Shown here: positions 1-64,000 of the stretch, one piece after another
How the letters are laid out: the number at the start of each line of letters is the position of its first letter
Numbering within the stretch: the stretch's first letter is position 1
Origin: a virus
Strand: one strand, 5' to 3'
IMG/VR virus record: IMGVR_UViG_3300023237_000012
Span: 1 to 64,000 of that record
Length of the DNA: 64,000 nt
Translations under genes and position numbers: made by a program
Notes under the pieces: model-generated
Databases searched by the model: none
Told to the model about the DNA's origin: nothing
The model's input: only the letters and a program-made list of their open reading frames with translations

Positions 1-80
1 GGATGGTTTTCTGTATACTTTCGCTTAATGACAACATTCTTTTCTAAAAGAAACTCATCTAATGATTTTATATGTTCCAT
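1..80 (-). CDS. N-terminus of a capsid-leader protein, cut by the window edge
   Basis: Only the first 26 codons are inside the window. They read MEHIKSLDEFLLEKN and onward, identical to the start of the neighbour at 122-445, because the two genes lie in a 99-base exact repeat. The peptide has the T4-type capsid-targeting pattern with a likely protease site after LLE (residue 13). The rest of the protein is outside the window, so it is not known whether this is a full duplicate or a different protein sharing only the leader. The start is the ATG at 78-80, after an A-rich stretch without a Shine-Dalgarno. Confidence 0.6.
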   Translation of the reverse strand, partial: MEHIKSLDEFLLEKNVVIKRKYTENH

Positions 81-99
81 ATTTTACTATTTTTTTGTT
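1..99. repeat. 99-bp exact direct repeat, copy 1
   Basis: Bases 1-99 are identical to 366-464 (offset 365). The unit contains the non-coding leader and the first 26 codons of a leader-bearing gene. Identity stops at base 100; the left limit is unknown because it reaches the window edge. It looks like a recent tandem duplication. Confidence 0.97.
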
Positions 100-121
100 G
101 TGCTTTTGAAGTTGCTGGCAT

Positions 122-445
122 TTAGTCTTCATTTAAATTTCTTGTACGAGTTCTAATACGGTTCCCGTGCTTAGACAATGTAAAGTTCTTCACTCCTTCT
201 TTGTCTTCAGTCATCTTAAAAAGATTACCGTTCTTTTTGAACCATCGTGTACCAGCATTAGCAGTCTTTAGAATATTCTGAACTTCTTCTTCAGATAATA
301 TTCCGTCTGCCATTGCATCTAAGACAGCGTTTCTTACACGAGCTGAAGTAGATGCATTTTTGGCTGGATGGTTTTCTGTATACTTTCGCTTAATGACAAC
401 ATTCTTTTCTAAAAGAAACTCATCTAATGATTTTATATGTTCCAT
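122..445 (-). CDS. Small basic protein with capsid-targeting leader
   Basis: 107 aa, function not recognised. The N-terminus MEHIKSLDEFLLE fits the capsid-targeting pattern, with predicted prohead-protease cleavage after E13 leaving a basic mature protein. The middle (residues ~33-60) looks helical and is followed by a basic stretch (TRWFKKNGNLFKM) and an Arg-rich C-terminus, so nucleic-acid binding is possible. It follows the 947-aa gene after 29 bases and precedes a second gene with an identical start at 1-80. The leader and N-terminus are part of the 99-bp repeat. A role as an injected internal protein is inferred. Confidence 0.75.
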   Translation of the reverse strand: MEHIKSLDEFLLEKNVVIKRKYTENHPAKNASTSARVRNAVLDAMADGILSEEEVQNILKTANAGTRWFKKNGNLFKMTEDKEGVKNFTLSKHGNRIRTRTRNLNED

Positions 446-464
446 ATTTTACTATTTTTTTGTT
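366..464. repeat. 99-bp exact direct repeat, copy 2
   Basis: Identical to bases 1-99. It covers the leader and first 26 codons of the gene at 122-445. Beyond 464 the two flanks differ. Confidence 0.97.
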
Positions 465-474
465 AAACTTCCAG

Positions 475-3318
475 TTAAGCTTTTACTTTTACTTTAACAG
501 TTCCAGCTGTTGCTGCGTAAAATTGAGTTTGATCTAGACTGCCTGAAATAGCATCTTTATAATGAATGCCCATAAAACGCTTCCTACTATTAGTTTGTAC
601 AAATATAAACTTTTCATTAACTTTACCAAACCCAGCAACTAGTTCTTTTTCAATTGCATTAAAAGATTTTAGTGTTAACGTACTACCTGTGGATAAGATA
701 GTTTTTATTTTACTTAATGTTTTTGCATCAGTAAGATCACCCAAAATTTCTCCGCTTGAGTTAGATATTATCAGTTTATTGGTTGGTGATTCTTCAATAT
801 TAAAAGCTAATGCGGTGTGAATTTCAACAGGGTCAATACTTCTAACTTCCTTTACAAATTTTCCGAATTCTTGTCTTCCTGTTAAAGCTGCTATCTCAGA
901 TCCTAGTTTTGTTGATATGTCTAATTCTGGTAGTACATCTTTAAGGCCATCATAAAGAAGTTTAAGATTTGCTAATGTATGCTGAATAATAGATCTATGC
1001 TTTGCACCAGTCCTCCAATTATATAGCCAACCGTCTATAGACAGCTGAGCTTCTTTTAATTCCGCTTGATCTGATACAGCATGTTTATCATTATACAGCG
1101 TTAAATCAATATCTTGCGAGCCTCCACCAATACTGCAATTTTCTATAATATAAGCTAACATAATTTCACCTCTACCTATCCCAGTGACGTCAGCGCCTAA
1201 CTTTACTAATATATCTGCTGCGTTTTGGTCTCCTTTAAGATATTTTTCAACCTTCTTTATATCACTAGTATTAAAACTATTTAACTTAAGCCTACCGTCG
1301 TATGGTGCTTTACCTTTAAACAAACTCACATTGATTAAATCGTAAAGAGCATCTTTATCTTCTTTTTTATTAGACTGTGCCAAATACATATACTTCCTTT
1401 CACTTGCTTCAGTTATTAGCTCTTCTGATTCTGTCATTTCGGGGGTAAGAACATTCTGAAGAATTGAATACATGTCATGAATACTCTTTGGAGTCATTTT
1501 CTTGAAAGTAGACTCATCATCTAATTCAATTGCTGTCCTAACTTTAGAAGCAGACACATCGTCATCACCTCTTTTAATTTCATATCCTTTAAATTCTGGT
1601 TCAACATCTAAGTCTTTTCGATATTCTGGTTTGCTAATCATGCCTTCATATGCCTTCTTACGATCTGTTCCAAATCCCCATAACATTGGTTCGTAAGCTG
1701 GTCTTAACGTTGCATAAAGAGTATCAATAGCTGCATTAGGTACTGTGTACATAGCCTCTAAAAATGGATATTGCTTCTTCATCTTATTGAACATAACGTT
1801 CTGTTCATCTTCACTAAATGGACTCTTTTCAGGGTTTGGCTTTTTACCTCTTACAGTAAAGACTACTACTGGGAGTCCGTTTTGCTTATGTAGCTGTTCG
1901 AAGACTTTAACATGACCTAAAGTAAAAGGCTGAAATCGTCCGACGATCATATTGACTTTCTTCTTACCACGTTCTTTATATGGAACTGTTAGTGCTTCAC
2001 TTACTGCCGATAGATCAACTATATCAAGAGCTTGGAAGTCTTTAAAAGTTAATACTTTTTCTTCACTAATTGATTTGACTGGGTCTTCTTCTACCGTTTC
2101 GTTTACCTTTTTGAGCTTAAGGTAATCTTCAAATGTTTTGAATTTACCATCATCCTTAGATGTGCTGATACTGTTGAATTTATCTACCATTTTGTTAAAG
2201 TCTTCTATCACTGATGGTGTAAGTATTGCACCTGTTTTCTTTGGGTCTCTTTTCTTTCTTAACGATCCTAACATAACTTTGTATAGATCTTTAAGACTTT
2301 CTGAGCTTGATACTAATTTCTTTGTCTTTTCGTTTAATATTAAATCTGTGTTTAGATCAAACTCTGGTGCCGATGCAAAATCTGCTTTATTGAATGCTAT
2401 ACCTTCTAGGCTATCGCCCCGTTGAGCAACATATTCATTAAAAAGTAATGATACTAATTGAATATACCGTTCTTCACCATTACCCGTTAATGTATCACTT
2501 TTTGTGATTCCACGCTCTTCAATAAAAGCAAGCAAATCAAGCAGAATGATTTCGTTCATATCTGCTGGTGCTCGTCTCATATCAACTGGGACTTTCTCTT
2601 TCATTAAGAATTTAGTGTAAGGATCTATCATCCTAGCTGAGAATGATTTGCCACTTCCAGCTGTAATAAATTTAAAGATTAACGAATCTATAGGATTTGA
2701 TAAATTACCATGCAATGTAGTTGAAGTTGTATTAGGATTAAGAACTTGTAAGATATATTCAGCAAAAGATGCTGTACCAAATAGTTCTTCTTGATCCTCA
2801 GTAGGAATTCTTATAAATTCTTCGATCTTTGATTTTTGTTCAGGTGTTAAGTTACCAGAATAAAATGGTTGGAGTGCTGTTACAGTTAGATTAGCTGCCC
2901 AATCTTTTATTACTCTCGGATCATCTATAACTTTAGCTGTCTTTCCAGTTTCACCTCTTATGTGAATATGTGTAAGTACTAAATTATTCTCAGGAAGTTT
3001 CGTATAGCTTATAATACCAGGTTCGTTATGAACAAAATACTGAAAGCAAAATCTCCAGTTATTTGGAAGTTCTATTTTACTTGAAGCCAGTATATTCTTA
3101 ATATGTTGTATTGCTGGTTCATAATAAACCATAATCGTCCTATCTACTAAGTTAATAGGTTTTTGAGAGGTTCCTTTAAAAAACTGAAGTCTGTCTTTGG
3201 TTTGTTCAGTTGCAAAGGATGATCCAGATAACTTCTCAGTAACTATAACGTAGTCACTTAGTAAGTCGTCAATAAATCCTTGACCTGCATCTTTATATAT
3301 GTTATGAAGTTCTTTCAT
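475..3318 (-). CDS. Ligase-like / NMN-cytidylyltransferase-like / nuclease-like fusion protein
   Basis: 947 aa with three parts. Residues 20-235 resemble the nucleotidyl-ligase fold: candidate motif I TEKLSGSS (K29), later SLIFKF and ARMIDPYTK resembling motifs IV and V. Residues 455-605 are a clear adenylyl/cytidylyltransferase (NMNAT-type) domain: VGRFQPFTLGH near 459-469, WGFGTDR, and VSASKVR near 588-593 in place of ISxTxxR. Residues 640-947 are unassigned, but E718, D736/D738 and ELK (753-755) could form a PD-(D/E)XK nuclease site. LITE|AS at about 634-639, between parts two and three, matches the T4 prohead-protease consensus. There is no leader at the N-terminus, although the neighbours have one. 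Domain 2 is secure, domain 1 moderate, domain 3 speculative. A role in NAD, nucleotide or RNA-end chemistry is inferred. Confidence 0.7.
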   Translation of the reverse strand: MKELHNIYKDAGQGFIDDLLSDYVIVTEKLSGSSFATEQTKDRLQFFKGTSQKPINLVDRTIMVYYEPAIQHIKNILASSKIELPNNWRFCFQYFVHNEPGIISYTKLPENNLVLTHIHIRGETGKTAKVIDDPRVIKDWAANLTVTALQPFYSGNLTPEQKSKIEEFIRIPTEDQEELFGTASFAEYILQVLNPNTTSTTLHGNLSNPIDSLIFKFITAGSGKSFSARMIDPYTKFLMKEKVPVDMRRAPADMNEIILLDLLAFIEERGITKSDTLTGNGEERYIQLVSLLFNEYVAQRGDSLEGIAFNKADFASAPEFDLNTDLILNEKTKKLVSSSESLKDLYKVMLGSLRKKRDPKKTGAILTPSVIEDFNKMVDKFNSISTSKDDGKFKTFEDYLKLKKVNETVEEDPVKSISEEKVLTFKDFQALDIVDLSAVSEALTVPYKERGKKKVNMIVGRFQPFTLGHVKVFEQLHKQNGLPVVVFTVRGKKPNPEKSPFSEDEQNVMFNKMKKQYPFLEAMYTVPNAAIDTLYATLRPAYEPMLWGFGTDRKKAYEGMISKPEYRKDLDVEPEFKGYEIKRGDDDVSASKVRTAIELDDESTFKKMTPKSIHDMYSILQNVLTPEMTESEELITEASERKYMYLAQSNKKEDKDALYDLINVSLFKGKAPYDGRLKLNSFNTSDIKKVEKYLKGDQNAADILVKLGADVTGIGRGEIMLAYIIENCSIGGGSQDIDLTLYNDKHAVSDQAELKEAQLSIDGWLYNWRTGAKHRSIIQHTLANLKLLYDGLKDVLPELDISTKLGSEIAALTGRQEFGKFVKEVRSIDPVEIHTALAFNIEESPTNKLIISNSSGEILGDLTDAKTLSKIKTILSTGSTLTLKSFNAIEKELVAGFGKVNEKFIFVQTNSRKRFMGIHYKDAISGSLDQTQFYAATAGTVKVKVKA

Positions 3319-3321
3319 AGT

Positions 3322-3888
3322 TTATGTTCCACTAAAGTCTTTAAATTCTGTATCAGTTTTGAATAATTTCCCAAAGGCTTTAAATGCAAGTTTCTGCTCT
3401 GTCGATGAAAGTTTAGAATACAGATCACTTAGAGTTTTTTGATGTGCTTGACCGTTCTTATATGCTCTTTGATCATCTGCATAGTGCCAAGTGTTATCAT
3501 ATCCTTTTATTGATAGTAGATATTGATCAAGATCAGTTTCCCTAGCACTTAGAATTTTTCTTACTGTAGCTGCATCTTTCATCCTTTTCTTATTGAAGTA
3601 AACTTCCCAATCGCCTCTGAATCTTCCAGTTTTGTACAAATGAATAATGTCACCTGAATGTAAAGTAACTTCAAATTTTATACCTTTCTTATCGCTTGAT
3701 TGATCGACGATATTTACAATGCTTTCTTTTGCATCATCCCAATCTTTTGGGATCATATGTTGAACTGTAATTTCAGCATCTCTCTTTACTTCTTCTGGAG
3801 TAGCCCAAGTATCACCAGCTTGACCGTAGTCTAAGTAGGTTTGATACTTAGCTTCGAAGATTTTAAAACTGTCTATGTACTTTCCCAT
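3322..3888 (-). CDS. Unknown protein with capsid-targeting leader
   Basis: 188 aa, not recognised. It starts MGKYIDSFKIFE|AK, which fits the leader pattern with an IFE-A cleavage site at residues 10-13. The body is hydrophilic; residues 70-110 look beta-rich (FEVTLHSGDIIHLYKTGRF) and the rest mainly helical. It lies 3 bases upstream of the 947-aa gene in the direction of transcription, so the two are probably co-translated. A 7-bp hairpin and an AATAAATA run sit just before its start. Delivery in the capsid is inferred from the leader only. Confidence 0.75.
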   Translation of the reverse strand: MGKYIDSFKIFEAKYQTYLDYGQAGDTWATPEEVKRDAEITVQHMIPKDWDDAKESIVNIVDQSSDKKGIKFEVTLHSGDIIHLYKTGRFRGDWEVYFNKKRMKDAATVRKILSARETDLDQYLLSIKGYDNTWHYADDQRAYKNGQAHQKTLSDLYSKLSSTEQKLAFKAFGKLFKTDTEFKDFSGT

Positions 3889-3908
3889 CTGTTTGCATTT
3901 GTTTATTT

Positions 3909-3927
3909 ATTGACAAGTATTGTCAAT
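3909..3927 (-). promoter_or_regulatory. Short hairpin between two genes, with TATAAATA-like flank
   Basis: ATTGACA and TGTCAAT form a perfect 7-bp stem around a 5-base loop, overlapping the stop codon at 3923. On the minus strand it is followed by AATAAATAAAC, which resembles a T4 late -10 box (TATAAATA), about 10 bases before the ATG at 3888. There is no T-run, so it is a poor terminator. It could be a processing or promoter element. Confidence 0.3.
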
Positions 3928-4105
3928 CATGTCCGTGCCACCAATCATCATCTGATAAAACATCAAGATTATGCTGAGCATGCTCTTTGTCTTCAAATAT
4001 TTCATCTAACACAAAATCGATACTTTCTAAGAACTCATCCTTCGTTTTGGCTATTTTAAGTTTGTCGTAAACTGAGTGGTATTTGTTTTGTTGTGATTGT
4101 GTCAT
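3923..4105 (-). CDS. Small acidic protein, unknown
   Basis: 60 aa, not recognised. It begins MTQSQQNKYHSVYDKLK, is rich in Asp/Glu, and ends DDDWWHGHD. It has no leader motif. It starts one base after the stop of the nucleotidyltransferase gene (TGA-T-ATG), which supports translational coupling and a real gene. Confidence 0.55.
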   Translation of the reverse strand: MTQSQQNKYHSVYDKLKIAKTKDEFLESIDFVLDEIFEDKEHAQHNLDVLSDDDWWHGHD

Positions 4106-4106
4106 A

Positions 4107-4991
4107 TCATCCTACATCTGATGGTAATGGTAAACCAGAATGTGTCATTCTCATTTTAAATTCGTCAAGAATAGCATCTACTTTTTCTGGAAATTTAAAC
4201 GATCCTGATTCTAATAATGCTTTCAATCCTTCGTATGTATTAACATCCTTTGGTTTTGCACCGTTGAATATCATGTCTACTACTTCTTGTGGTTCTCTTG
4301 TGATCTCTTTATCAAAGTCTCTTAATAGTTTCGCGGTTTTAATCAATCCTTTCTTACCTTGAAATGTTTTTCTAATTTGAACTATTCCTTGGTTCAATCT
4401 AATTATTCTGGCTTCGTATTCTTTAGTTGCTCCTTCTGGAGTTTTACTTAATGTCTTGCCAAAGGATTGTCCTATTATTGACATTAATAAAATATTACGA
4501 TATGCTCCTTTATATTTCGATTCTCCGGTTCTGAAGTCAGGTGATTCGTAAATAAACTTAGACCATTCCATATCAGTTGAAAGCATTAAGTCAACTTGAC
4601 CAACACCATTCTTAATGTCACCGTCAATTGGAGCCGCTATACTTACTTGGCCAAAACCTGCGGCCATTTTAGTTTCGTAGCCTAATTTCTTGAGTGTACT
4701 GTTTAGTTCAATTAAAACGTTCTGAAGTGAAACATCTAAATACCCAGCAACTCGGTCTGCTGAAATTGCAATATCAATGTCACCGCTTGTGTCTCCTGGC
4801 AATTTCTTCCCGGCACTTCCAATAACTGCAGCATCGTCACCCATCCCAGATAGTCCAATCTTAGGAAAAACGTTTTTCTCTAACCACTTTAAAGTTCCAG
4901 TAACTTGATCTTGTTGAAATGGCTGAGCATCTTCTACAGAATTACCGCTTTCAGTTAATATGAATTCTTCAAATAATTTAATGTATGCCAT
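4107..4991 (-). CDS. Polymerase-beta-type nucleotidyltransferase with capsid-targeting leader
   Basis: 294 aa. The leader MAYIKLFEEFILTE|S has a probable cleavage site after E14. The body carries the minimal nucleotidyltransferase signature: GS (58-59), then D71-x-D73 in the string GDIDIAI, and a third acidic residue D134 in GQVDLML. This is the metal-binding triad of the pol-beta superfamily, which transfers a nucleotide to RNA, protein or small molecules. The substrate cannot be told from sequence. It follows the ligase-like gene (4997-6280) after 5 bases, and both carry the leader, so the pair probably acts together. The start follows an AAACGAC leader shared with two other leader genes. 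Fold fairly sure, substrate unknown. Confidence 0.7.
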   Translation of the reverse strand: MAYIKLFEEFILTESGNSVEDAQPFQQDQVTGTLKWLEKNVFPKIGLSGMGDDAAVIGSAGKKLPGDTSGDIDIAISADRVAGYLDVSLQNVLIELNSTLKKLGYETKMAAGFGQVSIAAPIDGDIKNGVGQVDLMLSTDMEWSKFIYESPDFRTGESKYKGAYRNILLMSIIGQSFGKTLSKTPEGATKEYEARIIRLNQGIVQIRKTFQGKKGLIKTAKLLRDFDKEITREPQEVVDMIFNGAKPKDVNTYEGLKALLESGSFKFPEKVDAILDEFKMRMTHSGLPLPSDVG

Positions 4992-4996
4992 GTCGT

Positions 4997-6280
4997 TTAT
5001 TTTTTAAAAGCTAAAATTGACCGAATCTGGTGAAGTGGGCTGAAAATTCCAGTATATTTGTACGGCTTACCTTTATACACAAATGTAATACCTTCTGTTG
5101 GAACTATACTTTCAATTCCGCCAGCAGCTGTAAGTCTTAATAATTCCGCTTCGAGTTTTTTAACATCTTCAGCGTCACCACCTGTCTTAATACTATTAAT
5201 AACACCTTCGACTTCTTTTTTCATTGCCTGCGTAGCGGCTGTAGGATTAGCTGATAGGAACACTGATACGTTTTTCATCATTTCAGTTCCTACCTCTAAA
5301 AATATTCCTTCAAGAGGTGCATAAATTTTACGCTTTAACCTTTTATAGTCTTTCTTCTCTAAATCAATGAACCATTGAGCGTCATCTCCAAGTTCATGTT
5401 TAAGAGTTGGTATAGTATACGACTTATCAACTCCTCCGATTCGTCTAGCAAGACCTTCTACAGCATCACTTGGTATACTAACTTTAGCTTTTTTGGCTTC
5501 GTCCTGAAGTACTTTAACGGCACTGCCCATAACGTAGTCTCTAATAGTACTATTTAGATTAGTACCACTTTCTGCCATGATTCTCTTCAGTTCATTATTA
5601 TAATAAGATGCTCTTTTCTTAGTATTTGGAAATGGCATGATAGAAATATCAACTGGACCTCTTACGTAATAGGTTGCTTGAGCTGCTACGTTAGCATCAT
5701 TGATAAGATTGCCGATTTTTCGTGCAGCAGTTTTATCTTCTCCTATAACATTAGCAGCTTCATCATATTCAACTAAACCATGAAATACTAAAATATTCTG
5801 ACCGTATGGGATAGTGTTTTGAGTTACGGGGGTTATTACTTCAACACTTGCAAATTTTCTACCACTATCGAATAAGTCTAACTTATCTTTCTCTGATAGT
5901 GCACCGATAGAAGCTGCTAAATCTGTCATTGCAGTATTATATGCAATTTCAATATCCCCTCGACCTTTAAATAAATCAGCCATGCCCTGAGCGGTAAGTG
6001 CATTTTCGCCAGCATTTCTTAAGTGGCTCTTATTCCTCGCAGCAATTAACCGCCCATCTTTCCAAGAGATCATAATGTTTTGACCATCAACCTTCTCCTG
6101 TACAAAATTATCTGGACCGAAGGCACCTTCAATAGTTGCATCGATCATATCTTGTACGTCTCTCATAGTTAGGTCGAGATCCTCAAACGGATGTGCTAAG
6201 TGCCCATATGCTCCACCTTCTAACAACAATGGCTGACTATCATTAGTCAGCCATTGTTCAAATAACAGTATATGTCTCAT
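4997..6280 (-). CDS. RNA/DNA-ligase-like nucleotidyltransferase with capsid-targeting leader
   Basis: 427 aa. It starts MRHILLFEQWL, with a protease-type site LLLE|GG at 18-22. It then shows the covalent nucleotidyltransferase motifs of ligases and capping enzymes: motif I EKVDGQN (lysine K63 would carry AMP), motif III-like FASVEVITP (E147), motif IV-like EGITF (E396) and a motif V-like KYTG (K408). The spacing between III and IV is unusually long, with a helical insert of about 200 residues. RNA ligase is the best guess, but DNA end-sealing is possible. It sits 9 bases downstream of the acidic leader protein and 5 bases upstream of the nucleotidyltransferase, in one transcription unit. Action in the host cell right after injection is inferred. 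Confidence 0.65.
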   Translation of the reverse strand: MRHILLFEQWLTNDSQPLLLEGGAYGHLAHPFEDLDLTMRDVQDMIDATIEGAFGPDNFVQEKVDGQNIMISWKDGRLIAARNKSHLRNAGENALTAQGMADLFKGRGDIEIAYNTAMTDLAASIGALSEKDKLDLFDSGRKFASVEVITPVTQNTIPYGQNILVFHGLVEYDEAANVIGEDKTAARKIGNLINDANVAAQATYYVRGPVDISIMPFPNTKKRASYYNNELKRIMAESGTNLNSTIRDYVMGSAVKVLQDEAKKAKVSIPSDAVEGLARRIGGVDKSYTIPTLKHELGDDAQWFIDLEKKDYKRLKRKIYAPLEGIFLEVGTEMMKNVSVFLSANPTAATQAMKKEVEGVINSIKTGGDAEDVKKLEAELLRLTAAGGIESIVPTEGITFVYKGKPYKYTGIFSPLHQIRSILAFKK

Positions 6281-6289
6281 TTGGTATTT

Positions 6290-7285
6290 TTATTGTTTTC
6301 CGCTTGACAATGCACCGATCATTGCACCGTAATCGTCTTTGTATTTTTTCTTAAGATCAGCGATAACTTTATTTGCAACTTTCTCATCGAAATCATCTGG
6401 ATGAGCTTTCATCAAGACAGCATTTGCATATTCTTCAAAATCAGCGTCAGTTTTAATATCAGCTTCTTTTAGCATTGCTTCAGATACAACGACAGTTCCT
6501 TGAATATCTGAATCATCTGTTGAATCTTCAGGCTTAATTACAATCTCTTGGTGTTTAGTAACTAATTCTCCATCGTCATCGAGTTCTTTAGTTATACTTA
6601 ATGGATTAGCACGTGCTTCGATATCTTCTGCTGCATCCTCTTTAAGTTTAGCGGCTTTTTCTTCATCCTCAATAGATGCAAATTCGCTATTGTCTTTTCC
6701 GTCTGCAACTGGTAGTGCATCGTCTTCTTCTTCTTCATCATCACGATAGCTAATGTTCTTATTAACTGTTTCTTCGCTTTCTTTAATGAATTCTTCAAAT
6801 GACATAATCCGTGATCTTGGAATTACCGTTGCATCGCTCGTATCTTCTGGACTATCTGGAACTTTCCCAGCTACTTCTTGATCAGTAGTGACTAATTCTT
6901 CGCCTTCTTCATCGGCAACTTTTTCAGGTTCCCCTTTAACTTTAACTTCGTCTTCAATGTCTTCAGCTGCATCTTCGGCAACTTCTACATCATTATCTCC
7001 ACCTACTACTCCGTCCTCTTCTTTTTCGCCAGCTTTATTAGCAAGTGATTTCTCTTCTCCTTTTTTCTTCAGATTAGCTTCGATGTCTTCAACAGCGTCT
7101 TCACTTACATCAGCATGTTTAGGTAGTTCTTTGAATAAAGCTTCAAGTTTAATCAATATAGCTTTTTCTTTCTTAATTTCTTCTAAACTACCAAACCCTA
7201 ATTTCTTAACAATTTCGAGAATGTCTGCTCCCCTACTTTTAGATTCGTTTATAGTTTCAGAGAACTTCTTAATTCTTCTTTCCAT
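6290..7285 (-). CDS. Very acidic repeat protein with two capsid-targeting leaders (core/scaffold-like)
   Basis: 331 aa, strongly acidic. It begins MERRIKKFSETINE|S (site after E14). A second leader-like segment, MSFEEFIKE|SE, lies near residue 160. The body has duplicated units: DAxEDIE occurs three times, and GEELVTTDQEV...PEDTSD is echoed later by GELVTKHQEI...PEDSTD, so the protein looks like an internal tandem duplication. Extreme acidity and protease sites recall T4 prohead core proteins such as gp67 and gp22, which are cleaved and leave acidic peptides in the head, but there is no clear homology. A candidate late promoter lies 18 bases before the ATG. It is the first gene after uvsW. 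Confidence 0.65.
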   Translation of the reverse strand: MERRIKKFSETINESKSRGADILEIVKKLGFGSLEEIKKEKAILIKLEALFKELPKHADVSEDAVEDIEANLKKKGEEKSLANKAGEKEEDGVVGGDNDVEVAEDAAEDIEDEVKVKGEPEKVADEEGEELVTTDQEVAGKVPDSPEDTSDATVIPRSRIMSFEEFIKESEETVNKNISYRDDEEEEDDALPVADGKDNSEFASIEDEEKAAKLKEDAAEDIEARANPLSITKELDDDGELVTKHQEIVIKPEDSTDDSDIQGTVVVSEAMLKEADIKTDADFEEYANAVLMKAHPDDFDEKVANKVIADLKKKYKDDYGAMIGALSSGKQ

Positions 7286-7303
7286 GTTTTTCTTTATTTG
7301 ATT

Positions 7304-7311
7304 TATATATC
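7304..7311 (-). promoter_or_regulatory. Candidate late promoter (GATATATA)
   Basis: Minus-strand GATATATAAATC, 18 bases before the ATG at 7285. It resembles the T4 late box TATAAATA and matches boxes before other virion genes in this window. Confidence 0.55.
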
Positions 7312-7324
7312 TATAGTTTTACTC

Positions 7325-8827
7325 TTAAAATTTGACGGTCTGAACATCATACTTAAATTGTTCCTCCTCGTAGATCTTCCTTCGTTCAGCTCCATGCTTA
7401 TACATATAGTTTTTCCAATTCAAATCTTCTCCAGTATATCGGAAATCATCTATAAAGTCGTAGATTTTAACCAATTCCTTAGAGTGATGTTTTCTTAGAC
7501 CTCTACCAATTGACTGTCTAATGATAACTTCACTCTTGAAGCTTTCAGTAAAAAAAATGTTATGGATGTTCTTAATAGAAATTCCAGTACTAAAAGTTCC
7601 ATAGCTTGCTACGATGATCACATCATCATTCTGCTCCATCCTTGCTTTGAACTCTTCCCTCATATCACCACTAACACTACCATCTACATAATAGACCTTC
7701 TTATCAGTAATGTTTCGTAATTGTCTATATAGTGCTTCACCATAATCTATCTTATGAAATAACACCAACGAATTTGAATGTGACTTATTGATTACTTTCG
7801 TAACGAAGTTAAGTCGCTTTTCGTTTTGGTTAATAAAGTTCTTTTCAAGTGTAAATAACTCTCTTCGTTGTTTTGGGTTCTTAGATAAGAATGCGAATGC
7901 TTCTTTCTGCTCATCTGAAGCATAGTCCATTGTAATCTGTAAAACCTTACAGTTTGCAATATGACCTTCATCTTGAAGATGTTTTGCTTTTACTTGGGTT
8001 ACTAAGGGACCCATAGCAGACATTAATGCTAGTCGGTCAACAGTTCCTTTCTTTGGAATGGTTCCACTTAAACCAAAGCGATAATCACAATGCCAGCATT
8101 TATCCATTATAGTTTGAATTGACTTGCTTTTCGCTTTGTGGGTTTCGTCGACTAATACTGCATCAAATTGTGAGAAGTATTCTTCATCATAGTTTACCAG
8201 TGATTGATAAGTACCTACAACAATATTACTACTCTTACGAATCTCAGCACCCGAATAGATCTGCTGAGTTTTTATGCTTAATTTACCAGCGTTATATTGT
8301 TCAAAGTCACCTGTTGCCTGAATCACAAGACTTACATTTGGTACGATCATTAATATTTTCTTCTTACCTAAAACTTCCATAAGATAGCCTATGACCATAA
8401 ATGAAATTAATGTCTTTCCTGCAGAAGTTGCTAATTCAGCTAAACATCTTTTGTATTTTAGTATTTTGAATGCAGCATCGATCTGATAATCTCTCGGAGT
8501 GATTTCTCGTCCTTCGAAGAATTTTAATGCCCAAGCTTCAAACTCATCTACTTTGATAGTGTCATTGAAAATACGAGTAATTCCAACCATTGTTAATTGG
8601 AAATCATATTCCTTACATATATCGGCTACTTCTTTCCATAGGCCAGCTGGGATGAGGTTTTTCTTAACAAATGAGATCTTGCCATCCCACACACCACGCT
8701 TCACAAGTGGATTAAACCTCCAGCCATCGATGCGTTTAGTTAAACTTGCTTTGAGTTGGTCATATTCTAACTCTGTACAAGAAGTAATAACTAAGAATTT
8801 GTTATTTTCACTTAATGTTAATTGCAT
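7325..8827 (-). CDS. uvsW: UvsW-type DNA helicase
   Basis: 500 aa, matching T4 UvsW (503 aa). SF2 helicase motifs are clear: Q-motif region PRDYQIDAA (111-119), Walker A ATSAGKT (133-139), Walker B VDETHKAK (226-233), SGT motif III (~254-256), and motif VI QSIGRGLRKH near 440. UvsW unwinds branched DNA, reverses forks and removes R-loops, moving T4 from origin-dependent to recombination-dependent replication. The UvsY-like gene lies just upstream, an arrangement also seen near uvsW in T4. The N-terminal ~100 residues would be the DNA-binding domain. High confidence. Confidence 0.92.
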   Translation of the reverse strand: MQLTLSENNKFLVITSCTELEYDQLKASLTKRIDGWRFNPLVKRGVWDGKISFVKKNLIPAGLWKEVADICKEYDFQLTMVGITRIFNDTIKVDEFEAWALKFFEGREITPRDYQIDAAFKILKYKRCLAELATSAGKTLISFMVIGYLMEVLGKKKILMIVPNVSLVIQATGDFEQYNAGKLSIKTQQIYSGAEIRKSSNIVVGTYQSLVNYDEEYFSQFDAVLVDETHKAKSKSIQTIMDKCWHCDYRFGLSGTIPKKGTVDRLALMSAMGPLVTQVKAKHLQDEGHIANCKVLQITMDYASDEQKEAFAFLSKNPKQRRELFTLEKNFINQNEKRLNFVTKVINKSHSNSLVLFHKIDYGEALYRQLRNITDKKVYYVDGSVSGDMREEFKARMEQNDDVIIVASYGTFSTGISIKNIHNIFFTESFKSEVIIRQSIGRGLRKHHSKELVKIYDFIDDFRYTGEDLNWKNYMYKHGAERRKIYEEEQFKYDVQTVKF

Positions 8828-8901
8828 TAATATGCTATTTTATTTTAATGTCCCAATTCTTTACTTTATTGAAATATTTATCTAAGTGTTCTAGAGATAA
8901 A

Positions 8902-9402
8902 TTAATAATCTGACTCACTCAGAGTAATTCGATTTCGTATAGCAAAGGCCATATTGTCTAATGTCTTTACACAGTCTTGATAAAATTCAAGATGAGCACC
9001 AAGTAGCTTTATTTGAAATTTAAGTGAAGCCATATCAGCTTGGATGAATGAAATCTTTTCTTCCTTAGTTAATTTCATATCGTAATCTAAACTGTAATAT
9101 CTGTATTTCGTTTTATGATATGAATCCCAGAATGCACTTCGTTTATAAATAGTAGCTTTTAATTCTACCATCAAGTCAATTACAATCTGCCGGTAAGATA
9201 GCATATCAATTTGCACTTCAGTAAGATTGCGAACTTCTTTAGTCCTATAGGCCAGACTTTTTATTTTTTCTGTCCAGGACTTTCGGTTCCCAACCAACTT
9301 CTTTTCCAATATAACATTCTTAGCACGAGTGTCAAGATCATTATATTCGGTATTCTTTATCTTTGTACTTTCAAAAAGTAGAGCTCCGTCCTGGTCTTCC
9401 AT
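8902..9402 (-). CDS. uvsY: UvsY-like recombination mediator
   Basis: 166 aa (T4 UvsY is 137). Mostly helical and charged. The C-terminal segment (KFQIKLLGAHLEFYQDC then DNMAFAIRNRI) lines up by eye with the UvsY C-terminus (LDFCSGALDAIKSRGFAIKHI). UvsY loads UvsX recombinase onto gp32-coated DNA. Position supports the call: it sits between primase/gp32 and uvsW. The ATG at 9402 overlaps the upstream small gene by 32 bases; there is no better internal ATG before residue 67. UvsX itself is not in the window. Confidence 0.6.
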   Translation of the reverse strand: MEDQDGALLFESTKIKNTEYNDLDTRAKNVILEKKLVGNRKSWTEKIKSLAYRTKEVRNLTEVQIDMLSYRQIVIDLMVELKATIYKRSAFWDSYHKTKYRYYSLDYDMKLTKEEKISFIQADMASLKFQIKLLGAHLEFYQDCVKTLDNMAFAIRNRITLSESDY

Positions 9403-9601
9403 GTTTAGATCGTTTTATTGGTCGCTTGACCTTAGGTTGAAATTTCTTCTTAGGTGGACTGAATGTCATCTTAGGTACCTCGGGTATAATATCTAATTGA
9501 GAAACCCAAGTTAGAAGGTATCTGATGTTACGGTTTTCATTATCGACATCGTCGTAAAAATCTTCAAGTTCATCAGCCACTATACTTTCAGTTATTTTCA
9601 T
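9371..9601 (-). CDS. Small protein with acidic N-terminus and basic tail
   Basis: 76 aa, not recognised. The N-terminal half is acidic (ADELEDFYDDVDNEN). The last ~28 residues are very basic and proline-rich (PPKKKFQPKVKRPIKRSK), typical of a nucleic-acid-binding tail. It overlaps the primase gene by four bases (ATGA) and overlaps uvsY by 32 bases, so it belongs to the replication operon. A replisome accessory role is a guess from context. Confidence 0.6.
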   Translation of the reverse strand: MKITESIVADELEDFYDDVDNENRNIRYLLTWVSQLDIIPEVPKMTFSPPKKKFQPKVKRPIKRSKHGRPGRSSTF

Positions 9602-10671
9602 AGGTACACTATATCCAGATTCGTAGTTGTAAAATAAGAATCTAAATTGTCAAGGCAACCCTTTCTATATTTATATTCATACTTCACTAAATCGTTTAAG
9701 TCTTTGATAGATTTACTTGATATGTTATAATCTTCTAATAGCTTTTTCCACATAAAGACACTCTGTCCAATCTGTGCTTTCTCTATCATTTTTCGTTTAC
9801 CAGCAATATCATTATCGAAGAAGTATCGAACATGTGGAATATCATCAAACTCTGAAATCTTTTTCTTAACTCCAGTAATACCTAAAGAGTTGCGCATAAA
9901 CATTGCATCTATAGGTCCTTCAAATACAGTGAAGGTTCTTGACATATCTACCTCAAGTATACCAAAGATCATTGAGATTTTATTTAAGCTATTAAGATGA
10001 TCCTCAGGAAGATCAATTTTAAGTTTTAGCCTTTCGTATATTCTCTCTATGTTGTAAGTTCTATACTTAGGACCTATGCCATCTAATGATCTAACTTGAA
10101 ATCCAATAATCTTACCGCTTGGAGAGAAATTATAAATGTAAAGATCTTTCTTTCGTGGATCGTATGCAAACTTATTTGCCTTCTGGTGCAAAAGTCTACT
10201 CTTAAGATATGGATATACTCGGTGTGTCTGTTCGTTAATTGGATATGCATTAAAAGCAATACCAATTTGTTCGTATGTTAAACCGTACTTATCAATTTCA
10301 TCAAAAAGATAAAAATCTAAGGTTTCTTGTAACTGTATTTTAAAACGATGATCTTTAATGTAGTTAATTACATTTACTCGTTCTTCTCCCTCGAAGTTTT
10401 TATCGAAATGCTCTAAGAAGTAATCTACAGTTTCATGGACATTGCAGTTATAGCAATGGTAATAAAGATCATTCCAATAAATGTTACCTCGTTTCTTTCG
10501 TTCGTCATCTGCAGAATCTCCACAATATGGACAAGCAAAGTTTAAACGATCTTTACTATCTTCAGTCCTTCTTTTCTCACCGACTGGGTGTGATATGTAA
10601 AGGATCCCAGTCACCTTATCGATGATCTGGGATCTCATATTTACATCAAGCTTTACAGCTTCTTCAACCAT
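9598..10671 (-). CDS. 61: DnaG-type primase (T4 gp61-like)
   Basis: 357 aa, close to T4 gp61 (342). The N-terminal zinc ribbon has four cysteines: CPYC (47-50) and CYNC (73-76). The central part has a Toprim-like catalytic core with VFEGPIDAMF (acidic residue after the first strand) and FFDNDIAGKRK (DxD). Primase makes short RNA primers for lagging-strand synthesis and works with the gp41 helicase, which is not in this window. It lies 3 bases downstream of gp32 and overlaps the next gene by ATGA, so single-strand binding protein, primase and UvsY are produced together. Confidence 0.85.
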   Translation of the reverse strand: MVEEAVKLDVNMRSQIIDKVTGILYISHPVGEKRRTEDSKDRLNFACPYCGDSADDERKKRGNIYWNDLYYHCYNCNVHETVDYFLEHFDKNFEGEERVNVINYIKDHRFKIQLQETLDFYLFDEIDKYGLTYEQIGIAFNAYPINEQTHRVYPYLKSRLLHQKANKFAYDPRKKDLYIYNFSPSGKIIGFQVRSLDGIGPKYRTYNIERIYERLKLKIDLPEDHLNSLNKISMIFGILEVDMSRTFTVFEGPIDAMFMRNSLGITGVKKKISEFDDIPHVRYFFDNDIAGKRKMIEKAQIGQSVFMWKKLLEDYNISSKSIKDLNDLVKYEYKYRKGCLDNLDSYFTTTNLDIVYL

Positions 10672-10674
10672 TTC

Positions 10675-11610
10675 TTATAGGTCTAATCCATCAAGAAAGT
10701 CATCTAATTTTTCATCAGCGTCTACTGGCGCTTCTGCAGTTGCAGTTTCTGTCTGTGCTGCCACAGTTTCAGTTGCTTTTGTTGCTGCTGCTTCGGTCTT
10801 CATATTACCGCTTGGCTTTGTGCTCATAGTTTTCTGTGTTATAGCTGCTATTGAACTTCCAGGCGATGCGAACATTGAAAGAACGCCATGTACACGATTT
10901 GCTTGGTCAGTAGTCCAAGGTGTATAATCCCAACTATCTAATTTTGGAGCAGCATTCAAGTAAGCAAGAATTGCTGTTCTGCTTTCAGAACTATCAGATA
11001 CAGCTTCACCTTCAAGAATCATTGGACTAGTTTTACCCATGAACTTACAAGAGTCATAATTTGGATAACCACCTTTCTTAGAGATGTTAAGTTCAAAGTT
11101 CTTACCATCAAACGGATCAAATACTTGTACTGGTTCATCGAACTTAGGATTTAACTCATCGTCAATCTTAAGCTTAATCTTATATCCAAATTTGAATATT
11201 TTAAGTTGACCTTCAAGTGCTGGATTTTGCTTGTCAGTTACGATTTGAACTAACGCGTAATATACTTCTTTACGTTTCAATTCTTCAGACATTTTATTGT
11301 CTACAGCTGAATCACTGTTACGAAGTCTGAAGAACATGTCTTGAATAATACACTTGTCACCAATAGTTGACGGAGAGTCAACGTAGAAACCCTTTCCATC
11401 AGAGTCAGTTAACCAATAAACATACTTGCGTATGAATGGTTTTCTTGGATTAGATGGGTTTGGTAGGAATCTAATCTGAGAACTATAAGTTCCATCAGAT
11501 CCTTGTTCTGCTTTAGGTGCATATAGATCGCTACCACCTTTTTTTTCGTCTCCAGTGTCGAGATCACTTACTCCAACACTAAAAATATCGAATTCTTTTT
11601 CATTTGCCAT
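10675..11610 (-). CDS. 32: Single-stranded DNA-binding protein (T4 gp32-like)
   Basis: 311 aa (T4 gp32 is 301). Shared landmarks: IRFLPNPSNPRKPF, KGFYVDSPSTIGDKC, a central GQLKIFKFGYKI followed by PFDGKNFEL and YPNYDSCKF, and an acidic tail DEKLDDFLDGLDL used for protein contacts. It coats single-stranded DNA in replication, recombination and repair. The T4 zinc site (one His plus CxxC) is not conserved: only one Cys remains in that region, so this version is probably zinc-free. An Ala/Thr-rich linker precedes the tail. It heads an operon with primase and UvsY; a TATATATT box lies 143 bases upstream. Confidence 0.88.
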   Translation of the reverse strand: MANEKEFDIFSVGVSDLDTGDEKKGGSDLYAPKAEQGSDGTYSSQIRFLPNPSNPRKPFIRKYVYWLTDSDGKGFYVDSPSTIGDKCIIQDMFFRLRNSDSAVDNKMSEELKRKEVYYALVQIVTDKQNPALEGQLKIFKFGYKIKLKIDDELNPKFDEPVQVFDPFDGKNFELNISKKGGYPNYDSCKFMGKTSPMILEGEAVSDSSESRTAILAYLNAAPKLDSWDYTPWTTDQANRVHGVLSMFASPGSSIAAITQKTMSTKPSGNMKTEAAATKATETVAAQTETATAEAPVDADEKLDDFLDGLDL

Positions 11611-11768
11611 TTTTACTTGCCTTATTTTGTTTTACTTATTAATTTACATAAGCTCCACAATACTTGTCTCTTAGCTGCCTAGAATTTCTGCCAATTAACT
11701 TGCCTCGTTTTGCCTAATTTGAAAGGGCCTACCTTCCACTAGTTATATATTGATACTCTTGGTTTGTT

Positions 11769-12056
11769 TTAACTTATAATAACATCTAATGCTATTATAC
11801 CGCTAATTATCTTCTCTTCAACCAAAATATATTCAACATCGTTATAGTTAAGAACTTGAGCTCCCGACCAGTGATATGCAACTTTCATCCCAAGTTTAAA
11901 TCTATCTGTACATTTAGTACCTATAGAGACGATCGTTCCAGCATAAGGTGGGATATTACCACTATCAGTGCTTGGTGTGACTAGATATATTGAACCTACC
12001 TTCTCAGGGGCCTTATCTTTAAGAATGAGAATCTTTTTTCCTATTATTGTGATCAT
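11769..12056 (-). CDS. GroES / gp31-like co-chaperonin
   Basis: 95 aa, the size of GroES. The domain order fits: N-terminal strand ITIIGKKILILKDKA, a mobile-loop region TPSTDSGNIPPY, the core strand AGTIVSIG, GMKVAYHWSG, and the closing strand EYILVEEKIISGI. In T4, gp31 replaces GroES to cap GroEL while folding the major capsid protein gp23, so a phage-specific co-chaperonin is expected here. It stands alone between the RuvC-like gene and gp32, with ~190 bases of its own upstream sequence, suggesting independent control. Confidence 0.75.
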   Translation of the reverse strand: MITIIGKKILILKDKAPEKVGSIYLVTPSTDSGNIPPYAGTIVSIGTKCTDRFKLGMKVAYHWSGAQVLNYNDVEYILVEEKIISGIIALDVIIS

Positions 12057-12244
12057 AATGAAACAAGTTGTGAAATCTGCGGTATAATGTTTACTAGATG
12101 TTACGAAGGAAAAGAGTCTAGTTATTTCTAGTTATTGATTTTTGGTAAACAAAGATCTTACAATTATATAACTATCTATAAGTCTTTTAAGATTCATTCT
12201 TTTCCTTATGATTATTAGACATCATTATTCTTAATGTAGTTTAC

Positions 12245-12901
12245 TTAATCATTACTATTCAGTTTAGCCTCTAAACATTTTACAATAAAATAGCTATCTA
12301 CAATGTCATCTACTGGTTTACTTATCTTCTTAGGATCATAAGTCTTATCCTGAATCCACTGCCAAAACGGATTCTGTTCTAAGATAGGATCTTTTAAGAC
12401 ATTACTTTTAAAAGCATTTACCATATACAGCTTATCACAATTGCCTTTCCCTGCCAGTTTCTTTACTGCAGATGGTTGAAAAATGTAAAATGATCTCAGC
12501 CCGTAAGAAGAGATTAATTTCTGTCTTAAATAAGTATTGTACATTATCATATCGATAAAGCTGTTACCTTTAGATCCGTATGAAAATCCTTCTATGGCAA
12601 AATCGCTTATGTCGTACTTATCTTTTAAAGTCGTATCTATTAGAGTTGCAATATCTGAAGCGTCTTTCTGCTTATTTAATTCCTTCTCTCGGAAATCATC
12701 GTTTGCAACGTCACGCTTGTACATTACTCCAGTGATTCTATTAGTACTCATTAATTCGTCATGAATTAAAAATGCTTTCTTGATAGGACTCTTGAATGAA
12801 TCTTTAGGGTAATTGAAAAATGAAATGAATTCGTAAGCCCCGTCTACAAAGATACATGCTGCTGGACTATTAAGAGAAAAATCTATACCGACTAATGCCA
12901 A
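12245..12901 (-). CDS. RuvC-like Holliday-junction resolvase
   Basis: 218 aa. RNase H-like fold with the RuvC acidic set: D7 in GIDFSLNSPA, E104 in FAIEGFSYGSKG, and D198/D199/D202 in KPVDDIVDSYF. RuvC-type enzymes cut four-way junctions so branched replication intermediates can be packaged. T4 uses the unrelated endonuclease VII (gp49), so this looks like a functional replacement. It is followed by 188 bases without a clear gene and then the GroES-like gene. The extra ~50 residues compared with bacterial RuvC lie in the region 55-95. Confidence 0.7.
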   Translation of the reverse strand: MALVGIDFSLNSPAACIFVDGAYEFISFFNYPKDSFKSPIKKAFLIHDELMSTNRITGVMYKRDVANDDFREKELNKQKDASDIATLIDTTLKDKYDISDFAIEGFSYGSKGNSFIDMIMYNTYLRQKLISSYGLRSFYIFQPSAVKKLAGKGNCDKLYMVNAFKSNVLKDPILEQNPFWQWIQDKTYDPKKISKPVDDIVDSYFIVKCLEAKLNSND

Positions 12902-12923
12902 TGTTGTTATTCTTTAAATATTA

Positions 12924-13226
12924 TTACCAAGTACCAAATTCTTTATGCCAGTATAAAGCAGAGAATGGATCTTTAGCGTGTTTTGAATTACGTCCACCCA
13001 TTCTACTCCAGAAATTATCCTGTCTATCTTTATCTTTATGCTGTGTAAAGTCTTCCATGTTAGAATCTCCACCATGAACCACTTTATATTTGTCTCCTTT
13101 CTTAGCCAAAACCATCCACTTTTTAGCTTTGTCGGACGATTTCCGCTTTACACCAACTTTAGTAAAGCCTTTCTTACGATAGCGTTCTGGTATTTCTGAT
13201 TCTTTTAAGAATTCTGAAAAATTCAT
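12924..13226 (-). CDS. Conserved small phage protein with capsid-targeting leader
   Basis: 100 aa. It starts MNFSEFLKE|SE, a short leader with the site after E9. The rest is a compact conserved domain I recognise from hypothetical proteins of marine T4-like phages: KKWMVLAKKGDKYKVVHGG, then MEDFTQHKD..R..NFW.RMGG, ending PFSALYWHKEFGTW. Function is unknown; the many Lys, Arg and His suggest nucleic-acid contact. It lies 5 bases downstream of another leader gene. Confidence 0.72.
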   Translation of the reverse strand: MNFSEFLKESEIPERYRKKGFTKVGVKRKSSDKAKKWMVLAKKGDKYKVVHGGDSNMEDFTQHKDKDRQDNFWSRMGGRNSKHAKDPFSALYWHKEFGTW

Positions 13227-13231
13227 TAGGC

Positions 13232-14047
13232 TTATTCTTTAAGTTTTGCTATCAATTGAATTGTATAGAATTTAGCATCTTGCCAATCATCATTAGCATC
13301 TTCCCATTCTTCATATTCTTCACTATCCTCATCATAGTCTTCGTTATCTTCTACCATTTCATAATCTTCTAGAGTATTTACTGCTCTTTCGATATTATCA
13401 CCAATTTCGGTAAGTGCTTTAGGATTTTTAGAGTTTGCTGATAGTTCATCTACTACGCCTTGAACATTATCAAAGTCAAAATCATCAGCACCTTGAGTTT
13501 CAAGATCTGCTAATAGATTAAACAATGTTTCTGCCGATGTACCTTTCTTAGGCTTCCAGTTAGCATATTTCTTTACATAATTTGCTGCCTCATTAACAGA
13601 ATCAAGATTTTCTGCCATTGAACGCATGAGCAGCTCGGGATATCTAACAGAATCTTCGACAATACTTTGAACATGGTAGTAGTACGTATTATTTAATTCC
13701 TCTTCATACTGTTCAGGATAGAGTGGAAAACCTTGTTGCGTTCGTTGCTTCTTAGTTGTTTCGATTCCCTTCCACTTCTTTTGAAGTATTACGGCTCCCG
13801 CTCCAGTTAGTGGATATGCATTCTTACGTTGAAGATGCTCGTTCTTTTTGTACCACGCCTTCTGCTTCTTAGCGAGTCGCGCAGTAAATTTTCCGTGCCT
13901 TGCAAGAGTAAGCAGGTCAAAGAGATATTCTTGAACTGTACCCTTTTGAGGAGTCCAGCCAGCATATTCTTTATTCCACGACCCTGGCTCAACTCCAGTT
14001 CGAGTTTGCTCGTTTAGAAATTGTGAAAATGTTGAAATGTGTTTCAT
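13232..14047 (-). CDS. Two-repeat protein with capsid-targeting leader
   Basis: 271 aa. The leader MKHISTFSQFLNE|Q has its site after E13. Two copies of one motif follow: KEYAGWTPQKGTVQEYLFDLL near 26-46 and KKYANWKPKKGTSAETLFNLL near 159-179. The linker is basic (KKQKAWYKKN), while the C-terminus is very acidic (DYDEDSEEYEEWEDANDDW). No known family. A candidate late promoter lies 21 bases upstream of the ATG. Probably an internal head protein. Confidence 0.72.
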   Translation of the reverse strand: MKHISTFSQFLNEQTRTGVEPGSWNKEYAGWTPQKGTVQEYLFDLLTLARHGKFTARLAKKQKAWYKKNEHLQRKNAYPLTGAGAVILQKKWKGIETTKKQRTQQGFPLYPEQYEEELNNTYYYHVQSIVEDSVRYPELLMRSMAENLDSVNEAANYVKKYANWKPKKGTSAETLFNLLADLETQGADDFDFDNVQGVVDELSANSKNPKALTEIGDNIERAVNTLEDYEMVEDNEDYDEDSEEYEEWEDANDDWQDAKFYTIQLIAKLKE

Positions 14048-14068
14048 AATAATTTGTTTTGTTTTTTG

Positions 14069-14076
14069 TATATATC
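14069..14076 (-). promoter_or_regulatory. Candidate late promoter (GATATATA)
   Basis: Minus-strand GATATATACAAAA, 21 bases before the ATG at 14047, in the gap between two leader genes. Confidence 0.5.
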
Positions 14077-14083
14077 TAAGACT

Positions 14084-14437
14084 CTATAGTTTTTTTCCAA
14101 GTGCTGAGCCTAAAGCAGCACCTACTAATCTACTCGTAAGAAGGTCATAAATCACACCCTTCTCAATACCTAATACTTTCGCAATTAATTTACCGATAGT
14201 TTTACCTAAAGCAAAACCAGTTAGTCCACCAAATATAGATCCAAATAAACCTTCGTTAATTACTTCTTGCATTGCTGCTTCCAAGTCTTGACCATTAGCA
14301 TTTGCAGTTAATAGCTTTTCAACGACTAAATCAATAGCTACATCTTGATCTTCTGTAAGTTCAACAGATTCTTGAAGTGCTCTTTGAAATAATACATCTT
14401 CATCAGTCTCTAATAAGTATTCTTTGTAGGTCTTCAT
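14084..14437 (-). CDS. Glycine-rich protein with T4 internal-protein-type leader
   Basis: 117 aa. It starts MKTYKEYLLE|T, almost the T4 IPIII leader MKTYQEFIAE|A and with the same 10-residue spacing to the cut site. A second possible site is in VELTE. Residues 65-117 are hydrophobic and Gly-rich (GLFGSIFGGLTGFALGKTIGK, LVGAALGSALGKKL), like a glycine-zipper membrane segment. A packaged, membrane-active protein is an attractive inference: it could insert in the host envelope during injection. A promoter-like box ends only 4 bases before the ATG. Confidence 0.72.
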   Translation of the reverse strand: MKTYKEYLLETDEDVLFQRALQESVELTEDQDVAIDLVVEKLLTANANGQDLEAAMQEVINEGLFGSIFGGLTGFALGKTIGKLIAKVLGIEKGVIYDLLTSRLVGAALGSALGKKL

Positions 14438-14441
14438 GTAT

Positions 14442-14449
14442 TATATATC
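14442..14449 (-). promoter_or_regulatory. Candidate late promoter very close to a start codon
   Basis: Minus-strand GATATATAATAC, ending 4 bases before the ATG at 14437. If used like a T4 late promoter, the transcript would begin at or inside the start codon, i.e. be leaderless. Confidence 0.4.
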
Positions 14450-14451
14450 AA

Positions 14452-15009
14452 CTATGCTTTATAGCCGTATTTTATTTCGAGAATGTTATACTTAAAGTTA
14501 AGATCAAACGTATTAAACTCAACTGTATTATTACTAAAGTTAAGGTCTAAGCCACTGATTCCTATGAATAACATTTCCTTCATTTGAACATTTACAAATA
14601 CATTACCTTCTCCGTCAAATAATTGTATTCCTGCACCTTCTGGGATCCAGGGCTTATCTCCACCAAGTCCATAATAATACTCAAAAAGTTCAAGTGCCAT
14701 CCAGTAGTTAAAAAATCCATCAAAAGATTGCATAGTTACTGTAAGATCTTTTTGGTATAGTCGTTGAGTAGGTTCAGAAGATCTAAAGCTTCTTTCGTAT
14801 CCTGGCGCATCTAATTGAGACACTGGATCAAACGATGGTCCTGGTAAGTTCAACGATTGTATGCCATAATTGAAAGCATCTATAGGCTCCTTAATCATAC
14901 TACCTGGCATCTTATTAAGTACAGGTTTGTACTTATCTACAATCGACTGTGGAATAAAGTTCCTTGGAAAATCGAATTTGAAGTGATCATTTTTTGAACT
15001 TAAAAACAT
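14452..15009 (-). CDS. Tail-tube-fold virion protein (gp19/gp54-like)
   Basis: 185 aa. Features of the tail-tube fold: LNLPGPSFDPV near 53-63, the segment TVTMQSFDGFFNYWMALELFEYYYG (90-114, where the tube fold has its long strand and helix), and a C-terminal strand pair MLFIGISGLDLNFSNN. The tube itself would normally lie next to the sheath gene, which is absent here, so it may be a baseplate or tail-end member of the same family. It overlaps the next gene by one base (TAATG) and probably forms a unit with the two virion genes to its right. Confidence 0.45.
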   Translation of the reverse strand: MFLSSKNDHFKFDFPRNFIPQSIVDKYKPVLNKMPGSMIKEPIDAFNYGIQSLNLPGPSFDPVSQLDAPGYERSFRSSEPTQRLYQKDLTVTMQSFDGFFNYWMALELFEYYYGLGGDKPWIPEGAGIQLFDGEGNVFVNVQMKEMLFIGISGLDLNFSNNTVEFNTFDLNFKYNILEIKYGYKA

Positions 15010-15842
15010 TATATCATTGTTCTTTGAAGTGCAGCAGCTGCTACTACAACTGTTGCTTTATCTGTCTTACCTTTAACCTTACCTTGAACAACAGCAGTCT
15101 GCCCAGCTTTATTCTGAGCATCTTGTGCTAATTTCTGAGCACTTCGTGCAGCAATTTGAAGTGCTTCGATAGTACTATCTTGGCCTTCGTTCTCTGTAGT
15201 AAGTTCAGTTATAGTGTTTGACATTTGTTGATTTGAAGCTTTTAATGCAGAGATAGTAATATTTTGATCTGCAACTTGTTGAGCTAAATCATTTCTCTCT
15301 ATTTTAAGTGCTGCTGTTTCTACTTTTAATTTAGCAACTTCCTCACTATATTTTAGTGTTAAGTCTTCTATTTGCGATGTAAGAGTTTTCCTAGCATCAT
15401 CTGTAAGAGATAGAAATTTCCCAGTGTATAAAACAGTTTCATCTGAAGTATCACCTTCAGGGCTTACGTCTTGAGTTGATATGTAAAAGTTATCGTTATT
15501 TAATTTGAGTATCTTCTTGCTATCCTCAGCACTTATTCTGAATATGACTTGGCCTTGAGATAAATCTAAATCCTTTACGTTAGTATAGTACGCAATTCGT
15601 ACCTCATCTTTTTCCCCAATAAATGATATGTAAACATTACCAACATTAGAAAGATCAATCGGTGTATCTTCACCACTCGTATCTTCGTATAATGTAAAAA
15701 TGAAATAATCATCAAATGGACTTATTCGTATTGAACCATCACCTTGTGGTAGTGGTTGTTCATTAACTGACGTAGCTTTAAACTCTTTATAAGTTTCAGC
15801 TTTCTGTCTGTCAAGTGATATGTTAGTTTCAATACTTGCCAT
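15009..15842 (-). CDS. Virion protein with beta N-terminus and coiled-coil stalk
   Basis: 277 aa. Residues ~35-145 look beta-rich (IRISPFDDYFIFTLYED, VYISFIGEKDEVRIAYYT). Residues ~150-250 are a long coiled coil (TSQIEDLTLKYSEEVAKLKV and onward), ending in an Ala/Val-rich tail. This head-plus-stalk design suits a trimeric fibre or whisker piece. It overlaps both neighbours by one base. Family not recognised; a tail or neck appendage is inferred from position. Confidence 0.55.
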   Translation of the reverse strand: MASIETNISLDRQKAETYKEFKATSVNEQPLPQGDGSIRISPFDDYFIFTLYEDTSGEDTPIDLSNVGNVYISFIGEKDEVRIAYYTNVKDLDLSQGQVIFRISAEDSKKILKLNNDNFYISTQDVSPEGDTSDETVLYTGKFLSLTDDARKTLTSQIEDLTLKYSEEVAKLKVETAALKIERNDLAQQVADQNITISALKASNQQMSNTITELTTENEGQDSTIEALQIAARSAQKLAQDAQNKAGQTAVVQGKVKGKTDKATVVVAAAALQRTMI

Positions 15843-17197
15843 TATGTATCAGTTATTGTTTTTACTGTAGCTGGTGAGATAGCTGCTTTAATATTCATCC
15901 TATCCCTAAATGCTGTAATGTATCGTGTTCTTACAACTAGTTTTTCTGCTTGCTTATCTGAACCTTCTCCTTGATTAGATGAAGAATCAGTTATTACTAT
16001 TCGTCGACCATCGTCAGGTTCAAGTTGATTGTAAACCTTAGCAACAGTTGGCACAGTGCCAAGATTTATCTTCATTAACTTTCTTCCGTATTTCTTTACA
16101 TCGAAACTCGATAGTCTTGCTTTTTTTATAATCTGAGTACTATCTTGACGATTAAAAAGTCGAAGTGTATAATCTATTACGAAACTTATAGCAGTTGCAC
16201 TATGTGTAATGATAGGTCTAAAATCTATAGACTCGTCAAAGCGTCCAGTCTGTGTAAATACTTGATTGCTCGTTGGAACAAAGTTAGTACCAATTTGTTC
16301 AGTTACAGTAATTTCATGGAATACTACATACGGTCCACTATGGGTGAGGAGTGGTTGAATAAAGTTCTCAAATGTAGATCCTAATACTTGTCCTGATAAT
16401 TGAAAGTAATCTCCGTCAGGTGCTTGGATAACCTCAGCGTATAAATTATCGTAAATATCTCTATTGAGAATAGTTGCAGAATTTATTTCTTCTAGGTCAT
16501 AATAACTATAGCTGTTATTGACTGTCGTTTCAGTTATCCCAGTTGCTCTTATCGTAATGACTGGAGTACTAATAAAACCACCAGCTCCAGCCAATCTAAA
16601 TCCAAGTGTATTCGGATCTGTACTATCAAATGCATTATTCATATAGAACAGCGCTGGCACTTTAAATTCAATATATGTACTGTATAGCTTGCTTGCTAAG
16701 AGGAACGGTTCAGCAACAAGTAAAGGTGTATCAGTTCTTAAATAATTGATAGATGCTAGATTAAGCTCAACATTATCACTTCTATTAGTTAGAATTTCAA
16801 ATATCAACCCATCATAATTATCAAAGCTATAACCAGCAGTAAAGTAAACTCTTACTGTGTCGTATTCAACAGGAAGCTGTGGTGAGAAGGTTTGGACTAA
16901 TTGTGGAGTGTTAGTTAGCTGTGGATCGAAATCATTATACGGAACACCGAAGCTACTATTAAGACTTACTGACTGTGTCTTATTAACAACTATGTTTGCT
17001 ACAGATCTATCTCTGTAGTTTCTCATTGTATTCTGAACACTTGCAGCATTCCAAAGATAAGAACCGCCAGTATGACCATCTCTCATTATCTCAATTGGAA
17101 AAGTAGTAGTATTATAAGTAGCTGGGTTAGCCTGGTCAGTATAAATATACTCGACTAAAATATCCGCTGACAGTTGTATGTATCTTGAAGAATCCAA
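15842..17197 (-). CDS. Beta-rich virion structural protein
   Basis: 451 aa, rich in Thr, Ser, Asn and Tyr and mainly beta in appearance, with no catalytic motif. It starts MDSSRYIQLSADILVEYIY and ends in a charged segment with EGSDKQAEKLVVRTRYITAF. Composition and its place in a tight three-gene set with the tube-fold protein and the coiled-coil protein point to a tail or neck component. Not assignable to a T4 gene by eye. Confidence 0.6.
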   Translation of the reverse strand: MDSSRYIQLSADILVEYIYTDQANPATYNTTTFPIEIMRDGHTGGSYLWNAASVQNTMRNYRDRSVANIVVNKTQSVSLNSSFGVPYNDFDPQLTNTPQLVQTFSPQLPVEYDTVRVYFTAGYSFDNYDGLIFEILTNRSDNVELNLASINYLRTDTPLLVAEPFLLASKLYSTYIEFKVPALFYMNNAFDSTDPNTLGFRLAGAGGFISTPVITIRATGITETTVNNSYSYYDLEEINSATILNRDIYDNLYAEVIQAPDGDYFQLSGQVLGSTFENFIQPLLTHSGPYVVFHEITVTEQIGTNFVPTSNQVFTQTGRFDESIDFRPIITHSATAISFVIDYTLRLFNRQDSTQIIKKARLSSFDVKKYGRKLMKINLGTVPTVAKVYNQLEPDDGRRIVITDSSSNQGEGSDKQAEKLVVRTRYITAFRDRMNIKAAISPATVKTITDT

Positions 17198-17206
17198 ATT
17201 TGCTTC

Positions 17207-17440
17207 TTATTTTTTGAAGTAAGCAACGAAATCATCCATTGCATCTTTAAAGTCTATTGACGGATTAGCTCCTCCATCAGTATTATCATCTATGATTTTA
17301 AAGATATCATTATATGAGAATTTAAAATCAGTTGTCTTTCTTAGAAATTTAACTATGTCCTTTGCAACTTCTTCTATAGTGTCAAAATTTCCACGGTTAA
17401 AGCTAACCATTTTGTTTTCAAGTTGGTTAAGCTCTCCCAT
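17207..17440 (-). CDS. Small acidic helical protein
   Basis: 77 aa, not recognised. It begins MGELNQLENKMVSFNRGNFD and reads as a compact helical domain ending DAMDDFVAYFKK. It starts 2 bases after the leader gene at 17443-17733, implying coupled translation. An alternative start at M11 is possible. Confidence 0.55.
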   Translation of the reverse strand: MGELNQLENKMVSFNRGNFDTIEEVAKDIVKFLRKTTDFKFSYNDIFKIIDDNTDGGANPSIDFKDAMDDFVAYFKK

Positions 17441-17442
17441 CT

Positions 17443-17733
17443 TTAATCTTTTTCATTAAGAGATATAGATTCATCCATACTAATGAATTCTTCCACTTCT
17501 TTTTTAATTAACTTCCAAATTTTCTTGGCTGCTGTATCTTTACTAATCATCCTAAACATATCCTCTCCTGGAAATCCTATCCCGTACGGATCACCAACAA
17601 AGCCATCTACACTATAGGCAAGTTCGTAAGTCTTACCGTCTTTTTCAACATTAAGATTACCATGCTTAGTTCTACTAAACGTTGCTTTCTCCCTAAGTGC
17701 TTTAAATTCTTCGTATTCTAGTAAGTGTTCCAT
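17443..17733 (-). CDS. Small protein with capsid-targeting leader
   Basis: 96 aa. The leader MEHLLEYEEFKALRE|K fits the pattern with the site after E15. The body has a small beta region (NLNVEKDGKTYELAYSVDG) and a helical acidic C-terminus. It is preceded by a tandem repeat of TTTTTATCTA (17739-17760), read on the minus strand as TAGATAAAAATAGATAAAAAT, which may hold a late promoter. Function unknown. Confidence 0.68.
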   Translation of the reverse strand: MEHLLEYEEFKALREKATFSRTKHGNLNVEKDGKTYELAYSVDGFVGDPYGIGFPGEDMFRMISKDTAAKKIWKLIKKEVEEFISMDESISLNEKD

Positions 17734-17756
17734 GCTGTATTTTTATCTATTTTTAT

Positions 17757-18599
17757 CTATTTTCCCCATTGTGCCCATTTTGGAGAGTAGTTTAAATCAA
17801 CTCCAATATACGGACCGTGTGCTATTCCTATTCTATTTATATTCATCAAGTTAAGCATTGCACCATAACCTGCACTTACGCCAACTGAAAACTCTTTTCT
17901 AGCTTTCTTTAGTACTTTTGCATTTTCCTTGTCATCCTGAATAACAGCACCTTGAATTGCAGTGAATGTCACACCTGGATATTTAGTAGTAACTTGAATT
18001 TCTATCTTTCCAGTTTTCTTATCTCGTTTGAGGACAGTTTGAAGGGACATAGACTGTTCTAAGTTAAATATACTTTTACCAAGATTGATCTTATTTAAAG
18101 CAGTATCTATAGCAAAGGGAATCGTTCCAGATAGGTATCTCCAATCAGTTGGACTATACTTAGCACTATCAGAAATTGCAATTAAGCTATCACCTATAAC
18201 AGCAGCATCAACATAAATAAGAGAATCCCTAACTTCAGTTACAGTATTCGTAATAGTCAGTGGTGGCTTATTCTTTTCAATTTTATAGTCACCTAACAAC
18301 TTGTCGTAATCTTTGTTAAGTTCAGTAAGCTTTAAATCGTATCCAGAAATTTCACCTATAAGTTCACCATTTTTACCAAGTGTCATTATAACAGAATCTC
18401 GAGAAGCTTCCAAGTTATTTACTACTCTTACAGTTTCTTTTTTCTCTGCTTCAACGGCACCCTTTAAAGTACTTACTCTTCCACACGTTATCATAAGCAT
18501 TATGATAAGTGCAGCTATTATACCAGTACCAATAAGTTGACGATTTTTAGAATCTACCAACCATGCAAAGATTTTAGGTATGAACATTAAATGATTCAT
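17757..18599 (-). CDS. Envelope-spanning protein (candidate spanin-like)
   Basis: 280 aa. One strong membrane segment near residues 22-42 (LIGTGIIAALIIMLMITCG), then a helical charged region (43-115), then a Thr/Ser-rich part. The C-terminus (EFSVGVSAGYGAMLNLMNI...GPYIGVDLNYSPKW) looks like outer-membrane beta-hairpins of Bacteroidota proteins. An inner-membrane anchor plus periplasmic coiled region plus outer-membrane-like end would suit a lysis protein that bridges both membranes, or an adsorption-exclusion protein. The ATG overlaps the upstream gene by 4 bases. No lysozyme or holin is seen nearby, so the lysis role is only an inference. Confidence 0.5.
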   Translation of the reverse strand: MNHLMFIPKIFAWLVDSKNRQLIGTGIIAALIIMLMITCGRVSTLKGAVEAEKKETVRVVNNLEASRDSVIMTLGKNGELIGEISGYDLKLTELNKDYDKLLGDYKIEKNKPPLTITNTVTEVRDSLIYVDAAVIGDSLIAISDSAKYSPTDWRYLSGTIPFAIDTALNKINLGKSIFNLEQSMSLQTVLKRDKKTGKIEIQVTTKYPGVTFTAIQGAVIQDDKENAKVLKKARKEFSVGVSAGYGAMLNLMNINRIGIAHGPYIGVDLNYSPKWAQWGK

Positions 18600-18832
18600 T
18601 CTTCTATATATTGAGCTAGTTTGTTTGGAGTAACTTCTTTTTCACCGTATTCTTTAATGATATGTTTTAAGAAACCCTGTTCTTCGATTTTCATTTCTTC
18701 TAATCTTGAAATGAAATTATCTCGTTTTTCAGCTAAGCTATTAATGCTCTTTTGCATTAGATCTAAGTTGAATTGAATTTCTTTGTACTCTTTTACGAAA
18801 CCGTTAAGTTTCTTTTGATCTTTTGTTGTCAT
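18596..18832 (-). CDS. Small coiled-coil protein
   Basis: 78 aa. Almost entirely predicted coiled coil (EYKEIQFNLDLMQKSINSL, EKRDNFISRLEEMKIEEQ). It overlaps the envelope protein gene by 4 bases, so the two are co-produced and may interact. A CATAAATAATA box close to the ATG resembles a T4 late promoter. Family not recognised. Confidence 0.6.
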   Translation of the reverse strand: MTTKDQKKLNGFVKEYKEIQFNLDLMQKSINSLAEKRDNFISRLEEMKIEEQGFLKHIIKEYGEKEVTPNKLAQYIEE

Positions 18833-18856
18833 TATTATTTATGTTAAGATATTAAA

Positions 18857-21136
18857 TTATACTTTACCGAATCTCTGTTCTTTTAAATATAATTTCCAAG
18901 GATTCACTGCTGCAACCCACTTCGAAAACCCAAGAACATCATCTTTTGTCACAATTTCAAATGTTGTATTAGCAGGTAAGAAGAATGGCATGTATACTGA
19001 TGCTCCTGAGTATCTATCATTTCCTGCTCCATTGCTTCCGAATACATTTGATGCAACAGTATCACCATCGATGCTAATATTGACGGTTAAGCGTAAATCA
19101 TCTGCTCCCTTGTCGTAATATTCATTTGTTCTAAGTATCATCATCCTATCATAATCTACAGAAATACCAACATAGGTCGAGTTGAGGTCCTGGTTTACGG
19201 TTGCACCTGGTACTTCAAGAATAGTAGCTCCAATAGTTGGCCCAGCTTGCTCTCCAATTTGAGCTTTACCAGTTATACTTACAATCTCATCGGCCTCAAT
19301 GTTAACATTAGCAGTAGTAGACTCTAAAGTTAAATCTTGTACTGCCGTTATGTCGATACTCTGTCCATCAACATCAATAGTCCATGTATCAACATCAATA
19401 ATTGTAGCGGCTTGTATCTCAATCCCAGCACTAATAGAACGTAAAGTTAATTTTTGGTTAGCTATTACGTTAACGTCATTGTCAGCCGTTAGATTGACGT
19501 CATTAGCTGGAGATTCTATATTAACATCACCAATAAAAGGACCGGTAGTAATGTTAGTATCTCTACCTGAGTTTAAATTTATGCTATACGCGGAGGTTAA
19601 ATTTATGCCACTGACTCCGACAGTAGTTTCTATAGTTATTGGTGAAGTGTCGTCATTAGTACGAATTGAAATTGGAGATGTATCACCAGTAGTAAGAATT
19701 GAAATTGGTGAATTGCCTGCATTACCTGCAGTTGTTTCTAGTTTTATTTCCGCTCCACTATTGGTAGTATCGATTAAAATATCACCACCAGTAATAGAAG
19801 CAGTATACATATGAATATCCCCGTTTTTAGTATGAATGTCAATGTCAACATCAGCGAACATGTCAATATCAGCAGCATTAGACCATAAAGTTAAATCTTG
19901 TACTGCCGTTATGTCGATGGTCGTATCAGCATCTATTGTAACAGAATTTGCATCAGCATCAATAATTGTATTGGCTTGTATGTTAACATCAGCATTAATA
20001 GACTGTATGTTTACATCTTGTCCGGCTATTGCATTAATAGTATTACCTGTTCTTAGGTTCATTTGATTAGTGCCCACGAGTGAAATACGTCCACCCTGAG
20101 CACTAATAGTACCGGTCTTTGTCGTTGCATTTAGTGGTGTAGCTAATGAACCTAATTCTAAAGATGCGTCAGCACTAGTAGGAATAACCCTTAAAGATAT
20201 TTTCGGTGTCGTCAACTGTAGAGCTAACCCAGTTTCTACTATAAAATCATCTTGTTCTAGACTCGATCCAAGTGTACTACTACCTCCACCAGTTTGTATT
20301 TTTACGTGCTTGTTAGATTGTATAAGCTGGCCTCTTTTTAGAGTAACTAACTTAAGTCCAGTAATTGATCCTAATGTTATTCCAGGATTGGTAGCTGTTT
20401 TTGGTACCATTATTTCCAATACATCATCACTAGATATTCCGATATTTGATAATTTTGCAATGTTTACCTGCTCAAAATTTTGCAACGTCTCACCACCATG
20501 AAATATAATAGACCTTCCACTTTCATTAAATTGATGTAAGAGCAATGTAACGGATGGCATATATGCTTGTTCAGCAATAGCTTGAGGAACAACACTTTGA
20601 GTATTTAATATAGGCCCAAGATATGCCGGAGTTTCTGGAGTTCCACCGAGTATAGTTGCTCTTATTCCTCCATTTGGAACAGTTCCAGAAACTTGCATAG
20701 GCTCTGGGTAAATCGTCGTATCTCCAGCTGTACTATATGGTCCAGGGGTTACAGCTCCATATTCTGAGAATTTTCCACCTACACCTGTTGGTCCAATTGG
20801 CCCTTCTAAATTTACCACAGTTTGAACCCAACTTAAAGACGCTTCAACGTAAGTCCATACATCTCCATTATCTCCTAGTGTCGTTGAACTCTCTAGATAA
20901 TTATCTTCGTCCTGTGGGAAAGCCGTAGGTGGGGTTATGTTCGGATTTCCAATCCCTTCGTACCAAATTGAACCTCTTATTCCTCTCCCACCAATAGGAC
21001 CAGTTGGACCTTGAATACCAGGAGGCCCAGCCGGTCCACCACCATTAAGTAGTAGTTGATCGAAGTTTACATTGATCTTGTCAGTTGCTTGTGAAATAGT
21101 ATCAGATGCAAGTAACTCTTGAATAGTTATAGCCAT
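18857..21136 (-). CDS. Fibre protein with collagen-like collar and beta-helical repeats
   Basis: 759 aa. The N-terminus MAITIQELLASDTISQATDKINVNFDQL resembles that of the protein at 32573-33223 and may be an attachment domain. A short collagen-like Gly-X-Y run (residues ~32-54) follows. Residues ~330-650 are many degenerate short repeats around DVNI, DITAVQDLTL and TTGDTSPISI, typical of a trimeric beta-helix shaft. The last ~110 residues form a non-repetitive tip domain with YMPFFLPANTTFEIV. Likely a tail fibre or spike shaft. Host-binding role inferred. Confidence 0.7.
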   Translation of the reverse strand: MAITIQELLASDTISQATDKINVNFDQLLLNGGGPAGPPGIQGPTGPIGGRGIRGSIWYEGIGNPNITPPTAFPQDEDNYLESSTTLGDNGDVWTYVEASLSWVQTVVNLEGPIGPTGVGGKFSEYGAVTPGPYSTAGDTTIYPEPMQVSGTVPNGGIRATILGGTPETPAYLGPILNTQSVVPQAIAEQAYMPSVTLLLHQFNESGRSIIFHGGETLQNFEQVNIAKLSNIGISSDDVLEIMVPKTATNPGITLGSITGLKLVTLKRGQLIQSNKHVKIQTGGGSSTLGSSLEQDDFIVETGLALQLTTPKISLRVIPTSADASLELGSLATPLNATTKTGTISAQGGRISLVGTNQMNLRTGNTINAIAGQDVNIQSINADVNIQANTIIDADANSVTIDADTTIDITAVQDLTLWSNAADIDMFADVDIDIHTKNGDIHMYTASITGGDILIDTTNSGAEIKLETTAGNAGNSPISILTTGDTSPISIRTNDDTSPITIETTVGVSGINLTSAYSINLNSGRDTNITTGPFIGDVNIESPANDVNLTADNDVNVIANQKLTLRSISAGIEIQAATIIDVDTWTIDVDGQSIDITAVQDLTLESTTANVNIEADEIVSITGKAQIGEQAGPTIGATILEVPGATVNQDLNSTYVGISVDYDRMMILRTNEYYDKGADDLRLTVNISIDGDTVASNVFGSNGAGNDRYSGASVYMPFFLPANTTFEIVTKDDVLGFSKWVAAVNPWKLYLKEQRFGKV

Positions 21137-21141
21137 TTACC

Positions 21142-24100
21142 TTACTTTTTAATTAGGACTACGTTAAATCCAAATGATTCTGAATATCCTAACCTTTTGT
21201 TATATATTAGGCGGGTATCAAATTGATTTGTATTAAGAATCTTGGATGAGAAATTGTCAGTTAATCTAAGACCAGAGTCAACTTTCTCTAAATCAGTTAA
21301 CCCAGCAGTTGCATAATCATTAGACTGTTCAGCTCTGTCTGCCTTTTCAAATAATTCAATGCGATCTATTTTGTACAACTTAAGTAGATTTTGCACGATG
21401 TATTTTTCAACATCATCATTAAGACTTTCTTCATCACCAAATCCGTATAATGGATTTACATATTTTTCAAATGTAGCTTTAATGCTTGGTGAAAGCTCAG
21501 AAATTAGTCTCTTTTGAATAAATAAATACATCTCAATGTTTGCATCTGCCTCTCTTACCATGAAAGTACCGTCAACGAGTGTAGAGTTTATAATACCTTC
21601 CTCGTTAAATTCGCTCTGTACAAAAGTTTCAAGATTTATTTCTTGTGGTACATTAAGATACTTACTCCCAAAATATGATTTCTTTTCTGTCATTGATCTT
21701 GTACCAATGATGCTTTGAATCTGAGTCTTGTCAATACTCTTTCTGAAATATCCTGGCTCCCAGTTAGACGAGAATACATATGTATCTTTATAGTCTATAC
21801 CTACTTCATTAATAAGAGGATAAAGACTTAAGAATGCACTGTCCTGAGATAACTCAAGAACACTCGATGAATCTTCTACATTCACCTTATGATAAAACAT
21901 ATTCTTAATCTGTCCAAAGTCAACGTGGTCACTGAAGAACTGAGTGTTTTTATACCTCATAAGATTAAGAACACTTAACTTATAATCTTCATCTGGTATG
22001 CCACTTCCACCAGTACTAGTGCTTGTCGATCCTGTAATTGTATCGAAGTCAATTCCAAGATAAGGATCTCTAAAGAATAATAATTCCTTTGAAATAGGTT
22101 CGTAATATCCAGAATGTCTTCCTATTGGTGATATTCTAGGTGTTCTCTGTAAACTCAGATCGTATCCTATAACATCAATTAAGTTAAAGATAGTCGGTTT
22201 ATTTGGATCGGGCAATATTCCTAAGTATACTGGTTTAGTAATGTCGTCTTGTGCTCTTAATTCAACAGAGAATGTTTGAGATACACTACCGTCATCGTCT
22301 AATACTTGATTTCCATCTATGTCAATAGTTTCATATATAACTTCAGGATTTCCAAGATTCACACTTCTAAATATTTCTGCAAAAGAAACATCTCCTAACG
22401 TTGAAATGTATGCTTCGTATCCACCACCAATAAGCACGTACTCTGCAGATTGTAAGCTTAATTGTGGTATTCCAGAATATGGCAAAGCAATAGGTACATT
22501 GTTTCGTGTTATAAAAGCTGCTTCTATTACCGAGTTACTTACTATATTCGTAATTCCACTAATCAAATATACATCAGCACCTATTGTAAATTGAATAGGT
22601 GTGTATTGACCATCGAGCCCAATCGTTATGTCATCAGAAAAATTAGTAGGATTTCCAGTCACGTCTGACTGTCCTAAAATTAAACCTCCACCTGAAGAAG
22701 CTAGGTTAATTGCACCTCGCATAATACCGTGCTTATAGTCAAAAGAACCATCAGATAATTCTATAACTTCGCACTCGGGATCATACTTAAACTTGCTCTT
22801 GAGAGAATATAGTGTTGTACGATCAATAGATTGTCCACCAGCTATGCACTCTTCATCTATATTTACGAAGATCATCATTACGATAGTTTTCCACTTTTCA
22901 TTCTTAACAAATTTCACCTGAGCTTTAGGCTTATTTATTGCATTTGGTACCATAATAGTAGAGAAACGATAATTGTTGAAGTTACTATTCCGTACATATG
23001 AAAGTTTATTAGCATTAAAATTAGCTTTTTGACTCCTAAGCGCTTTTTGTTTTACAATGATCCTAACACCTCTTAAGAAACCTTGAGCAAAGTTTTCACT
23101 ATCTCCACCTCTTAGCCTACTATACCTCAATTGTCTATCTATAAGAGTGATCTGATTGTTCACATTAAACCTATCTGCGATAAAGTATTCATCAAAGTAA
23201 TTGTTTGTTACTGATTGAAATGTACCAGGTATATACGGTAAGCCTGTGAACGGATTCGGATCAACTGAGTCTATAGGAGCTGTTTCAAAATAACTCCAGC
23301 TATCTTCGATTGCATTAGTTCCAAAGTAAGGTGGAAATTCACATAAATAATACCACTCATGAGAGAATCCTAATGGCTTCTGTCCAAGTTCATATTTAGA
23401 TGAAGCGAAATTATTCTGTGTGAATGCTTCGCTTAAGTTAAGACGGTATGGATGATTTCTTGTATCTCTTCCATCATTATAATATCCCCATTTATTTATA
23501 TAAGGAACCACTCTTGATGCTACAGCTTGTGTCTTAATATAGTTTTCCTCTAATCTATCGTACTCTGACGCTATAACAGAATCGAACTCAGCATCAGGTT
23601 GTGCTTCTCTTAATAAGCCGATAAGTTCAGTAAATCCACCTCTATCATAAAATTCTCTAATGTTTGGATTAGTTGAAACTCCAGAATATTCAATGGGTAA
23701 AGATCCTGGAACTATTGTGTTATAGTAAGTCTCTTCATATAGAAGCTCACCATTCTGACTATACATAGTACTGTAAAAATCAAAATCAAGATCTTTGACA
23801 GGGAAAAATGAGAATCTACCGAAAGAAACTCTGAAATCAGAATATACTGCAACTTGTCCAGCTCCGGTTGTAGGTATGTTACCTTCATCTAAAGTTATGA
23901 CTACGTTATCATTTACTCCTCGGTAGCCAATAGTTCTACCAATCGGATCAAGAATAGGTTCTTCTAAGTATGGGATATGATTTCCAATTTTAGCAAACCC
24001 ATCTTTACTTTTTACGAAGTTACCAATGCTGAATCTGTTTTCATCGCCTTTAGTAACTTTAAGTTGTGCATTTTTATAATCTCCACCTCCAACAAAATTA

Positions 24101-25746
24101 GTTGATGGGTTCGTATTACTTGTAACTGGATATGTTTCAAACTGAGCATTTGGATAATTTATCCAGTCTATGCCAAATGATAGTCGATTAAATCTACTTC
24201 CACCAAATAAACTTTGAACATACACTATATCTTTATTGTATGTTGCTTCGAAATATCTGTCATTAGGTACTATGCCATTGTTTATAGCAGCAGATATAGC
24301 AAGTGCAATTTCACTAGGTGTTCCAGTTGGATTGAAGAATGATTGGAACGAAGTTCCAGGTCCATTGGTCAATGAAGTGTTAGCAGCAACTTGTCCAACC
24401 TGAACTCCGTTATCGAAAAATGTAATTGCTACGCCTGGCGTAACTTCATCTAAAATTTTAAAGGTACATAGAGCTTTAGCTAACGGAGATATGATTGTTG
24501 CAGATGCAAAAGAATCAGGCTTCTTATATCCAGTAAGTAGTGATATGTCTATCTTCTTATCGAAGAGTCTTATTTCACCATTATCTGAGTTCCATCGTCC
24601 ACCTTTCTTTATAGTATGAAATTCATTCAGTTTATCTTTGACGTAAAATATAGATTCTACTTCATTTACTCGCTTTGGTGTTGGATATCCGGTTATGACT
24701 TGTGGATCCTTAGTGTAGATCAGATTCCCTCGTTCGTTAGAAAGTATTAACTCTTCATTGAGTTGATCTGATACCTCAGTGATAGTTGTAATCTTAGGAG
24801 TCTGCTCAGGTTCAGTACCTTTATAGAATCCTTCACCTGACAATTCAAACGTTCCTTCTTCAACTTCATCAACATACATTCCAAAGTATCTGTTTACTGA
24901 ATACTCTGCAGCGTACTTATCATTAAATAAGAATTGCATATTGAGAAGGTTAGCTAAAATGACCCCGTTTCTTTGAAACCCTTGAGTAAAAAAGTAATCA
25001 TTTTGGATAATCGTAGCATCTTTTGCCACTATGTCATCATACGTAAAATTACCACCTGAAGTAAATCCACCATTCTTATATGAAATACCATTCCACTGAA
25101 ACGGTTCGTCCCTTCTCCAAGTTGCAGTTATTGGTGCAATTGGGAAATCATTCTGTTCTCTGTAGTTACGAATATATCTTCCGATGTTACTATTGCTTGT
25201 AAGATCGAAGGTTTTGATTGCAGTACAATTTTCAAGAACAAATTTACTGAACTTCGCAGCAGTCTGTGCATCAGTCTCCCCATCTAGTGCTGCTAACGCA
25301 TCTACGTTATTTACAGCAGACGGATCATTAAGTCTAAATATTACAAAATAATTTGGAACTTGTTCTTTTAGCCAAAGCGGTGCTAACATTCCAATATCTT
25401 CAGTATGAGCTTCAGAGCTTATAGACTCTGTCCCAGCACTATAAAACATTTCATATTGAGAATTATATGAAGATAGTACTGAAGTATCTCTAAATTGCTG
25501 ATAAACATCGTAAGCCAATGCCTTTGGGAAATTGCCACTTTGATAGAAGCGGTGAATATCCTTATCATAAGTAGATGCTGCATCTACCTTGAACGATTTA
25601 AACGTAGATGAAGATAATTCAGTGTTAGCACTAAACGATTCTAAGAAGATATCGTCTCCATTCGTTACAACCTTAATATTAGTAGTAAGCTTTGGATTTG
25701 TCCTAACCAGACTGAACGAAGCTTTATCTAAAAGCCTTTCTGCCAT
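21142..25746 (-). CDS. Very large virion protein (tail or fibre)
   Basis: 1534 aa, one of the largest in the window. It begins MAERLLDKASFSLVRTNPKLT, and a conserved-looking early segment reads LAPLWLKEQVPNYFVIFRLNDP. The rest is beta-rich with many Tyr/Phe/Asn and no enzyme motif. It lies 5 bases upstream of the fibre gene and in line with other giant structural genes, so it is probably part of the baseplate periphery or a proximal fibre. T4 counterpart not identifiable by eye. Confidence 0.65.
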   Translation of the reverse strand: MAERLLDKASFSLVRTNPKLTTNIKVVTNGDDIFLESFSANTELSSSTFKSFKVDAASTYDKDIHRFYQSGNFPKALAYDVYQQFRDTSVLSSYNSQYEMFYSAGTESISSEAHTEDIGMLAPLWLKEQVPNYFVIFRLNDPSAVNNVDALAALDGETDAQTAAKFSKFVLENCTAIKTFDLTSNSNIGRYIRNYREQNDFPIAPITATWRRDEPFQWNGISYKNGGFTSGGNFTYDDIVAKDATIIQNDYFFTQGFQRNGVILANLLNMQFLFNDKYAAEYSVNRYFGMYVDEVEEGTFELSGEGFYKGTEPEQTPKITTITEVSDQLNEELILSNERGNLIYTKDPQVITGYPTPKRVNEVESIFYVKDKLNEFHTIKKGGRWNSDNGEIRLFDKKIDISLLTGYKKPDSFASATIISPLAKALCTFKILDEVTPGVAITFFDNGVQVGQVAANTSLTNGPGTSFQSFFNPTGTPSEIALAISAAINNGIVPNDRYFEATYNKDIVYVQSLFGGSRFNRLSFGIDWINYPNAQFETYPVTSNTNPSTNFVGGGDYKNAQLKVTKGDENRFSIGNFVKSKDGFAKIGNHIPYLEEPILDPIGRTIGYRGVNDNVVITLDEGNIPTTGAGQVAVYSDFRVSFGRFSFFPVKDLDFDFYSTMYSQNGELLYEETYYNTIVPGSLPIEYSGVSTNPNIREFYDRGGFTELIGLLREAQPDAEFDSVIASEYDRLEENYIKTQAVASRVVPYINKWGYYNDGRDTRNHPYRLNLSEAFTQNNFASSKYELGQKPLGFSHEWYYLCEFPPYFGTNAIEDSWSYFETAPIDSVDPNPFTGLPYIPGTFQSVTNNYFDEYFIADRFNVNNQITLIDRQLRYSRLRGGDSENFAQGFLRGVRIIVKQKALRSQKANFNANKLSYVRNSNFNNYRFSTIMVPNAINKPKAQVKFVKNEKWKTIVMMIFVNIDEECIAGGQSIDRTTLYSLKSKFKYDPECEVIELSDGSFDYKHGIMRGAINLASSGGGLILGQSDVTGNPTNFSDDITIGLDGQYTPIQFTIGADVYLISGITNIVSNSVIEAAFITRNNVPIALPYSGIPQLSLQSAEYVLIGGGYEAYISTLGDVSFAEIFRSVNLGNPEVIYETIDIDGNQVLDDDGSVSQTFSVELRAQDDITKPVYLGILPDPNKPTIFNLIDVIGYDLSLQRTPRISPIGRHSGYYEPISKELLFFRDPYLGIDFDTITGSTSTSTGGSGIPDEDYKLSVLNLMRYKNTQFFSDHVDFGQIKNMFYHKVNVEDSSSVLELSQDSAFLSLYPLINEVGIDYKDTYVFSSNWEPGYFRKSIDKTQIQSIIGTRSMTEKKSYFGSKYLNVPQEINLETFVQSEFNEEGIINSTLVDGTFMVREADANIEMYLFIQKRLISELSPSIKATFEKYVNPLYGFGDEESLNDDVEKYIVQNLLKLYKIDRIELFEKADRAEQSNDYATAGLTDLEKVDSGLRLTDNFSSKILNTNQFDTRLIYNKRLGYSESFGFNVVLIKK

Positions 25747-25792
25747 TTAGTTGTCTTTTTTATATTTATCTAAGAAGACAATGACAAAAAAA

Positions 25793-28700
25793 TTAAGAAG
25801 TACTTGTTCGGGTAAATCCTTGTTCTCCTCTCACTTGCTGATTCACAGCAGTCTCAGCTATTGACGGTGCTAATGTGCTAACTACTCGTTCTAAGTCATT
25901 AAGACCTCTTGCGAGTGTTGCTGTAGGGAATACGTCAATATTTAATCCGTCTGGTCTATATTTTGAGAATACTTCAATATCATATTGAAATACATCTAAG
26001 TTATTTGGGAATACATCAAAGCCAACTCTCTTAGCGTATGTTATATTTGTTGTACCTCCTGTTGCATCACCGCCAACATTGCCGAGTCCTCCGTTTACTC
26101 CACTTCCATCACCCCAATAATCTGTCATACGGTATTGGAATATGAGTGGAATAGTTAATGCACTAGTACTACCGAACTGGACCGGCTTAAACGAAGTAGT
26201 TGCATCACCTTCAACTTGAATTTTTACGTGATCTTCTGTAGATAAAAATAAATATGAACCACAAGATGGTTTACTTAATAAATATTGGTCGAATGTATCA
26301 AAGCTAGTCTTAACATTTCTTCCATAATCAACAGCAACTAAATTAGCATTAGTTATCGCTACACTTGTAAGCGTCGGACTTGCTTCAAATGGCTGTGTAC
26401 CACCATTCATCATAGTAGGCCACACTGGCAAAATGATAGGTGTACCTGGCAATGCTGATAGTCCAATTAAATTTTCATTTAAGTATATGTTCTGTTGCTT
26501 TCCGTTGATTGCATCAGAACTAAGTGGTGCAAATTTTGATTGCCTGAATAGAATCTTAGAAGTGTTATTAGCAATACAATCAACTACGCTACTTGTAAGT
26601 GTTAAACTATCTCCAGTCTTTTCTATATATTCAGCTTTAAAGGCTTCGAATTTTGCAACGATTGGATGTTCGATATGAACCTCAATCACAGCGTCATTAA
26701 ATGTTTGGAGGGCAGCAGTAGTTGGCTCTCCAAACCCAATAAATCCACCACCCCATATAAATTCAGAAGAAACTGCAACTACTGTTGCAACTGGCCTTCC
26801 GTAGAAATTCTCAGCTGTATCTAAGTTAATAACGTAATCATCTTCAGGATTAACGTAGTTATAAAATACCTCCTCACTTGATACATCACTAAATCTACTG
26901 TAAATATATTGGTTTTTATTCTGTGGAGACTGAAACGGTGCTTGTGACTTATCTTGATTATATCCTCTTCCTTCAGGATTCGTAAGTAGTATCGGAGTTA
27001 AGTCATATTTTCTCTGGTTATTATAATCACTATCGTTAGTCAAATAAGTTGAACGACCAGTTGATTGGTTAGCTGCACTGTTATTAAGCCAAGGGTAAAC
27101 TGCTGGTAATCTTACTTCACCATCTTGTGCATTAGTTATACTGAATGCTGGACTCTCAGACTGTTTTACCATTCTGCTTCTGTTTCCAGTTACCCTCGCA
27201 ATAAGTTGGAGTGTAGTTTGTTCAACATCTTCAAGAGTAATGAAGAATGTCTTAGTCACAATGGCTCCTCTTGGATCATCAAGTGTTGATACTTCCTTAG
27301 AGTAATACCCAGCAAATACGCGATTAAGTGTATCTTTAACTAAATTGATTACATTACCTTGATCATCAATAAGTGTTACTTTCAGCTTACCTTGTGCTTT
27401 TCTTAGTATTTCATTGAACGTATCTAACTGTCCTTGCATTTGAGCAAGCTTGGCAAATAAATCAATTGGCGTTTGATTCTCTGATAAGAATCCTGAAGCT
27501 ATTGCTGCTGCAGTATGAGCGAAATAATTTTCGTTAGCAGTAAACGCACTTGCCAAATGTTGATCTATTCCTTTTGCATTTAGATCTTCTTCTAATGCAA
27601 CTTTTGCTAAATCTTCTCTGTTTTGAGCTACGATTGCTTCAACGGTACTATCAGAACTTAAATCCGCTGGGAATTTAAGTCTTACAGAATTAGACCATGC
27701 ACTTTCTAATGGATTACTTGGCCATCCTGCTTCAGATACAGACTTAACTTGAAATTCTACTATTTCTCCCTTTCTAATTGGAAGGTTTACTTGGTTGATG
27801 TTAACAGCGTCAGCATCTTCATTATTTATTACTGCCCATTCATATTGACCAGTCAGAGTGTTTTTAACTCGTGGTCTTATTATACTTTCTGATAGTTCCC
27901 AATTTGAGAATGCAGCTTGTGATTGGCCTACGCCATCTCCGTATGAAAATTGATCAACTGGGTTAGCAGCACCATCTTGTGAAAGGTATCTATAACGAGT
28001 TATGAATTTAATTAAAGCTTGAACTCCAGTAGAAGGTTTAGATTTTTCCTCTGGCATTGGGAAGAATCCCCGACCTCTATACTTTGGTAAAATGCTTGAG
28101 ACAGAGTTATCAGAAGCTTTAGCTGATATTTCTTTTACAACTGAAGCGTATAACTCAGCTTGTGTTGATCTATCAGTTATTAAGCCTTGTAGTTCGTTCT
28201 TGTCAGCATCACGCTCAACCTCTGTTCCATAATTCGTAGTTTGTATTCTGGTTCTCTTCTGCTTAATTGCAGTATCAAGTTCCTTTAGCTTAGCTTCAAG
28301 TGAAGTCTTTTGATTATTAAGATCTTGAAGCTGAACTATTGCATCTGAGTTAGTTACTTGCTTATTAACATTCTTAACACTAAAGTCAGCTACGACTAAT
28401 GTTGGTGGATTTGGAGTAACACCTTCTTTTGATGTTGGTAATTTATCCTGTGCAAATGATAATAAGAATCTTCCAAAGTCAACTGCTTGTGTTTGGTAAA
28501 AATCTGAAAGTGTTTGCTCTGTTCCGAATTGATCTATCGTAGTAAGTTCGTTCGTGAAGAAAGCTACACCCGGAGACCAATTCACTGCAGGCATTTTTGA
28601 GTCTGGATCAATAGGCTTAATAAACACCATACAATATTCATCGAACCCTACAGTCGTTTCTATCTCAACTTGATCGTTAAGGCTACTTCCTATTTTTAGT

Positions 28701-29614
28701 ACATCCGCACCAATCCCAATCGCCTTTACACCTTCAGCAAGTGCTAAGATAACTGTATTCCTACTACTATCTACTTGAAGAACTGTGTATCTTGTATCAA
28801 CTGGGTTTGACATAACTTCAAGGCTATCTCCAACTTTAATTTGAATAGTATCTTTGAAATTTGCTTCGGCATCTGAATACAGTAGCTTATTAAGCTTGTA
28901 TAACTTTTTCTGAGTGGTCTGAGTAACTCCATTTACTTCCTCGGTGAAATCTGTCTCCGATATTCGAGTAACGCTGAAATTTCCGCTATACCTCTTTTCT
29001 CTTGGTGGAAGATCAGTAACAGCTTCATCTAATACATAAGAAATATTACGTTCTACAATATCTGATAAGAATTGTTCGAAGTCAATATCTGACCGTCCTT
29101 TATAATTGCTGTTGAAGAAGTTCTTTTTACTCTGAGTATTAAGTTCTAAAATATATCTCTTATTAATAGCTCGTTCAGTGTCAATAGGAACTTGTCCAGT
29201 TACATCGAATGTTACGAATAGAAGGGGGTTGATTAAACTTTCAAAAAACCAATTTGATTTGAAGCCAAACTGATTTACAGAATTTAATGTGGTTAGATCC
29301 TGAGCTTCTGCTGGTAATTTAGCTAAAACTAATTTTCTGAATGTACCATCTGATAATCTAACTGAGCTTCCAGTTCCACTAACATTAGTTATTACGTCTA
29401 CGTTAGCTTGAAGTGTATCGATTTGATTCTTCAGAAACCCAAAGCTTGGTATCGTTACCTTTTTGATGTTCCCATCACTGCCTTGGAGATCAACGGTAAC
29501 TGAATTACGATTTGAAGTTATAGCCTGGTTAACTTTCTCAAAACTCTCCAATGCATTATTGAAGAGCCTTAATAGTTCAGGTAATAGTGTTGAAAGAGAG
29601 TTTTGTTCTGCCAT
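25793..29614 (-). CDS. Very large baseplate/tail protein with Fn3-like and coiled-coil regions
   Basis: 1273 aa. The N-terminal ~60 residues are helical, followed by beta domains. A coiled-coil segment (LNNQKTSLEAKLKELDTAI) lies near residues 430-490. An Fn3-like stretch (KGEIVEFQVKSVSEAGWPS ... AWSNSVRLKF) lies near 620-660, and a second helical region with LFAKLAQMQGQLDTF follows. No catalytic site is visible. A candidate late promoter 39 bases upstream suggests it heads a late transcript running into 21142-25746 and the fibre gene. Baseplate assignment rests on context. Confidence 0.65.
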   Translation of the reverse strand: MAEQNSLSTLLPELLRLFNNALESFEKVNQAITSNRNSVTVDLQGSDGNIKKVTIPSFGFLKNQIDTLQANVDVITNVSGTGSSVRLSDGTFRKLVLAKLPAEAQDLTTLNSVNQFGFKSNWFFESLINPLLFVTFDVTGQVPIDTERAINKRYILELNTQSKKNFFNSNYKGRSDIDFEQFLSDIVERNISYVLDEAVTDLPPREKRYSGNFSVTRISETDFTEEVNGVTQTTQKKLYKLNKLLYSDAEANFKDTIQIKVGDSLEVMSNPVDTRYTVLQVDSSRNTVILALAEGVKAIGIGADVLKIGSSLNDQVEIETTVGFDEYCMVFIKPIDPDSKMPAVNWSPGVAFFTNELTTIDQFGTEQTLSDFYQTQAVDFGRFLLSFAQDKLPTSKEGVTPNPPTLVVADFSVKNVNKQVTNSDAIVQLQDLNNQKTSLEAKLKELDTAIKQKRTRIQTTNYGTEVERDADKNELQGLITDRSTQAELYASVVKEISAKASDNSVSSILPKYRGRGFFPMPEEKSKPSTGVQALIKFITRYRYLSQDGAANPVDQFSYGDGVGQSQAAFSNWELSESIIRPRVKNTLTGQYEWAVINNEDADAVNINQVNLPIRKGEIVEFQVKSVSEAGWPSNPLESAWSNSVRLKFPADLSSDSTVEAIVAQNREDLAKVALEEDLNAKGIDQHLASAFTANENYFAHTAAAIASGFLSENQTPIDLFAKLAQMQGQLDTFNEILRKAQGKLKVTLIDDQGNVINLVKDTLNRVFAGYYSKEVSTLDDPRGAIVTKTFFITLEDVEQTTLQLIARVTGNRSRMVKQSESPAFSITNAQDGEVRLPAVYPWLNNSAANQSTGRSTYLTNDSDYNNQRKYDLTPILLTNPEGRGYNQDKSQAPFQSPQNKNQYIYSRFSDVSSEEVFYNYVNPEDDYVINLDTAENFYGRPVATVVAVSSEFIWGGGFIGFGEPTTAALQTFNDAVIEVHIEHPIVAKFEAFKAEYIEKTGDSLTLTSSVVDCIANNTSKILFRQSKFAPLSSDAINGKQQNIYLNENLIGLSALPGTPIILPVWPTMMNGGTQPFEASPTLTSVAITNANLVAVDYGRNVKTSFDTFDQYLLSKPSCGSYLFLSTEDHVKIQVEGDATTSFKPVQFGSTSALTIPLIFQYRMTDYWGDGSGVNGGLGNVGGDATGGTTNITYAKRVGFDVFPNNLDVFQYDIEVFSKYRPDGLNIDVFPTATLARGLNDLERVVSTLAPSIAETAVNQQVRGEQGFTRTSTS

Positions 29615-29653
29615 CTAATATTTTTAATCTAATGTGGTGTACTACCACAGGTT

Positions 29654-29661
29654 TATATATC
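29654..29661 (-). promoter_or_regulatory. Candidate late promoter (GATATATA)
   Basis: Minus-strand CTGATATATAAACC, 39 bases before the ATG at 29614, in a 69-base gap between two giant structural genes. Confidence 0.5.
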
Positions 29662-29683
29662 AGTATAAAAAGGAACTTCTGAA

Positions 29684-31798
29684 TTACTTAATGATGTCGT
29701 ATGCAAAATTTAATACACCTTGCTCAAGACAAACTAATTCAAAGAGTGGATTTACGCTTAGTTCTGCATTACTAATGACAGCTGCTTGGTATCCGTAAGC
29801 ACCACCACCCATTCGGTTTTGTGCATCTGTAAAAATTCTAATGTTTCTACTTCCCATATCAATACCGTCTGTAAATGCAAACCTTACAGTCTGACCTTCT
29901 TTCCATTGGATATCAGAATCATCGATGTAAAGTAATAAGTCACCTCCAGCTGTATTTACAGTTTCAAGTCTTAACATATTAGTGAACGGTAAAAGTTCCA
30001 TAGTTGCTTGAGGCTGAGCTACATTCATGTTCAGAGGGTTAGCTGCGTTAATTTCAATATCGTTAAGATCAAATGATGACATTATCACATATTCCTGAGA
30101 ACCTAAAGAAAGTGTTACTTGGTTCGGTACTGTCTTATCAACAATAATTCCTGAACCTTGTCTTAGAACACCAGTATTATACTGCAAGCTAAGTGATACG
30201 TCACCATTAGCGAGACCTTGAATTTCATCAGCGTTCTTCGCAATAAGATCTAATAAAGTTGCACCGTCCGCAAATGCAAGATTTGCTTGGTTAAGCTGTA
30301 CCTGCTGTGCATCAATCTGAGCCTGTAAGAATGCTGAAGAACTAACTGCTGCAATTGAATTTTCTAATCCTTGCACTCTTTGTTCAAGTTCAGAGATTTC
30401 AAGCTGTTGTCTCTGGAATATCTTTGCAGATTCCTGCAGCTGAGCAGTCGCATCCGAAAACAACCCCATGGAGAAAGTATTGTAATCATTTATGATCGTA
30501 TCAATCCCAGTAGTTCCAGGTGATGCGTCAAACCTAAGATTCATTTTGAACCCATAAGAATTACCATTCTGTCCAGTAATTTTATTAGGCTTGTATTTTG
30601 GGTATCTTTGAATATAGCCACCATCAGTTGTTGGTGTTATATTATCCAATAGAAGAATTCCGTATAAGTTAGTTGCGTTCTTTGTAGAATCACTTGAATC
30701 TACTACATTGTAATAAACTAAGACAGCGTTAAATTCAAACGTTCCTGAAAGATCAGTTCCATTAAATTGTGCAATGGTACTTACTTCTGCATTTTGAACT
30801 ATTTGCTGATAATCATTAGGATTGAAGTCAACTGATATTCCATCAAGTTTACTTCGCCTGTAAGCTACTCCACTAAATCCAGCTGGGTTGCCGTAATCTG
30901 CAGGGTACTTACGAATATCAACATTAGACGGATCAATGAATGAAATAGGTTCTGTAAAATAAGCATCAGTCGTAGTAGGAGGAGTTGATTCGTTCATCCA
31001 ATTTGCATTAGGATCTGTATAACCAGCTGGTCCAGTTCCTAATAGTGCACTATCGTAGTCATAGAACGCATCGATGCTTAATCCCTGTGGATGTATCGTG
31101 GATGCGTTTCGTCCAAGTATAAATTCATCATCACCTTGAAGTTTTAGTCCAGGCTGATAATTAGAATCTTCAAGTGACTCAAATAAAATCGTTGGAGTAT
31201 TTCCAACTTCTGTTGGTATATTTATGTAAAGTTCTGTATAAGCTTCTCCACCTCTGTCAACATTGTTGACAATATCAATGTCACCGATATACTTAACTAC
31301 TCTTTGGTATTGAACATTGCCAGTTGTACTTTCATCTTCCTCAACAAAAAGAGGATCTGTTACAGTCCCTGCTCGTTCAAGTGTAGTTGAACTTCTGAAG
31401 CGCATTGCACCAGTCTCCTTCAACCATTTGAAAAATACTCGTTCAGCAACTGATTTATTAGTTGTGTTGTCATAATCAGTATCACTAATGATTATTTCTT
31501 CTAAGTTGAATGCGTAGTTTTGTAAACTTTCAGTAAAGCTAACATTTGGATCTGCTCTTAAGCCACCATCAAATATCATACCATCAGCAGTATCAAACTG
31601 CATGTAGTTTTGTCTACTACTAAAGCTATTAAAATCTAACCTATCGAAATCTGGAAGGTTAAGTACTACAAATTTAGAAAACACAAGTCTAAGGTTCTCA
31701 TTGCTTAGAGTTCTTGAAAGATCTCTTGCAGCAGATGAGAATGTAAAGAAGGTTCCACCATCAGCTTGAGGTGTTCTTATTAATGGAGTAGTTGCCAT
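29684..31798 (-). CDS. Large virion protein with central coiled coil
   Basis: 704 aa. It starts MATTPLIRTPQADGGTFFTF. The first ~430 residues are beta-rich and mention no known active site. Residues ~455-520 form a coiled coil (FQRQQLEISELEQRVQGLE). The last ~150 residues are a beta domain (VRFAFTDGIDMGSRNIRIFT). Such a globular-coil-globular plan is common in trimeric tail and baseplate proteins. It precedes the 1273-aa protein in transcription. Specific T4 homologue not identified. Confidence 0.62.
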   Translation of the reverse strand: MATTPLIRTPQADGGTFFTFSSAARDLSRTLSNENLRLVFSKFVVLNLPDFDRLDFNSFSSRQNYMQFDTADGMIFDGGLRADPNVSFTESLQNYAFNLEEIIISDTDYDNTTNKSVAERVFFKWLKETGAMRFRSSTTLERAGTVTDPLFVEEDESTTGNVQYQRVVKYIGDIDIVNNVDRGGEAYTELYINIPTEVGNTPTILFESLEDSNYQPGLKLQGDDEFILGRNASTIHPQGLSIDAFYDYDSALLGTGPAGYTDPNANWMNESTPPTTTDAYFTEPISFIDPSNVDIRKYPADYGNPAGFSGVAYRRSKLDGISVDFNPNDYQQIVQNAEVSTIAQFNGTDLSGTFEFNAVLVYYNVVDSSDSTKNATNLYGILLLDNITPTTDGGYIQRYPKYKPNKITGQNGNSYGFKMNLRFDASPGTTGIDTIINDYNTFSMGLFSDATAQLQESAKIFQRQQLEISELEQRVQGLENSIAAVSSSAFLQAQIDAQQVQLNQANLAFADGATLLDLIAKNADEIQGLANGDVSLSLQYNTGVLRQGSGIIVDKTVPNQVTLSLGSQEYVIMSSFDLNDIEINAANPLNMNVAQPQATMELLPFTNMLRLETVNTAGGDLLLYIDDSDIQWKEGQTVRFAFTDGIDMGSRNIRIFTDAQNRMGGGAYGYQAAVISNAELSVNPLFELVCLEQGVLNFAYDIIK

Positions 31799-31811
31799 TT
31801 ATTTCTCTTAA

Positions 31812-32054
31812 TTAAATGTTGTATTTATGTGATAAGATTTCTATTAACAATATAGCTGCATCCCGTTCATCTTTGACATATCCTTTAGATTTTGGTATCA
31901 CTACATCTTTTAAAAATGTCTTCAGTTCATTTTCTATACGATTAGCTGTATTTATACTTCCGGATTCATTTACTTTAACTTCATCGTCCACAGAAATATC
32001 TTTAATGTTTCCGAAATCATCAAATGATTCTAATTTCTCTATCTTATTTACCAT
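31812..32054 (-). CDS. Small protein with weak capsid-leader features
   Basis: 80 aa, not recognised. It begins MVNKIEKLESFDDF and has a VNE|SG site further in (~residue 29-32), so it may be a diverged leader protein. The remainder is a helical domain ending RDAAILLIEILSHKYNI. It starts 3 bases after the leader gene at 32058-32567, and the two look like a pair inserted among tail genes. Confidence 0.55.
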   Translation of the reverse strand: MVNKIEKLESFDDFGNIKDISVDDEVKVNESGSINTANRIENELKTFLKDVVIPKSKGYVKDERDAAILLIEILSHKYNI

Positions 32055-32057
32055 GTC

Positions 32058-32567
32058 TTATTCTGTTATTGCGTATAGTTCTTTGACTAAATCTTTATCA
32101 ACTGGTATTTTACCTTTATCATCCATTGACATTCCAATATGATCTATTACAGCGTCAACGTTTTTACTGTTTAGTTTAAGTCCTAGGTCTTTTAAGATAT
32201 CTGCAGAAAGTTCTTCAATATCACCAGACTTAAATTGTTTATAATTGCCTCTATTAAATTCACGAATTTTTCTTATTGCTGCTTCAATATCATACTTCTG
32301 AGCTTCGTTAATAGATTCTCCTAAAAGAATTTCCATCGCAGCAATATATTCATCTTTAGAGTTACTATCTATTGACTTGGTTAATTTGTCAATAGCTTTA
32401 TAGACATCTTTCTTTTTACCACCCGAAGATATAAAGTCCTCAATGTCAGCTTCTTCATTACCAATGTCTTCAATATCCATAGTCATCCAAGACTTAACTA
32501 GATTATCGATTTTTCCTTCGTTAATATTTCTACTTTTAAATTCGTTAGATTCTAATATATGCTTCAT
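32058..32567 (-). CDS. Helical protein with capsid-targeting leader
   Basis: I place the start at the ATG 32565-32567 rather than 15 codons upstream, because that start does not overlap the preceding gene and begins with the leader MKHILESNEFKSRNINE|G (site after E17). 169 aa. A second site-like INE|AQ occurs inside (GESINEAQKYD). The body is acidic and helical with no known domain. Predicted to be packaged in the head and trimmed by the prohead protease. Confidence 0.65.
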   Translation of the reverse strand: MKHILESNEFKSRNINEGKIDNLVKSWMTMDIEDIGNEEADIEDFISSGGKKKDVYKAIDKLTKSIDSNSKDEYIAAMEILLGESINEAQKYDIEAAIRKIREFNRGNYKQFKSGDIEELSADILKDLGLKLNSKNVDAVIDHIGMSMDDKGKIPVDKDLVKELYAITE

Positions 32568-32572
32568 GTTGT

Positions 32573-33223
32573 TTATATTAATGTTACTCCAGTGTTTCCA
32601 ACGATATACCAAACTCCGTTTCCTGTACCATCGTCAATGTACATTAAATGAATAGTTTGACCAATGCCATCTGATCTCATTATTGTAAATCCACCAGGCA
32701 GTATTACGTTTCCACCAACACCGATAATATCAACAACACCAGCAGTAGGTTCAGAGTATATGAAGAATATCTCTTGGCCAATTGTACCATCATTAACTTC
32801 AAGCGTAAGTGTATTTATTAAGTCACTATTACCAGTTCGTACAGTAGTGTAAGGTGGTACTGCAGTTGATGTACCAATAGGATAAGTTGCTGGTAAAGGA
32901 CCAGCGAAAGTATCGTTAATAATATTCGGATCAATATCATTTCTTATAAGACCACCACCGTTAAGTGAGATCTTACCATTCACTCTGATATCTGTTAGAA
33001 TATCAAAAGTTGCAGCGTTAATGTCTAAAAGAACAGTATTCAAACCTACTCGTAAAGACTGAGTCTTCACATCGTTAAGATTAGTTATAGTTCCAGCTGT
33101 TGGGTTGAAGTAATTTTCAATGGCATTGATTTCACTTGCCAAGATGCTAAAATTGTCATTAATGACTAATCTTGATCCTGAGAGTGAATCTGTACCTAGA
33201 ATTTCCGTTACACTTATACTCAT
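32573..33223 (-). CDS. Short fibre-like virion protein
   Basis: 216 aa. The N-terminus (SISVTEILGTDSLSGSRLVI, then NDNFSILASEIN) resembles the start of the collagen-like fibre (18857-21136), suggesting a shared docking domain. The remainder is beta-rich and ends in a compact domain with EIFFIYSEPTAG, GGFTIMRSDGIGQTIHLMYI and GNGVWYIVGN. It lies directly downstream of the large gp7-like gene. Probably a small baseplate-attached fibre; function inferred. Confidence 0.6.
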   Translation of the reverse strand: MSISVTEILGTDSLSGSRLVINDNFSILASEINAIENYFNPTAGTITNLNDVKTQSLRVGLNTVLLDINAATFDILTDIRVNGKISLNGGGLIRNDIDPNIINDTFAGPLPATYPIGTSTAVPPYTTVRTGNSDLINTLTLEVNDGTIGQEIFFIYSEPTAGVVDIIGVGGNVILPGGFTIMRSDGIGQTIHLMYIDDGTGNGVWYIVGNTGVTLI

Positions 33224-33238
33224 GGGTTTATTGTTTTA

Positions 33239-36200
33239 TTATTCTATGACAAGAATATTTCTTGACTTTATATATTTATTTCCATTTGAATCTTCCAACT
33301 CCAATGTAATTTCGTACTTCCCAAGATCTTTAAACAGATAAGTTAAGTATTTACTATCAAGGTATATATCAGAAGAATTTGGATCAGTAGTATTTACGAT
33401 CTTCCACTTTGCTTTATCCTTACCAGCTATCTGACATTTGTCATAAACAAACATCGTCCACGTCATTCTTGGTAGAACTTTACCATCGTTGATAAATTTA
33501 GCACTATTCCAAGTAGGGTTACAGCTTCTATGCTGCCCACTCTTATATATTAAACTTTCACACCCAGTAGTACCAGTTCCAGTTACACCTGTAATATCGT
33601 CAGTATCGCATATCATATTCCCATTTACATCGACAACATCCACATAACTGAAGTCACCGTAACCTCCAGTATATCTAGCAACTGCTTGGACAAATATCTG
33701 TCGTGATGTAGAATCTAATACTAAGTTGTAAATGTACTTATGAATTATAGGTTCAGTGCTAAGATTGAGCTGATTAACTGCATCTCTTAAAGTAAGAGGA
33801 TCTAATCCAAAGAAATGAACACCTTCGTTACCATTAGCATCGATTATTTTCAAGTAAGTATTCGGAAACACTTCTTTGAATTGAAAGTGTGCTGGTGTAT
33901 CACCGCTCAAGCATGTCAGATCCCACCATAAGTGATAAGTATCATCCCAATCTCCAGTATCTAAATTATCCCAGAAATACGGTCCTGAGAAACTTTCTTC
34001 ACCACTATTTTGAAAATTCATCAGAGTAAAGTTAGGAGTTACACCAATGCCGAAATTATTAAGAATAGCATTAACGATATCTAATGATTCATATAAGCTT
34101 GGGGTTTCTTCTTCCCATGTAGTAGAAGGCTCAATGGGTAAATTCCAAAATGATCCGTAATCATTCCATAAGTAATTACCTTCTTTCTCCCAAGTATATT
34201 CTAACTCTCTTGACTGATACCATCCACTATATTCGACCTCAATTGGTTCAACACAGATGTAATCTAATTTAACTTTAGATGAAATGTTATTATAGAGATC
34301 AAAGAGTTTAATTTCTACATTATAGTTCCCGTAATATGGAAGGACTAACGGAAGTTGATTAAGATCAACTAATGGACCTCTTATTGTATAATAGTATTCT
34401 TGAGTTTCATCTTCGTCTTTCCAAACTGTCCATTCTATTTCCTGGAAGTTTCCTTGGAGGATACTATCCCAAGTGAATAAGTTAGGTCCTACTAATACTT
34501 CTTCCCTAAATTGAGAATTGCTATATGGGAAATTATGATTTACTGATGTTACTAATCGGTTAGGTGTTTCTCCAAAGAATCTTATCGTTGGACCTGACAG
34601 AGTTGTCTCTGTTGTAATATCCCAAAGTAACCAAGGATCGACAAATGAAGTTCTTAATGCTTGAACTTGGGTATAAATAGCATCTCTTACAGTTGTAGCA
34701 GTATCACCTAAACTCGTTATATAAGTTGCACCGATCCCAGTTACAGGATCAGTTAATGTAAATACATCACCCTCCATTGGATCTACTGGTTCAAAGTCAA
34801 TATTATAATAAACTCCACCACCACTTAAATCAATCCATGTTGAATTGATGTCGTTCCAAGTTAGTTGCCCAAATGTACAGTTATCTAATACAATAGGAGC
34901 ACCTATTGGAATGTTTGGTGAATCTGGAAGCCGATTTGAAGATCTTCCTGGAATATGCTCTAACGTGTTTATGTTCGGGGCATATCTACTGAAGTAAGCT
35001 AAATAAAAATCTGAAAGATCACTCAAAGTATAAGTATCACCATCGGTGGGTAATCCTAATACTCCATTTGGATCTGGTCCAATCGGTGGAAGAGGAATAC
35101 TTTCTCCAGTAGTATAAGGTCCTAATACAATATTCTGATCTGGATAACCTGGAAGTGGACATATCCAAGAATTACCGACAATGCTATAACCAACTTGAGC
35201 ACATGGCTTAATAAGATAGTTCATATCTCTTAAATCTTGAAGATTTACACATTCTCCAGGTATAGATTTGAAGTCGGCATCTATACCAACAGTAATATTA
35301 TTCTTATCATTACGACTCAATGTATTAGTTACTTCATTAAGTCCAAAGAAATCTGCTTCCCCGACAATATCTTTTATGTGAGCGTTAAGTGGAAGGAATT
35401 CATTTTCAAGCTTACGCTTAAGCCCAAACAGTTTTATTAAAACTTCTTCGATTGTAAAATCTGAAGTCTCCTCAGTTAATGGTAAATCTCCGATTCCATA
35501 TTCGCCTTCTTTAATTTTATTAATACGATAGATCAAACTAAACATGCTTGTCTTTCTGTACTTCTTATTTGGAAGTGTTACTTTCTCATCATTCCAATTT
35601 ACGATAGTTGGATCAAATGCAGCTATAGGATTGCTCTGTAATAACTTTCCAAAGCTTGGGCTATTTTTATCAACATTTTTCCAGAATTCTTTTATCTGTA
35701 GATTATCATAACCGAAGAACTTGATTGCATTTACAAGACCCTTATAAGATCCAATAAATGGATATATGTTTTGGCCTTCTAAGATTATCTCTTTTCGCTT
35801 TAAGTTAACCTCAATCCAATCGGGTAGTATTTCATTTACGTCTGTGTCTTTAAATATAGAGCTATCGCTTCCTATGACACTATATCCTAAATTCTGCGTA
35901 AGAACTTTGAATCGTTCATCTTCAGCTATAGTCTCTCCAACAACTTCAAATTTAGCAACGAGTGTATTCGTACAAGTATCTCTTATAAGCAGTGTACGCT
36001 TATATGTATTCTCAACCTTTGAGTTAATTGCGAAGTCCACTTGGAGTGCAGCAGAAGTAATGTAATCAGTTGTAACGAGACCATCAGTACCCATAATGTC
36101 ACTTGAATCTGAATCAAGCAGATATTCTATTTCATCATAAATCTCAATAGGTGGCCCATCAGGTTCTCTTACGAGTGCTGATTGAATTCCACTTACATAA

Positions 36201-36508
36201 TCTCGGTTAAAGGTGAATAAGAATATCTCTGTAGGTGATGTCTGTTCCCATTCTGCTAACCAACCACAACTTCCAGTCCCGGCAGTTGCTGGTACAGAGT
36301 TTAAAGAATGAGGAAATCCAAATTCTTGTGTGTTTGAAGTAGCATTGATAAATTCCTCTAGGATGAACAGTTGCCCAACCTCAAATAAATCTACAGAAAC
36401 CTGTGGTAAGTAAACAGTACCAGACCACAGATTTTGATCAATGTCGTAATCGAAATTATAGTTCTTTCCATTCTTATCAAAGAAGTGTAAGTATCTCCAG
36501 CTATTCAC
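33239..36508 (-). CDS. Large baseplate wedge protein (gp7-like) with PKD-like C-terminus
   Basis: 1089 aa, close to T4 gp7 (1032). The start is GTG at 36508, giving MNSWRYLHFFDKNGKNYNFD. Residues ~215-390 contain IYPFIGSYKGLVNAIKFFGY, a type of segment found in wedge and P2-I-like tail proteins. The C-terminal ~90 residues form a PKD/Ig-like domain (FKDLGKYEITLELEDSNGN). It is placed beside a gp6-like gene, as gp6, gp7 and gp8 are in T4, where they build the baseplate wedge. By-eye homology to gp7 is not established; the call relies on size and gene order. Confidence 0.55.
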   Translation of the reverse strand: MNSWRYLHFFDKNGKNYNFDYDIDQNLWSGTVYLPQVSVDLFEVGQLFILEEFINATSNTQEFGFPHSLNSVPATAGTGSCGWLAEWEQTSPTEIFLFTFNRDYVSGIQSALVREPDGPPIEIYDEIEYLLDSDSSDIMGTDGLVTTDYITSAALQVDFAINSKVENTYKRTLLIRDTCTNTLVAKFEVVGETIAEDERFKVLTQNLGYSVIGSDSSIFKDTDVNEILPDWIEVNLKRKEIILEGQNIYPFIGSYKGLVNAIKFFGYDNLQIKEFWKNVDKNSPSFGKLLQSNPIAAFDPTIVNWNDEKVTLPNKKYRKTSMFSLIYRINKIKEGEYGIGDLPLTEETSDFTIEEVLIKLFGLKRKLENEFLPLNAHIKDIVGEADFFGLNEVTNTLSRNDKNNITVGIDADFKSIPGECVNLQDLRDMNYLIKPCAQVGYSIVGNSWICPLPGYPDQNIVLGPYTTGESIPLPPIGPDPNGVLGLPTDGDTYTLSDLSDFYLAYFSRYAPNINTLEHIPGRSSNRLPDSPNIPIGAPIVLDNCTFGQLTWNDINSTWIDLSGGGVYYNIDFEPVDPMEGDVFTLTDPVTGIGATYITSLGDTATTVRDAIYTQVQALRTSFVDPWLLWDITTETTLSGPTIRFFGETPNRLVTSVNHNFPYSNSQFREEVLVGPNLFTWDSILQGNFQEIEWTVWKDEDETQEYYYTIRGPLVDLNQLPLVLPYYGNYNVEIKLFDLYNNISSKVKLDYICVEPIEVEYSGWYQSRELEYTWEKEGNYLWNDYGSFWNLPIEPSTTWEEETPSLYESLDIVNAILNNFGIGVTPNFTLMNFQNSGEESFSGPYFWDNLDTGDWDDTYHLWWDLTCLSGDTPAHFQFKEVFPNTYLKIIDANGNEGVHFFGLDPLTLRDAVNQLNLSTEPIIHKYIYNLVLDSTSRQIFVQAVARYTGGYGDFSYVDVVDVNGNMICDTDDITGVTGTGTTGCESLIYKSGQHRSCNPTWNSAKFINDGKVLPRMTWTMFVYDKCQIAGKDKAKWKIVNTTDPNSSDIYLDSKYLTYLFKDLGKYEITLELEDSNGNKYIKSRNILVIE

Positions 36509-36512
36509 TTAG

Positions 36513-36782
36513 TTAATTTATTTTGTCGTAATATTTTGGTACTGCAAAGTTATAATATACTCTTATGTATTTAACAGCATTAATATAAGCTACCATGATA
36601 GGCTGTAAGTGTTTGGTTAAAAACTCCTCTACATTCGGATTCTTAAACATATAATTAGAAAGGGTTCTCTTCATAAGATTAGAGCCATAGTCATATCCAA
36701 GATTTTTCAGCTCCCAATCTTTATCGTAAGTTGCTCTCCATGGACTTGGAAATCCTTCACGTCGGCCTGTCGTCTTTGGCAT
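36513..36782 (-). CDS. Small baseplate-cluster protein
   Basis: 89 aa, not recognised. It starts MPKTTGRREGFPSPWRATYD and ends with an aromatic segment (KYIRVYYNFAVPKYYDKIN). It lies exactly between the gp6-like and gp7-like genes, abutting the first with no spacing, so a structural role in the wedge is likely. No enzyme motif. Confidence 0.62.
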   Translation of the reverse strand: MPKTTGRREGFPSPWRATYDKDWELKNLGYDYGSNLMKRTLSNYMFKNPNVEEFLTKHLQPIMVAYINAVKYIRVYYNFAVPKYYDKIN

Positions 36783-38603
36783 TTATCCTTTTAATTTTTT
36801 CATAGTTCTACTTCCTCTCCCAGTTGCAACTGTTGTTCCAGGCGTTCTTTTCAAACTATCAAACTTAGCTTGCTGTGTTTTGTTGTAAAGATTATTCGCA
36901 ATTGCTTCTTTAAAGAATATGTTAAGTGATCCCAAACTATTATCAGTTGGAACCTCATCATAGTAATTTCCATTTCTATCTTCCCAGCCACCTCTTATAA
37001 TTGCAATATCTTCTGGGTCAATAACAATATCTCCAAATTCATCTAGACCCAATTGAGGATCTTTACCTTCAGCTAAAACAATTTTCTTATTCTCAATAAG
37101 TACTTTTTGATCTGTAATAGGATCAGTCCCATACACAGGTACAAAATAAAACCCGTTTCGTATGGCTGATTCGTTTTCCTCAGATATAAAGAAGACATTA
37201 ACACTATCAATACCGTCAACATTTTCAATGATCGAAATTAGATCTGACCTTGGAATTCTATCTCTCCTATTCACAGTCAAGAAATATTCGTTCAGATTCT
37301 TTCGTATCTGATTTCTCATTTCTATTTTGTCTACGTCATCAAAATACCTAATTACAACGTTAAGTAAATATCTCTGGACAATAGGATCCTTAATTCGTAC
37401 CTCTGCGGTAACTACTTGACGACCACTTTCATTTAGAATATCTATCACCTGTTGTTTCTCGTCTGTTGTAAGTGTAAACTCATCTTCAGGAACGGTGAAA
37501 TAATCAACGTCGGTTGTTAGCTTCTTGTTGATGTCTGGAATTAAGAATAAGTAAATGATATTATTATCATCTAAATATTCGTCATTTTTAGTATTGTACG
37601 CATCTATAAATGAAAAGAAATCATACTTACTTAAATAATGGATGTAGTTATTAGGATTAGCTAATACGAATGATTTACTTGCTCTAGGCGCAATAAGCCT
37701 AGTAAACGCTGGGTCTTCAGTATCACTTCCAAAATTTGGATTACGAACAACATGTATTGACATATACTTATTAAGATCTACTTGATCTCCAGTCTGGTCT
37801 GTTCCAAGATCTAAGAATTTGAGTGATAATGCTGTTCCTCTAATATTTCCAGCGGCACCACTTGTCTTGACGTACTCTACAGTGATTGATGAACCTAACG
37901 GAGGAATAAATCCAAACTGTGGGTTACCGAAGAATATGCTTAATCCTCCATTTACACCACTTTTAGTAAGCACGGCTCTCTGTCCATTGTTCATGTCATA
38001 CAGTGATTCTAAATTATCACATTGGACTCCATCAACTTTTACTATGACCATGTTATTGTCAGTTGGTTCCTTAGTAGTAATATTAAAGCTTTGTAATGCA
38101 CCACCAGTACCAGTAAATTTCTGAGTTTCTATTTCACCCTGAATTAATTCTACGTTTATGAATTCTCTCGTGTTCTTTTGAAGTCTGATGAAGTCGCTGT
38201 TAAAATTTAAGAAGTAGTTCAATCCACTTTGCTCAACTTGAATTTTTGTCAGTTTATCTATCTGAATGTAATTTCCTGATACTTCAATTGCTGCATTTGT
38301 ATTCGGGCGGATTCCTATAATACCTCTAGCAGAAATGCCACGAGTAGGATCATGGCCAGTTAGCCTGGCTAAGCCGTATATAGATTCTATATTACGTGCC
38401 CTGTAGATATTAAGTTCAGTAATTGCTGATTCAATATAATAGAAAATCATCTCCCCCATATTCGCAACAACTGTTAATATTTGTCCAAACGGTGAGGCTG
38501 GGGTAAACACTTCCGTAGCTTGATCATATTTCTCTTGGAGAAATATAAACGAGTCCTGAAAAAGTTCAGTTGCTTTTATTCTTGTTTTAGTGAAGAATGA
38601 CAT
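36783..38603 (-). CDS. 6: Baseplate wedge protein, gp6-like (baseplate J family)
   Basis: 606 aa (T4 gp6 is 660). Reads as the baseplate J/gp6 family: an N-terminal helical region (MGEMIFYYIESAITELNIYRA), AARLTGHDPTRG-type segment near 75-90, a beta core with SITVEYVKTSGAAGNIRG, and a C-terminal NVVIRYFDDVDKIEMRNQIR followed by RRDRIPRSDLISIIENVDGIDSVNVFF, typical of J-like proteins. gp6 forms the ring joining the wedges. It sits directly beside the gp25-like gene, the usual partner. Confidence 0.82.
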   Translation of the reverse strand: MSFFTKTRIKATELFQDSFIFLQEKYDQATEVFTPASPFGQILTVVANMGEMIFYYIESAITELNIYRARNIESIYGLARLTGHDPTRGISARGIIGIRPNTNAAIEVSGNYIQIDKLTKIQVEQSGLNYFLNFNSDFIRLQKNTREFINVELIQGEIETQKFTGTGGALQSFNITTKEPTDNNMVIVKVDGVQCDNLESLYDMNNGQRAVLTKSGVNGGLSIFFGNPQFGFIPPLGSSITVEYVKTSGAAGNIRGTALSLKFLDLGTDQTGDQVDLNKYMSIHVVRNPNFGSDTEDPAFTRLIAPRASKSFVLANPNNYIHYLSKYDFFSFIDAYNTKNDEYLDDNNIIYLFLIPDINKKLTTDVDYFTVPEDEFTLTTDEKQQVIDILNESGRQVVTAEVRIKDPIVQRYLLNVVIRYFDDVDKIEMRNQIRKNLNEYFLTVNRRDRIPRSDLISIIENVDGIDSVNVFFISEENESAIRNGFYFVPVYGTDPITDQKVLIENKKIVLAEGKDPQLGLDEFGDIVIDPEDIAIIRGGWEDRNGNYYDEVPTDNSLGSLNIFFKEAIANNLYNKTQQAKFDSLKRTPGTTVATGRGSRTMKKLKG

Positions 38604-38617
38604 TCAATTTTATGTTT

Positions 38618-38980
38618 TTAAAATATTGCTCCAATTACTCTCTGATCATTTATATATATGTCTATGAATGCACCATCACGTTCAGGTGTAGAGAAGAATT
38701 GTACTTGCGTGGTTACTTTAAATCTACCATCCCCAACTACACAGTAATTGCTTATTTGTGTCATTATGCTATTTTCAATAGCACTTTCATTTAATACTAA
38801 TGAAAAGATTAAATCATCAAGATTGGCTCCAAAGTTAGTATCACCTAACACTTCAGTTTTTCTAGTAAAAAGAGTGTTCTCTATCTTCAAAATTAAATCA
38901 TTAAGCTCATCGTTAACTTCTAATTGGGTTGAGTTATAGTTAGATGCTTCATGGTCCCTGGCGTAGATGTCGTTTAGCAT
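38618..38980 (-). CDS. 25: Baseplate wedge protein, gp25-like
   Basis: 120 aa (T4 gp25 is 132). The gp25/GPW signature is visible: an N-terminal variable part, then IENTLFTRKTEVLGDTNFG (33-51), NLDDLIF, and a C-terminal strand pair RFKVTTQVQF and GAFIDIYI. gp25 sits inside the wedge and contacts gp6 and the sheath. A TATATATT box 16 bases before the ATG could drive gp25, gp6 and the genes downstream. Confidence 0.8.
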   Translation of the reverse strand: MLNDIYARDHEASNYNSTQLEVNDELNDLILKIENTLFTRKTEVLGDTNFGANLDDLIFSLVLNESAIENSIMTQISNYCVVGDGRFKVTTQVQFFSTPERDGAFIDIYINDQRVIGAIF

Positions 38981-38996
38981 ATAGAATTGTTTAGTG

Positions 38997-39004
38997 TATA
39001 TATT
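38997..39004 (-). promoter_or_regulatory. Candidate late promoter (AATATATA variant)
   Basis: Minus-strand GAATATATACAC, 16 bases before the ATG of the gp25-like gene. Confidence 0.4.
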
Positions 39005-39024
39005 CTCTATGTTATGTGTAATAG

Positions 39025-39189
39025 CTAATCCTCAAATGGATGATTACCGTCCATTGCTATCTTAACTGTACTACCATCTTCAATTACTTGTCCTATGTTA
39101 TCCCAACCAATTCCATCAGGTTCAGTCAATACTACTATTTTATTTTTTGGCATATTTTCGAGTGCTATTATCAATTCTTTTACTGTCAT
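39025..39189 (-). CDS. Small conserved-type protein (MTVKELI... family)
   Basis: 54 aa, MTVKELIIALENMPKNKIVV, then LTEPDGIGWDNIGQVIED. This pattern (short helix, LxxMPxxxxV strand, Asp/Gly turn) is common among small uncharacterised phage and bacterial proteins. ATG at 39187-39189 and stop TAG at 39025-39027. It lies between the gp25-like gene and a 267-base non-coding stretch. Function unknown, but the protein-like composition makes it probably real. Confidence 0.6.
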   Translation of the reverse strand: MTVKELIIALENMPKNKIVVLTEPDGIGWDNIGQVIEDGSTVKIAMDGNHPFED

Positions 39190-39456
39190 TGTTTGTGATT
39201 TAAACCGCTACTACACACAACAGGGTATAAGTAATGGCACGTTAAAGTTTGTAGCATAAATTCAAAAGTTCGGTGTATGTGCCACTACTCATACACTAAC
39301 CGATATAGAGTAACCAGAATAATCATATAACTTCACACTTAATACACTTCTAGTTCAAAATTTAAACTTACAATTTTTATATGCTTTCTTTCAGAGTATT
39401 GACACATACATTATATTTAATACATGCTATAACTACTCAAAGAAGTTGATTAATAA
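39190..39456. other. Non-coding gap with a hairpin
   Basis: 267 bases with no convincing ORF on either strand. It contains an imperfect hairpin at 39270-39303: TCGGTGTATG pairs with CATACA and CCGA around a 10-base loop with a 3-base bulge. Downstream of it on the minus strand is ACTTTTGAATTT, so it might end the neck-protein transcript. I found no tRNA cloverleaf here. Confidence 0.45.
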
Positions 39457-40311
39457 TCATCCCGTGAGAAAATAATCCGGACTGTCGTCAGCAGCAAGTG
39501 TTTCCTTAATTTCCGTTAGTTCTTCTTGTCCTTCACTCTGTATCATATCGAAATTGATCGTGATGCTTCCAGGAAGATTATAACTAAATGTACCCTGAAT
39601 TCGAGCAAGTTGAATCTTAGCTTGGGCTATAACATATCGTATAAATAATTCATCACTAAATAGTGCACAATCTGGAACTTTAGCATATACTTGAAAACAA
39701 ACAGATCTCTTTGGCAATTCGCCTTGAAATCTAAATTTATGGGTTAATCTATTGTAAGTATATGAAATTTGAGCTTGTAGTGTTTGCCGAGTAAGGTCCA
39801 TAAACTTACTATTAATAACATACATTAATAAACCTTCTGATGCAATACCTGCACCATTATTGTAAGAACTTGCTAGCATAAACTTATCAATTGAAAAGTC
39901 CATATCTCCACCATTAATACTATTTCCACCACCAGCCCATCCTCCATCTTCACCACTAAATCCTCCAATCTCAAAAACGTTATTGACTGAAAATATACCA
40001 TCAGGCATTGTCACAATACCCCTTGAAGTATCTAAATCTGAATCTTTAAGTGTATCGTCCTTTGTACCAATGCCTTTCTTAAAGCCTTCTTTCCTAAAAG
40101 TTCCAGCCGGTAAGCCAAGATACATTTCTTCGACACTATCTTCATACATCTTATAGAAATAATCCTTAGCTCTATTGATCATTCTCACAAGTGCTCTTTT
40201 TGGCACAGTGAATGGAATTTGACATCCTATTGAAAGTTCGTCATTTATTTCTTTTACTAATTCATCAAGACAAGCTTGAGATGCTGGATCGTTACAATCT
40301 ACTAATGACAT
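39457..40311 (-). CDS. Neck protein, gp13-like
   Basis: 284 aa (T4 gp13 is 309). By eye the order matches gp13: N-terminal helical VPKRALVRMINRAKDYFYKM, a middle with GIVTMPDGIFSVNNVFEI, YTYNRLTHKFRFQGELPK (compare YYYDAQSGLLHLHGDI in gp13), then FIRYVIAQAKIQLARIQGTF and LPGSITIN, and an acidic end. gp13 joins head and tail. A glycine-rich loop (GEDGGWAGGGNSINGGD) is an insertion. Moderately sure; it could instead be another connector-type protein. Confidence 0.5.
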   Translation of the reverse strand: MSLVDCNDPASQACLDELVKEINDELSIGCQIPFTVPKRALVRMINRAKDYFYKMYEDSVEEMYLGLPAGTFRKEGFKKGIGTKDDTLKDSDLDTSRGIVTMPDGIFSVNNVFEIGGFSGEDGGWAGGGNSINGGDMDFSIDKFMLASSYNNGAGIASEGLLMYVINSKFMDLTRQTLQAQISYTYNRLTHKFRFQGELPKRSVCFQVYAKVPDCALFSDELFIRYVIAQAKIQLARIQGTFSYNLPGSITINFDMIQSEGQEELTEIKETLAADDSPDYFLTG

Positions 40312-40314
40312 ATC

Positions 40315-41619
40315 TTATTTAATTTTTTCGTATTCAATGATTTCAGTATCTTTAAAGCCACCATGTTTGGTAATTCTACCCTTTCTAAAAATACCACCAG
40401 TCATCTTCCCGCTGAACACAGTGTTTATGCCGTAGATATAGCAGTTTTTAAGTGTGACGTTTCTGCTGATGTAGCAAGATTCTAATTTGCTATCTGTAAT
40501 AGTCGTAACATCAAATAAGTTACTATTTATAATTGATGAGTCTTTAATCTTAGAAGTAAAAACATCACAATTTTCAATATTACCTGAAATTTCACAGTCG
40601 ACAAGATCAAGTCCAGATATCATATAGCATCGTTCAAGCTTAGCATTTTTTACCTGTACTTTTCCTTGGTCGCTATCATAATTGACAAATCCAGCTTTCA
40701 TATCAGCTTTGGTTAATAAGTCAAATAATCTCTGTCGTATGTTAGGATAATACATCTTAACAATTTGAATTGACGTCTGTAAGTCAACTGAGAGTTTGAT
40801 CTTAGGGTATAGTTTAATAAAATCTTCGTATGAACGGAATGCTTTAATTACATTGCCATGAAGTTTAAGAAGCTTATCGAGTTCTTTCTCTTCTTTCTTG
40901 TTATATGTCGGATCACTTAAGGTGTAATATAGTCCGCTGATGAAATGATCCATCATCTTTAAAATTTTAGGATACTTCTTTTCATAATCCTTTCCACCAA
41001 GATACCTGAACTCAATATAACCCTTAACAATCTTCTCAAAATTCACTCCGTAGTATTTACTGTTTACGAACTGATAGTTCTTCCAGTTCACTTTATCAGG
41101 TGAATTATGAACCATACCGTTTAATGGCATTACGAACTTTATAGTCTTTGCATAAACAGAATGTTCTCTGTCTGGGAACTCATCATATACTGCTTGTTCG
41201 TCAAAGCTTAGTACGAATTTTCCGATGTCTAACATCTTCATGTCAAACTCAGGTCCCATTTTCTCTGTATCGAACGCTAGGTTAACATGAATAGAACATC
41301 GGTCATTAGTATGACCATTTTCCTTTATCCATTTTAACGTCTTTGCTAAAATTATCTTGGCTTCAGGATATGCCATTGGTCCTGTTACTAATTCAATCAT
41401 GCCCGAGCCTCCAGAATTGTCTGGCTCAAGCTTATAGATCATATCAGTTGGAGTAAAGGCACTATGTGCCATTTCCTCTATACGTATTCGTTTGCTTAGA
41501 GTACGTGTTAACCCTTCCTTAGTTTTATTGATATCTGAATCCGAAAAGAATTCAAACTCAAATCCAACTTTGGAAGAGTGTATTGCGTTAAGATATTCGT
41601 CAGAATTCATAGGAGCCAT
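40315..41619 (-). CDS. Amidoligase-family enzyme with beta-helical C-terminus
   Basis: 434 aa. The N-terminal ~210 residues carry the amidoligase (COOH-NH2 ligase, glutamine-synthetase-like) signature: VGFEFEF (E21, E23), CSIHVNL (H111) and YIEFRYLGG (E203, R205). These enzymes use ATP to join an amine to a carboxylate, as in peptide tagging or wall modification. Residues ~322-425 are Cys/Asn/Ser-rich short repeats (LERCYMISGLDLVDCEISG, SKLESCYISRNVTLKNCYI), a pentapeptide- or beta-helix-like scaffold. It starts 8 bases after a GATATATA promoter-like box. The substrate is unknown; modification of a virion or host peptide is inferred. Confidence 0.65.
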   Translation of the reverse strand: MAPMNSDEYLNAIHSSKVGFEFEFFSDSDINKTKEGLTRTLSKRIRIEEMAHSAFTPTDMIYKLEPDNSGGSGMIELVTGPMAYPEAKIILAKTLKWIKENGHTNDRCSIHVNLAFDTEKMGPEFDMKMLDIGKFVLSFDEQAVYDEFPDREHSVYAKTIKFVMPLNGMVHNSPDKVNWKNYQFVNSKYYGVNFEKIVKGYIEFRYLGGKDYEKKYPKILKMMDHFISGLYYTLSDPTYNKKEEKELDKLLKLHGNVIKAFRSYEDFIKLYPKIKLSVDLQTSIQIVKMYYPNIRQRLFDLLTKADMKAGFVNYDSDQGKVQVKNAKLERCYMISGLDLVDCEISGNIENCDVFTSKIKDSSIINSNLFDVTTITDSKLESCYISRNVTLKNCYIYGINTVFSGKMTGGIFRKGRITKHGGFKDTEIIEYEKIK

Positions 41620-41627
41620 TGTTTCTT

Positions 41628-41635
41628 TATATATC
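41628..41635 (-). promoter_or_regulatory. Candidate late promoter (GATATATA)
   Basis: Minus-strand GCGATATATAAAG, ending 8 bases before the ATG of the amidoligase gene; implies a very short leader. Confidence 0.5.
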
Positions 41636-41659
41636 GCAGCTCGAATAATTCAGAATTGC

Positions 41660-42793
41660 TTAAAGTATAATTGCTAAGCTAATTCTTTGTTCGAGTGGAG
41701 ATATACTTCTTATTCTTACGTTTACCAATTCTCCTCGTTCAAGCGATAAACCTTCTAAGTTGCTGATATGAATAAGACCTACTATACCTTCTTCAAGTTC
41801 AACGAATGCTCCATACTGTGTCATCTTATTGACTCTTCCAACATGTGAGCTCATTGGCTTATACTTTTCATCAGAACCGTCCCATGGATTATCAACTGCT
41901 CCGGCTTGTGTAAGTGTAATTTTATTGTCGTTAATAAAATCTTTGATCCAACATTTAATTTCGTCACCTGGTTTAATGTCACGATCAAGATATGCGCCAG
42001 CATCTGCAACAAGTTCCTCCTTAGGAATCATTCCAGTAAGACATTCGTCAAATTCAACAAAGATTCCGAATTTAGTAGCACCAGTCACATGACCAATAAT
42101 TTGCTCGCCTAATTTAGCTCTTCGTTCTTTAACTTTTCCAGATACTAATGTCTTCAAGTACTCTCTATGAGAAACGACAATAGTTGCTTTTTCTTTTGAA
42201 TAGTTAATTGGCATAAAGATTAGTTCTTCGCCAACGATTGTGTTAAAGTCCCACAGTTTATTCATTCCAGCTAAAGAACCTGGCATAAAGCAAGTAACAC
42301 CTGAAATATCGATCCAATAACCACCGTGAATAAGTTCTTTTACAATTCCTTTGAAGGCAACTGCAGGATCACCAATAGCTTCGATGATTTGCTGTTCTCT
42401 CATTTCGTCGAATGCGTCAGAGATTGAAGCTGTAATTTGACCACCACCGATATTACGATACTTAACATCAACCTCCATACCTTCGGTAAGTTGATCTCTT
42501 ATCTCTTTCTTCTCACCATTTAATTGACAATATGCAGTATATTTACCACCCATGTCTACAAGTGCAGTATCACCAGTAATATCAACGATAGTACCAGTAG
42601 TCATATTCGACTCTCTCAATTCTTGTTTCTTAGCAATGCCGAGTTGTTCGGTCATTATTCCATACATCTCCAACATTTCTAGAGTGTAAGGTTCAGTTGA
42701 CATAATTTTAGTTCCTCTTGGAAGTTGAACTTTTACTTTCTTTGTGTCAAATGGGTCGTCAGATAGACGGATTTCGATCTCTTGTTCGATCAT
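41660..42793 (-). CDS. Ribosomal protein S1 homologue (four S1 domains)
   Basis: 377 aa with four S1 (OB-fold) RNA-binding domains at about 65-127, 146-210, 230-297 and 315-376. The last two are most typical: QIIGHVTGATKFGIFVEFDE with LTGMIPKEEL, and HVGRVNKMTQYGAFVELEEG with VGLIHISNL. Bacterial S1 has 4-6 such domains and helps mRNAs lacking strong Shine-Dalgarno sites bind the ribosome. Here the phage mRNAs indeed lack such sites, so the protein may steer host ribosomes to phage messages. Other roles, such as RNA decay control, are possible. The S1 fold is certain, the translational role inferred. Confidence 0.85.
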   Translation of the reverse strand: MIEQEIEIRLSDDPFDTKKVKVQLPRGTKIMSTEPYTLEMLEMYGIMTEQLGIAKKQELRESNMTTGTIVDITGDTALVDMGGKYTAYCQLNGEKKEIRDQLTEGMEVDVKYRNIGGGQITASISDAFDEMREQQIIEAIGDPAVAFKGIVKELIHGGYWIDISGVTCFMPGSLAGMNKLWDFNTIVGEELIFMPINYSKEKATIVVSHREYLKTLVSGKVKERRAKLGEQIIGHVTGATKFGIFVEFDECLTGMIPKEELVADAGAYLDRDIKPGDEIKCWIKDFINDNKITLTQAGAVDNPWDGSDEKYKPMSSHVGRVNKMTQYGAFVELEEGIVGLIHISNLEGLSLERGELVNVRIRSISPLEQRISLAIIL

Positions 42794-42826
42794 TTTTTTT
42801 TAAGTTAAAGGTTATAGATTATAATC

Positions 42827-42955
42827 TTAAATAAGATCCTTCGTGAGAATTTTATTATCAATTTTCTTCCTTCTTCCAGTGGCTATTGCCTGCTGTCCAG
42901 AAGCGTTAATTTGGGTTGATTCATCCCTATTAAAATATTTTTGCTTAGTTTTCAT
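42827..42955 (-). CDS. Small basic protein upstream of the S1 homologue
   Basis: 42 aa: MKTKQKYFNRDESTQINASG, then QQAIATGRRKKIDNKI and LTKDLI. ATG at 42953-42955, stop TAA at 42827-42829. Basic and probably unstructured. A TATATATT box lies 36 bases before the ATG, so it would be the first gene of the S1 transcript. Not recognised; the codon content looks coding, but at this length chance cannot be excluded. Confidence 0.45.
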   Translation of the reverse strand: MKTKQKYFNRDESTQINASGQQAIATGRRKKIDNKILTKDLI

Positions 42956-42991
42956 CATTCATGCTTTACAGTTTGGTTTAACTGATTAGAT

Positions 42992-42999
42992 TATATATT
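42992..42999 (-). promoter_or_regulatory. Candidate late promoter (AATATATA variant)
   Basis: Minus-strand CGAATATATAATC, 36 bases before the small ORF that precedes the S1 homologue. Confidence 0.4.
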
Positions 43000-43024
43000 C
43001 GTTCTTATTTGATGGTTTTGATAC

Positions 43025-44044
43025 TCATCTGTTTAACTGCCAAGTTCTGAATTTCTTGAACGAGGTTAAAGTTTCAATAACGTCTTTGTATGTTTTAAGA
43101 TCTGAAGGTGATTTAGCTTTCATGAACTTACCACCGGTTTTAATCACATCGTCAATCAGTACTGCCCAGTAATCATTGCAACTTAAAATTGCTTCGATGT
43201 TTGCATCGTTTGGTTTAGTACCACTTAAAGTCTTATATGACTTCGCACCCTTCTTAGCTCTGTCATCTGAGAATTTTCCAGTACGTCTAACATATATGGT
43301 TTCCTCTTTATGTATGTTTATGGCGTTGATGTCTTGCTTGGTCAATTTTTGAATTTCAGAAACTTCTGAATGTGATAGATTGGAAGTAACCCAAATAGTT
43401 TTACTGTCTTCATCGTATCCAAAGGTAGGAACGAAATCTTTTTCCGTATCGTCTAACTTGTGGATTTCCTTTTCAAATTCTCTGGCTGTTAGAGATGATT
43501 TCTTCCACTTACCAATTTTAGTGATAGCATCAAGATTATCATCAAAGTAACTATCATTGTAAAATTTATATTGTCCGATTTGAATAGAACCTCTTCCATT
43601 CCCACCGCTATTACTATAGTACGGCATTTCTTCATTGAAACCTTTAACATCTTCAACCAATTCTGATTGTAAAACTTTCCATGGGTTTTTCGGAATGATA
43701 GCATATACCATACCGAAGAATTTAGATCTTTCAGCGTTATAAGATATAAAGATTGGTTCTTTAATTTTTAGATACGACATCATTTTAGCTGCTCCGGGAT
43801 TTCCACCACGGAAGCTTGTACGATCTGCAACCAAATGAACAAATGTACCACTTGATGAATATCTAAAGTTAGGATCCTTCGTTGACATTCCTCTCCACAT
43901 TACAGGATCAGATTGATTCATAGCTTCGGCAACTTTAATAATGTCGTCTATCGTACTTAAATCTTCAATGCTATTGATATTAAATGTTTCAATAGACTCA
44001 TTAAGAGAAGCATTAAATTCACTAAATGTTTGTATATGATTCAT
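43025..44044 (-). CDS. Possible ADP-ribosyltransferase with capsid-targeting leader
   Basis: 339 aa. The leader MNHIQTFSEFNASLNE|S has its site after E16. The body has an ART-like layout: VMWRGMSTKDP (arginine of an R-S-E site), then ADRTSFRGGNPGA, a short IFISYNAERSKFFGMVYAIIP and KVLQSELVED. I recognise the RG ... A..FG..Y.IIP layout from phage hypothetical proteins. T4 packages its own ADP-ribosyltransferase, Alt, in the head with the same kind of leader, and Alt modifies host RNA polymerase after injection, so this could be its counterpart. No strict ExE motif is visible, so activity is uncertain. A late box lies 13 bases upstream. Confidence 0.5.
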   Translation of the reverse strand: MNHIQTFSEFNASLNESIETFNINSIEDLSTIDDIIKVAEAMNQSDPVMWRGMSTKDPNFRYSSSGTFVHLVADRTSFRGGNPGAAKMMSYLKIKEPIFISYNAERSKFFGMVYAIIPKNPWKVLQSELVEDVKGFNEEMPYYSNSGGNGRGSIQIGQYKFYNDSYFDDNLDAITKIGKWKKSSLTAREFEKEIHKLDDTEKDFVPTFGYDEDSKTIWVTSNLSHSEVSEIQKLTKQDINAINIHKEETIYVRRTGKFSDDRAKKGAKSYKTLSGTKPNDANIEAILSCNDYWAVLIDDVIKTGGKFMKAKSPSDLKTYKDVIETLTSFKKFRTWQLNR

Positions 44045-44057
44045 AGTGTCGTTTTAG

Positions 44058-44065
44058 TATATATT
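44058..44065 (-). promoter_or_regulatory. Candidate late promoter (CATAAATATATA)
   Basis: Minus-strand CATAAATATATACTAAAACG, the closest match to the T4 box TATAAATA, 13 bases before the ATG at 44044 and followed by the AAACGACAC leader. Confidence 0.55.
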
Positions 44066-44631
44066 TATGAAGCACCGACCCACGGAAAAACATATGGGAT
44101 TGGTGGTACTCCTGGTGCTGTTCCAGCCCAGAGTCCAGTTACTTGAGCTAGGTGAGCTATCATAGCAGTATTCAATGCAACTGCAACTAAAGCCGCACCC
44201 TGTTGATTTGACATTGCCGATGTTCCTGCTTTCATTGCTGTCCATATACCAGCCGCTAATGAACTAGCTTCACCTGGAAATACGACAGTACTTGTAATAC
44301 CAAGAAGTCCCCCGGGAGCAGGGATGAGTGGATTAAATTGCACCCCAGCCCAGAAAGCCACAATTGCCGAAGCAGCTGGCATCCAAGCATCAGGTGTAGG
44401 TTCCATAGTAAGTTGTTCGCATAATGTAAACGATGCTAAAAATCCAGCTTCAATCCCACTTGATCCTGGAAGTGTAAGTGGAGTCGAACCCGGAATAAGC
44501 GTTGGGAAAACTAAGTCGGCATCGACTAAATAGGCTGTAGCTATCGTCGATGCCGTCATTTCTTTGCTCGGAGAATTACCAACTGCAAGAAACGAAATTA
44601 TTGTATTTTGAAATGTTGAGCCAAATGGCAT
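44065..44631 (-). CDS. Ala/Pro/Gly-rich virion-cluster protein
   Basis: 188 aa, strikingly uncharged: Ala, Gly, Pro, Ser and Thr dominate, with only a handful of charged residues (FLAVGNSPSKEMTASTIATA, WAGVQFNPLIPAPGGLLGI). Several hydrophobic stretches could cross or lie on a membrane. It is placed just downstream of the gp5-like hub gene, where spike-tip or membrane-contacting proteins are often encoded. Family unknown; a role at the tail tip is speculative. Confidence 0.6.
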   Translation of the reverse strand: MPFGSTFQNTIISFLAVGNSPSKEMTASTIATAYLVDADLVFPTLIPGSTPLTLPGSSGIEAGFLASFTLCEQLTMEPTPDAWMPAASAIVAFWAGVQFNPLIPAPGGLLGITSTVVFPGEASSLAAGIWTAMKAGTSAMSNQQGAALVAVALNTAMIAHLAQVTGLWAGTAPGVPPIPYVFPWVGAS

Positions 44632-44639
44632 CTTTTATT

Positions 44640-45038
44640 TTATCTGGTTGACTCTACTGTATCGTATTGATCAATAGCTTGAAATTTGGACGGTATATAG
44701 AATGTTCGTGAAAATTGTAAATTTTTTCGTATAACTCTGAATATTAAACTATCATCTGTACTATTGCTTTGGTAATACATAGTTACTTCGTCACCACTAA
44801 GTATACTTGCATCGTCGCCAAACACATCAATTAGCTCGTCTTGGTATTTATGTGCTACCCATCCACCATTACTTTTACCGGAAAGTAAGCGTAATACATC
44901 ACGTTCAGTTTTAACTGGATACGTATCAGAGTTATTTTTTGATTCGTTTAAGAATTCTTCAAATAATGGAATATTTATAGTAGTCTTAGCCTCTTTTAGC
45001 TTTCCTTCAAATATCTTAAAATTATCTAAATGTTTCAT
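44640..45038 (-). CDS. Protein with two capsid-targeting leaders in tandem
   Basis: 132 aa. The first leader is MKHLDNFKIFEGKLKE|A (site after E16); a second, IPLFEEFLNE|S, follows at 23-33. The remaining ~100 residues are a small alpha/beta domain (RDVLRLLSGKSNGGWVAHKY, SLIFRVIRKNLQFSRTFYI) with no known match. A GATATATA box lies 13 bases upstream and the AAAACGACAC leader abuts the ATG, as in the ART-like gene. The doubled leader may be a duplication of the targeting cassette. Confidence 0.7.
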   Translation of the reverse strand: MKHLDNFKIFEGKLKEAKTTINIPLFEEFLNESKNNSDTYPVKTERDVLRLLSGKSNGGWVAHKYQDELIDVFGDDASILSGDEVTMYYQSNSTDDSLIFRVIRKNLQFSRTFYIPSKFQAIDQYDTVESTR

Positions 45039-45051
45039 GTGTCGTTTTTGT

Positions 45052-45059
45052 TATATATC
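45052..45059 (-). promoter_or_regulatory. Candidate late promoter (GATATATA)
   Basis: Minus-strand GTGATATATAACAAAAACGA, 13 bases before the ATG at 45038. Confidence 0.55.
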
Positions 45060-45060
45060 A

Positions 45061-45987
45061 CTAATCAGTAAAGCTAACCTGGCTTAATGCTGGATCTATT
45101 GCAAAGGCTGGCAACGGTGGTCCGCTTGGTCCAGTAGGTGTTGGGTGAATGTGATTATCATAAAGTGCTTTAAAGGTATCCCCTTTGATAATTGCTTCTG
45201 CTGCTGTTGCTCCAAGTTTTATCTTTGGAGAATCAACATGGACTTCAACACTTGCACTTATCTTACCGTTAATACAATTGATAGTTGCATCTTGGTTAGC
45301 AGTTATCTCTGTGTTTTCACAATTTATTACTGCATCTCCACTCACATCGAAAGTTACTGTCCCAGAATGTGTGAAGTTGATATTACCATCGTTTGACATT
45401 ACAACAGTATCTCCATTAGGATTCGTAACCTCAACACTATTATCTGGCTTAAGGTTAAAAACTGTTGAACCTTCTGCAGTTGCATAGTCGATCATAAATC
45501 CTTTATCTTCAGTGAAGTATACTTTCATACTTTCACCTTCACGATCATTCGTTACTTCACCACTGTCGTCCATGGTTTGGCCGAATGCAGTATCATAGAT
45601 AAGTATATGTGCGTTCTGGTAAGATCCTTCTACCTCTGCCTTTAATTCATCTGATGCATAGACGGCATGCCCGTAGACAGGAGAATACAGGTTACCGTTA
45701 TCGAATGTGATTTCAACAACAGCTCCAAGTTTAGGTACATCTAAAGTACCACCTCCAGTATCACTTCCACCTGTGTTTGAGTTACTTGCCCTAGCCCATG
45801 GCAGTTTATCCGTTGGAATAACAAAATCACTATTCGAGTCTTCAAGATCTGTACGCTGATCCATTTTTCCAAAGACTCTAATTCTACAGCGTCCGTCGAA
45901 ATTTGGATCTTCATTATCTTCAACATGACCAAGCCACTGTGTACCTGTCAGATTATCGTATTGAAACTCCTTAGCATTTATTTTCAT
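45061..45987 (-). CDS. 5: Baseplate hub/spike protein, gp5-like, without lysozyme domain
   Basis: 308 aa. The N-terminal OB-fold of gp5/VgrG is visible: TQWLGHVEDNEDPNFDGRCR and IRVFGKMDQRTD, then DKLPWARASNSN and the pair LGAVVEITFDNGNLYSPVY. The C-terminal part is a repetitive triple beta-helix (GDTVVMSNDGNINFTHSGTV, ITANQDATINC). T4 gp5 is 575 aa because a lysozyme domain is inserted between these parts; that insert is missing here. gp5 forms the membrane-piercing spike. It overlaps the next gene by 4 bases and lies in a hub cluster. Confidence 0.8.
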   Translation of the reverse strand: MKINAKEFQYDNLTGTQWLGHVEDNEDPNFDGRCRIRVFGKMDQRTDLEDSNSDFVIPTDKLPWARASNSNTGGSDTGGGTLDVPKLGAVVEITFDNGNLYSPVYGHAVYASDELKAEVEGSYQNAHILIYDTAFGQTMDDSGEVTNDREGESMKVYFTEDKGFMIDYATAEGSTVFNLKPDNSVEVTNPNGDTVVMSNDGNINFTHSGTVTFDVSGDAVINCENTEITANQDATINCINGKISASVEVHVDSPKIKLGATAAEAIIKGDTFKALYDNHIHPTPTGPSGPPLPAFAIDPALSQVSFTD

Positions 45988-47252
45988 TCGTGAACATTAG
46001 TTGGGTTAAGCGATGCCGGGCCCGATGGCTTCCCATTAAATACATTATCAGTTGGTAATGAATTACTTTTTTGTAATGTTTCGTCAAAAACTGTTGTGTT
46101 TAATCTAATGCCAGTATTTCCACCACTTCCCCTTCCACCACTTCCAGTTACTGCACCTACTATCGCGCCACCTGGATTTTGAAGAGCATTGCTTATTGCA
46201 TTCTGTGCTCCATTTACATTTCCAAATAATAATGACTGTGCTCTGGAGAGAACAGCCTTCTTTGCTGCATTAGCTGCAGCACTAAGTGCTTGTTCTGCAA
46301 TCTGTTCACCCATCTGCTGTGCAGTTTCTTTAACGAAATCTAGCAACTTATCAGAATTTTCCACGGTTTGATTTCTACTTTCAAGAATCGCTGAATCATA
46401 TCCTGAAAATTCACCATCGAGCAAAACATTACCATAAGACCATTTTATAGAAGTTGCTGCTACTGCGTCTCCGTTTCCAACAATTTCAAATACTTTGCCA
46501 CATTCCTCTGCTCTCCACTGACAATCTTTAAACTTAAAATTTACAAACGATGTATTATCACCAATAATAGAAACATTATCATTGCTACCAGCACGTCCAC
46601 CGCTCACTACAGCTAAATGGTTGATAGTTTTTTTAAAATTTCTTATTTCAGCAATCTTTACGTCGACATCAAAATATAATAGATTCTGTGGTAGAACGTA
46701 TCTTCGGTACTTAGAATCGTATACTGCCATTCGGTATAATGTAAACAAAGCTGTAAGCTTTAAATCAACTGCTTCTAAGCAAGATATGGTTATTCCGTCT
46801 TCACTAGTAGTACCAACGTACGGATCGTCTCCCATCTTGCTACTATTCTTCCACGCATCTGATATTCCTTCTACACCTTGCCAATAGTATGGCCTTTCTT
46901 CGTTTATCTGTCTAATGCCTTGAATAAAAGCTTTAAGATAATTCGCCCGGTTGGTTTCTCCGATAGCTGTTAGATAGCCAATAGCAGATTCTGCACCCTC
47001 AAGACTATCGTTTTCAGGTGATGCCTTCACATTCTTATTAGTTGCCCCATTAAATAGAGGACTTAGAATGATAAATGTAAGCTGAAATCCCAAGTATGTA
47101 GGATCGTCATAATCAGTCAATCCGTTTCCAGATGACTTAGGGTTTTGTTGAACACTAATGAATCGCTTTCGGATTACATCGCCCCGCGAGAATATTGAAC
47201 CATCAAGACCAACATTATCAGCTATACCAGACGCTAGGTTACTTAATGGCAT
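45984..47252 (-). CDS. Baseplate/tail-tube junction protein (gp48/gp54-like)
   Basis: 422 aa. The middle has the look of tube-initiator proteins: FQLTFIILSPLFN near 57, NRANYLKAFIQGIRQINEER, PYYWQGVEGISDAWKNS, and SCLEAVDLKLTALFTLYRMA followed by VLPQNLLYFDVDVKIAEIRNF. After residue ~290 there is a helical Ala/Gln-rich and then Gly-rich tail. gp48 and gp54 sit on the hub and start tube assembly. It overlaps the gp5-like gene by 4 bases. Which of the two it equals cannot be told by eye. Confidence 0.6.
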   Translation of the reverse strand: MPLSNLASGIADNVGLDGSIFSRGDVIRKRFISVQQNPKSSGNGLTDYDDPTYLGFQLTFIILSPLFNGATNKNVKASPENDSLEGAESAIGYLTAIGETNRANYLKAFIQGIRQINEERPYYWQGVEGISDAWKNSSKMGDDPYVGTTSEDGITISCLEAVDLKLTALFTLYRMAVYDSKYRRYVLPQNLLYFDVDVKIAEIRNFKKTINHLAVVSGGRAGSNDNVSIIGDNTSFVNFKFKDCQWRAEECGKVFEIVGNGDAVAATSIKWSYGNVLLDGEFSGYDSAILESRNQTVENSDKLLDFVKETAQQMGEQIAEQALSAAANAAKKAVLSRAQSLLFGNVNGAQNAISNALQNPGGAIVGAVTGSGGRGSGGNTGIRLNTTVFDETLQKSNSLPTDNVFNGKPSGPASLNPTNVHE

Positions 47253-47274
47253 GGTGAATCATTTTAGTTATTTA

Positions 47275-48738
47275 TTAAGCTGAAGGTTTGAATACTCTTC
47301 TCTGAAGATATAACTTCATTTTCATTGGGGCTGGAGCAAGCTGAATCCATTCTATTCCACTAATTACATAAAACCCAGATAAGAATTCATTAAGTATTCC
47401 ACCGCTTGAAGTCCCATTAGATTCTGGATCTCTTTCAACTGCATTTGGTGCCGGTTGGGCATCATCTTCAGTTGATGCAGTAACTACACGTATTACTGGC
47501 TCTGCATAATCCCAAATCTGGCAGTAAATCCTATTGTACCGGAGTATAGCTGGGTTAACAGTATCAAGTTCAACAACCATTCCCATCTTATTAATCTCTG
47601 TTAAATTTTGATAATTGAGTACAGTACTATACATAAACTGATCATGTACATTTTCAGTCTGCTGTCCTAAATACTTATAGCGTACTTGCTCATCTCTTGG
47701 GCCTTCAGTTTCACTATCTAATAATCTCCCCTTCGTAACTGTGATCATTCCCTCTACTTCTTCTACGAGTGGATCAACGAATTCATTGATGAATGTTTTT
47801 TCAGCTTCGTCCCAGTACTGTGCGTATCTCTTATAACCATTGTTTTTACTTATTAGACCAGATTCGTTTACCATTTGGTGTTTACGTAAGTAATTTCCAG
47901 AACCTTGCATCTTAACATCATTTGTAAGATAATTTGGTGTTCCTTCTGCTTGTCCTTCACCAGACCGAAATGTATCTCCAGAGTTTAACATATAGCCAAT
48001 AGACGTATCTATTTCACCATCTTGGCTAAACAATTTATTTACATCAATAAATGTTAAGTAGTAATATGGATCAATATAAGCTGTAAAAAAATGATCATCG
48101 TTAAGATAGCTATTTGCGACTATGTCTTTAATGTATGTTTCGACAGTGTCATTTGGATTTATCCAATTCATTTCATCATCAGTATCTTCAACATTACTAG
48201 CGTACCCTAGTTCTAAATCTTCTGCAATATCTAAAAGCGCGCCCCAGCTTGTAGCTTCATGATATTCAACTCGTTCAGTGAAAAGATTAGGAATGAACAT
48301 CCTACCTTCTACTGCATATCTTGTAACTGCATTACTACCACCCCCAGAAATTGGATATACATCAATGATCGTAAAGTCAATACGAACTGGCTTAAATGTT
48401 GTTTCGTCACCTTGCGATCTGATGTGTAATTGCATAATGTCTCCATCTTTAGGAAAAAACCTAGAAGTGAAACTTGTATCGTTGTCATTGAATATGACCT
48501 TTAGAGTTGGATAAAACCCAGTATTACTTAGCTTAAAACTTTTGAGATTCTCTACATTGACTTCATACTCATTAACTCTAATGAGTGGAGTAATATTGTA
48601 AATCTTAGATACTGGAATGTCCATTGTCGGTAAACTCGAATTCTCAGTTTTACTTTCTGCGTCGCTTATTGCAAGTTCATCAACCTTTATAGCTGGATCC
48701 AAAATAGTAAGTATACTTCTTTCTAAATTACTCGCCAT
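47275..48738 (-). CDS. Baseplate hub protein, gp27-like
   Basis: I choose the ATG at 48736-48738 (MASNLERSILTILDPAIKVD), one base after the preceding stop, over a start 9 codons upstream that would overlap that gene. 487 aa (T4 gp27 is 391). Visible fold landmarks: VNEYEVNVENLKSFKLSNTG, VIFNDNDTSF, VRIDFTIIDVYP and the VETYIKDIVANSY / FFTAYIDPYYYLTFIDVNKL pair of the gpD/gp27 family. gp27 is the trimeric ring bearing the gp5 spike. Gene order beside gp5-like and gp53-like genes supports it. Confidence 0.6.
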   Translation of the reverse strand: MASNLERSILTILDPAIKVDELAISDAESKTENSSLPTMDIPVSKIYNITPLIRVNEYEVNVENLKSFKLSNTGFYPTLKVIFNDNDTSFTSRFFPKDGDIMQLHIRSQGDETTFKPVRIDFTIIDVYPISGGGSNAVTRYAVEGRMFIPNLFTERVEYHEATSWGALLDIAEDLELGYASNVEDTDDEMNWINPNDTVETYIKDIVANSYLNDDHFFTAYIDPYYYLTFIDVNKLFSQDGEIDTSIGYMLNSGDTFRSGEGQAEGTPNYLTNDVKMQGSGNYLRKHQMVNESGLISKNNGYKRYAQYWDEAEKTFINEFVDPLVEEVEGMITVTKGRLLDSETEGPRDEQVRYKYLGQQTENVHDQFMYSTVLNYQNLTEINKMGMVVELDTVNPAILRYNRIYCQIWDYAEPVIRVVTASTEDDAQPAPNAVERDPESNGTSSGGILNEFLSGFYVISGIEWIQLAPAPMKMKLYLQRRVFKPSA

Positions 48739-48739
48739 A

Positions 48740-49270
48740 TTATTTTCTTGTTGGTAGGTTAGCACCTAGCACGATTTTGCCACCACCAATCTTTTTACTT
48801 ATTTGTCCTGGCTGTAGAACATTAGGTGGAAGTGGATTTGATACTCCAGACCTTTTGTCTTTGCCTTTGGCAGCTAGCCTTTCAATTCGAGATTGATCTT
48901 TCTTACTCTGTCTATCAGTATTTATATACTGTGACTGGATTATATCTGGGGTAGCATGGAGTGTTGGCCTGAAATAGACACTATCTTCATTACGAGTCAA
49001 ATTCGGTATGATAAGAAGATCACCTTCTTCAACTGAAAATGGATTAGAGATATTATTAAGAATGCAAATTGCATCTATGTTAGCCCCACTTCCAAAATAC
49101 TGGTTTGAAACTAAATCTATGCGGCCAGCTTGGTCTGTCGTAACGTAGTGAATCGCCTTTATGCCATTGCCTGAATTGTATTCAAACGATGGTGCAGATA
49201 GATCTAAATACTCTTCTGAGGTATTTTCGTCTATTAAAATGTTTTTAAGTACTAAAGATCTAATATTCAT
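48740..49270 (-). CDS. 53: Baseplate wedge protein, gp53-like
   Basis: 176 aa (T4 gp53 is 196). The gp53/LysM-like segment is clear: IHYVTTDQAGRIDLVSNQYF, then NIDAICILNNISNPFSVEEG and DLLIIPNL. gp53 locks the wedges together around the hub. The C-terminal third is basic and low-complexity (KKDQSRIERLAAKGKDKRS). It abuts the hub genes on both sides (one-base overlap upstream). Confidence 0.75.
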   Translation of the reverse strand: MNIRSLVLKNILIDENTSEEYLDLSAPSFEYNSGNGIKAIHYVTTDQAGRIDLVSNQYFGSGANIDAICILNNISNPFSVEEGDLLIIPNLTRNEDSVYFRPTLHATPDIIQSQYINTDRQSKKDQSRIERLAAKGKDKRSGVSNPLPPNVLQPGQISKKIGGGKIVLGANLPTRK

Positions 49271-51138
49271 TATGAGTCTATCATTAAACTAACTAAGTTA
49301 CCAACATACTCGTCAGATTTACCTATGTCAAACTTTTCGTTTTTCTTCTTTATATTGCTAATATCACTATTTAGAATTGCTGATGTAGATACTCCACTTG
49401 GTACAGTTCCAGCTTCACTTCCACTAACATTACCCTGAGTATCTTCAAATTGATTACTCCCAGTATGAACACTCCCATAAGTTTTTACATCTACACCAGC
49501 AAGATTCAAAATATCTTTGGTATTAGCAGCAGATGTATAAATCCTACCTTTACCTATATTAAACATATTTTCAATGTCACCTTTATCTCTAGGTTTACCG
49601 TGCTTCATCTTTAACTGGAATTTAACCTCCATTGGAAAGTCATCATATCCAAGACCATCACCCAACGTCATAGTTGCACTTTCACAATACATGTTTCCCA
49701 TCATTGCAATCGGGTTGAGTGGATTGCCAATGGTAACATGCCAGTTTCCAGTTGGTTCACCACTGATAAATGTTCGCTGTGCTGCTGTAGAACCAGTATC
49801 TCCAGCAATACTGCTTAATAGGTCACCGAGCTTATTTCCTAAGAATGTTTTTGCAATATCTAGACCCCCGCTTAATACTGATGAAACATCCATTCCACCT
49901 TCACTATTACCAAATATATTAGTAAGCCCTGACGTAACATCTTTAACGATAGACTTAGAAAACCCAGCAAAATTACCAGCCTTTAGCATATTAACATCAC
50001 CATACTGACTTGCGACATATCCAGCTGCACCATAGTATCGTTGACCTCCACCCCAAAACGTAGCGTTGTTTGTGGTCATAGTAAGCATGTTAGAAATTAA
50101 ATCTATCATAGCTACTTTTGGATTGACATAGTTTAGAGATTTAAGTTGATATTCAAAATCTAAACTCATATCTTGTTCAAACTTTAAACCACGATCTCTA
50201 ATTGTCGTTTTATCAATGACATTAACTGGCCCAATTACAAAATCTGCATATTGTGTACCTAGTCGATCTGCGGTAGTAATGTTTGATTTCCTAAACCTGT
50301 CTCCAGATGAAACACCTTTACCTGCATCCATTGCTGCTGATAATAAACCGCCAGTTGTGGTTCCACCAAAAGTCTTATCCATCTGACCAGTATAACCACC
50401 ACCCTTCTCCACCTCTTCCATTTTTGATTCGAGATCTTTCCAACTCAAACCGAAAGTCATTCCCATGATCTCACTTAACTTATTGCCTGCAGTTTCTCCC
50501 ATATAAGTGATTGCTGTTACGCCTGCTACCTGTGTACTATCTACTGCTTCAGATTTACCAGCAACATTCATTGGAGATTTTCCACCACCTGCAGTATTCA
50601 TAGCTACTGAATAGTTAAAAATATTGTCCTCGCATGGCATCGGAAATCTCCGTATTGTTATTAAATGATTAAGTGGAATTTTCTTATAATATTTTGCATA
50701 TAAAAAATCCTGAGCCCTATATGATATGCCTGGATAGTAAGTATTGTAAAATTCAATAATCTTAGCTGGAGTAGGATTTTGAGCTCCATTGCCTCTTCCT
50801 AAAAATTTCTTTGATTGTGCAGATGTATCTCTATATCCAGCAGAATCATCTTTACCAGCATCCCCGTACATACCACTATAATTAAATAATGCGTATTGAT
50901 TGAATATAGATCTAGGTAATTCTCCACCGAAACTTTTAGGAACACCTAAGCTATCTGGCTTTGCTTTATTAGAATAGAAACTTTTAGCATACTCTGCAGA
51001 GACACCATTTGCGAAGCCATAAGATTCTCCACCGAATGCAGCTAATCTTTTGCCTTGACTATTTGGATTCGGATATAATGCATTGTTTACGGCGTTACTT
51101 GCAGATGTAAGAGAGTTATTTATGTTTTCTAAGCCCAT
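49270..51138 (-). CDS. Baseplate/tail-tube junction protein (gp54/gp48-like), large
   Basis: 622 aa, larger than T4 gp48 or gp54 (~320-360). The C-terminal part carries the tube-initiator signature WHVTIGNPLNPIAMMGNMYC, then DGLGYDDFPMEVKFQLKMKH and PRDKGDIENMFNIGKGRIY. The N-terminal ~180 residues are Ser/Asn/Gly-rich, with YYKKIPLNHLITIRRFPMPC midway. Together with the protein at 45984-47252 it probably makes the transition from hub to tail tube. A GATATATA box lies 19 bases upstream, so this gene starts a hub transcript that runs through gp53, gp27 and gp5. Confidence 0.65.
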   Translation of the reverse strand: MGLENINNSLTSASNAVNNALYPNPNSQGKRLAAFGGESYGFANGVSAEYAKSFYSNKAKPDSLGVPKSFGGELPRSIFNQYALFNYSGMYGDAGKDDSAGYRDTSAQSKKFLGRGNGAQNPTPAKIIEFYNTYYPGISYRAQDFLYAKYYKKIPLNHLITIRRFPMPCEDNIFNYSVAMNTAGGGKSPMNVAGKSEAVDSTQVAGVTAITYMGETAGNKLSEIMGMTFGLSWKDLESKMEEVEKGGGYTGQMDKTFGGTTTGGLLSAAMDAGKGVSSGDRFRKSNITTADRLGTQYADFVIGPVNVIDKTTIRDRGLKFEQDMSLDFEYQLKSLNYVNPKVAMIDLISNMLTMTTNNATFWGGGQRYYGAAGYVASQYGDVNMLKAGNFAGFSKSIVKDVTSGLTNIFGNSEGGMDVSSVLSGGLDIAKTFLGNKLGDLLSSIAGDTGSTAAQRTFISGEPTGNWHVTIGNPLNPIAMMGNMYCESATMTLGDGLGYDDFPMEVKFQLKMKHGKPRDKGDIENMFNIGKGRIYTSAANTKDILNLAGVDVKTYGSVHTGSNQFEDTQGNVSGSEAGTVPSGVSTSAILNSDISNIKKKNEKFDIGKSDEYVGNLVSLMIDS

Positions 51139-51157
51139 GAGTCTACAGCGTTTATTG

Positions 51158-51165
51158 TATATATC
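51158..51165 (-). promoter_or_regulatory. Candidate late promoter (GATATATA)
   Basis: Minus-strand TCGGATATATACAATAAA, 19 bases before the ATG at 51138, in the gap upstream of the hub gene cluster. Confidence 0.55.
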
Positions 51166-51171
51166 CGACCG

Positions 51172-51735
51172 TTAGTCCAGGCTCTTTATATATTCGTTGA
51201 TGTCTATATCGAAAGTTTCGAATTTATTACTCCATGCAGCTCTGAACATTGCATCGAATTCATTCTTACTATCAACAGATAATATACCCGTGAACATAGC
51301 ACGACTTGACAATTCTCGTGCTTCTTTATATTTTTGAGAAATGATGTAAAATTGAATTCTATCAAATAGATCTTTCATATCATTCTTAGTTTTAACACAT
51401 AAGATAGAATCAATAATGATATGAAATCTCTTTTCGTCAACTGCATTCAATCGTTCTGCCAACTGTTCGATGTTATCAAAGTCTTCTGCTTTAAGTACCA
51501 TCTTCCTGGACTTAGAATTGAAATCCTTTCTAAACGAAATATCAAAAAAATGTTTTTTGAGGAAGTACATTGAATCGTAGAACTTTAAGATCTTGATTTT
51601 GTACTTTGGGTTTACTTGCTCCCATTTAGTATCAACAATTAAACCTCTTACTGGAATTAGTATGTTTGGTTTACTTTGCGATGCAACTAGGCCGTAGATG
51701 TAATCGCCTTTGTTAAATATTCTATGCCTCTTCAT
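51172..51735 (-). CDS. Unknown protein of the hub cluster
   Basis: 187 aa, not recognised. It starts MKRHRIFNKGDYIYGLVASQ, with a beta-rich first third (basic, KIKILKFYDSMYFLKKHFF) and helical remainder with FDRIQFYIISQKYKEARELS. It overlaps the upstream gene by 14 bases. In T4 this area encodes small hub-assembly chaperones (gp26, gp28, gp51), and an equivalent role is possible but unproven. Confidence 0.55.
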   Translation of the reverse strand: MKRHRIFNKGDYIYGLVASQSKPNILIPVRGLIVDTKWEQVNPKYKIKILKFYDSMYFLKKHFFDISFRKDFNSKSRKMVLKAEDFDNIEQLAERLNAVDEKRFHIIIDSILCVKTKNDMKDLFDRIQFYIISQKYKEARELSSRAMFTGILSVDSKNEFDAMFRAAWSNKFETFDIDINEYIKSLD

Positions 51736-52108
51736 TTATTACAAACACTTCAGTAAACGTATCCGGGTTTATATCATCTGCAAATTTAGGAGATGAATAA
51801 ATGTTATATGTAATTTTTCGCTCTGTGAATGATTCTACTTGATTAGATACGTTACCAATTATGTCGTCATCAGGGCTACTGATGACATAATAGAGTTCTT
51901 CTACAACATCTTTCTTCATAATAGTATATAAGCTTTTGACTAAATAAGATGAAACGACTACATCAGTTGGATCTTCGTGAGCATAATCATTCTTTGCTAA
52001 CTTATTGATGATCGTCATATAGTTTATGCATTCGATTCCTCTTGGAACTTTATCTAAAAATTTCTTAGTAGATACTGCATCTGATAGGCACACAAAATTA
52101 AACTTCAT
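51722..52108 (-). CDS. Unknown small protein of the hub cluster
   Basis: 128 aa, not recognised. Alpha/beta look: MKFNFVCLSDAVSTKKFLDK, then VSSYLVKSLYTIMKKDVVEE and LYYVISSPDDDIIGNVSNQ. The ORF overlaps neighbours on both sides by 11-14 bases, as in tightly coupled assembly genes. A morphogenesis role is inferred from the cluster only. Confidence 0.55.
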   Translation of the reverse strand: MKFNFVCLSDAVSTKKFLDKVPRGIECINYMTIINKLAKNDYAHEDPTDVVVSSYLVKSLYTIMKKDVVEELYYVISSPDDDIIGNVSNQVESFTERKITYNIYSSPKFADDINPDTFTEVFVINEEA

Positions 52109-52430
52109 CTCTTATCTCTTTTAGTAACTGTAATGTTTCTTCTAATTCAGAGATCTTTGATGCTATCTCTTCCTTGGTTGGATCATAATGACTCCCCCAA
52201 GTAAAGTCAATGTCAATAACCTCAGATGAAAATTTATTACCAACTTTCAATCCGAGGTCTTCACATATTTCATACAAGAATTTGACTAGAGTTTTCTTCT
52301 TTGTTTTTGAATCATCTTCAATTTCATATACATCAGTATACGTAATGTTCAGATTCGACCCTCCACTATTATCATCATATATCTTTTTGATGATACCATT
52401 CCGCGCTACTTCTAGTACAATCCTAGCCAT
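52098..52430 (-). CDS. Unknown small protein of the hub cluster
   Basis: 110 aa, not recognised. It starts MARIVLEVARNGIIKKIYDD, has a middle domain LVKFLYEICEDLGLKVG, and ends in a helical acidic tail KISELEETLQLLKEIRDEV. It is one base from the upstream gene and overlaps the next by 11 bases. Confidence 0.55.
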   Translation of the reverse strand: MARIVLEVARNGIIKKIYDDNSGGSNLNITYTDVYEIEDDSKTKKKTLVKFLYEICEDLGLKVGNKFSSEVIDIDFTWGSHYDPTKEEIASKISELEETLQLLKEIRDEV

Positions 52431-52431
52431 C

Positions 52432-52833
52432 TTATTTATTTCTACTTAAACGTGATATTTGTACATCCTTTAATATTTGGAACCTTTCCTTCTTCTCAGC
52501 TCTTGTAGGTTTGTTAACAACAACGATAGACCATGCTTCTCTTAACGATGTAATCTCTTTTTCATTATAGCCTAATGATTTCCACCTTTCAATCTTCTTT
52601 TCCTCAACTACCTCTAGCTTTGCATACCGTTCTTTATCTATAGTATCAACATTACCTTGATGTATTTCTATACCTCTTGTACGATTATGTTGTCTTGCTT
52701 CTGCTTTCATAGCAAGTAATGATTTACGATCAGGATCATAAACATCGTCGATTATTTCAATGTTTGCCATCATTTTTTGGAATTTTAAAACTCCTCTACG
52801 TTGTCTTCTGTTTGGTGTAGTTGTTACGTCCAT
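52432..52833 (-). CDS. Charged helical protein of the hub cluster
   Basis: 133 aa, not recognised. It begins with a basic run MDVTTTPNRRQRRGVLKFQK and stays strongly charged and helical (DKERYAKLEVVEEKKIERWK), ending ISRLSRNK. It is the first gene of a four-gene set (51172-52833), with a TATATATT box 27 bases before the ATG. Probably an assembly factor rather than an enzyme. Confidence 0.55.
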   Translation of the reverse strand: MDVTTTPNRRQRRGVLKFQKMMANIEIIDDVYDPDRKSLLAMKAEARQHNRTRGIEIHQGNVDTIDKERYAKLEVVEEKKIERWKSLGYNEKEITSLREAWSIVVVNKPTRAEKKERFQILKDVQISRLSRNK

Positions 52834-52860
52834 TTTGCTTTTAAGTATTAATGTATAAAT

Positions 52861-52868
52861 TATATATT
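52861..52868 (-). promoter_or_regulatory. Candidate late promoter (AATATATA variant)
   Basis: Minus-strand ACAATATATAATTT, 27 bases before the ATG at 52833. Confidence 0.4.
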
Positions 52869-52869
52869 G

Positions 52870-53529
52870 TTACGTTTTTACAGTGCTATCTATCATTTTC
52901 TGCACTTTATCAGCGACTGCTTGCTTTAATGCTTTCATATCAACTTGAGCAGTTATATATTCTTCTACATCTTTCATAGCATCTTCTCCAAATGAATCTA
53001 TTAAAATTGCTAATAGTGCCGGTGATGGTGCATCGACTTGAACTTCAAGTGCAAATGATACAGCTACCTTACCAGAAGATTTTTTTAACAATGCTGTCAC
53101 TGGAGATTCTTGTGTTTGAACTATAGCTTTTGGAATCTCCTGATGTAGTCTCGGAGCAAACTCAGTATTAAACTCAGTATATACATCTATAGCCGGTGTT
53201 TTAGGATCTACATCGTTTAAGAACTCATCTTTAAGTGCTTTACTTATTCGTCCTCCACTTTCAAATGTTAACCATTCTTCATCTTCATCTTTTACGACTT
53301 CAACAGTTCCAGTTTTATCACCCTTCTTCCATTGCATTTTGGCCTTTCCTTCATCAACCGCTGTAGAAGCAACATCAATTACTGGTGCCAATCTTCTGTC
53401 CATTGGATCAGGTTTTCTAGGTGGAGCTCCTACTCCCATTTTAGCTGCTCCTGGGTAACCATTACCTTTAGCTTTTTCATTAGCTATAAACTCATCAACG
53501 TTTATACCTACTCCGTCCATTTCTTCCAT
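52870..53529 (-). CDS. Unknown protein, possible diverged capsid leader
   Basis: I choose the ATG at 53527-53529 (MEEMDGVGINVDEFIANEKA), one base after the sulfotransferase stop. An upstream ATG at 53670 would overlap that gene by 140 bases. 219 aa. The start contains VDEFIANE, a loose match to the leader pattern. Residues ~55-90 are basic; residues ~150-185 are a beta strand pair with KVAVSFALEVQVDAPSPALL; the end is helical. Family not recognised. Confidence 0.6.
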   Translation of the reverse strand: MEEMDGVGINVDEFIANEKAKGNGYPGAAKMGVGAPPRKPDPMDRRLAPVIDVASTAVDEGKAKMQWKKGDKTGTVEVVKDEDEEWLTFESGGRISKALKDEFLNDVDPKTPAIDVYTEFNTEFAPRLHQEIPKAIVQTQESPVTALLKKSSGKVAVSFALEVQVDAPSPALLAILIDSFGEDAMKDVEEYITAQVDMKALKQAVADKVQKMIDSTVKT

Positions 53530-53530
53530 A

Positions 53531-54349
53531 TTAGTAATATTTGAATTCTTTGAAGAACCAAGCGTAGTTATCTTTGATCCAATCACTCGTATGTGGTCCA
53601 AGAACTTTGTGATAATCGTTGGTAACTTGCTCGACTCTTGTTCTGATTGTGTGATCTCCGTAGATGCCATATACTGAATCGTCTTCTTTAGTTATTTGTT
53701 TTATATTGTCAAAATCGTGTTCGTATTCCTCCACTCCTAAATGTTTGTATATCTTAGTCATTTCGGAACGAGGATCTTTCGTCAGATCTTCAAATCGTAC
53801 AAAGTGAACTTTCTCCTTTGTGCCATCTAAGATCATCTGTTTCAATCTTTCAATTGCCATTCCTACAGGCTGACTGTTTGCCCAAGTATCAATCCGCTTC
53901 TCAGTAGTTGTACCCTTCATCTCCGAGTGGTTTACTAAGCCACTATCCTTATCCTGTGAATTTCTAAAGTTCTTTTCCATAGAAGCAAAGACAGCCCGGA
54001 GATCTCTTACAACACATATAATTTTAGGTTCAGGATAGAATGAATTTAGAAATCCATAATGTACACCCCAACCTCTACTCTTATCGACTACATATCGCTT
54101 ATCAGTAACGCCTTCAAAAAATCCCTTTAATCCAGCATTACAGAATGAAATCCAACCAGCTTTCATACGATCAGGATTCTGAGCTTTAAATTCTGGTGAA
54201 TTTGTATAATTGCCACGAGCAGCATATAGAAGTTCTAATACACCAGAAGTAGGAGTAACATAAAATTCTGGGTTCTGTCCAATAATATTTTGTAAAAGTG
54301 TTGAGCCACTTCTTGGAAGTGAACTCTGAAAGAAAATCTTTTCAGTCAT
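53531..54349 (-). CDS. Sulfotransferase-family enzyme
   Basis: 272 aa, the usual sulfotransferase size. The PAPS-binding 5'-phosphosulfate loop is SSLPRSGSTLLQN (9-21); the 3'-phosphate motif is ICVVRDLRAVFASM (~110-123). RFEDLTKDPRSEMTKIYKHL follows as in the family. It would move a sulfate from PAPS to a hydroxyl on a sugar or protein. The next gene upstream is a glycosyltransferase overlapping it by one base, so the two probably build one modification, on the phage's own fibres or on host surface sugars. Target unknown. Confidence 0.75.
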   Translation of the reverse strand: MTEKIFFQSSLPRSGSTLLQNIIGQNPEFYVTPTSGVLELLYAARGNYTNSPEFKAQNPDRMKAGWISFCNAGLKGFFEGVTDKRYVVDKSRGWGVHYGFLNSFYPEPKIICVVRDLRAVFASMEKNFRNSQDKDSGLVNHSEMKGTTTEKRIDTWANSQPVGMAIERLKQMILDGTKEKVHFVRFEDLTKDPRSEMTKIYKHLGVEEYEHDFDNIKQITKEDDSVYGIYGDHTIRTRVEQVTNDYHKVLGPHTSDWIKDNYAWFFKEFKYY

Positions 54350-55233
54350 TACGGTATAGTTGCAGAGATTTCCTCCAGGTTAAACATTCTTACAGTATCT
54401 AATATTGGGCATTCATGAAGAACACCATTAAAGCTATAATCGAATAAGTAGCTATCTGGTAGATTTACTTCTACTCCAAGATCTGCTACAATATTATTAT
54501 GAATCTTATAGCCGAACGTCTTAGGACTTGTACCAACCCAAAGAACAGTTGATTGCACGTTTAAAGCTGCCGCTGCATGTTGCAGGCTTGAATCTATTAA
54601 AATTCTAGCATTACTCATCTTCATAAGATAAAACATTTCCATATTTGACATTTGTTTAAAATGTGCCTCATGTACTCCTTCGACTACTTGAGATTCTTCT
54701 CGGCAAATTTGAATAATGTGATACTTATCTTTGAATTGTTCAACTAATGCTCTACTTACATGAGGTGGCATATCCCTAGTCCAGCTGTATGGATACGCTT
54801 GTTCTTTTAGAGGTCCACCATTCGTATGGATAACGAGCACTGGTACACCTCTGTTCCATTTATTAAAGCCGAATTGTTCTTGTCGATAATTGAATAGAAG
54901 TTCAGGCTTCTCACCGTTGTATACCATCCCGTAAAGTTCAATCCAGTTTTGAATTAATCCTGTACGCTTATGAACATGATCGGTTGTAAAGTAAGGCTCA
55001 TGCTTAAACATGATTGAATCTTTATCTTGAATATAATCTTTATAGAAATACGGAGTATTACCAATACGATAAACTCTATCTACAAATGGTAAGTTGATAA
55101 AAATCTCTGGCCATGCACAGACGATAATCAACTCCCGATCTGGATGATTTGATTTGATAGCTTTAGCTACCGCGGTTGCAGCGACGTGCTTACCAAGTCC
55201 ACCTTCGATGTGGAATATAGAATATTTACTCAC
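54349..55233 (-). CDS. GT9-like glycosyltransferase (heptosyltransferase fold)
   Basis: 294 aa, GTG start at 55233. It looks like a GT-B/GT9 enzyme: N-terminal FHIEGGLGKHVAATAVAKAI, then the core strand ELIIVCAWPEIF, and a C-terminal half with FYLMKMSNARILIDSSLQHA, AAALNVQSTVLWVGTSP, typical of the nucleotide-sugar-binding end of heptosyltransferase-like proteins. It adds a sugar to an acceptor. It overlaps the sulfotransferase gene and lies near the tail-fibre gene. A GATATATA box lies 41 bases upstream. Confidence 0.7.
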   Translation of the reverse strand: MSKYSIFHIEGGLGKHVAATAVAKAIKSNHPDRELIIVCAWPEIFINLPFVDRVYRIGNTPYFYKDYIQDKDSIMFKHEPYFTTDHVHKRTGLIQNWIELYGMVYNGEKPELLFNYRQEQFGFNKWNRGVPVLVIHTNGGPLKEQAYPYSWTRDMPPHVSRALVEQFKDKYHIIQICREESQVVEGVHEAHFKQMSNMEMFYLMKMSNARILIDSSLQHAAAALNVQSTVLWVGTSPKTFGYKIHNNIVADLGVEVNLPDSYLFDYSFNGVLHECPILDTVRMFNLEEISATIP

Positions 55234-55274
55234 AGGTAATAGATTAAAGATTGAATAGTTTATCCGTTCTAGAT

Positions 55275-55282
55275 TATATATC
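55275..55282 (-). promoter_or_regulatory. Candidate late promoter (GATATATA)
   Basis: Minus-strand CTGGATATATAATCTAG, 41 bases before the GTG start of the glycosyltransferase gene. Confidence 0.45.
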
Positions 55283-55340
55283 CAGGCCTTTAGCTATCAT
55301 ACCAGAGCTAAGCTGAGGTGAAAATATTATAAAATTGATT

Positions 55341-55658
55341 CTACCAAGGTACTCCCGTTATTTCTGTTGGATGAGCCTTTGCTTCTCCGCGCTCCTGTAA
55401 TCTGATTAGCATTGCCGCATTAATGTTAGCAATTTCATCTGCACCTAGGTCTTCTTTAACCCATTCAATTACAATTGCTTCTGTTAAGTCTGCATATGGT
55501 ATAAAATCTGGTGAAGTAGGATCGCCAGTTAATACTATTGAACCAACACGACGGTCAGTTTCTCCAGCCTCGTCAAAGTTCATGACGTAAGTTACCCTAA
55601 AGACTACCTCATTTTCTGGGTATCTTTCCATGTTTGCGATTTTAAAAGTTGTTGTCAT
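55341..55658 (-). CDS. Small conserved-type phage protein near the fibre
   Basis: 105 aa. It starts MTTTFKIANMERYPENEVVF and continues RVTYVMNFDEAGETDRRVGS, then a beta-alpha segment and a C-terminal helix with ANINAAMLIRLQERG. This layout recurs as a small hypothetical next to phage fibre genes. It lies 62 bases downstream of the fibre gene. A chaperone or structural role is only a guess. Confidence 0.6.
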   Translation of the reverse strand: MTTTFKIANMERYPENEVVFRVTYVMNFDEAGETDRRVGSIVLTGDPTSPDFIPYADLTEAIVIEWVKEDLGADEIANINAAMLIRLQERGEAKAHPTEITGVPW

Positions 55659-55720
55659 TTTCTTAGTTATTATTTTATCTTAGGTTAATGCGCATTTATG
55701 GTACGATGAGTATACTGGCA

Positions 55721-58249
55721 TTAAATTAATACGATCGTAAGTTCACATTCATTATCATTGTAGTATATGGTTCCAACTGGATGTGTTGCTGAAGTTAATA
55801 CTCCTGCATTTCTACAGAAGTCTTTAATATTCAAGCAGTTTACATGAGTAGTACATGCTGACACTGTGGTAATACACTCCCCTACAATATGAGCAGTACT
55901 ACAAGTTGCACAATTATTACATCCTCCAGAAATAGAAGTATAGTCTGCAGTAATAACATTGTTACACCCTCCAGCAATTACAGATGCTATAGAATTACTA
56001 CATATTTCATTATTATGTCCACCGCCAATGGTTGAATAGCAGCTTGCTATTGTATTGCTACGCCCTCCACCAATAAATGAGTATGGCGCAGTTTCAATAG
56101 TTGTATTATTAGACCCACCTACAACTGACGTATGGGAGCTACCTGCTATGTTTTCTTTACCACCTAAAATGCTAGAGTAGTCCTGAATAGTACAGTTACT
56201 ACTCCCACCACCTATGATCGACACATTACCAGTTGCGGTATTCAAACATCCCCCAGCAATAACCGTTGCATAGCCTGATGCTGTATTAATTTCCCCACCT
56301 CCAACCGTGGCACTATTACCTAAAGCTGTATTTGTATTACCACCACCTATTGTTGATTGATAGCCTGATGCTGTATTAATTTTCCCACCGCCAACCGTGG
56401 CACTATTACTTGAAGCTATATTCCCATAACCCCCACCAATTGTTGCATAATACTTTGTCACATTATTTCCCGAACCACCACCAATTGTTGAGCTATTACC
56501 TAAAGCTGTATTACTTTTACCACCACCTATTGTTGAGAAATTCTGTGTCACATTATTTCCCGTACCACCACTTATTGTTGTGCTATCACCTGATGCTGTA
56601 TTTGTATTACCACCACCAACTGTTGAGTTATTACCTAAAGCTATATTCCCATAACCCCCACTTATAGTTGCGCAATTGCCAACTGTACAATTACTACCAC
56701 CACCACCTATTGTTGATTGATAGCCTGATGCTGTATTAATTTTCCCACCGCCAACCGTGGCACTATTACCTGAAGCTTCATTAGAATAACCCCCACCAAT
56801 TGTTGCATAATACTCTGTCACATTATTTCCCGTACCACCACTTATTGTTGTGCTATCACCTGATGCTGTATTTGTATTACCACCACCAACTGTTGAGTTA
56901 TTACCTAAAGCTATATTCCCATAACCCCCACTTATAGTTGAGTAAGTACCCTTAGATGCTTCATTATTACAACCACCACCTACTGCTGCATAGTGAGCTA
57001 CTATTACATTATTACAACCACCACCAATAGAAGATGCAATACCAGTAATAGAATTACAATAACCACCACTAACTGTTGATTCGTTGCCTGCAATTATATT
57101 TTCTCTACCTCCACCAATAGATGAACGAAACCCAGATACACTGTTATCTCTCCCTCCACTAATAGTCGTGGAACACTCTGATGCTGTATTATTTCTCCCA
57201 CCACCTATTGTAGAATATTGTCCTGATGCTGTATTATTTCTCCCACCACTAACTGTTGCAAAATCTATAGTTGAACTATTACTACATCCACCACTTACTA
57301 CTGAACAATTTCCATCTGTCGTATTATTAGTTCCTCCACTTAATGTTGAATAATCTCCTACTGAGGGAGTATTTCCAATTCTGTGAGTTGAGCCTATACC
57401 GCTATTGTCATCAAATAATACATTAGCACCTACGATAGTTGACGGATCAACTGGTTGGTATTCACTTGAACCTGCTACCCATTGTAGAATATACCCGTTT
57501 GCGTTACCTGTAAGATCTACATCTATTAAATCGTCAATGGTTGGATTTCCACCATTAATATTTGCTAACTCAATAGCCGATTCATTTAACGAATATTCAA
57601 TATTATCCTGGAGTGTTGTGCTTACTGATAGAATTGTACTTCCAGTATTTACAGCAGTAAATCCCCTAAGCTGTATATTTACACCATTCATTCCAGCGTA
57701 AACATCTTCATGAGTACCTATGCCAATATTTTCTCCTCTGTTAGCTTCTCCTACAGAACCTAAACTATCAATTCGAACACTTTGACTATTTATATCATGT
57801 AAGATTGCAATTCCTGATCCAGCCACAAGTTTAAGTGTATCATTAGGATTAGATGATTCGATAAGTGCATTTAAACCTCCGTTCCAAACTGCAGGAACAG
57901 TACTGTTAATTAGAAATTTCCCAAATGAATCAGCACCTAGAACATTCAAATCTCCAGTTCCAATTCCACCGATAAGATCCCATTCATGTATAAGGAACAC
58001 TCCCTGTGTAGTTCTCCTATTAGCTCTCCACCAAACTAAATGCTGTTCTCCGTCATTCCCAGTTGGAGTAACTTGCCCGGTTGCTGGTTCTACTTCTACG
58101 GGATGATAGACAATATTTCCTTCTTCGTAAATGCGGCGGTCAATCCAAGGATTAGCTACCATTCTGAAGTTAGTGTCTACTTCTCCATTGAACAACTCTC
58201 GTTGCTCTTGAGTTCTAAATAAGATATATTCTTGGAGATTGAATGTCAT
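55721..58249 (-). CDS. Repetitive tail fibre with YadA-head-like repeats
   Basis: 842 aa. Residues 1-270 are a non-repetitive attachment part (MTFNLQEYILFRTQEQRELF; IDDLIDVDLTGNANGYILQW). From about 275 to 800 there are over 30 copies of a ~14-residue unit resembling TVSGGxxNTASGxYS / TIGGGxxN, the YadA-head (left-handed beta-roll) repeat of trimeric adhesins. The C-terminus ends VGTIYYNDNECELTIVLI. Likely the host-binding fibre shaft. The DNA holds exact internal repeats of 125 and about 69 bases, so copy number may change by recombination. No chaperone domain is visible. Confidence 0.82.
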   Translation of the reverse strand: MTFNLQEYILFRTQEQRELFNGEVDTNFRMVANPWIDRRIYEEGNIVYHPVEVEPATGQVTPTGNDGEQHLVWWRANRRTTQGVFLIHEWDLIGGIGTGDLNVLGADSFGKFLINSTVPAVWNGGLNALIESSNPNDTLKLVAGSGIAILHDINSQSVRIDSLGSVGEANRGENIGIGTHEDVYAGMNGVNIQLRGFTAVNTGSTILSVSTTLQDNIEYSLNESAIELANINGGNPTIDDLIDVDLTGNANGYILQWVAGSSEYQPVDPSTIVGANVLFDDNSGIGSTHRIGNTPSVGDYSTLSGGTNNTTDGNCSVVSGGCSNSSTIDFATVSGGRNNTASGQYSTIGGGRNNTASECSTTISGGRDNSVSGFRSSIGGGRENIIAGNESTVSGGYCNSITGIASSIGGGCNNVIVAHYAAVGGGCNNEASKGTYSTISGGYGNIALGNNSTVGGGNTNTASGDSTTISGGTGNNVTEYYATIGGGYSNEASGNSATVGGGKINTASGYQSTIGGGGSNCTVGNCATISGGYGNIALGNNSTVGGGNTNTASGDSTTISGGTGNNVTQNFSTIGGGKSNTALGNSSTIGGGSGNNVTKYYATIGGGYGNIASSNSATVGGGKINTASGYQSTIGGGNTNTALGNSATVGGGEINTASGYATVIAGGCLNTATGNVSIIGGGSSNCTIQDYSSILGGKENIAGSSHTSVVGGSNNTTIETAPYSFIGGGRSNTIASCYSTIGGGHNNEICSNSIASVIAGGCNNVITADYTSISGGCNNCATCSTAHIVGECITTVSACTTHVNCLNIKDFCRNAGVLTSATHPVGTIYYNDNECELTIVLI
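56341..56409. repeat. ~69-bp internal repeat of the fibre gene, copy 1
   Basis: Matches 56701-56769 exactly (offset 360). It encodes the unit read KINTASGYQSTIGGG and its flanks within the fibre beta-roll. Confidence 0.9.
56546..56670. repeat. 125-bp exact internal repeat of the fibre gene, copy 1
   Basis: Identical to 56816-56940 (offset 270). Covers about 41 residues of YadA-like repeats. Flanks differ at both ends. Confidence 0.93.
56701..56769. repeat. ~69-bp internal repeat of the fibre gene, copy 2
   Basis: Exact match to 56341-56409. Confidence 0.9.
56816..56940. repeat. 125-bp exact internal repeat of the fibre gene, copy 2
   Basis: Exact match to 56546-56670. Confidence 0.93.
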
Positions 58250-58326
58250 GTTAAATTTTATTTGAATATTACACCAGACTGATCTCGTTGTAATCTTTAA
58301 TGTATTCTATTGTATTTATTTGTAAG

Positions 58327-58923
58327 TTATAATGTACTTGGTGGATTTACTATTGGAGGCTTCTTTTGAATAGGTGTTTGAGTGTATGGAAAGCGATACT
58401 GATTAGTACTATCTGTGAATGCTTCTCTTAATGATTTCAAGTACCAAGTATTTTCTGACCATCCTGGCTCAGCATAGCACGGTGAGTAAATTCCGGTAAT
58501 GTATATAGCCTTAAGCTCAGAGTAGAACTTTAGGTATTCTGTTAATGTCTTATTGAGGAACGTTATCTGTCGTTCAGATAATACTTCTCGTTGAGCGTTC
58601 CTTTGAATGTCAAACGAAACACCTTGATCTACATTTAAGTTACCAAGAACATCAGTTACTTTATATGTAGTTGTAAAGTCGTAAATATCACTCGTGGCTC
58701 TGAAGAATTGAATACCACAAACATCCCCTAGATTACAATTATTTATTGGAATGTAATTTTCATCATAGTTCATCTGCATTGCAGAGTAATCTGCAAAGTC
58801 AACGAATTCATGCCTAGTTCTATCGAAGAAATCTACCTTAACTTCAGTAAGATATATTCTATGCTTACGAAGATAGTCAGTAAAGTCAAGAGCAAGCTTA
58901 AAAGTTAGAGCCTCTATTATCAA
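58327..58923 (-). CDS. Unknown virion-region protein with TTG start
   Basis: 198 aa, not recognised. No ATG is suitable; the ORF opens at TTG (58921-58923), giving MIIEALTFKLALDFTDYLRK. A GATATATA box 16 bases upstream supports this start. The protein is alpha/beta with Tyr/Asp-rich strands (VKVDFFDRTRHEFVDFADYS) and a proline-rich tail (QKKPPIVNPPSTL). The proline tail and position beside the fibre gene suggest a structural or assembly role. Confidence 0.6.
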   Translation of the reverse strand: MIIEALTFKLALDFTDYLRKHRIYLTEVKVDFFDRTRHEFVDFADYSAMQMNYDENYIPINNCNLGDVCGIQFFRATSDIYDFTTTYKVTDVLGNLNVDQGVSFDIQRNAQREVLSERQITFLNKTLTEYLKFYSELKAIYITGIYSPCYAEPGWSENTWYLKSLREAFTDSTNQYRFPYTQTPIQKKPPIVNPPSTL

Positions 58924-58939
58924 AGTTAGCTGTTTATTA

Positions 58940-58947
58940 TATATATC
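58940..58947 (-). promoter_or_regulatory. Candidate late promoter (GATATATA)
   Basis: Minus-strand CTGATATATATAATAAAC, 16 bases before the TTG start at 58923. Confidence 0.5.
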
Positions 58948-58966
58948 AGCTAACCCAAACAGTAAA

Positions 58967-59404
58967 TTACTTCACTTGGCGGAGTGTAATTCCAAGACGT
59001 TCGATGTTATTTATTAGATTATCTGACCAATCGCATTTGTCATAAGTATCTAAGTAAACGATTTCTTTTATTCCAGATTGGATAAGTAAGAGTAGGCAAG
59101 CGTTACATGGTTGTAAGCTACAATAACATATACATCCATCCACTTCGATACCATGCTTAGCTGCAACTGCTATTGCGTTCTGTTCTCCGTGTATTTCATT
59201 AGCGCGTGACCAAACATGATGTTCATCTCTTTCCCAATCGTCATCAAATACATCACAGCAATTCTTAGCACCTTTGAGTGTTCCATTATAGCCAGTTGAA
59301 ATAATACGTCCATCTCTAACTATAAGTGTTGCAACTTGACGTGAAACACATTTAGATTCTTTACGTAGTTCTTTAAGTACTCTTATAAAAAAATCTTCTT
59401 TCAT
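58967..59404 (-). CDS. dCMP deaminase-type zinc enzyme
   Basis: I take the ATG at 59402-59404 (MKEDFFIRVLKELRKESKC) because it overlaps the previous stop as ATGA; an ATG 14 codons upstream would overlap more. 145 aa. Zinc-deaminase motifs: HGEQNAI (H-x-E, catalytic) and SLQPCNACLLLL (PCxxC). A Cys/His-rich insert (KNCCDVFDDDWERDEHH) recalls the second zinc site of phage T4 Cd. It makes dUMP from dCMP, feeding dTTP synthesis, which suits the AT-rich genome. High confidence for family, moderate for exact substrate. Confidence 0.82.
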   Translation of the reverse strand: MKEDFFIRVLKELRKESKCVSRQVATLIVRDGRIISTGYNGTLKGAKNCCDVFDDDWERDEHHVWSRANEIHGEQNAIAVAAKHGIEVDGCICYCSLQPCNACLLLLIQSGIKEIVYLDTYDKCDWSDNLINNIERLGITLRQVK

Positions 59405-59673
59405 TGTCGTACTGTTTGAATGTTTATAAATGACCGTCTTTGCCAATTCCTATTGCCATAAATCTGAGTATCTCTTATTGCCATCATAATTACATCGACG
59501 GTACGATCAGGTGTAGCTAATATTTCAACTTGTTTTGATGTAGCTCTCTGTATGGTTTTTTCTACACTATCACATACTAAAGAACACATGCCCAAATGCT
59601 TTTCGATTAGGTTCATGTTAATCATTATCGACTTACTCTTAAAGTCTATCTTTATATCTTTAAAACTGCTCAT
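59401..59673 (-). CDS. Small protein co-translated with the deaminase
   Basis: 90 aa, not recognised. It begins MSSFKDIKIDFKSKSIMINM; the middle is helical (LVCDSVEKTIQRATSKQVEI) and the end basic (YGNRNWQRRSFINIQTVRQ). It overlaps the deaminase start by four bases and is the first gene of that unit, with its promoter somewhere in 59674-59852. An alternative start at an internal Met is possible. Confidence 0.55.
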   Translation of the reverse strand: MSSFKDIKIDFKSKSIMINMNLIEKHLGMCSLVCDSVEKTIQRATSKQVEILATPDRTVDVIMMAIRDTQIYGNRNWQRRSFINIQTVRQ

Positions 59674-59852
59674 AGTACTGTAATAAGTCCAATTAGTATT
59701 GTAATCTATATGAATATCCTATTCTAAAATTCTATAACTACAATTCATTTACATTATAGCAAAAACTAAAAATTTCTGAAACTAATCATTACATAGCAAT
59801 CCTATCGCAAATTCTAACTCATAGCTCAATACATAAAATAAAACAAACTAAC
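59674..59852. other. Divergent promoter region
   Basis: 179 AT-rich bases between a leftward gene (59401-59673) and the only rightward ORF (59853). By position it must hold promoters for both directions. No GATATATA late box is present, so transcription here is probably early. I cannot fix the exact elements. Confidence 0.45.
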
Positions 59853-59993
59853 ATGGAAATATTAAAAGTATCAATGGAAGAAGCAACTGGGCTAGTTACC
59901 GTTGTCTTTCACGCAGAGAAAGTATTAGAAGCAAAGGCATTCTTCAAAGAATTATTTGGAGATGAAAGGGAAGAACAACCTTATCACAAGTAA
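59853..59993 (+). CDS. Small rightward ORF with in-frame Cys-rich extension
   Basis: 46 aa on the plus strand, the only rightward gene here: MEILKVSMEEATGLVTVVFH, then AEKVLEAKAFFKELFGDERE. It reads like a real alpha/beta mini-protein. After the TAA at 59991-59993 the same frame continues 27 codons to a TAG at 60075-60077, encoding FQQQQCGMCNCMPCTCG and TTGEPYYEQA, with five or six cysteines in a C-x2-C-x-C-x2-C-x-C pattern. Stop readthrough, a sequencing or assembly error, a recent nonsense mutation, or a separate small Cys-rich ORF starting at an internal ATG are all possible. A rightward transcript ending at 60233 fits. Confidence 0.5.
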   Translation: MEILKVSMEEATGLVTVVFHAEKVLEAKAFFKELFGDEREEQPYHK

Positions 59994-60246
59994 TTCCAAC
60001 AGCAGCAATGTGGAATGTGCAACTGCATGCCATGTACATGTGGAACAACAGGAGAACCTTATTACGAGCAGGCATAGATGACATCAACAGAAGATAAAGA
60101 CATCACCTGATAATATGCTAGGCGAGGATTACAAAGAAGAATACACTGACCCCTTAGCTACAGATAAGATGTAAGCATAACACTTCATCAGCATTTAAGC
60201 ATAGAAAAGGATCCTCAAATTGAGGATCCTTTTCAGAGTGATATTC
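59994..60246 (+). other. Stretch downstream of the rightward ORF
   Basis: 253 bases. It holds the Cys-rich in-frame extension (59994-60077), a possible 19-codon ORF MLGEDYKEEYTDPLATDKM (60115-60174, plus strand) and the terminator hairpin. No leftward gene is visible. The tiny ORFs could be noise or a small-peptide/RNA locus. Confidence 0.4.
60205..60233. terminator. Bidirectional intrinsic terminator
   Basis: AAAAGGATCCTC and GAGGATCCTTTT form a perfect 12-bp stem with loop AAATT. The stem ends with A-run on one side and T-run on the other, so it can end transcription both ways: the rightward transcript from 59.85 kb and the leftward ligase transcript whose stop is 14 bases to the right. 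Confidence 0.85.
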
Positions 60247-61560
60247 TTAAACGTCCCTCTTTCCTTCGTATACATGTTTCTTAGCTGGGAATCGTAAACT
60301 AAACCCACCTTTCTGCGAAGTCGTTTCTTCAAAGTATTGTACGGTTATTAGTTTTCCAATCAATTCTTCTGGACATTCATGGTAGTAAATACGCTCCTCT
60401 TTCGACCAGCCTGTTCCTACACCTACTTCGCAGCCTTTATGAAGAATTACGGCTTTTGCCAAACATTCGTATTCATATTCAACGCCATCTTCTAACCATC
60501 GCATCAGCGCCATCTCTGTGCCAACTATCTCGTATTCTGCGTCAAACATTTTCTTAACTTTCAGAAGGTTCTTACTTCGCTTTCCTTCGTAAGGTGCGTT
60601 AGCTCTTAACATTGATCCTTCCCATCCTTCTTTCTCAACAATTATTGCCATCTTCGCGAAGTTTTCTTCCGTTGCTTCAAGCTGTTCAAGATACTTAATC
60701 ACCTTTCCACTAACTCCTGGTGATGATAGTGCTATTTCCGCAGCTTCGTAGCGTTCAGACAGCAACCGAGTTGTACCAATACCTTCTGTGTCAAATTCGT
60801 TCAAGGTTAACATATCGAATACGATATACATTGGATTTTGAATTGTATGATCTTTCTTTTTGTATTCCTTCATAATAGCGGTGAAATCTTCGTTGCCATC
60901 TTTATCCACAATGCAGATTTCACCGTCAAACACAAAATCTCCAGGAATCTTTAATACCTCGTCTGCAACCCTTTGGAGTGTATAGAAGGTTAAACCTTTA
61001 CGAGAATAGAATGTTACGATTCCATTTTCTTTTCTACATACACATCTTATGCCGTCGAGTTTTCTACTTAAGAACCACTGTTCTAATTCGAAGTTTACAT
61101 ATTTTGAATCATATCGTTGGGCAAGTGCAACATTGAATGTTGGAACAGAACCAGGAATAGCTTTGTTGATAATTGAAGCAGATGCTCTCATTTTAAGATC
61201 ACCGCCAAGAACAAGAAGGAATGCAGCGGCTTGTTCAGGTGTTAACTCCTGTAAGAAGTAATTCACTACACCGATTGCATTATATCCGCTAATATGTCTT
61301 TGGTCAAGCGCATCAAGTAGTTCAAACATATCTGAATACCTACCAGCAAAATACTTACCAGAATGTTTGATGAGTGACTTTTCAGTAACGTTGTATGTTT
61401 TGTATGGAGTATATGTATATCTCATACATTTGATGAGTTCGATATCTTCAGCGTATTTCCCGATGATCTCCTGCTTAATTTTCCCACTTGACGTTGATGA
61501 TACGTTAGTCGTAAATTCGTGGAGTCTCTGAAGTATCGCCTTTGTGTTTTCGTTTACCAT
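60247..61560 (-). CDS. 30: ATP-dependent DNA ligase (T4 gp30-like)
   Basis: 437 aa (T4 gp30 is 487). Ligase motifs: motif I SRKLDGIR with AMP-lysine K167, motif III FVFDGEICI (~213-221), motif IV EGWEGSMLR (~307-315), motif V LLKVKKMFD (~327-335). The C-terminal OB-fold part ends FPAKKHVYEGKRD. It seals nicks in replication and repair. The first ~150 residues are helical, as in gp30-like enzymes. The transcript ends at the hairpin 14 bases downstream. The ATG follows an AAACAACA leader without Shine-Dalgarno. Confidence 0.9.
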   Translation of the reverse strand: MVNENTKAILQRLHEFTTNVSSTSSGKIKQEIIGKYAEDIELIKCMRYTYTPYKTYNVTEKSLIKHSGKYFAGRYSDMFELLDALDQRHISGYNAIGVVNYFLQELTPEQAAAFLLVLGGDLKMRASASIINKAIPGSVPTFNVALAQRYDSKYVNFELEQWFLSRKLDGIRCVCRKENGIVTFYSRKGLTFYTLQRVADEVLKIPGDFVFDGEICIVDKDGNEDFTAIMKEYKKKDHTIQNPMYIVFDMLTLNEFDTEGIGTTRLLSERYEAAEIALSSPGVSGKVIKYLEQLEATEENFAKMAIIVEKEGWEGSMLRANAPYEGKRSKNLLKVKKMFDAEYEIVGTEMALMRWLEDGVEYEYECLAKAVILHKGCEVGVGTGWSKEERIYYHECPEELIGKLITVQYFEETTSQKGGFSLRFPAKKHVYEGKRDV

Positions 61561-61594
61561 TGTTGTTTGATTTTTAGTACACTAGAATATAACT

Positions 61595-61624
61595 CATATT
61601 TGTCTAGTTCATTGGACAAATATG
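61595..61624 (-). promoter_or_regulatory. Perfect 10-bp hairpin in front of the ligase gene
   Basis: CATATTTGTC and GACAAATATG form a perfect 10-bp stem around a 10-base loop, directly after the stop codon of the small upstream ORF and 35 bases before the ligase ATG. The right arm (GGACAAATATG) recurs at 62192-62202 before another gene. It could be an operator, an RNA control hairpin, or two opposed promoter boxes (CATATTTG resembles the Bacteroidota TAnnTTTG box). Confidence 0.45.
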
Positions 61625-61804
61625 TTATTTTAATCTTGGCCACTTTCGTATCCAAATCATAATCATCCCATTTTTAATTACTCCCTCAATGTACACACTA
61701 TGTACACAAACATAGTCCCAAAGAAGATCTATCTCGTATAGATATTGCAAGTAAAATATGTACCAACATATGTCATTAAGAATAGTATGTATGAACTCAA
61801 ACAT
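61625..61804 (-). CDS. Small aromatic-rich protein, probably real
   Basis: I choose the ATG at 61802-61804 (MFEFIHTILNDICWYIFYLQ), which overlaps the SWIM gene's stop by 8 bases; an ATG 15 codons upstream is also in frame. 59 aa, rich in Trp, Tyr and Ile, ending KNGMIMIWIRKWPRLK. The segment IHTILNDICWYIFYLQYLYE may be amphipathic or membrane-facing. Not recognised. Coupling to the SWIM gene and the hairpin just after its stop support it. Confidence 0.45.
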   Translation of the reverse strand: MFEFIHTILNDICWYIFYLQYLYEIDLLWDYVCVHSVYIEGVIKNGMIMIWIRKWPRLK

Positions 61805-62144
61805 CGGCTTTAAGTGTATCGATGTGCTTACATTTTCTACGAAATCCAAATCCTGGACAAGTACAGCCCCAATTCATATTGAGAAAGCTTACAATGTATT
61901 CTTTACCTTTGCTTCCAGGTACAGACCATATATCACCTTTCGGAACAACTACAGCTTCTTTGGCTTTAAACGTTCTCCATCGAGATTCGATGTCTTTGCG
62001 TGTAACGTCATCTGTAACAAGATACCAACCACCACCAGGATAAACCACATAGCGCCCACTTCGAGGATTGACGAAATTTGGGGGCATCGGATGCTTCACA
62101 ATTGGAAGCTTTTTAATTGTCTTTCTTGTGTATGTTATTTCCAT
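61797..62144 (-). CDS. SWIM-type zinc-finger protein
   Basis: 115 aa. The C-terminus has the SWIM pattern C-x-C-xn-C-x-H: C94, C96, C105 and H107 in GCTCPGFGFRRKCKHI. SWIM fingers bind DNA or proteins, notably in recombination complexes. The N-terminus is basic (ITYTRKTIKKLPIVKHPMPP), with GRYVVYPGGGWYLVTDDV in the middle. It is next to DNA ligase and DnaJ in an early metabolism block. A role in DNA handling or inactivation of host proteins is inferred. Confidence 0.7.
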   Translation of the reverse strand: MEITYTRKTIKKLPIVKHPMPPNFVNPRSGRYVVYPGGGWYLVTDDVTRKDIESRWRTFKAKEAVVVPKGDIWSVPGSKGKEYIVSFLNMNWGCTCPGFGFRRKCKHIDTLKADV

Positions 62145-62191
62145 GTTGTTTTATTACATACATAATATAATCAATTAAAACGACAACCTAC

Positions 62192-62202
62192 GGACAAATA
62201 TG
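62192..62202 (-). promoter_or_regulatory. Repeated CATATTTGTCC element upstream of the SWIM gene
   Basis: Plus-strand GGACAAATATG, the same 11 bases as at 61614-61624 before the ligase gene. Sharing between two early-type genes suggests a common promoter or operator; this is by-eye only. Confidence 0.35.
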
Positions 62203-62265
62203 AACTTTATGAATCTAAAGATTCTTGAAAGAACTCTATTGCACCGTTAGTAGAAATTTTCGTAT

Positions 62266-62466
62266 TCAGCTTTTTAGTAATATGTCTTCATCTTTTTTCT
62301 GTTTACCAATTTCTGCTAGCTTATTTAAAAGTCCAGAGTCACCAGCGTTCAGGGTAACTTTAACAAAATTCCACTTGCTTACAATAAGCATAAGAAAGAC
62401 AACACCTATAAAATGTACCCAACTTCCGAATATAAATTCTAATACTTCAATCATATTCTTCTTCAA
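62266..62466 (-). CDS. Small single-pass membrane protein
   Basis: 66 aa. A clear membrane segment (FGSWVHFIGVVFLMLIVSKW) near residues 13-33 and a charged C-terminal tail (AEIGKQKKDEDILLKS). It overlaps the upstream gene by 20 bases. Possible holin-like or superinfection-control protein, but the family is not recognised. Confidence 0.6.
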   Translation of the reverse strand: MKKNMIEVLEFIFGSWVHFIGVVFLMLIVSKWNFVKVTLNAGDSGLLNKLAEIGKQKKDEDILLKS

Positions 62467-62707
62467 TTTTTAGTTTAAGACCAGCAAGATTACTACACTT
62501 TTCAAATTCATCTCTACCTTCAAAATGTTCTATCATCTGGTTCATGCTTTTCACTTTCTCTTCAAGTGTACTTTCTTCATGTTCTATAAGTTGCTCTGGG
62601 TACGCAATCACTGTGTCATAGCATACATCCATATAATGATTCATATCTCTACGCTGAATTTCATCTAGCAACTTATTCACTTTATTCCTGTCCTTCTCTT
62701 CCATCAA
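62447..62707 (-). CDS. Small helical protein with UVR-like segment
   Basis: 86 aa, almost all helical and charged (MMEEKDRNKVNKLLDEIQRR). The C-terminal part KVKSMNQMIEHFEGRDEFEK resembles the UVR motif of UvrB/UvrC-type and Clp-adaptor proteins, which mediates protein contacts. It overlaps the DnaJ gene by 26 bases and the membrane gene by 20. The function is not known; a J-protein partner or adaptor is possible. Confidence 0.55.
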   Translation of the reverse strand: MMEEKDRNKVNKLLDEIQRRDMNHYMDVCYDTVIAYPEQLIEHEESTLEEKVKSMNQMIEHFEGRDEFEKCSNLAGLKLKIEEEYD

Positions 62708-63506
62708 TATGTTCTTTCACTTTTTTGAGAGATGTCTTTTCTTCTATTGATAATTCTGTTGGAATTTTAACAACGACAGTAAGATACAGATCTCCTTGTT
62801 CTTTTGGCTTATTCATTATTGGCCAGCCTTTGCCCTTAAGTCTTAAAGTTGCACCATTCTGTGTTCCTTCAGGAATTGTATATTTAATAGATTTATCAAA
62901 AATCTTAATGTGGACCTCAGCTCCTAAGATAGCATCAAACACATCTATGCTTTGAAGTGTATGAAGACCAATATTGTCAAGATAGAATGATTCGTTCTCT
63001 TGGATTAGAATCTCTAGAATTAAATCACCATTAAGATCTTCTGTTGCTCCTCGTTGGCCATATCCCTTTATTCTTAGCTTTTGTCCGTTTACGACTCCAG
63101 CTGGAATTTTAACATCGACAAGTCTTAAGCCAATATTCATTCCTTTAGTTGATCCGAAATACGCGTCCTCGATAGGGATGATCATATTGTAAGTAGTATT
63201 ACGACCCTTACGATTATTCCCACCGTACTTAGCATCAAACTCTTCTCTCCAATTTCCAGGATTTCCACCACTAAATCGTGCGAATAAATCTCCAAAGCCA
63301 AATTCTCCATAAGATGAACCAAATGGGCTGCTACTTTTAGCTTTTGGATTTGTAAGCAAATCGTATGCTTCTGCGGCTTCTTTAAACTTATCTTCATCAC
63401 CACCCTTATCTGGGTGATGTTCTTTTGCCATTTTCCGATAAGCCTTCTTTATCTCTTCAAGTGTTGCACTCTTTTCAACTCCTAATATAGAATGTGGATC
63501 TTTCAT
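62682..63506 (-). CDS. DnaJ-family (type II, CbpA-like) co-chaperone
   Basis: 274 aa. J-domain at residues 1-58 (DPHSILGVEKSATLEEIKKA; HPD at 31-33). A Gly/Phe-rich linker follows (FGSSYGEFGFGDLFARFSGG), then two beta-sandwich C-terminal domains with PIEDAYFGSTKGMNI and LNGDLILEILI. It lacks the CxxCxGxG zinc repeats of full DnaJ, so it is type II like CbpA. It would recruit host DnaK (Hsp70) for folding or for disassembling complexes. Overlap of 4 bases with the upstream membrane gene. Confidence 0.88.
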   Translation of the reverse strand: MKDPHSILGVEKSATLEEIKKAYRKMAKEHHPDKGGDEDKFKEAAEAYDLLTNPKAKSSSPFGSSYGEFGFGDLFARFSGGNPGNWREEFDAKYGGNNRKGRNTTYNMIIPIEDAYFGSTKGMNIGLRLVDVKIPAGVVNGQKLRIKGYGQRGATEDLNGDLILEILIQENESFYLDNIGLHTLQSIDVFDAILGAEVHIKIFDKSIKYTIPEGTQNGATLRLKGKGWPIMNKPKEQGDLYLTVVVKIPTELSIEEKTSLKKVKEHIDGREGQE

Positions 63507-63847
63507 TTAACAAATGCTTGTATTAATATGATGCAAAATGATAACAGTAGACATAAACCGTTTTTAAGATTAAGTGTTTCTCCAGACAGATATAAAGTAA
63601 GTATTAAGAATATTACCATACCAACACCATAACCAACTAACCGCATTGACCAAAGCGATTGTTCAAATATGATATACGCATATCGTTGATAATTAATAAA
63701 TAGCCACGAAACTGGAAATGCAAATGCGATAGCTACGATGATATGATGATCTCTAAACTCATCCCATATAAATTGACCATTAAGTTGAAACCAAACTAAA
63801 ATCTGAGCAGCTACTAAAGAAAGTAGTGCGTAGATAATATTAGTCAT
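63503..63847 (-). CDS. Small polytopic membrane protein
   Basis: 114 aa with four likely membrane segments: ~4-22 (IIYALLSLVAAQILVWF), ~34-50, ~71-87 (VGYGVGMVIFLILTLYL), and ~95-112 (LCLLLSFCIILIQAF). It overlaps the DnaJ gene by ATGA and the preceding gene by 8 bases. It could be a holin-like or envelope-changing protein; not recognised. Confidence 0.62.
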   Translation of the reverse strand: MTNIIYALLSLVAAQILVWFQLNGQFIWDEFRDHHIIVAIAFAFPVSWLFINYQRYAYIIFEQSLWSMRLVGYGVGMVIFLILTLYLSGETLNLKNGLCLLLSFCIILIQAFVK

Positions 63848-64000
63848 TGGTGTCTAAATAAAATTCGTAGCCTTCACCCTGAAAATATCGGAAATGATTA
63901 TCAAGTTGAGTTGCAATAAGTAACCCAATCTTCTCTACTCCAAGTACTTTGCCCCTACGAACATCTTCAGATAAATCCATAAACCATTTCTCTGATTTAC
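63840..64000 (-). CDS. C-terminal end of an unknown gene, cut by the window edge
   Basis: Open from the window edge to a TAA at 63840-63842; about 53 codons: KSEKWFMDLSEDVRRGKVLG, then VEKIGLLIATQLDNHFRYFQ and GEGYEFYLDTND. Not recognised. Its stop overlaps the next ATG by 8 bases, supporting a real coupled gene. Confidence 0.55.
   Translation of the reverse strand, partial: KSEKWFMDLSEDVRRGKVLGVEKIGLLIATQLDNHFRYFQGEGYEFYLDTND

Follow-up and report, generated by a model that had tools for sequence, protein, structure and literature searches.

Linked nucleotidyl-transfer enzymes with capsid-targeting-type leaders in a T4-like phage genome

The internal head proteins of phage T4 and its protein Alt are diverse head cargo, encoded in arrays and injected with the DNA. 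T4 capsid-targeting sequences are N-terminal propeptides of 10-20 residues that are cut after Glu, for example at ITE and LTE in Alt (PMC5694885). We analyzed a window of 64,000 nucleotides (positions 1 to 64,000 of IMG/VR record IMGVR_UViG_3300023237_000012), which belongs to a T4-like phage and encodes proteins with similar propeptides; the genes and domains of the locus described below lie on its minus strand. The known T4 cargo consists of an ADP-ribosyltransferase and restriction inhibitors, whereas the putative cargo here consists of linked nucleotidyl-transfer enzymes.

Three further systems resemble this enzyme set in part. Like sets of RlaP with Rnl1 or Rnl2 (PMC7824862), it places a Pol-beta-superfamily nucleotidyltransferase beside a KxDG ligase; unlike them, it adds an adenylyltransferase, nuclease-like parts and packaging leaders, and its proteins do not match PF10127 or PF09414, although some of these genomes encode genuine members of those families at other sites. 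Bacterial non-homologous end joining (Ku-LigD) and Pol beta-ligase base-excision repair also combine end-filling polymerase, ligase and nuclease activities. This comparison concerns only how the systems work; the families are unrelated, and the set is without Ku, an AEP polymerase or a DNA-ligase OB domain. Phage NAD+ salvage (NadV-NadM/NadR) likewise employs a HIGH-superfamily adenylyltransferase, but here the domain is fused to a ligase rather than to a Nudix or kinase domain, and several complete genomes bearing the module are without NadV.

A similar gene neighbourhood is that of the cyanophage cytitidyltransferase, DUF6267 (PF19782) and phrog_1462, which combines a nuclease-like or unknown gene, a KWDG ligase-like gene and an adenylyltransferase. 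It also has the leader, and its adenylyltransferase has been detected in virions. It differs in being annotated as unknown or cytidyltransferase, and fusion of DUF6267 to the Pol-beta partner is limited to some marine contigs (L071 class). In the open-access literature, we found no paper using the terms DUF6267 or cytitidyltransferase and none describing the four-part set as a system; it is also absent from the searched passages of two reviews on phage NAD and RNA-repair systems.

Enzyme families of the locus

The original prediction placed four nucleotidyl-transfer sites within 5.8 kb. All of the reading frames and motifs are located as claimed: EKVDGQ (K63) in 4997-6280, G58-S59...D71-x-D73...D134 in 4107-4991, and TEKLSGSS (K29) and GRFQPFTLGH in 475-3318. 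Three of the sites exceed chance, as their motifs are invariant across divergent homologues. Neither a missing fold nor a degenerate active site, either of which would have counted against the prediction, was found for these three, while the domain bearing K29 is partly degenerate and doubtful as an active site. The prediction had also overlooked the nuclease-like C-terminal third of 475-3318 and an internal site resembling that of a prohead protease. Single-sequence and profile searches of the PDB with the two shorter enzymes (P0003 and P0002) and the N-terminal domain of the third (P1N) returned nothing, and only predicted folds were informative. A near-identity DNA search against phages gave no match.

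P0003 (4997-6280, 427 aa) is predicted from its motifs to be a covalent KxDG nucleotidyltransferase of ligase-like type. Sixteen homologues, with identities down to 30%, all retain K63/D65/G66, E147, E396-G397 and K408-x-T410-G411. These residues supply the motif I lysine (EKVDG, 6083-6097), the motif III glutamate, the motif IV EG and the motif V lysine of the superfamily, which are also found in further lineages. In the structure model (pLDDT 79, low in the leader region), motifs III and IV are separated by a large inserted helical region, and an OB-fold domain is absent. The top 19 PDB matches of the model in Foldseek are all DNA or RNA ligases (probability 0.98-0.80), with weak E-values (best 4.7e-3, to 1e-2) and with low global TM scores due to the inserted domain; T4 RNA ligase 1 appears as close to the model as the DNA ligases. 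Membership of canonical RNA_ligase (PF09414) is rejected, as P0003 gave no match above the curated cut-off and only the Atu_ph07 relative gave one, below threshold. We read the cellular homologues, on four contigs from binned genomes, as phage fragments, since the ligase-adenylyltransferase fusions of L120-L122 are of phage type.

P0002 (4107-4991, 294 aa) is assigned, with support from its structure model, to the Pol-beta superfamily as a family-X-like nucleotidyltransferase. G58, S59, D71, D73 and D134 are invariant in 23 homologues with identities down to 22%, so that the superfamily hGS...DxD pattern (4773-4820) and third aspartate (4590-4592) are present together with the fold. The model (pLDDT 90.9, with residues 1-16 disordered) best matches DNA polymerase beta/mu and TdT in Foldseek (E 2e-4, probability 1.0). 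A weak Terminase_6C match in P0002 was judged to be chance, as was a weak ART match in L018.

P0001 (475-3318, 947 aa) contains three domains. The N-terminal domain, P1N (2044-3318), is probably a ligase relative that has become degraded in the window copy. The window and close marine relatives retain K29, which is replaced by N in L009 and by D or N in relatives from huge phages. In the window, Q, D and R stand in for the motif III glutamate, the motif IV glutamate and the motif V lysine, respectively. The active site claimed at TEKLSGSS is therefore doubtful. We retain the ligase assignment because one relative, L056, keeps the full motif set. Kinship with P0003 runs through a jumbo-phage ligase group, to which P1N is linked by profile (hhalign E 5e-6), as direct comparison of the P0003 and P1N profiles was not significant.

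The central domain (1399-1983) is an NMNAT/PPAT-type adenylyltransferase (PF01467, 1.2e-6), with GRFQPFTLGH at 1912-1941 and SASKVR downstream. G-R-F-x-P...G-H and S...R do not vary among 13 homologues. The window copy has TxGH and VSASKVR in place of the corresponding parts of the NMNAT signatures GRFxPxHxGH and ISxTxxR. The predicted NMNAT-like domain carries the signatures in this form, but NMNAT and phosphopantetheine adenylyltransferase are indistinguishable by profile, being equally near (PPAT 3otw, 2.8e-13; archaeal NMNAT 1f9a, 1.8e-12), and scores against NMNAT NCBIfam profiles fall below their cut-offs.

The C-terminal domain (475-1383) is a putative PD-(D/E)XK-like nuclease domain, assigned by its core motif and a single weak BLAST hit. 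The core pattern E...D...(D/E)xK is present as GRGE718...D736-I-D738...E753-L-K755 in the window, GRGE...DVSIKGKKFEVK in L002 and YEIK in Vibrio phage Va1; identity with Va1_167 is 27.6% over 145 aa (E 5e-6). Pfam gave no match to this domain. The nuclease-like domains of X1/PA5oct, L018 and the cyanophages have no profile tie to that of the window and are related to it only by motif and position.

Conservation, leaders and packaging

Conservation of the gene set in related phages, which had been proposed as a check, is strong. A relative of the ligase lies within 6 kb of a P0002-family gene at 39 of 50 non-redundant loci, often within a single ORF, and 15 of these loci also have the adenylyltransferase. 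Contiguous four-gene cassettes occur in L053 and L054, as well as in Xanthomonas phage X1 and Stenotrophomonas phage BUCT608 (Pol-beta, nuclease-like, ligase, adenylyltransferase). The components are also fused in various combinations: Pol-beta with ligase (L109, L071), ligase with adenylyltransferase (Mel-JY01 L010, L005, L011, L120-L122, Va1), and P1N with adenylyltransferase (window, L009, L056). The module adjoins primase, helicase, UvsX, UvsY, UvsW or SSB genes in the window, cyanophages, BUCT608, Phosso, Atu_ph07 and PA5oct.

The capsid leaders predicted for P0003 (MRHILLFEQWL..LLLE) and P0002 are present. Both agree with the T4 pattern of a 10-20-residue N-terminal propeptide that ends in a prohead-protease-type xxE site. 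The P0003 leader, MRHILLFEQWLTNDSQPLLLE followed by GGAYGHL (6218-6280), is kept as KLFEQWL...(L/F)xE followed by GG in homologues at 30-37% identity. The P0002 leader, MAYIKLFEEFILTE followed by SGNS (4950-4991), coincides with the disordered N-terminus; leaderless homologues begin with MGGN, MGGK or MSG exactly at the predicted cleavage point. Within P0001, a leader-like stretch (KVLTFKDFQ, 2032-2058) aligns with KVLDYNNFI and with a C-terminal LLTYSQFL in relatives. A protease-like site, VSE/A with Glu441 at 1996-1998, precedes the adenylyltransferase in the alignment SAVSEALTVPYKE / TAPINEALKVPHKE; L019 and L023 have INE/A at the equivalent position. Cyanophage copies begin with MKSYKEFLSE/A, MKKFSAFLSE/A or MKSFTSFFTE/A.

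Leader-like N-termini occur in 10 of 65 window genes, compared with 1.4 +/- 1.1 when N-termini were shuffled (500 shuffles, none above 7); this figure is optimistic because the pattern was picked post hoc, but the leaders nevertheless recur in homologues. An S77 prohead protease is present in 10 of 12 module-bearing records. A T4-type late promoter, TATAAATA, was not found upstream of the cassette genes and is not enriched in the window. Packaging by leader is not universal, given the leaderless homologues in Lak, Phosso, Atu_ph07, X1, BUCT608 and Va1.

Outside data support the view that virions contain the adenylyltransferase and, in one case, a relative of the Pol-beta enzyme. Cytidylyltransferases were detected by virion mass spectrometry in cyanophages S-CREM2 (PMC10665884) and S-SM1 (PMC3037559), and the record of the PA5oct Pol-beta homologue marks it as a structural protein by ESI-MS/MS. 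Such detection is not proof of packaging, since ribonucleotide reductase is also in the PA5oct list and the S-CREM2 authors caution about co-purification (PMC10665884). Given the cyanophage reports, virion-borne NMNAT-like proteins, one part of the capsid-delivered set that the original prediction took to be new, are not new. Overall, the evidence supports a real, conserved and functionally linked enzyme set with capsid-targeting-type leaders.

Possible roles of the set

Our best reading, to which we give an even chance, is that the set is a nucleic-acid end-processing module (cut, fill, seal) loaded in the head and delivered with the genome. The proteins would enter the head at assembly, be trimmed by the prohead protease and probably be injected alongside the DNA. 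P0003 would then seal ends through a lysine-AMP intermediate, P0002 would add or fill in nucleotides at ends or gaps, and the PD-(D/E)XK-like domain could trim or cut; this order of steps is presumed. The adenylyltransferase may serve this task by making an adenylylated phosphate, either NAD+ or some other activated donor, and P1N would probably act as a scaffold or binding domain. We know of no pathway that explains an NMNAT/PPAT-type enzyme within an end-repair set. The likely job would be to repair breaks or gaps in the incoming genome, arising in the virion or from host nucleases, before phage gene expression. As virion enzymes act before this stage, such a kit would decide the survival of a damaged or attacked genome in the first minutes.

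In this phage and many of its distant relatives, the heads seem to be loaded with a ligase, an adenylyltransferase, a polymerase-like nucleotidyltransferase and probably a nuclease, which could process DNA or RNA ends as the genome enters the bacterium. More tentatively, we propose a widespread and previously undescribed system in which T4-like phages infecting cyanobacteria, proteobacteria and other hosts would inject a ready-made machine that mends breaks in the incoming genome before phage gene expression; it would comprise a nuclease, a family-X-like polymerase and a ligase, with an adenylyltransferase to supply or recycle the adenylate donor. If true, this would provide a single explanation for several families common in marine T4-like phages, namely DUF6267, phrog_1462, the phrog_395/3041 cytidyltransferases and the Pol-beta family that lacks a Pfam match.

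It is also conceivable, if rather unlikely, that the packaged set repairs RNA, with the Pol-beta enzyme replacing lost nucleotides and the ligase rejoining RNAs, tRNAs among them, that host defence nucleases have cleaved at the onset of infection. The pairing itself is that of RlaP with RNA ligases (PMC7824862), the best fold matches of P0003 include T4 Rnl1/Rnl2 and archaeal RNA ligases, the P0002 model also matches the RNA uridylyltransferase Cid1, and the L056 and Phosso ligases have weak Pfam RNA_ligase matches. Against this, the module genes fall below the cut-offs of families whose true members lie elsewhere in the same genomes. For example, P0002 does not match PF10127 at E<=1, and RlaP is sited elsewhere in Lak-B6, Atu_ph07 and the L056 contig. 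In addition, the usual kinase and phosphatase were not found in the cassette, nor was a tRNA in the window. With RlaP and RNA_ligase encoded separately and NadV often absent, the module is neither a standard RNA-repair nor a NAD-salvage set. DNA is slightly favoured over RNA as the substrate because of the replication and recombination neighbours and the canonical RNA enzymes elsewhere.

Two further explanations appear improbable. The proteins might serve mainly as prohead core or DNA-binding cargo, their enzyme folds being recruited relics with dispensable catalysis. An internal-protein leader would place them in the scaffold core, P1N is degraded in several lineages, and Va1 and Mel-JY01 have degraded adenylyltransferase motifs; however, P0003, P0002 and most adenylyltransferases keep their active-site residues unchanged, although elsewhere the sequences have diverged to 22-30% identity. 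Alternatively, they might be ordinary repair enzymes made during infection, with N-terminal stretches that are not packaging signals. The uvsW, uvsY and primase neighbours and the many leaderless jumbo-phage homologues fit this explanation, but the conserved leader with its protease-like site exactly where those homologues start, the abundance of leader genes (about ten also form an array in L003) and the virion detection of cyanophage adenylyltransferases, relatives of which carry the leader, argue for packaging. Least probable is the suggested recovery of NAD+ from NMN after NAD-depleting defence, with the other proteins incidental: the domain resembles archaeal NMNAT and phage NAD-restoring pathways are known (PMC9503650), but it matches PPAT equally, it is fused to ligases rather than NAD enzymes, and NadV (PF04095), reported to accompany NadM in every phage that has NadM (PMC9503650), is absent from Mel-JY01, S-WAM1, PA5oct and LR756508, so that we reject NadV-dependent salvage as a general role.

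Four smaller genes accompany the enzymes. A 188-aa protein of no assigned family (3322-3888) has the leader MGKYIDSFKIFE followed by A, and a 60-aa reading frame within the cassette (3923-4105; 64% in L002) has neither leader nor assigned family. A basic 107-aa protein (122-445) with the leader MEHIKSLDEFLLE is fused to the adenylyltransferase in relatives (L019, 10804-11925; L023, 11098-12474). An acidic 331-aa protein (6290-7285), with the leader MERRIKKFSETINE followed by S, lies upstream of the ligase in every marine-clade case.

Predicted catalytic domains of the island proteins

The ligase-like protein P0003 (4997-6280, minus strand) and the Pol-beta-superfamily nucleotidyltransferase P0002 (4107-4991, minus strand) are, as judged from their conserved residues, very probably active enzymes. 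When the ORFs and sequence were re-examined, the four nucleotidyl-transfer motifs and two leaders of the original prediction lay exactly where it had placed them. The covalent-nucleotidyltransferase motif set of P0003 is complete and invariant in 16 homologues and recognisable in further lineages. Ligases rank highest when its AlphaFold model is compared with the PDB (Aquifex DNA ligase, archaeal RNA ligase, T4 Rnl1, then Rnl2), with modest E-values because a helical insertion splits the motifs. P0003 is not the replicative ligase of the phage, since a separate canonical ATP-dependent DNA ligase is encoded at 60247-61560 (phrog_114, E 9e-69). In P0002, residues G58, S59, D71, D73 and D134 are invariant in 23 homologues. 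Its model (pLDDT 90.9, disorder confined to the leader) matches DNA polymerases beta and mu first, followed by terminal transferase and Cid1. Assignment of P0003 to Pfam RNA_ligase and of P0002 to RlaP was rejected; in some of the genomes concerned, genuine members of these families are encoded at other loci, so a standard RNA-repair set and the module coexist.

The third protein, P0001 (475-3318, minus strand), combines three domains. The predicted NMNAT-like domain is a sound adenylyltransferase by sequence and profile, but stands equally close to NMNAT and to phosphopantetheine adenylyltransferase. The N-terminal domain, P1N, is linked by profile to the same ligase superfamily as P0003, with EKLDG, HFEYF, EGIV and SK retained in the related locus L056. 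The original prediction was right to see a ligase-superfamily domain around K29, but the window copy lacks three of four catalytic positions. The last third of P0001, which that prediction overlooked, matches a protein of Vibrio phage Va1 (E 5e-6) and carries an E..D..ExK pattern resembling PD-(D/E)XK nucleases; its counterpart in the related contig L002 reads GRGE..DVSIKGKKFEVK.

Genome setting and linkage across phages

The virus record comprises 70,642 bases, most of which are covered by the window. Judging by the island gene order and the baseplate and head-tail genes elsewhere, the phage is T4-like. All island genes lie on the minus strand, in the order SSB, primase, UvsY, UvsW, acidic protein, P0003, P0002, small ORF, 188-aa ORF, P0001 and 107-aa ORF. 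A search of a phage collection returned no near DNA-level relative of the window; the nearest relatives lie among huge phages and contigs from marine metagenomes. A sister contig (L001, >99% identity) has two ORFs of ~830 bp that are missing from the window (L001 11313-12140 and 7191-8024). One is GIY-YIG-like and homing-endonuclease-like and separates the ligase gene from the Pol-beta gene; the other is Vsr/PD-(D/E)XK-like and lies within uvsW.

The module parts recur together. Marine relatives share the invariable order uvsY, uvsW, acidic protein, ligase, P1N and a 107-aa protein fused to the adenylyltransferase, and the more distant contigs L053 and L054 carry ligase, adenylyltransferase, Pol-beta and P1N genes in a single run. 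Xanthomonas phage X1 and Stenotrophomonas phage BUCT608 have an uninterrupted block of Pol-beta, nuclease-like, ligase and adenylyltransferase genes; Vibrio phage Va1 encodes a single ligase-adenylyltransferase protein flanked by Pol-beta and nuclease-like genes (Pol-beta kinship by profile comparison, E 3e-10). Ligase and Pol-beta are paired in Pseudomonas phage PA5oct, Sinorhizobium phage Phosso and Agrobacterium phage Atu_ph07. Cyanophages have three genes side by side: one that is unknown or nuclease-like, one for DUF6267, which is a KWDG protein tied to the ligases by profile, and one for the 'cytitidyltransferase'. Using search profiles built in part from some of the counted loci, we found a ligase relative ≤6 kb from Pol-beta in 39 of 50 non-redundant loci, 15 of which also include an adenylyltransferase. 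Independent fusions, of Pol-beta with ligase and of ligase with adenylyltransferase, argue that the parts cooperate.

Probable packaging leaders and virion association

The module proteins are probably packaged in the virion. Capsid-targeting sequences of T4 are N-terminal propeptides of 10-20 residues cleaved after glutamate, the Alt sites being ITE and LTE (PMC5694885). P0003 begins MRHILLFEQWL...LLLE/GG and P0002 begins MAYIKLFEEFILTE/SGN (slash, predicted prohead-protease cut), forms that are retained in their relatives. Leaderless Pol-beta homologues start with MGGN, MGGK or MSG, at the predicted cut point of the leader-bearing ones (VE/GGN, NE/GGN, TE/SGN); this comparison between homologues is the strongest evidence for packaging. 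In addition, an SE/A or NE/A site before the adenylyltransferase persists despite a change of upstream partner, leader-like N-termini occur in 10 window genes against 1.4 expected, and of 12 records carrying the module, 10 encode a T4-type prohead protease. The cytidylyltransferase was detected in virions of S-SM1 (PMC3037559) and of S-CREM2, where the authors caution about co-purification (PMC10665884). The PA5oct record labels the Pol-beta homologue and its neighbours structural by ESI-MS/MS, for which co-purification is likewise possible.

Further leader-bearing proteins, at 12924-13226, 13232-14047, 14084-14437, 17443-17733 and 43025-44044, are probable internal head proteins; the one at 14084-14437 begins MKTYKEYLLE and closely resembles cyanophage leaders. 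A 132-aa protein (44640-45038) has a tandem pair of leader-like stretches, each with a protease-like site (MKHLDNFKIFEG...IPLFEEFLNES). The 294-kb contig L003 has a probable island of internal head proteins (9941-21025), in which about ten genes with MKNIPTFEDFVNES-type leaders surround the ligase and adenylyltransferase. P1N relatives, such as the ligase-like protein at L053 8885-10147, end in a leader-like LLTYSQFLEKDI, which suggests a C-terminal capsid-targeting signal.

Proposed role of the module

A role in end processing is moderately favoured. The module proteins would be brought into the prohead by their leaders, released by the prohead protease and injected together with the genome. 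Ends may then be trimmed by the nuclease-like domain, filled or extended by the family-X-like P0002 and sealed by P0003. The adenylyltransferase would provide or recycle an adenylylated donor; this could be NAD+, should that be what the ligase uses, or a different activated phosphate. DNA is tentatively preferred as the main substrate because primase, helicase and UvsX/UvsY/UvsW genes are constant neighbours; RNA is also a possible substrate, given the resemblance of P0003 to Rnl1. NAD recovery, proposed originally, is not the common denominator, as NadV is absent from four module-bearing genomes (Mel-JY01, S-WAM1, PA5oct, LR756508).

Injected enzymes and ligase-nucleotidyltransferase repair pairs are already known kinds, and virion-borne NMNAT-like proteins have been reported earlier. 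The open-access literature searched yielded no description of these activities as a linked set with leaders, nor a grouping of DUF6267, cyanophage cytidyltransferases and the unnamed Pol-beta family.

Elsewhere, the phage encodes a J-domain (DnaJ-like) protein, recognised by sequence, with phrog matches of unknown function (62682-63506). Among the tail and structural genes, a sulfotransferase-like gene (53531-54349, PRSGSTLL) adjoins a glycosyltransferase-like gene (54349-55233, GGLGKH); the pair possibly modifies the virion or a surface.
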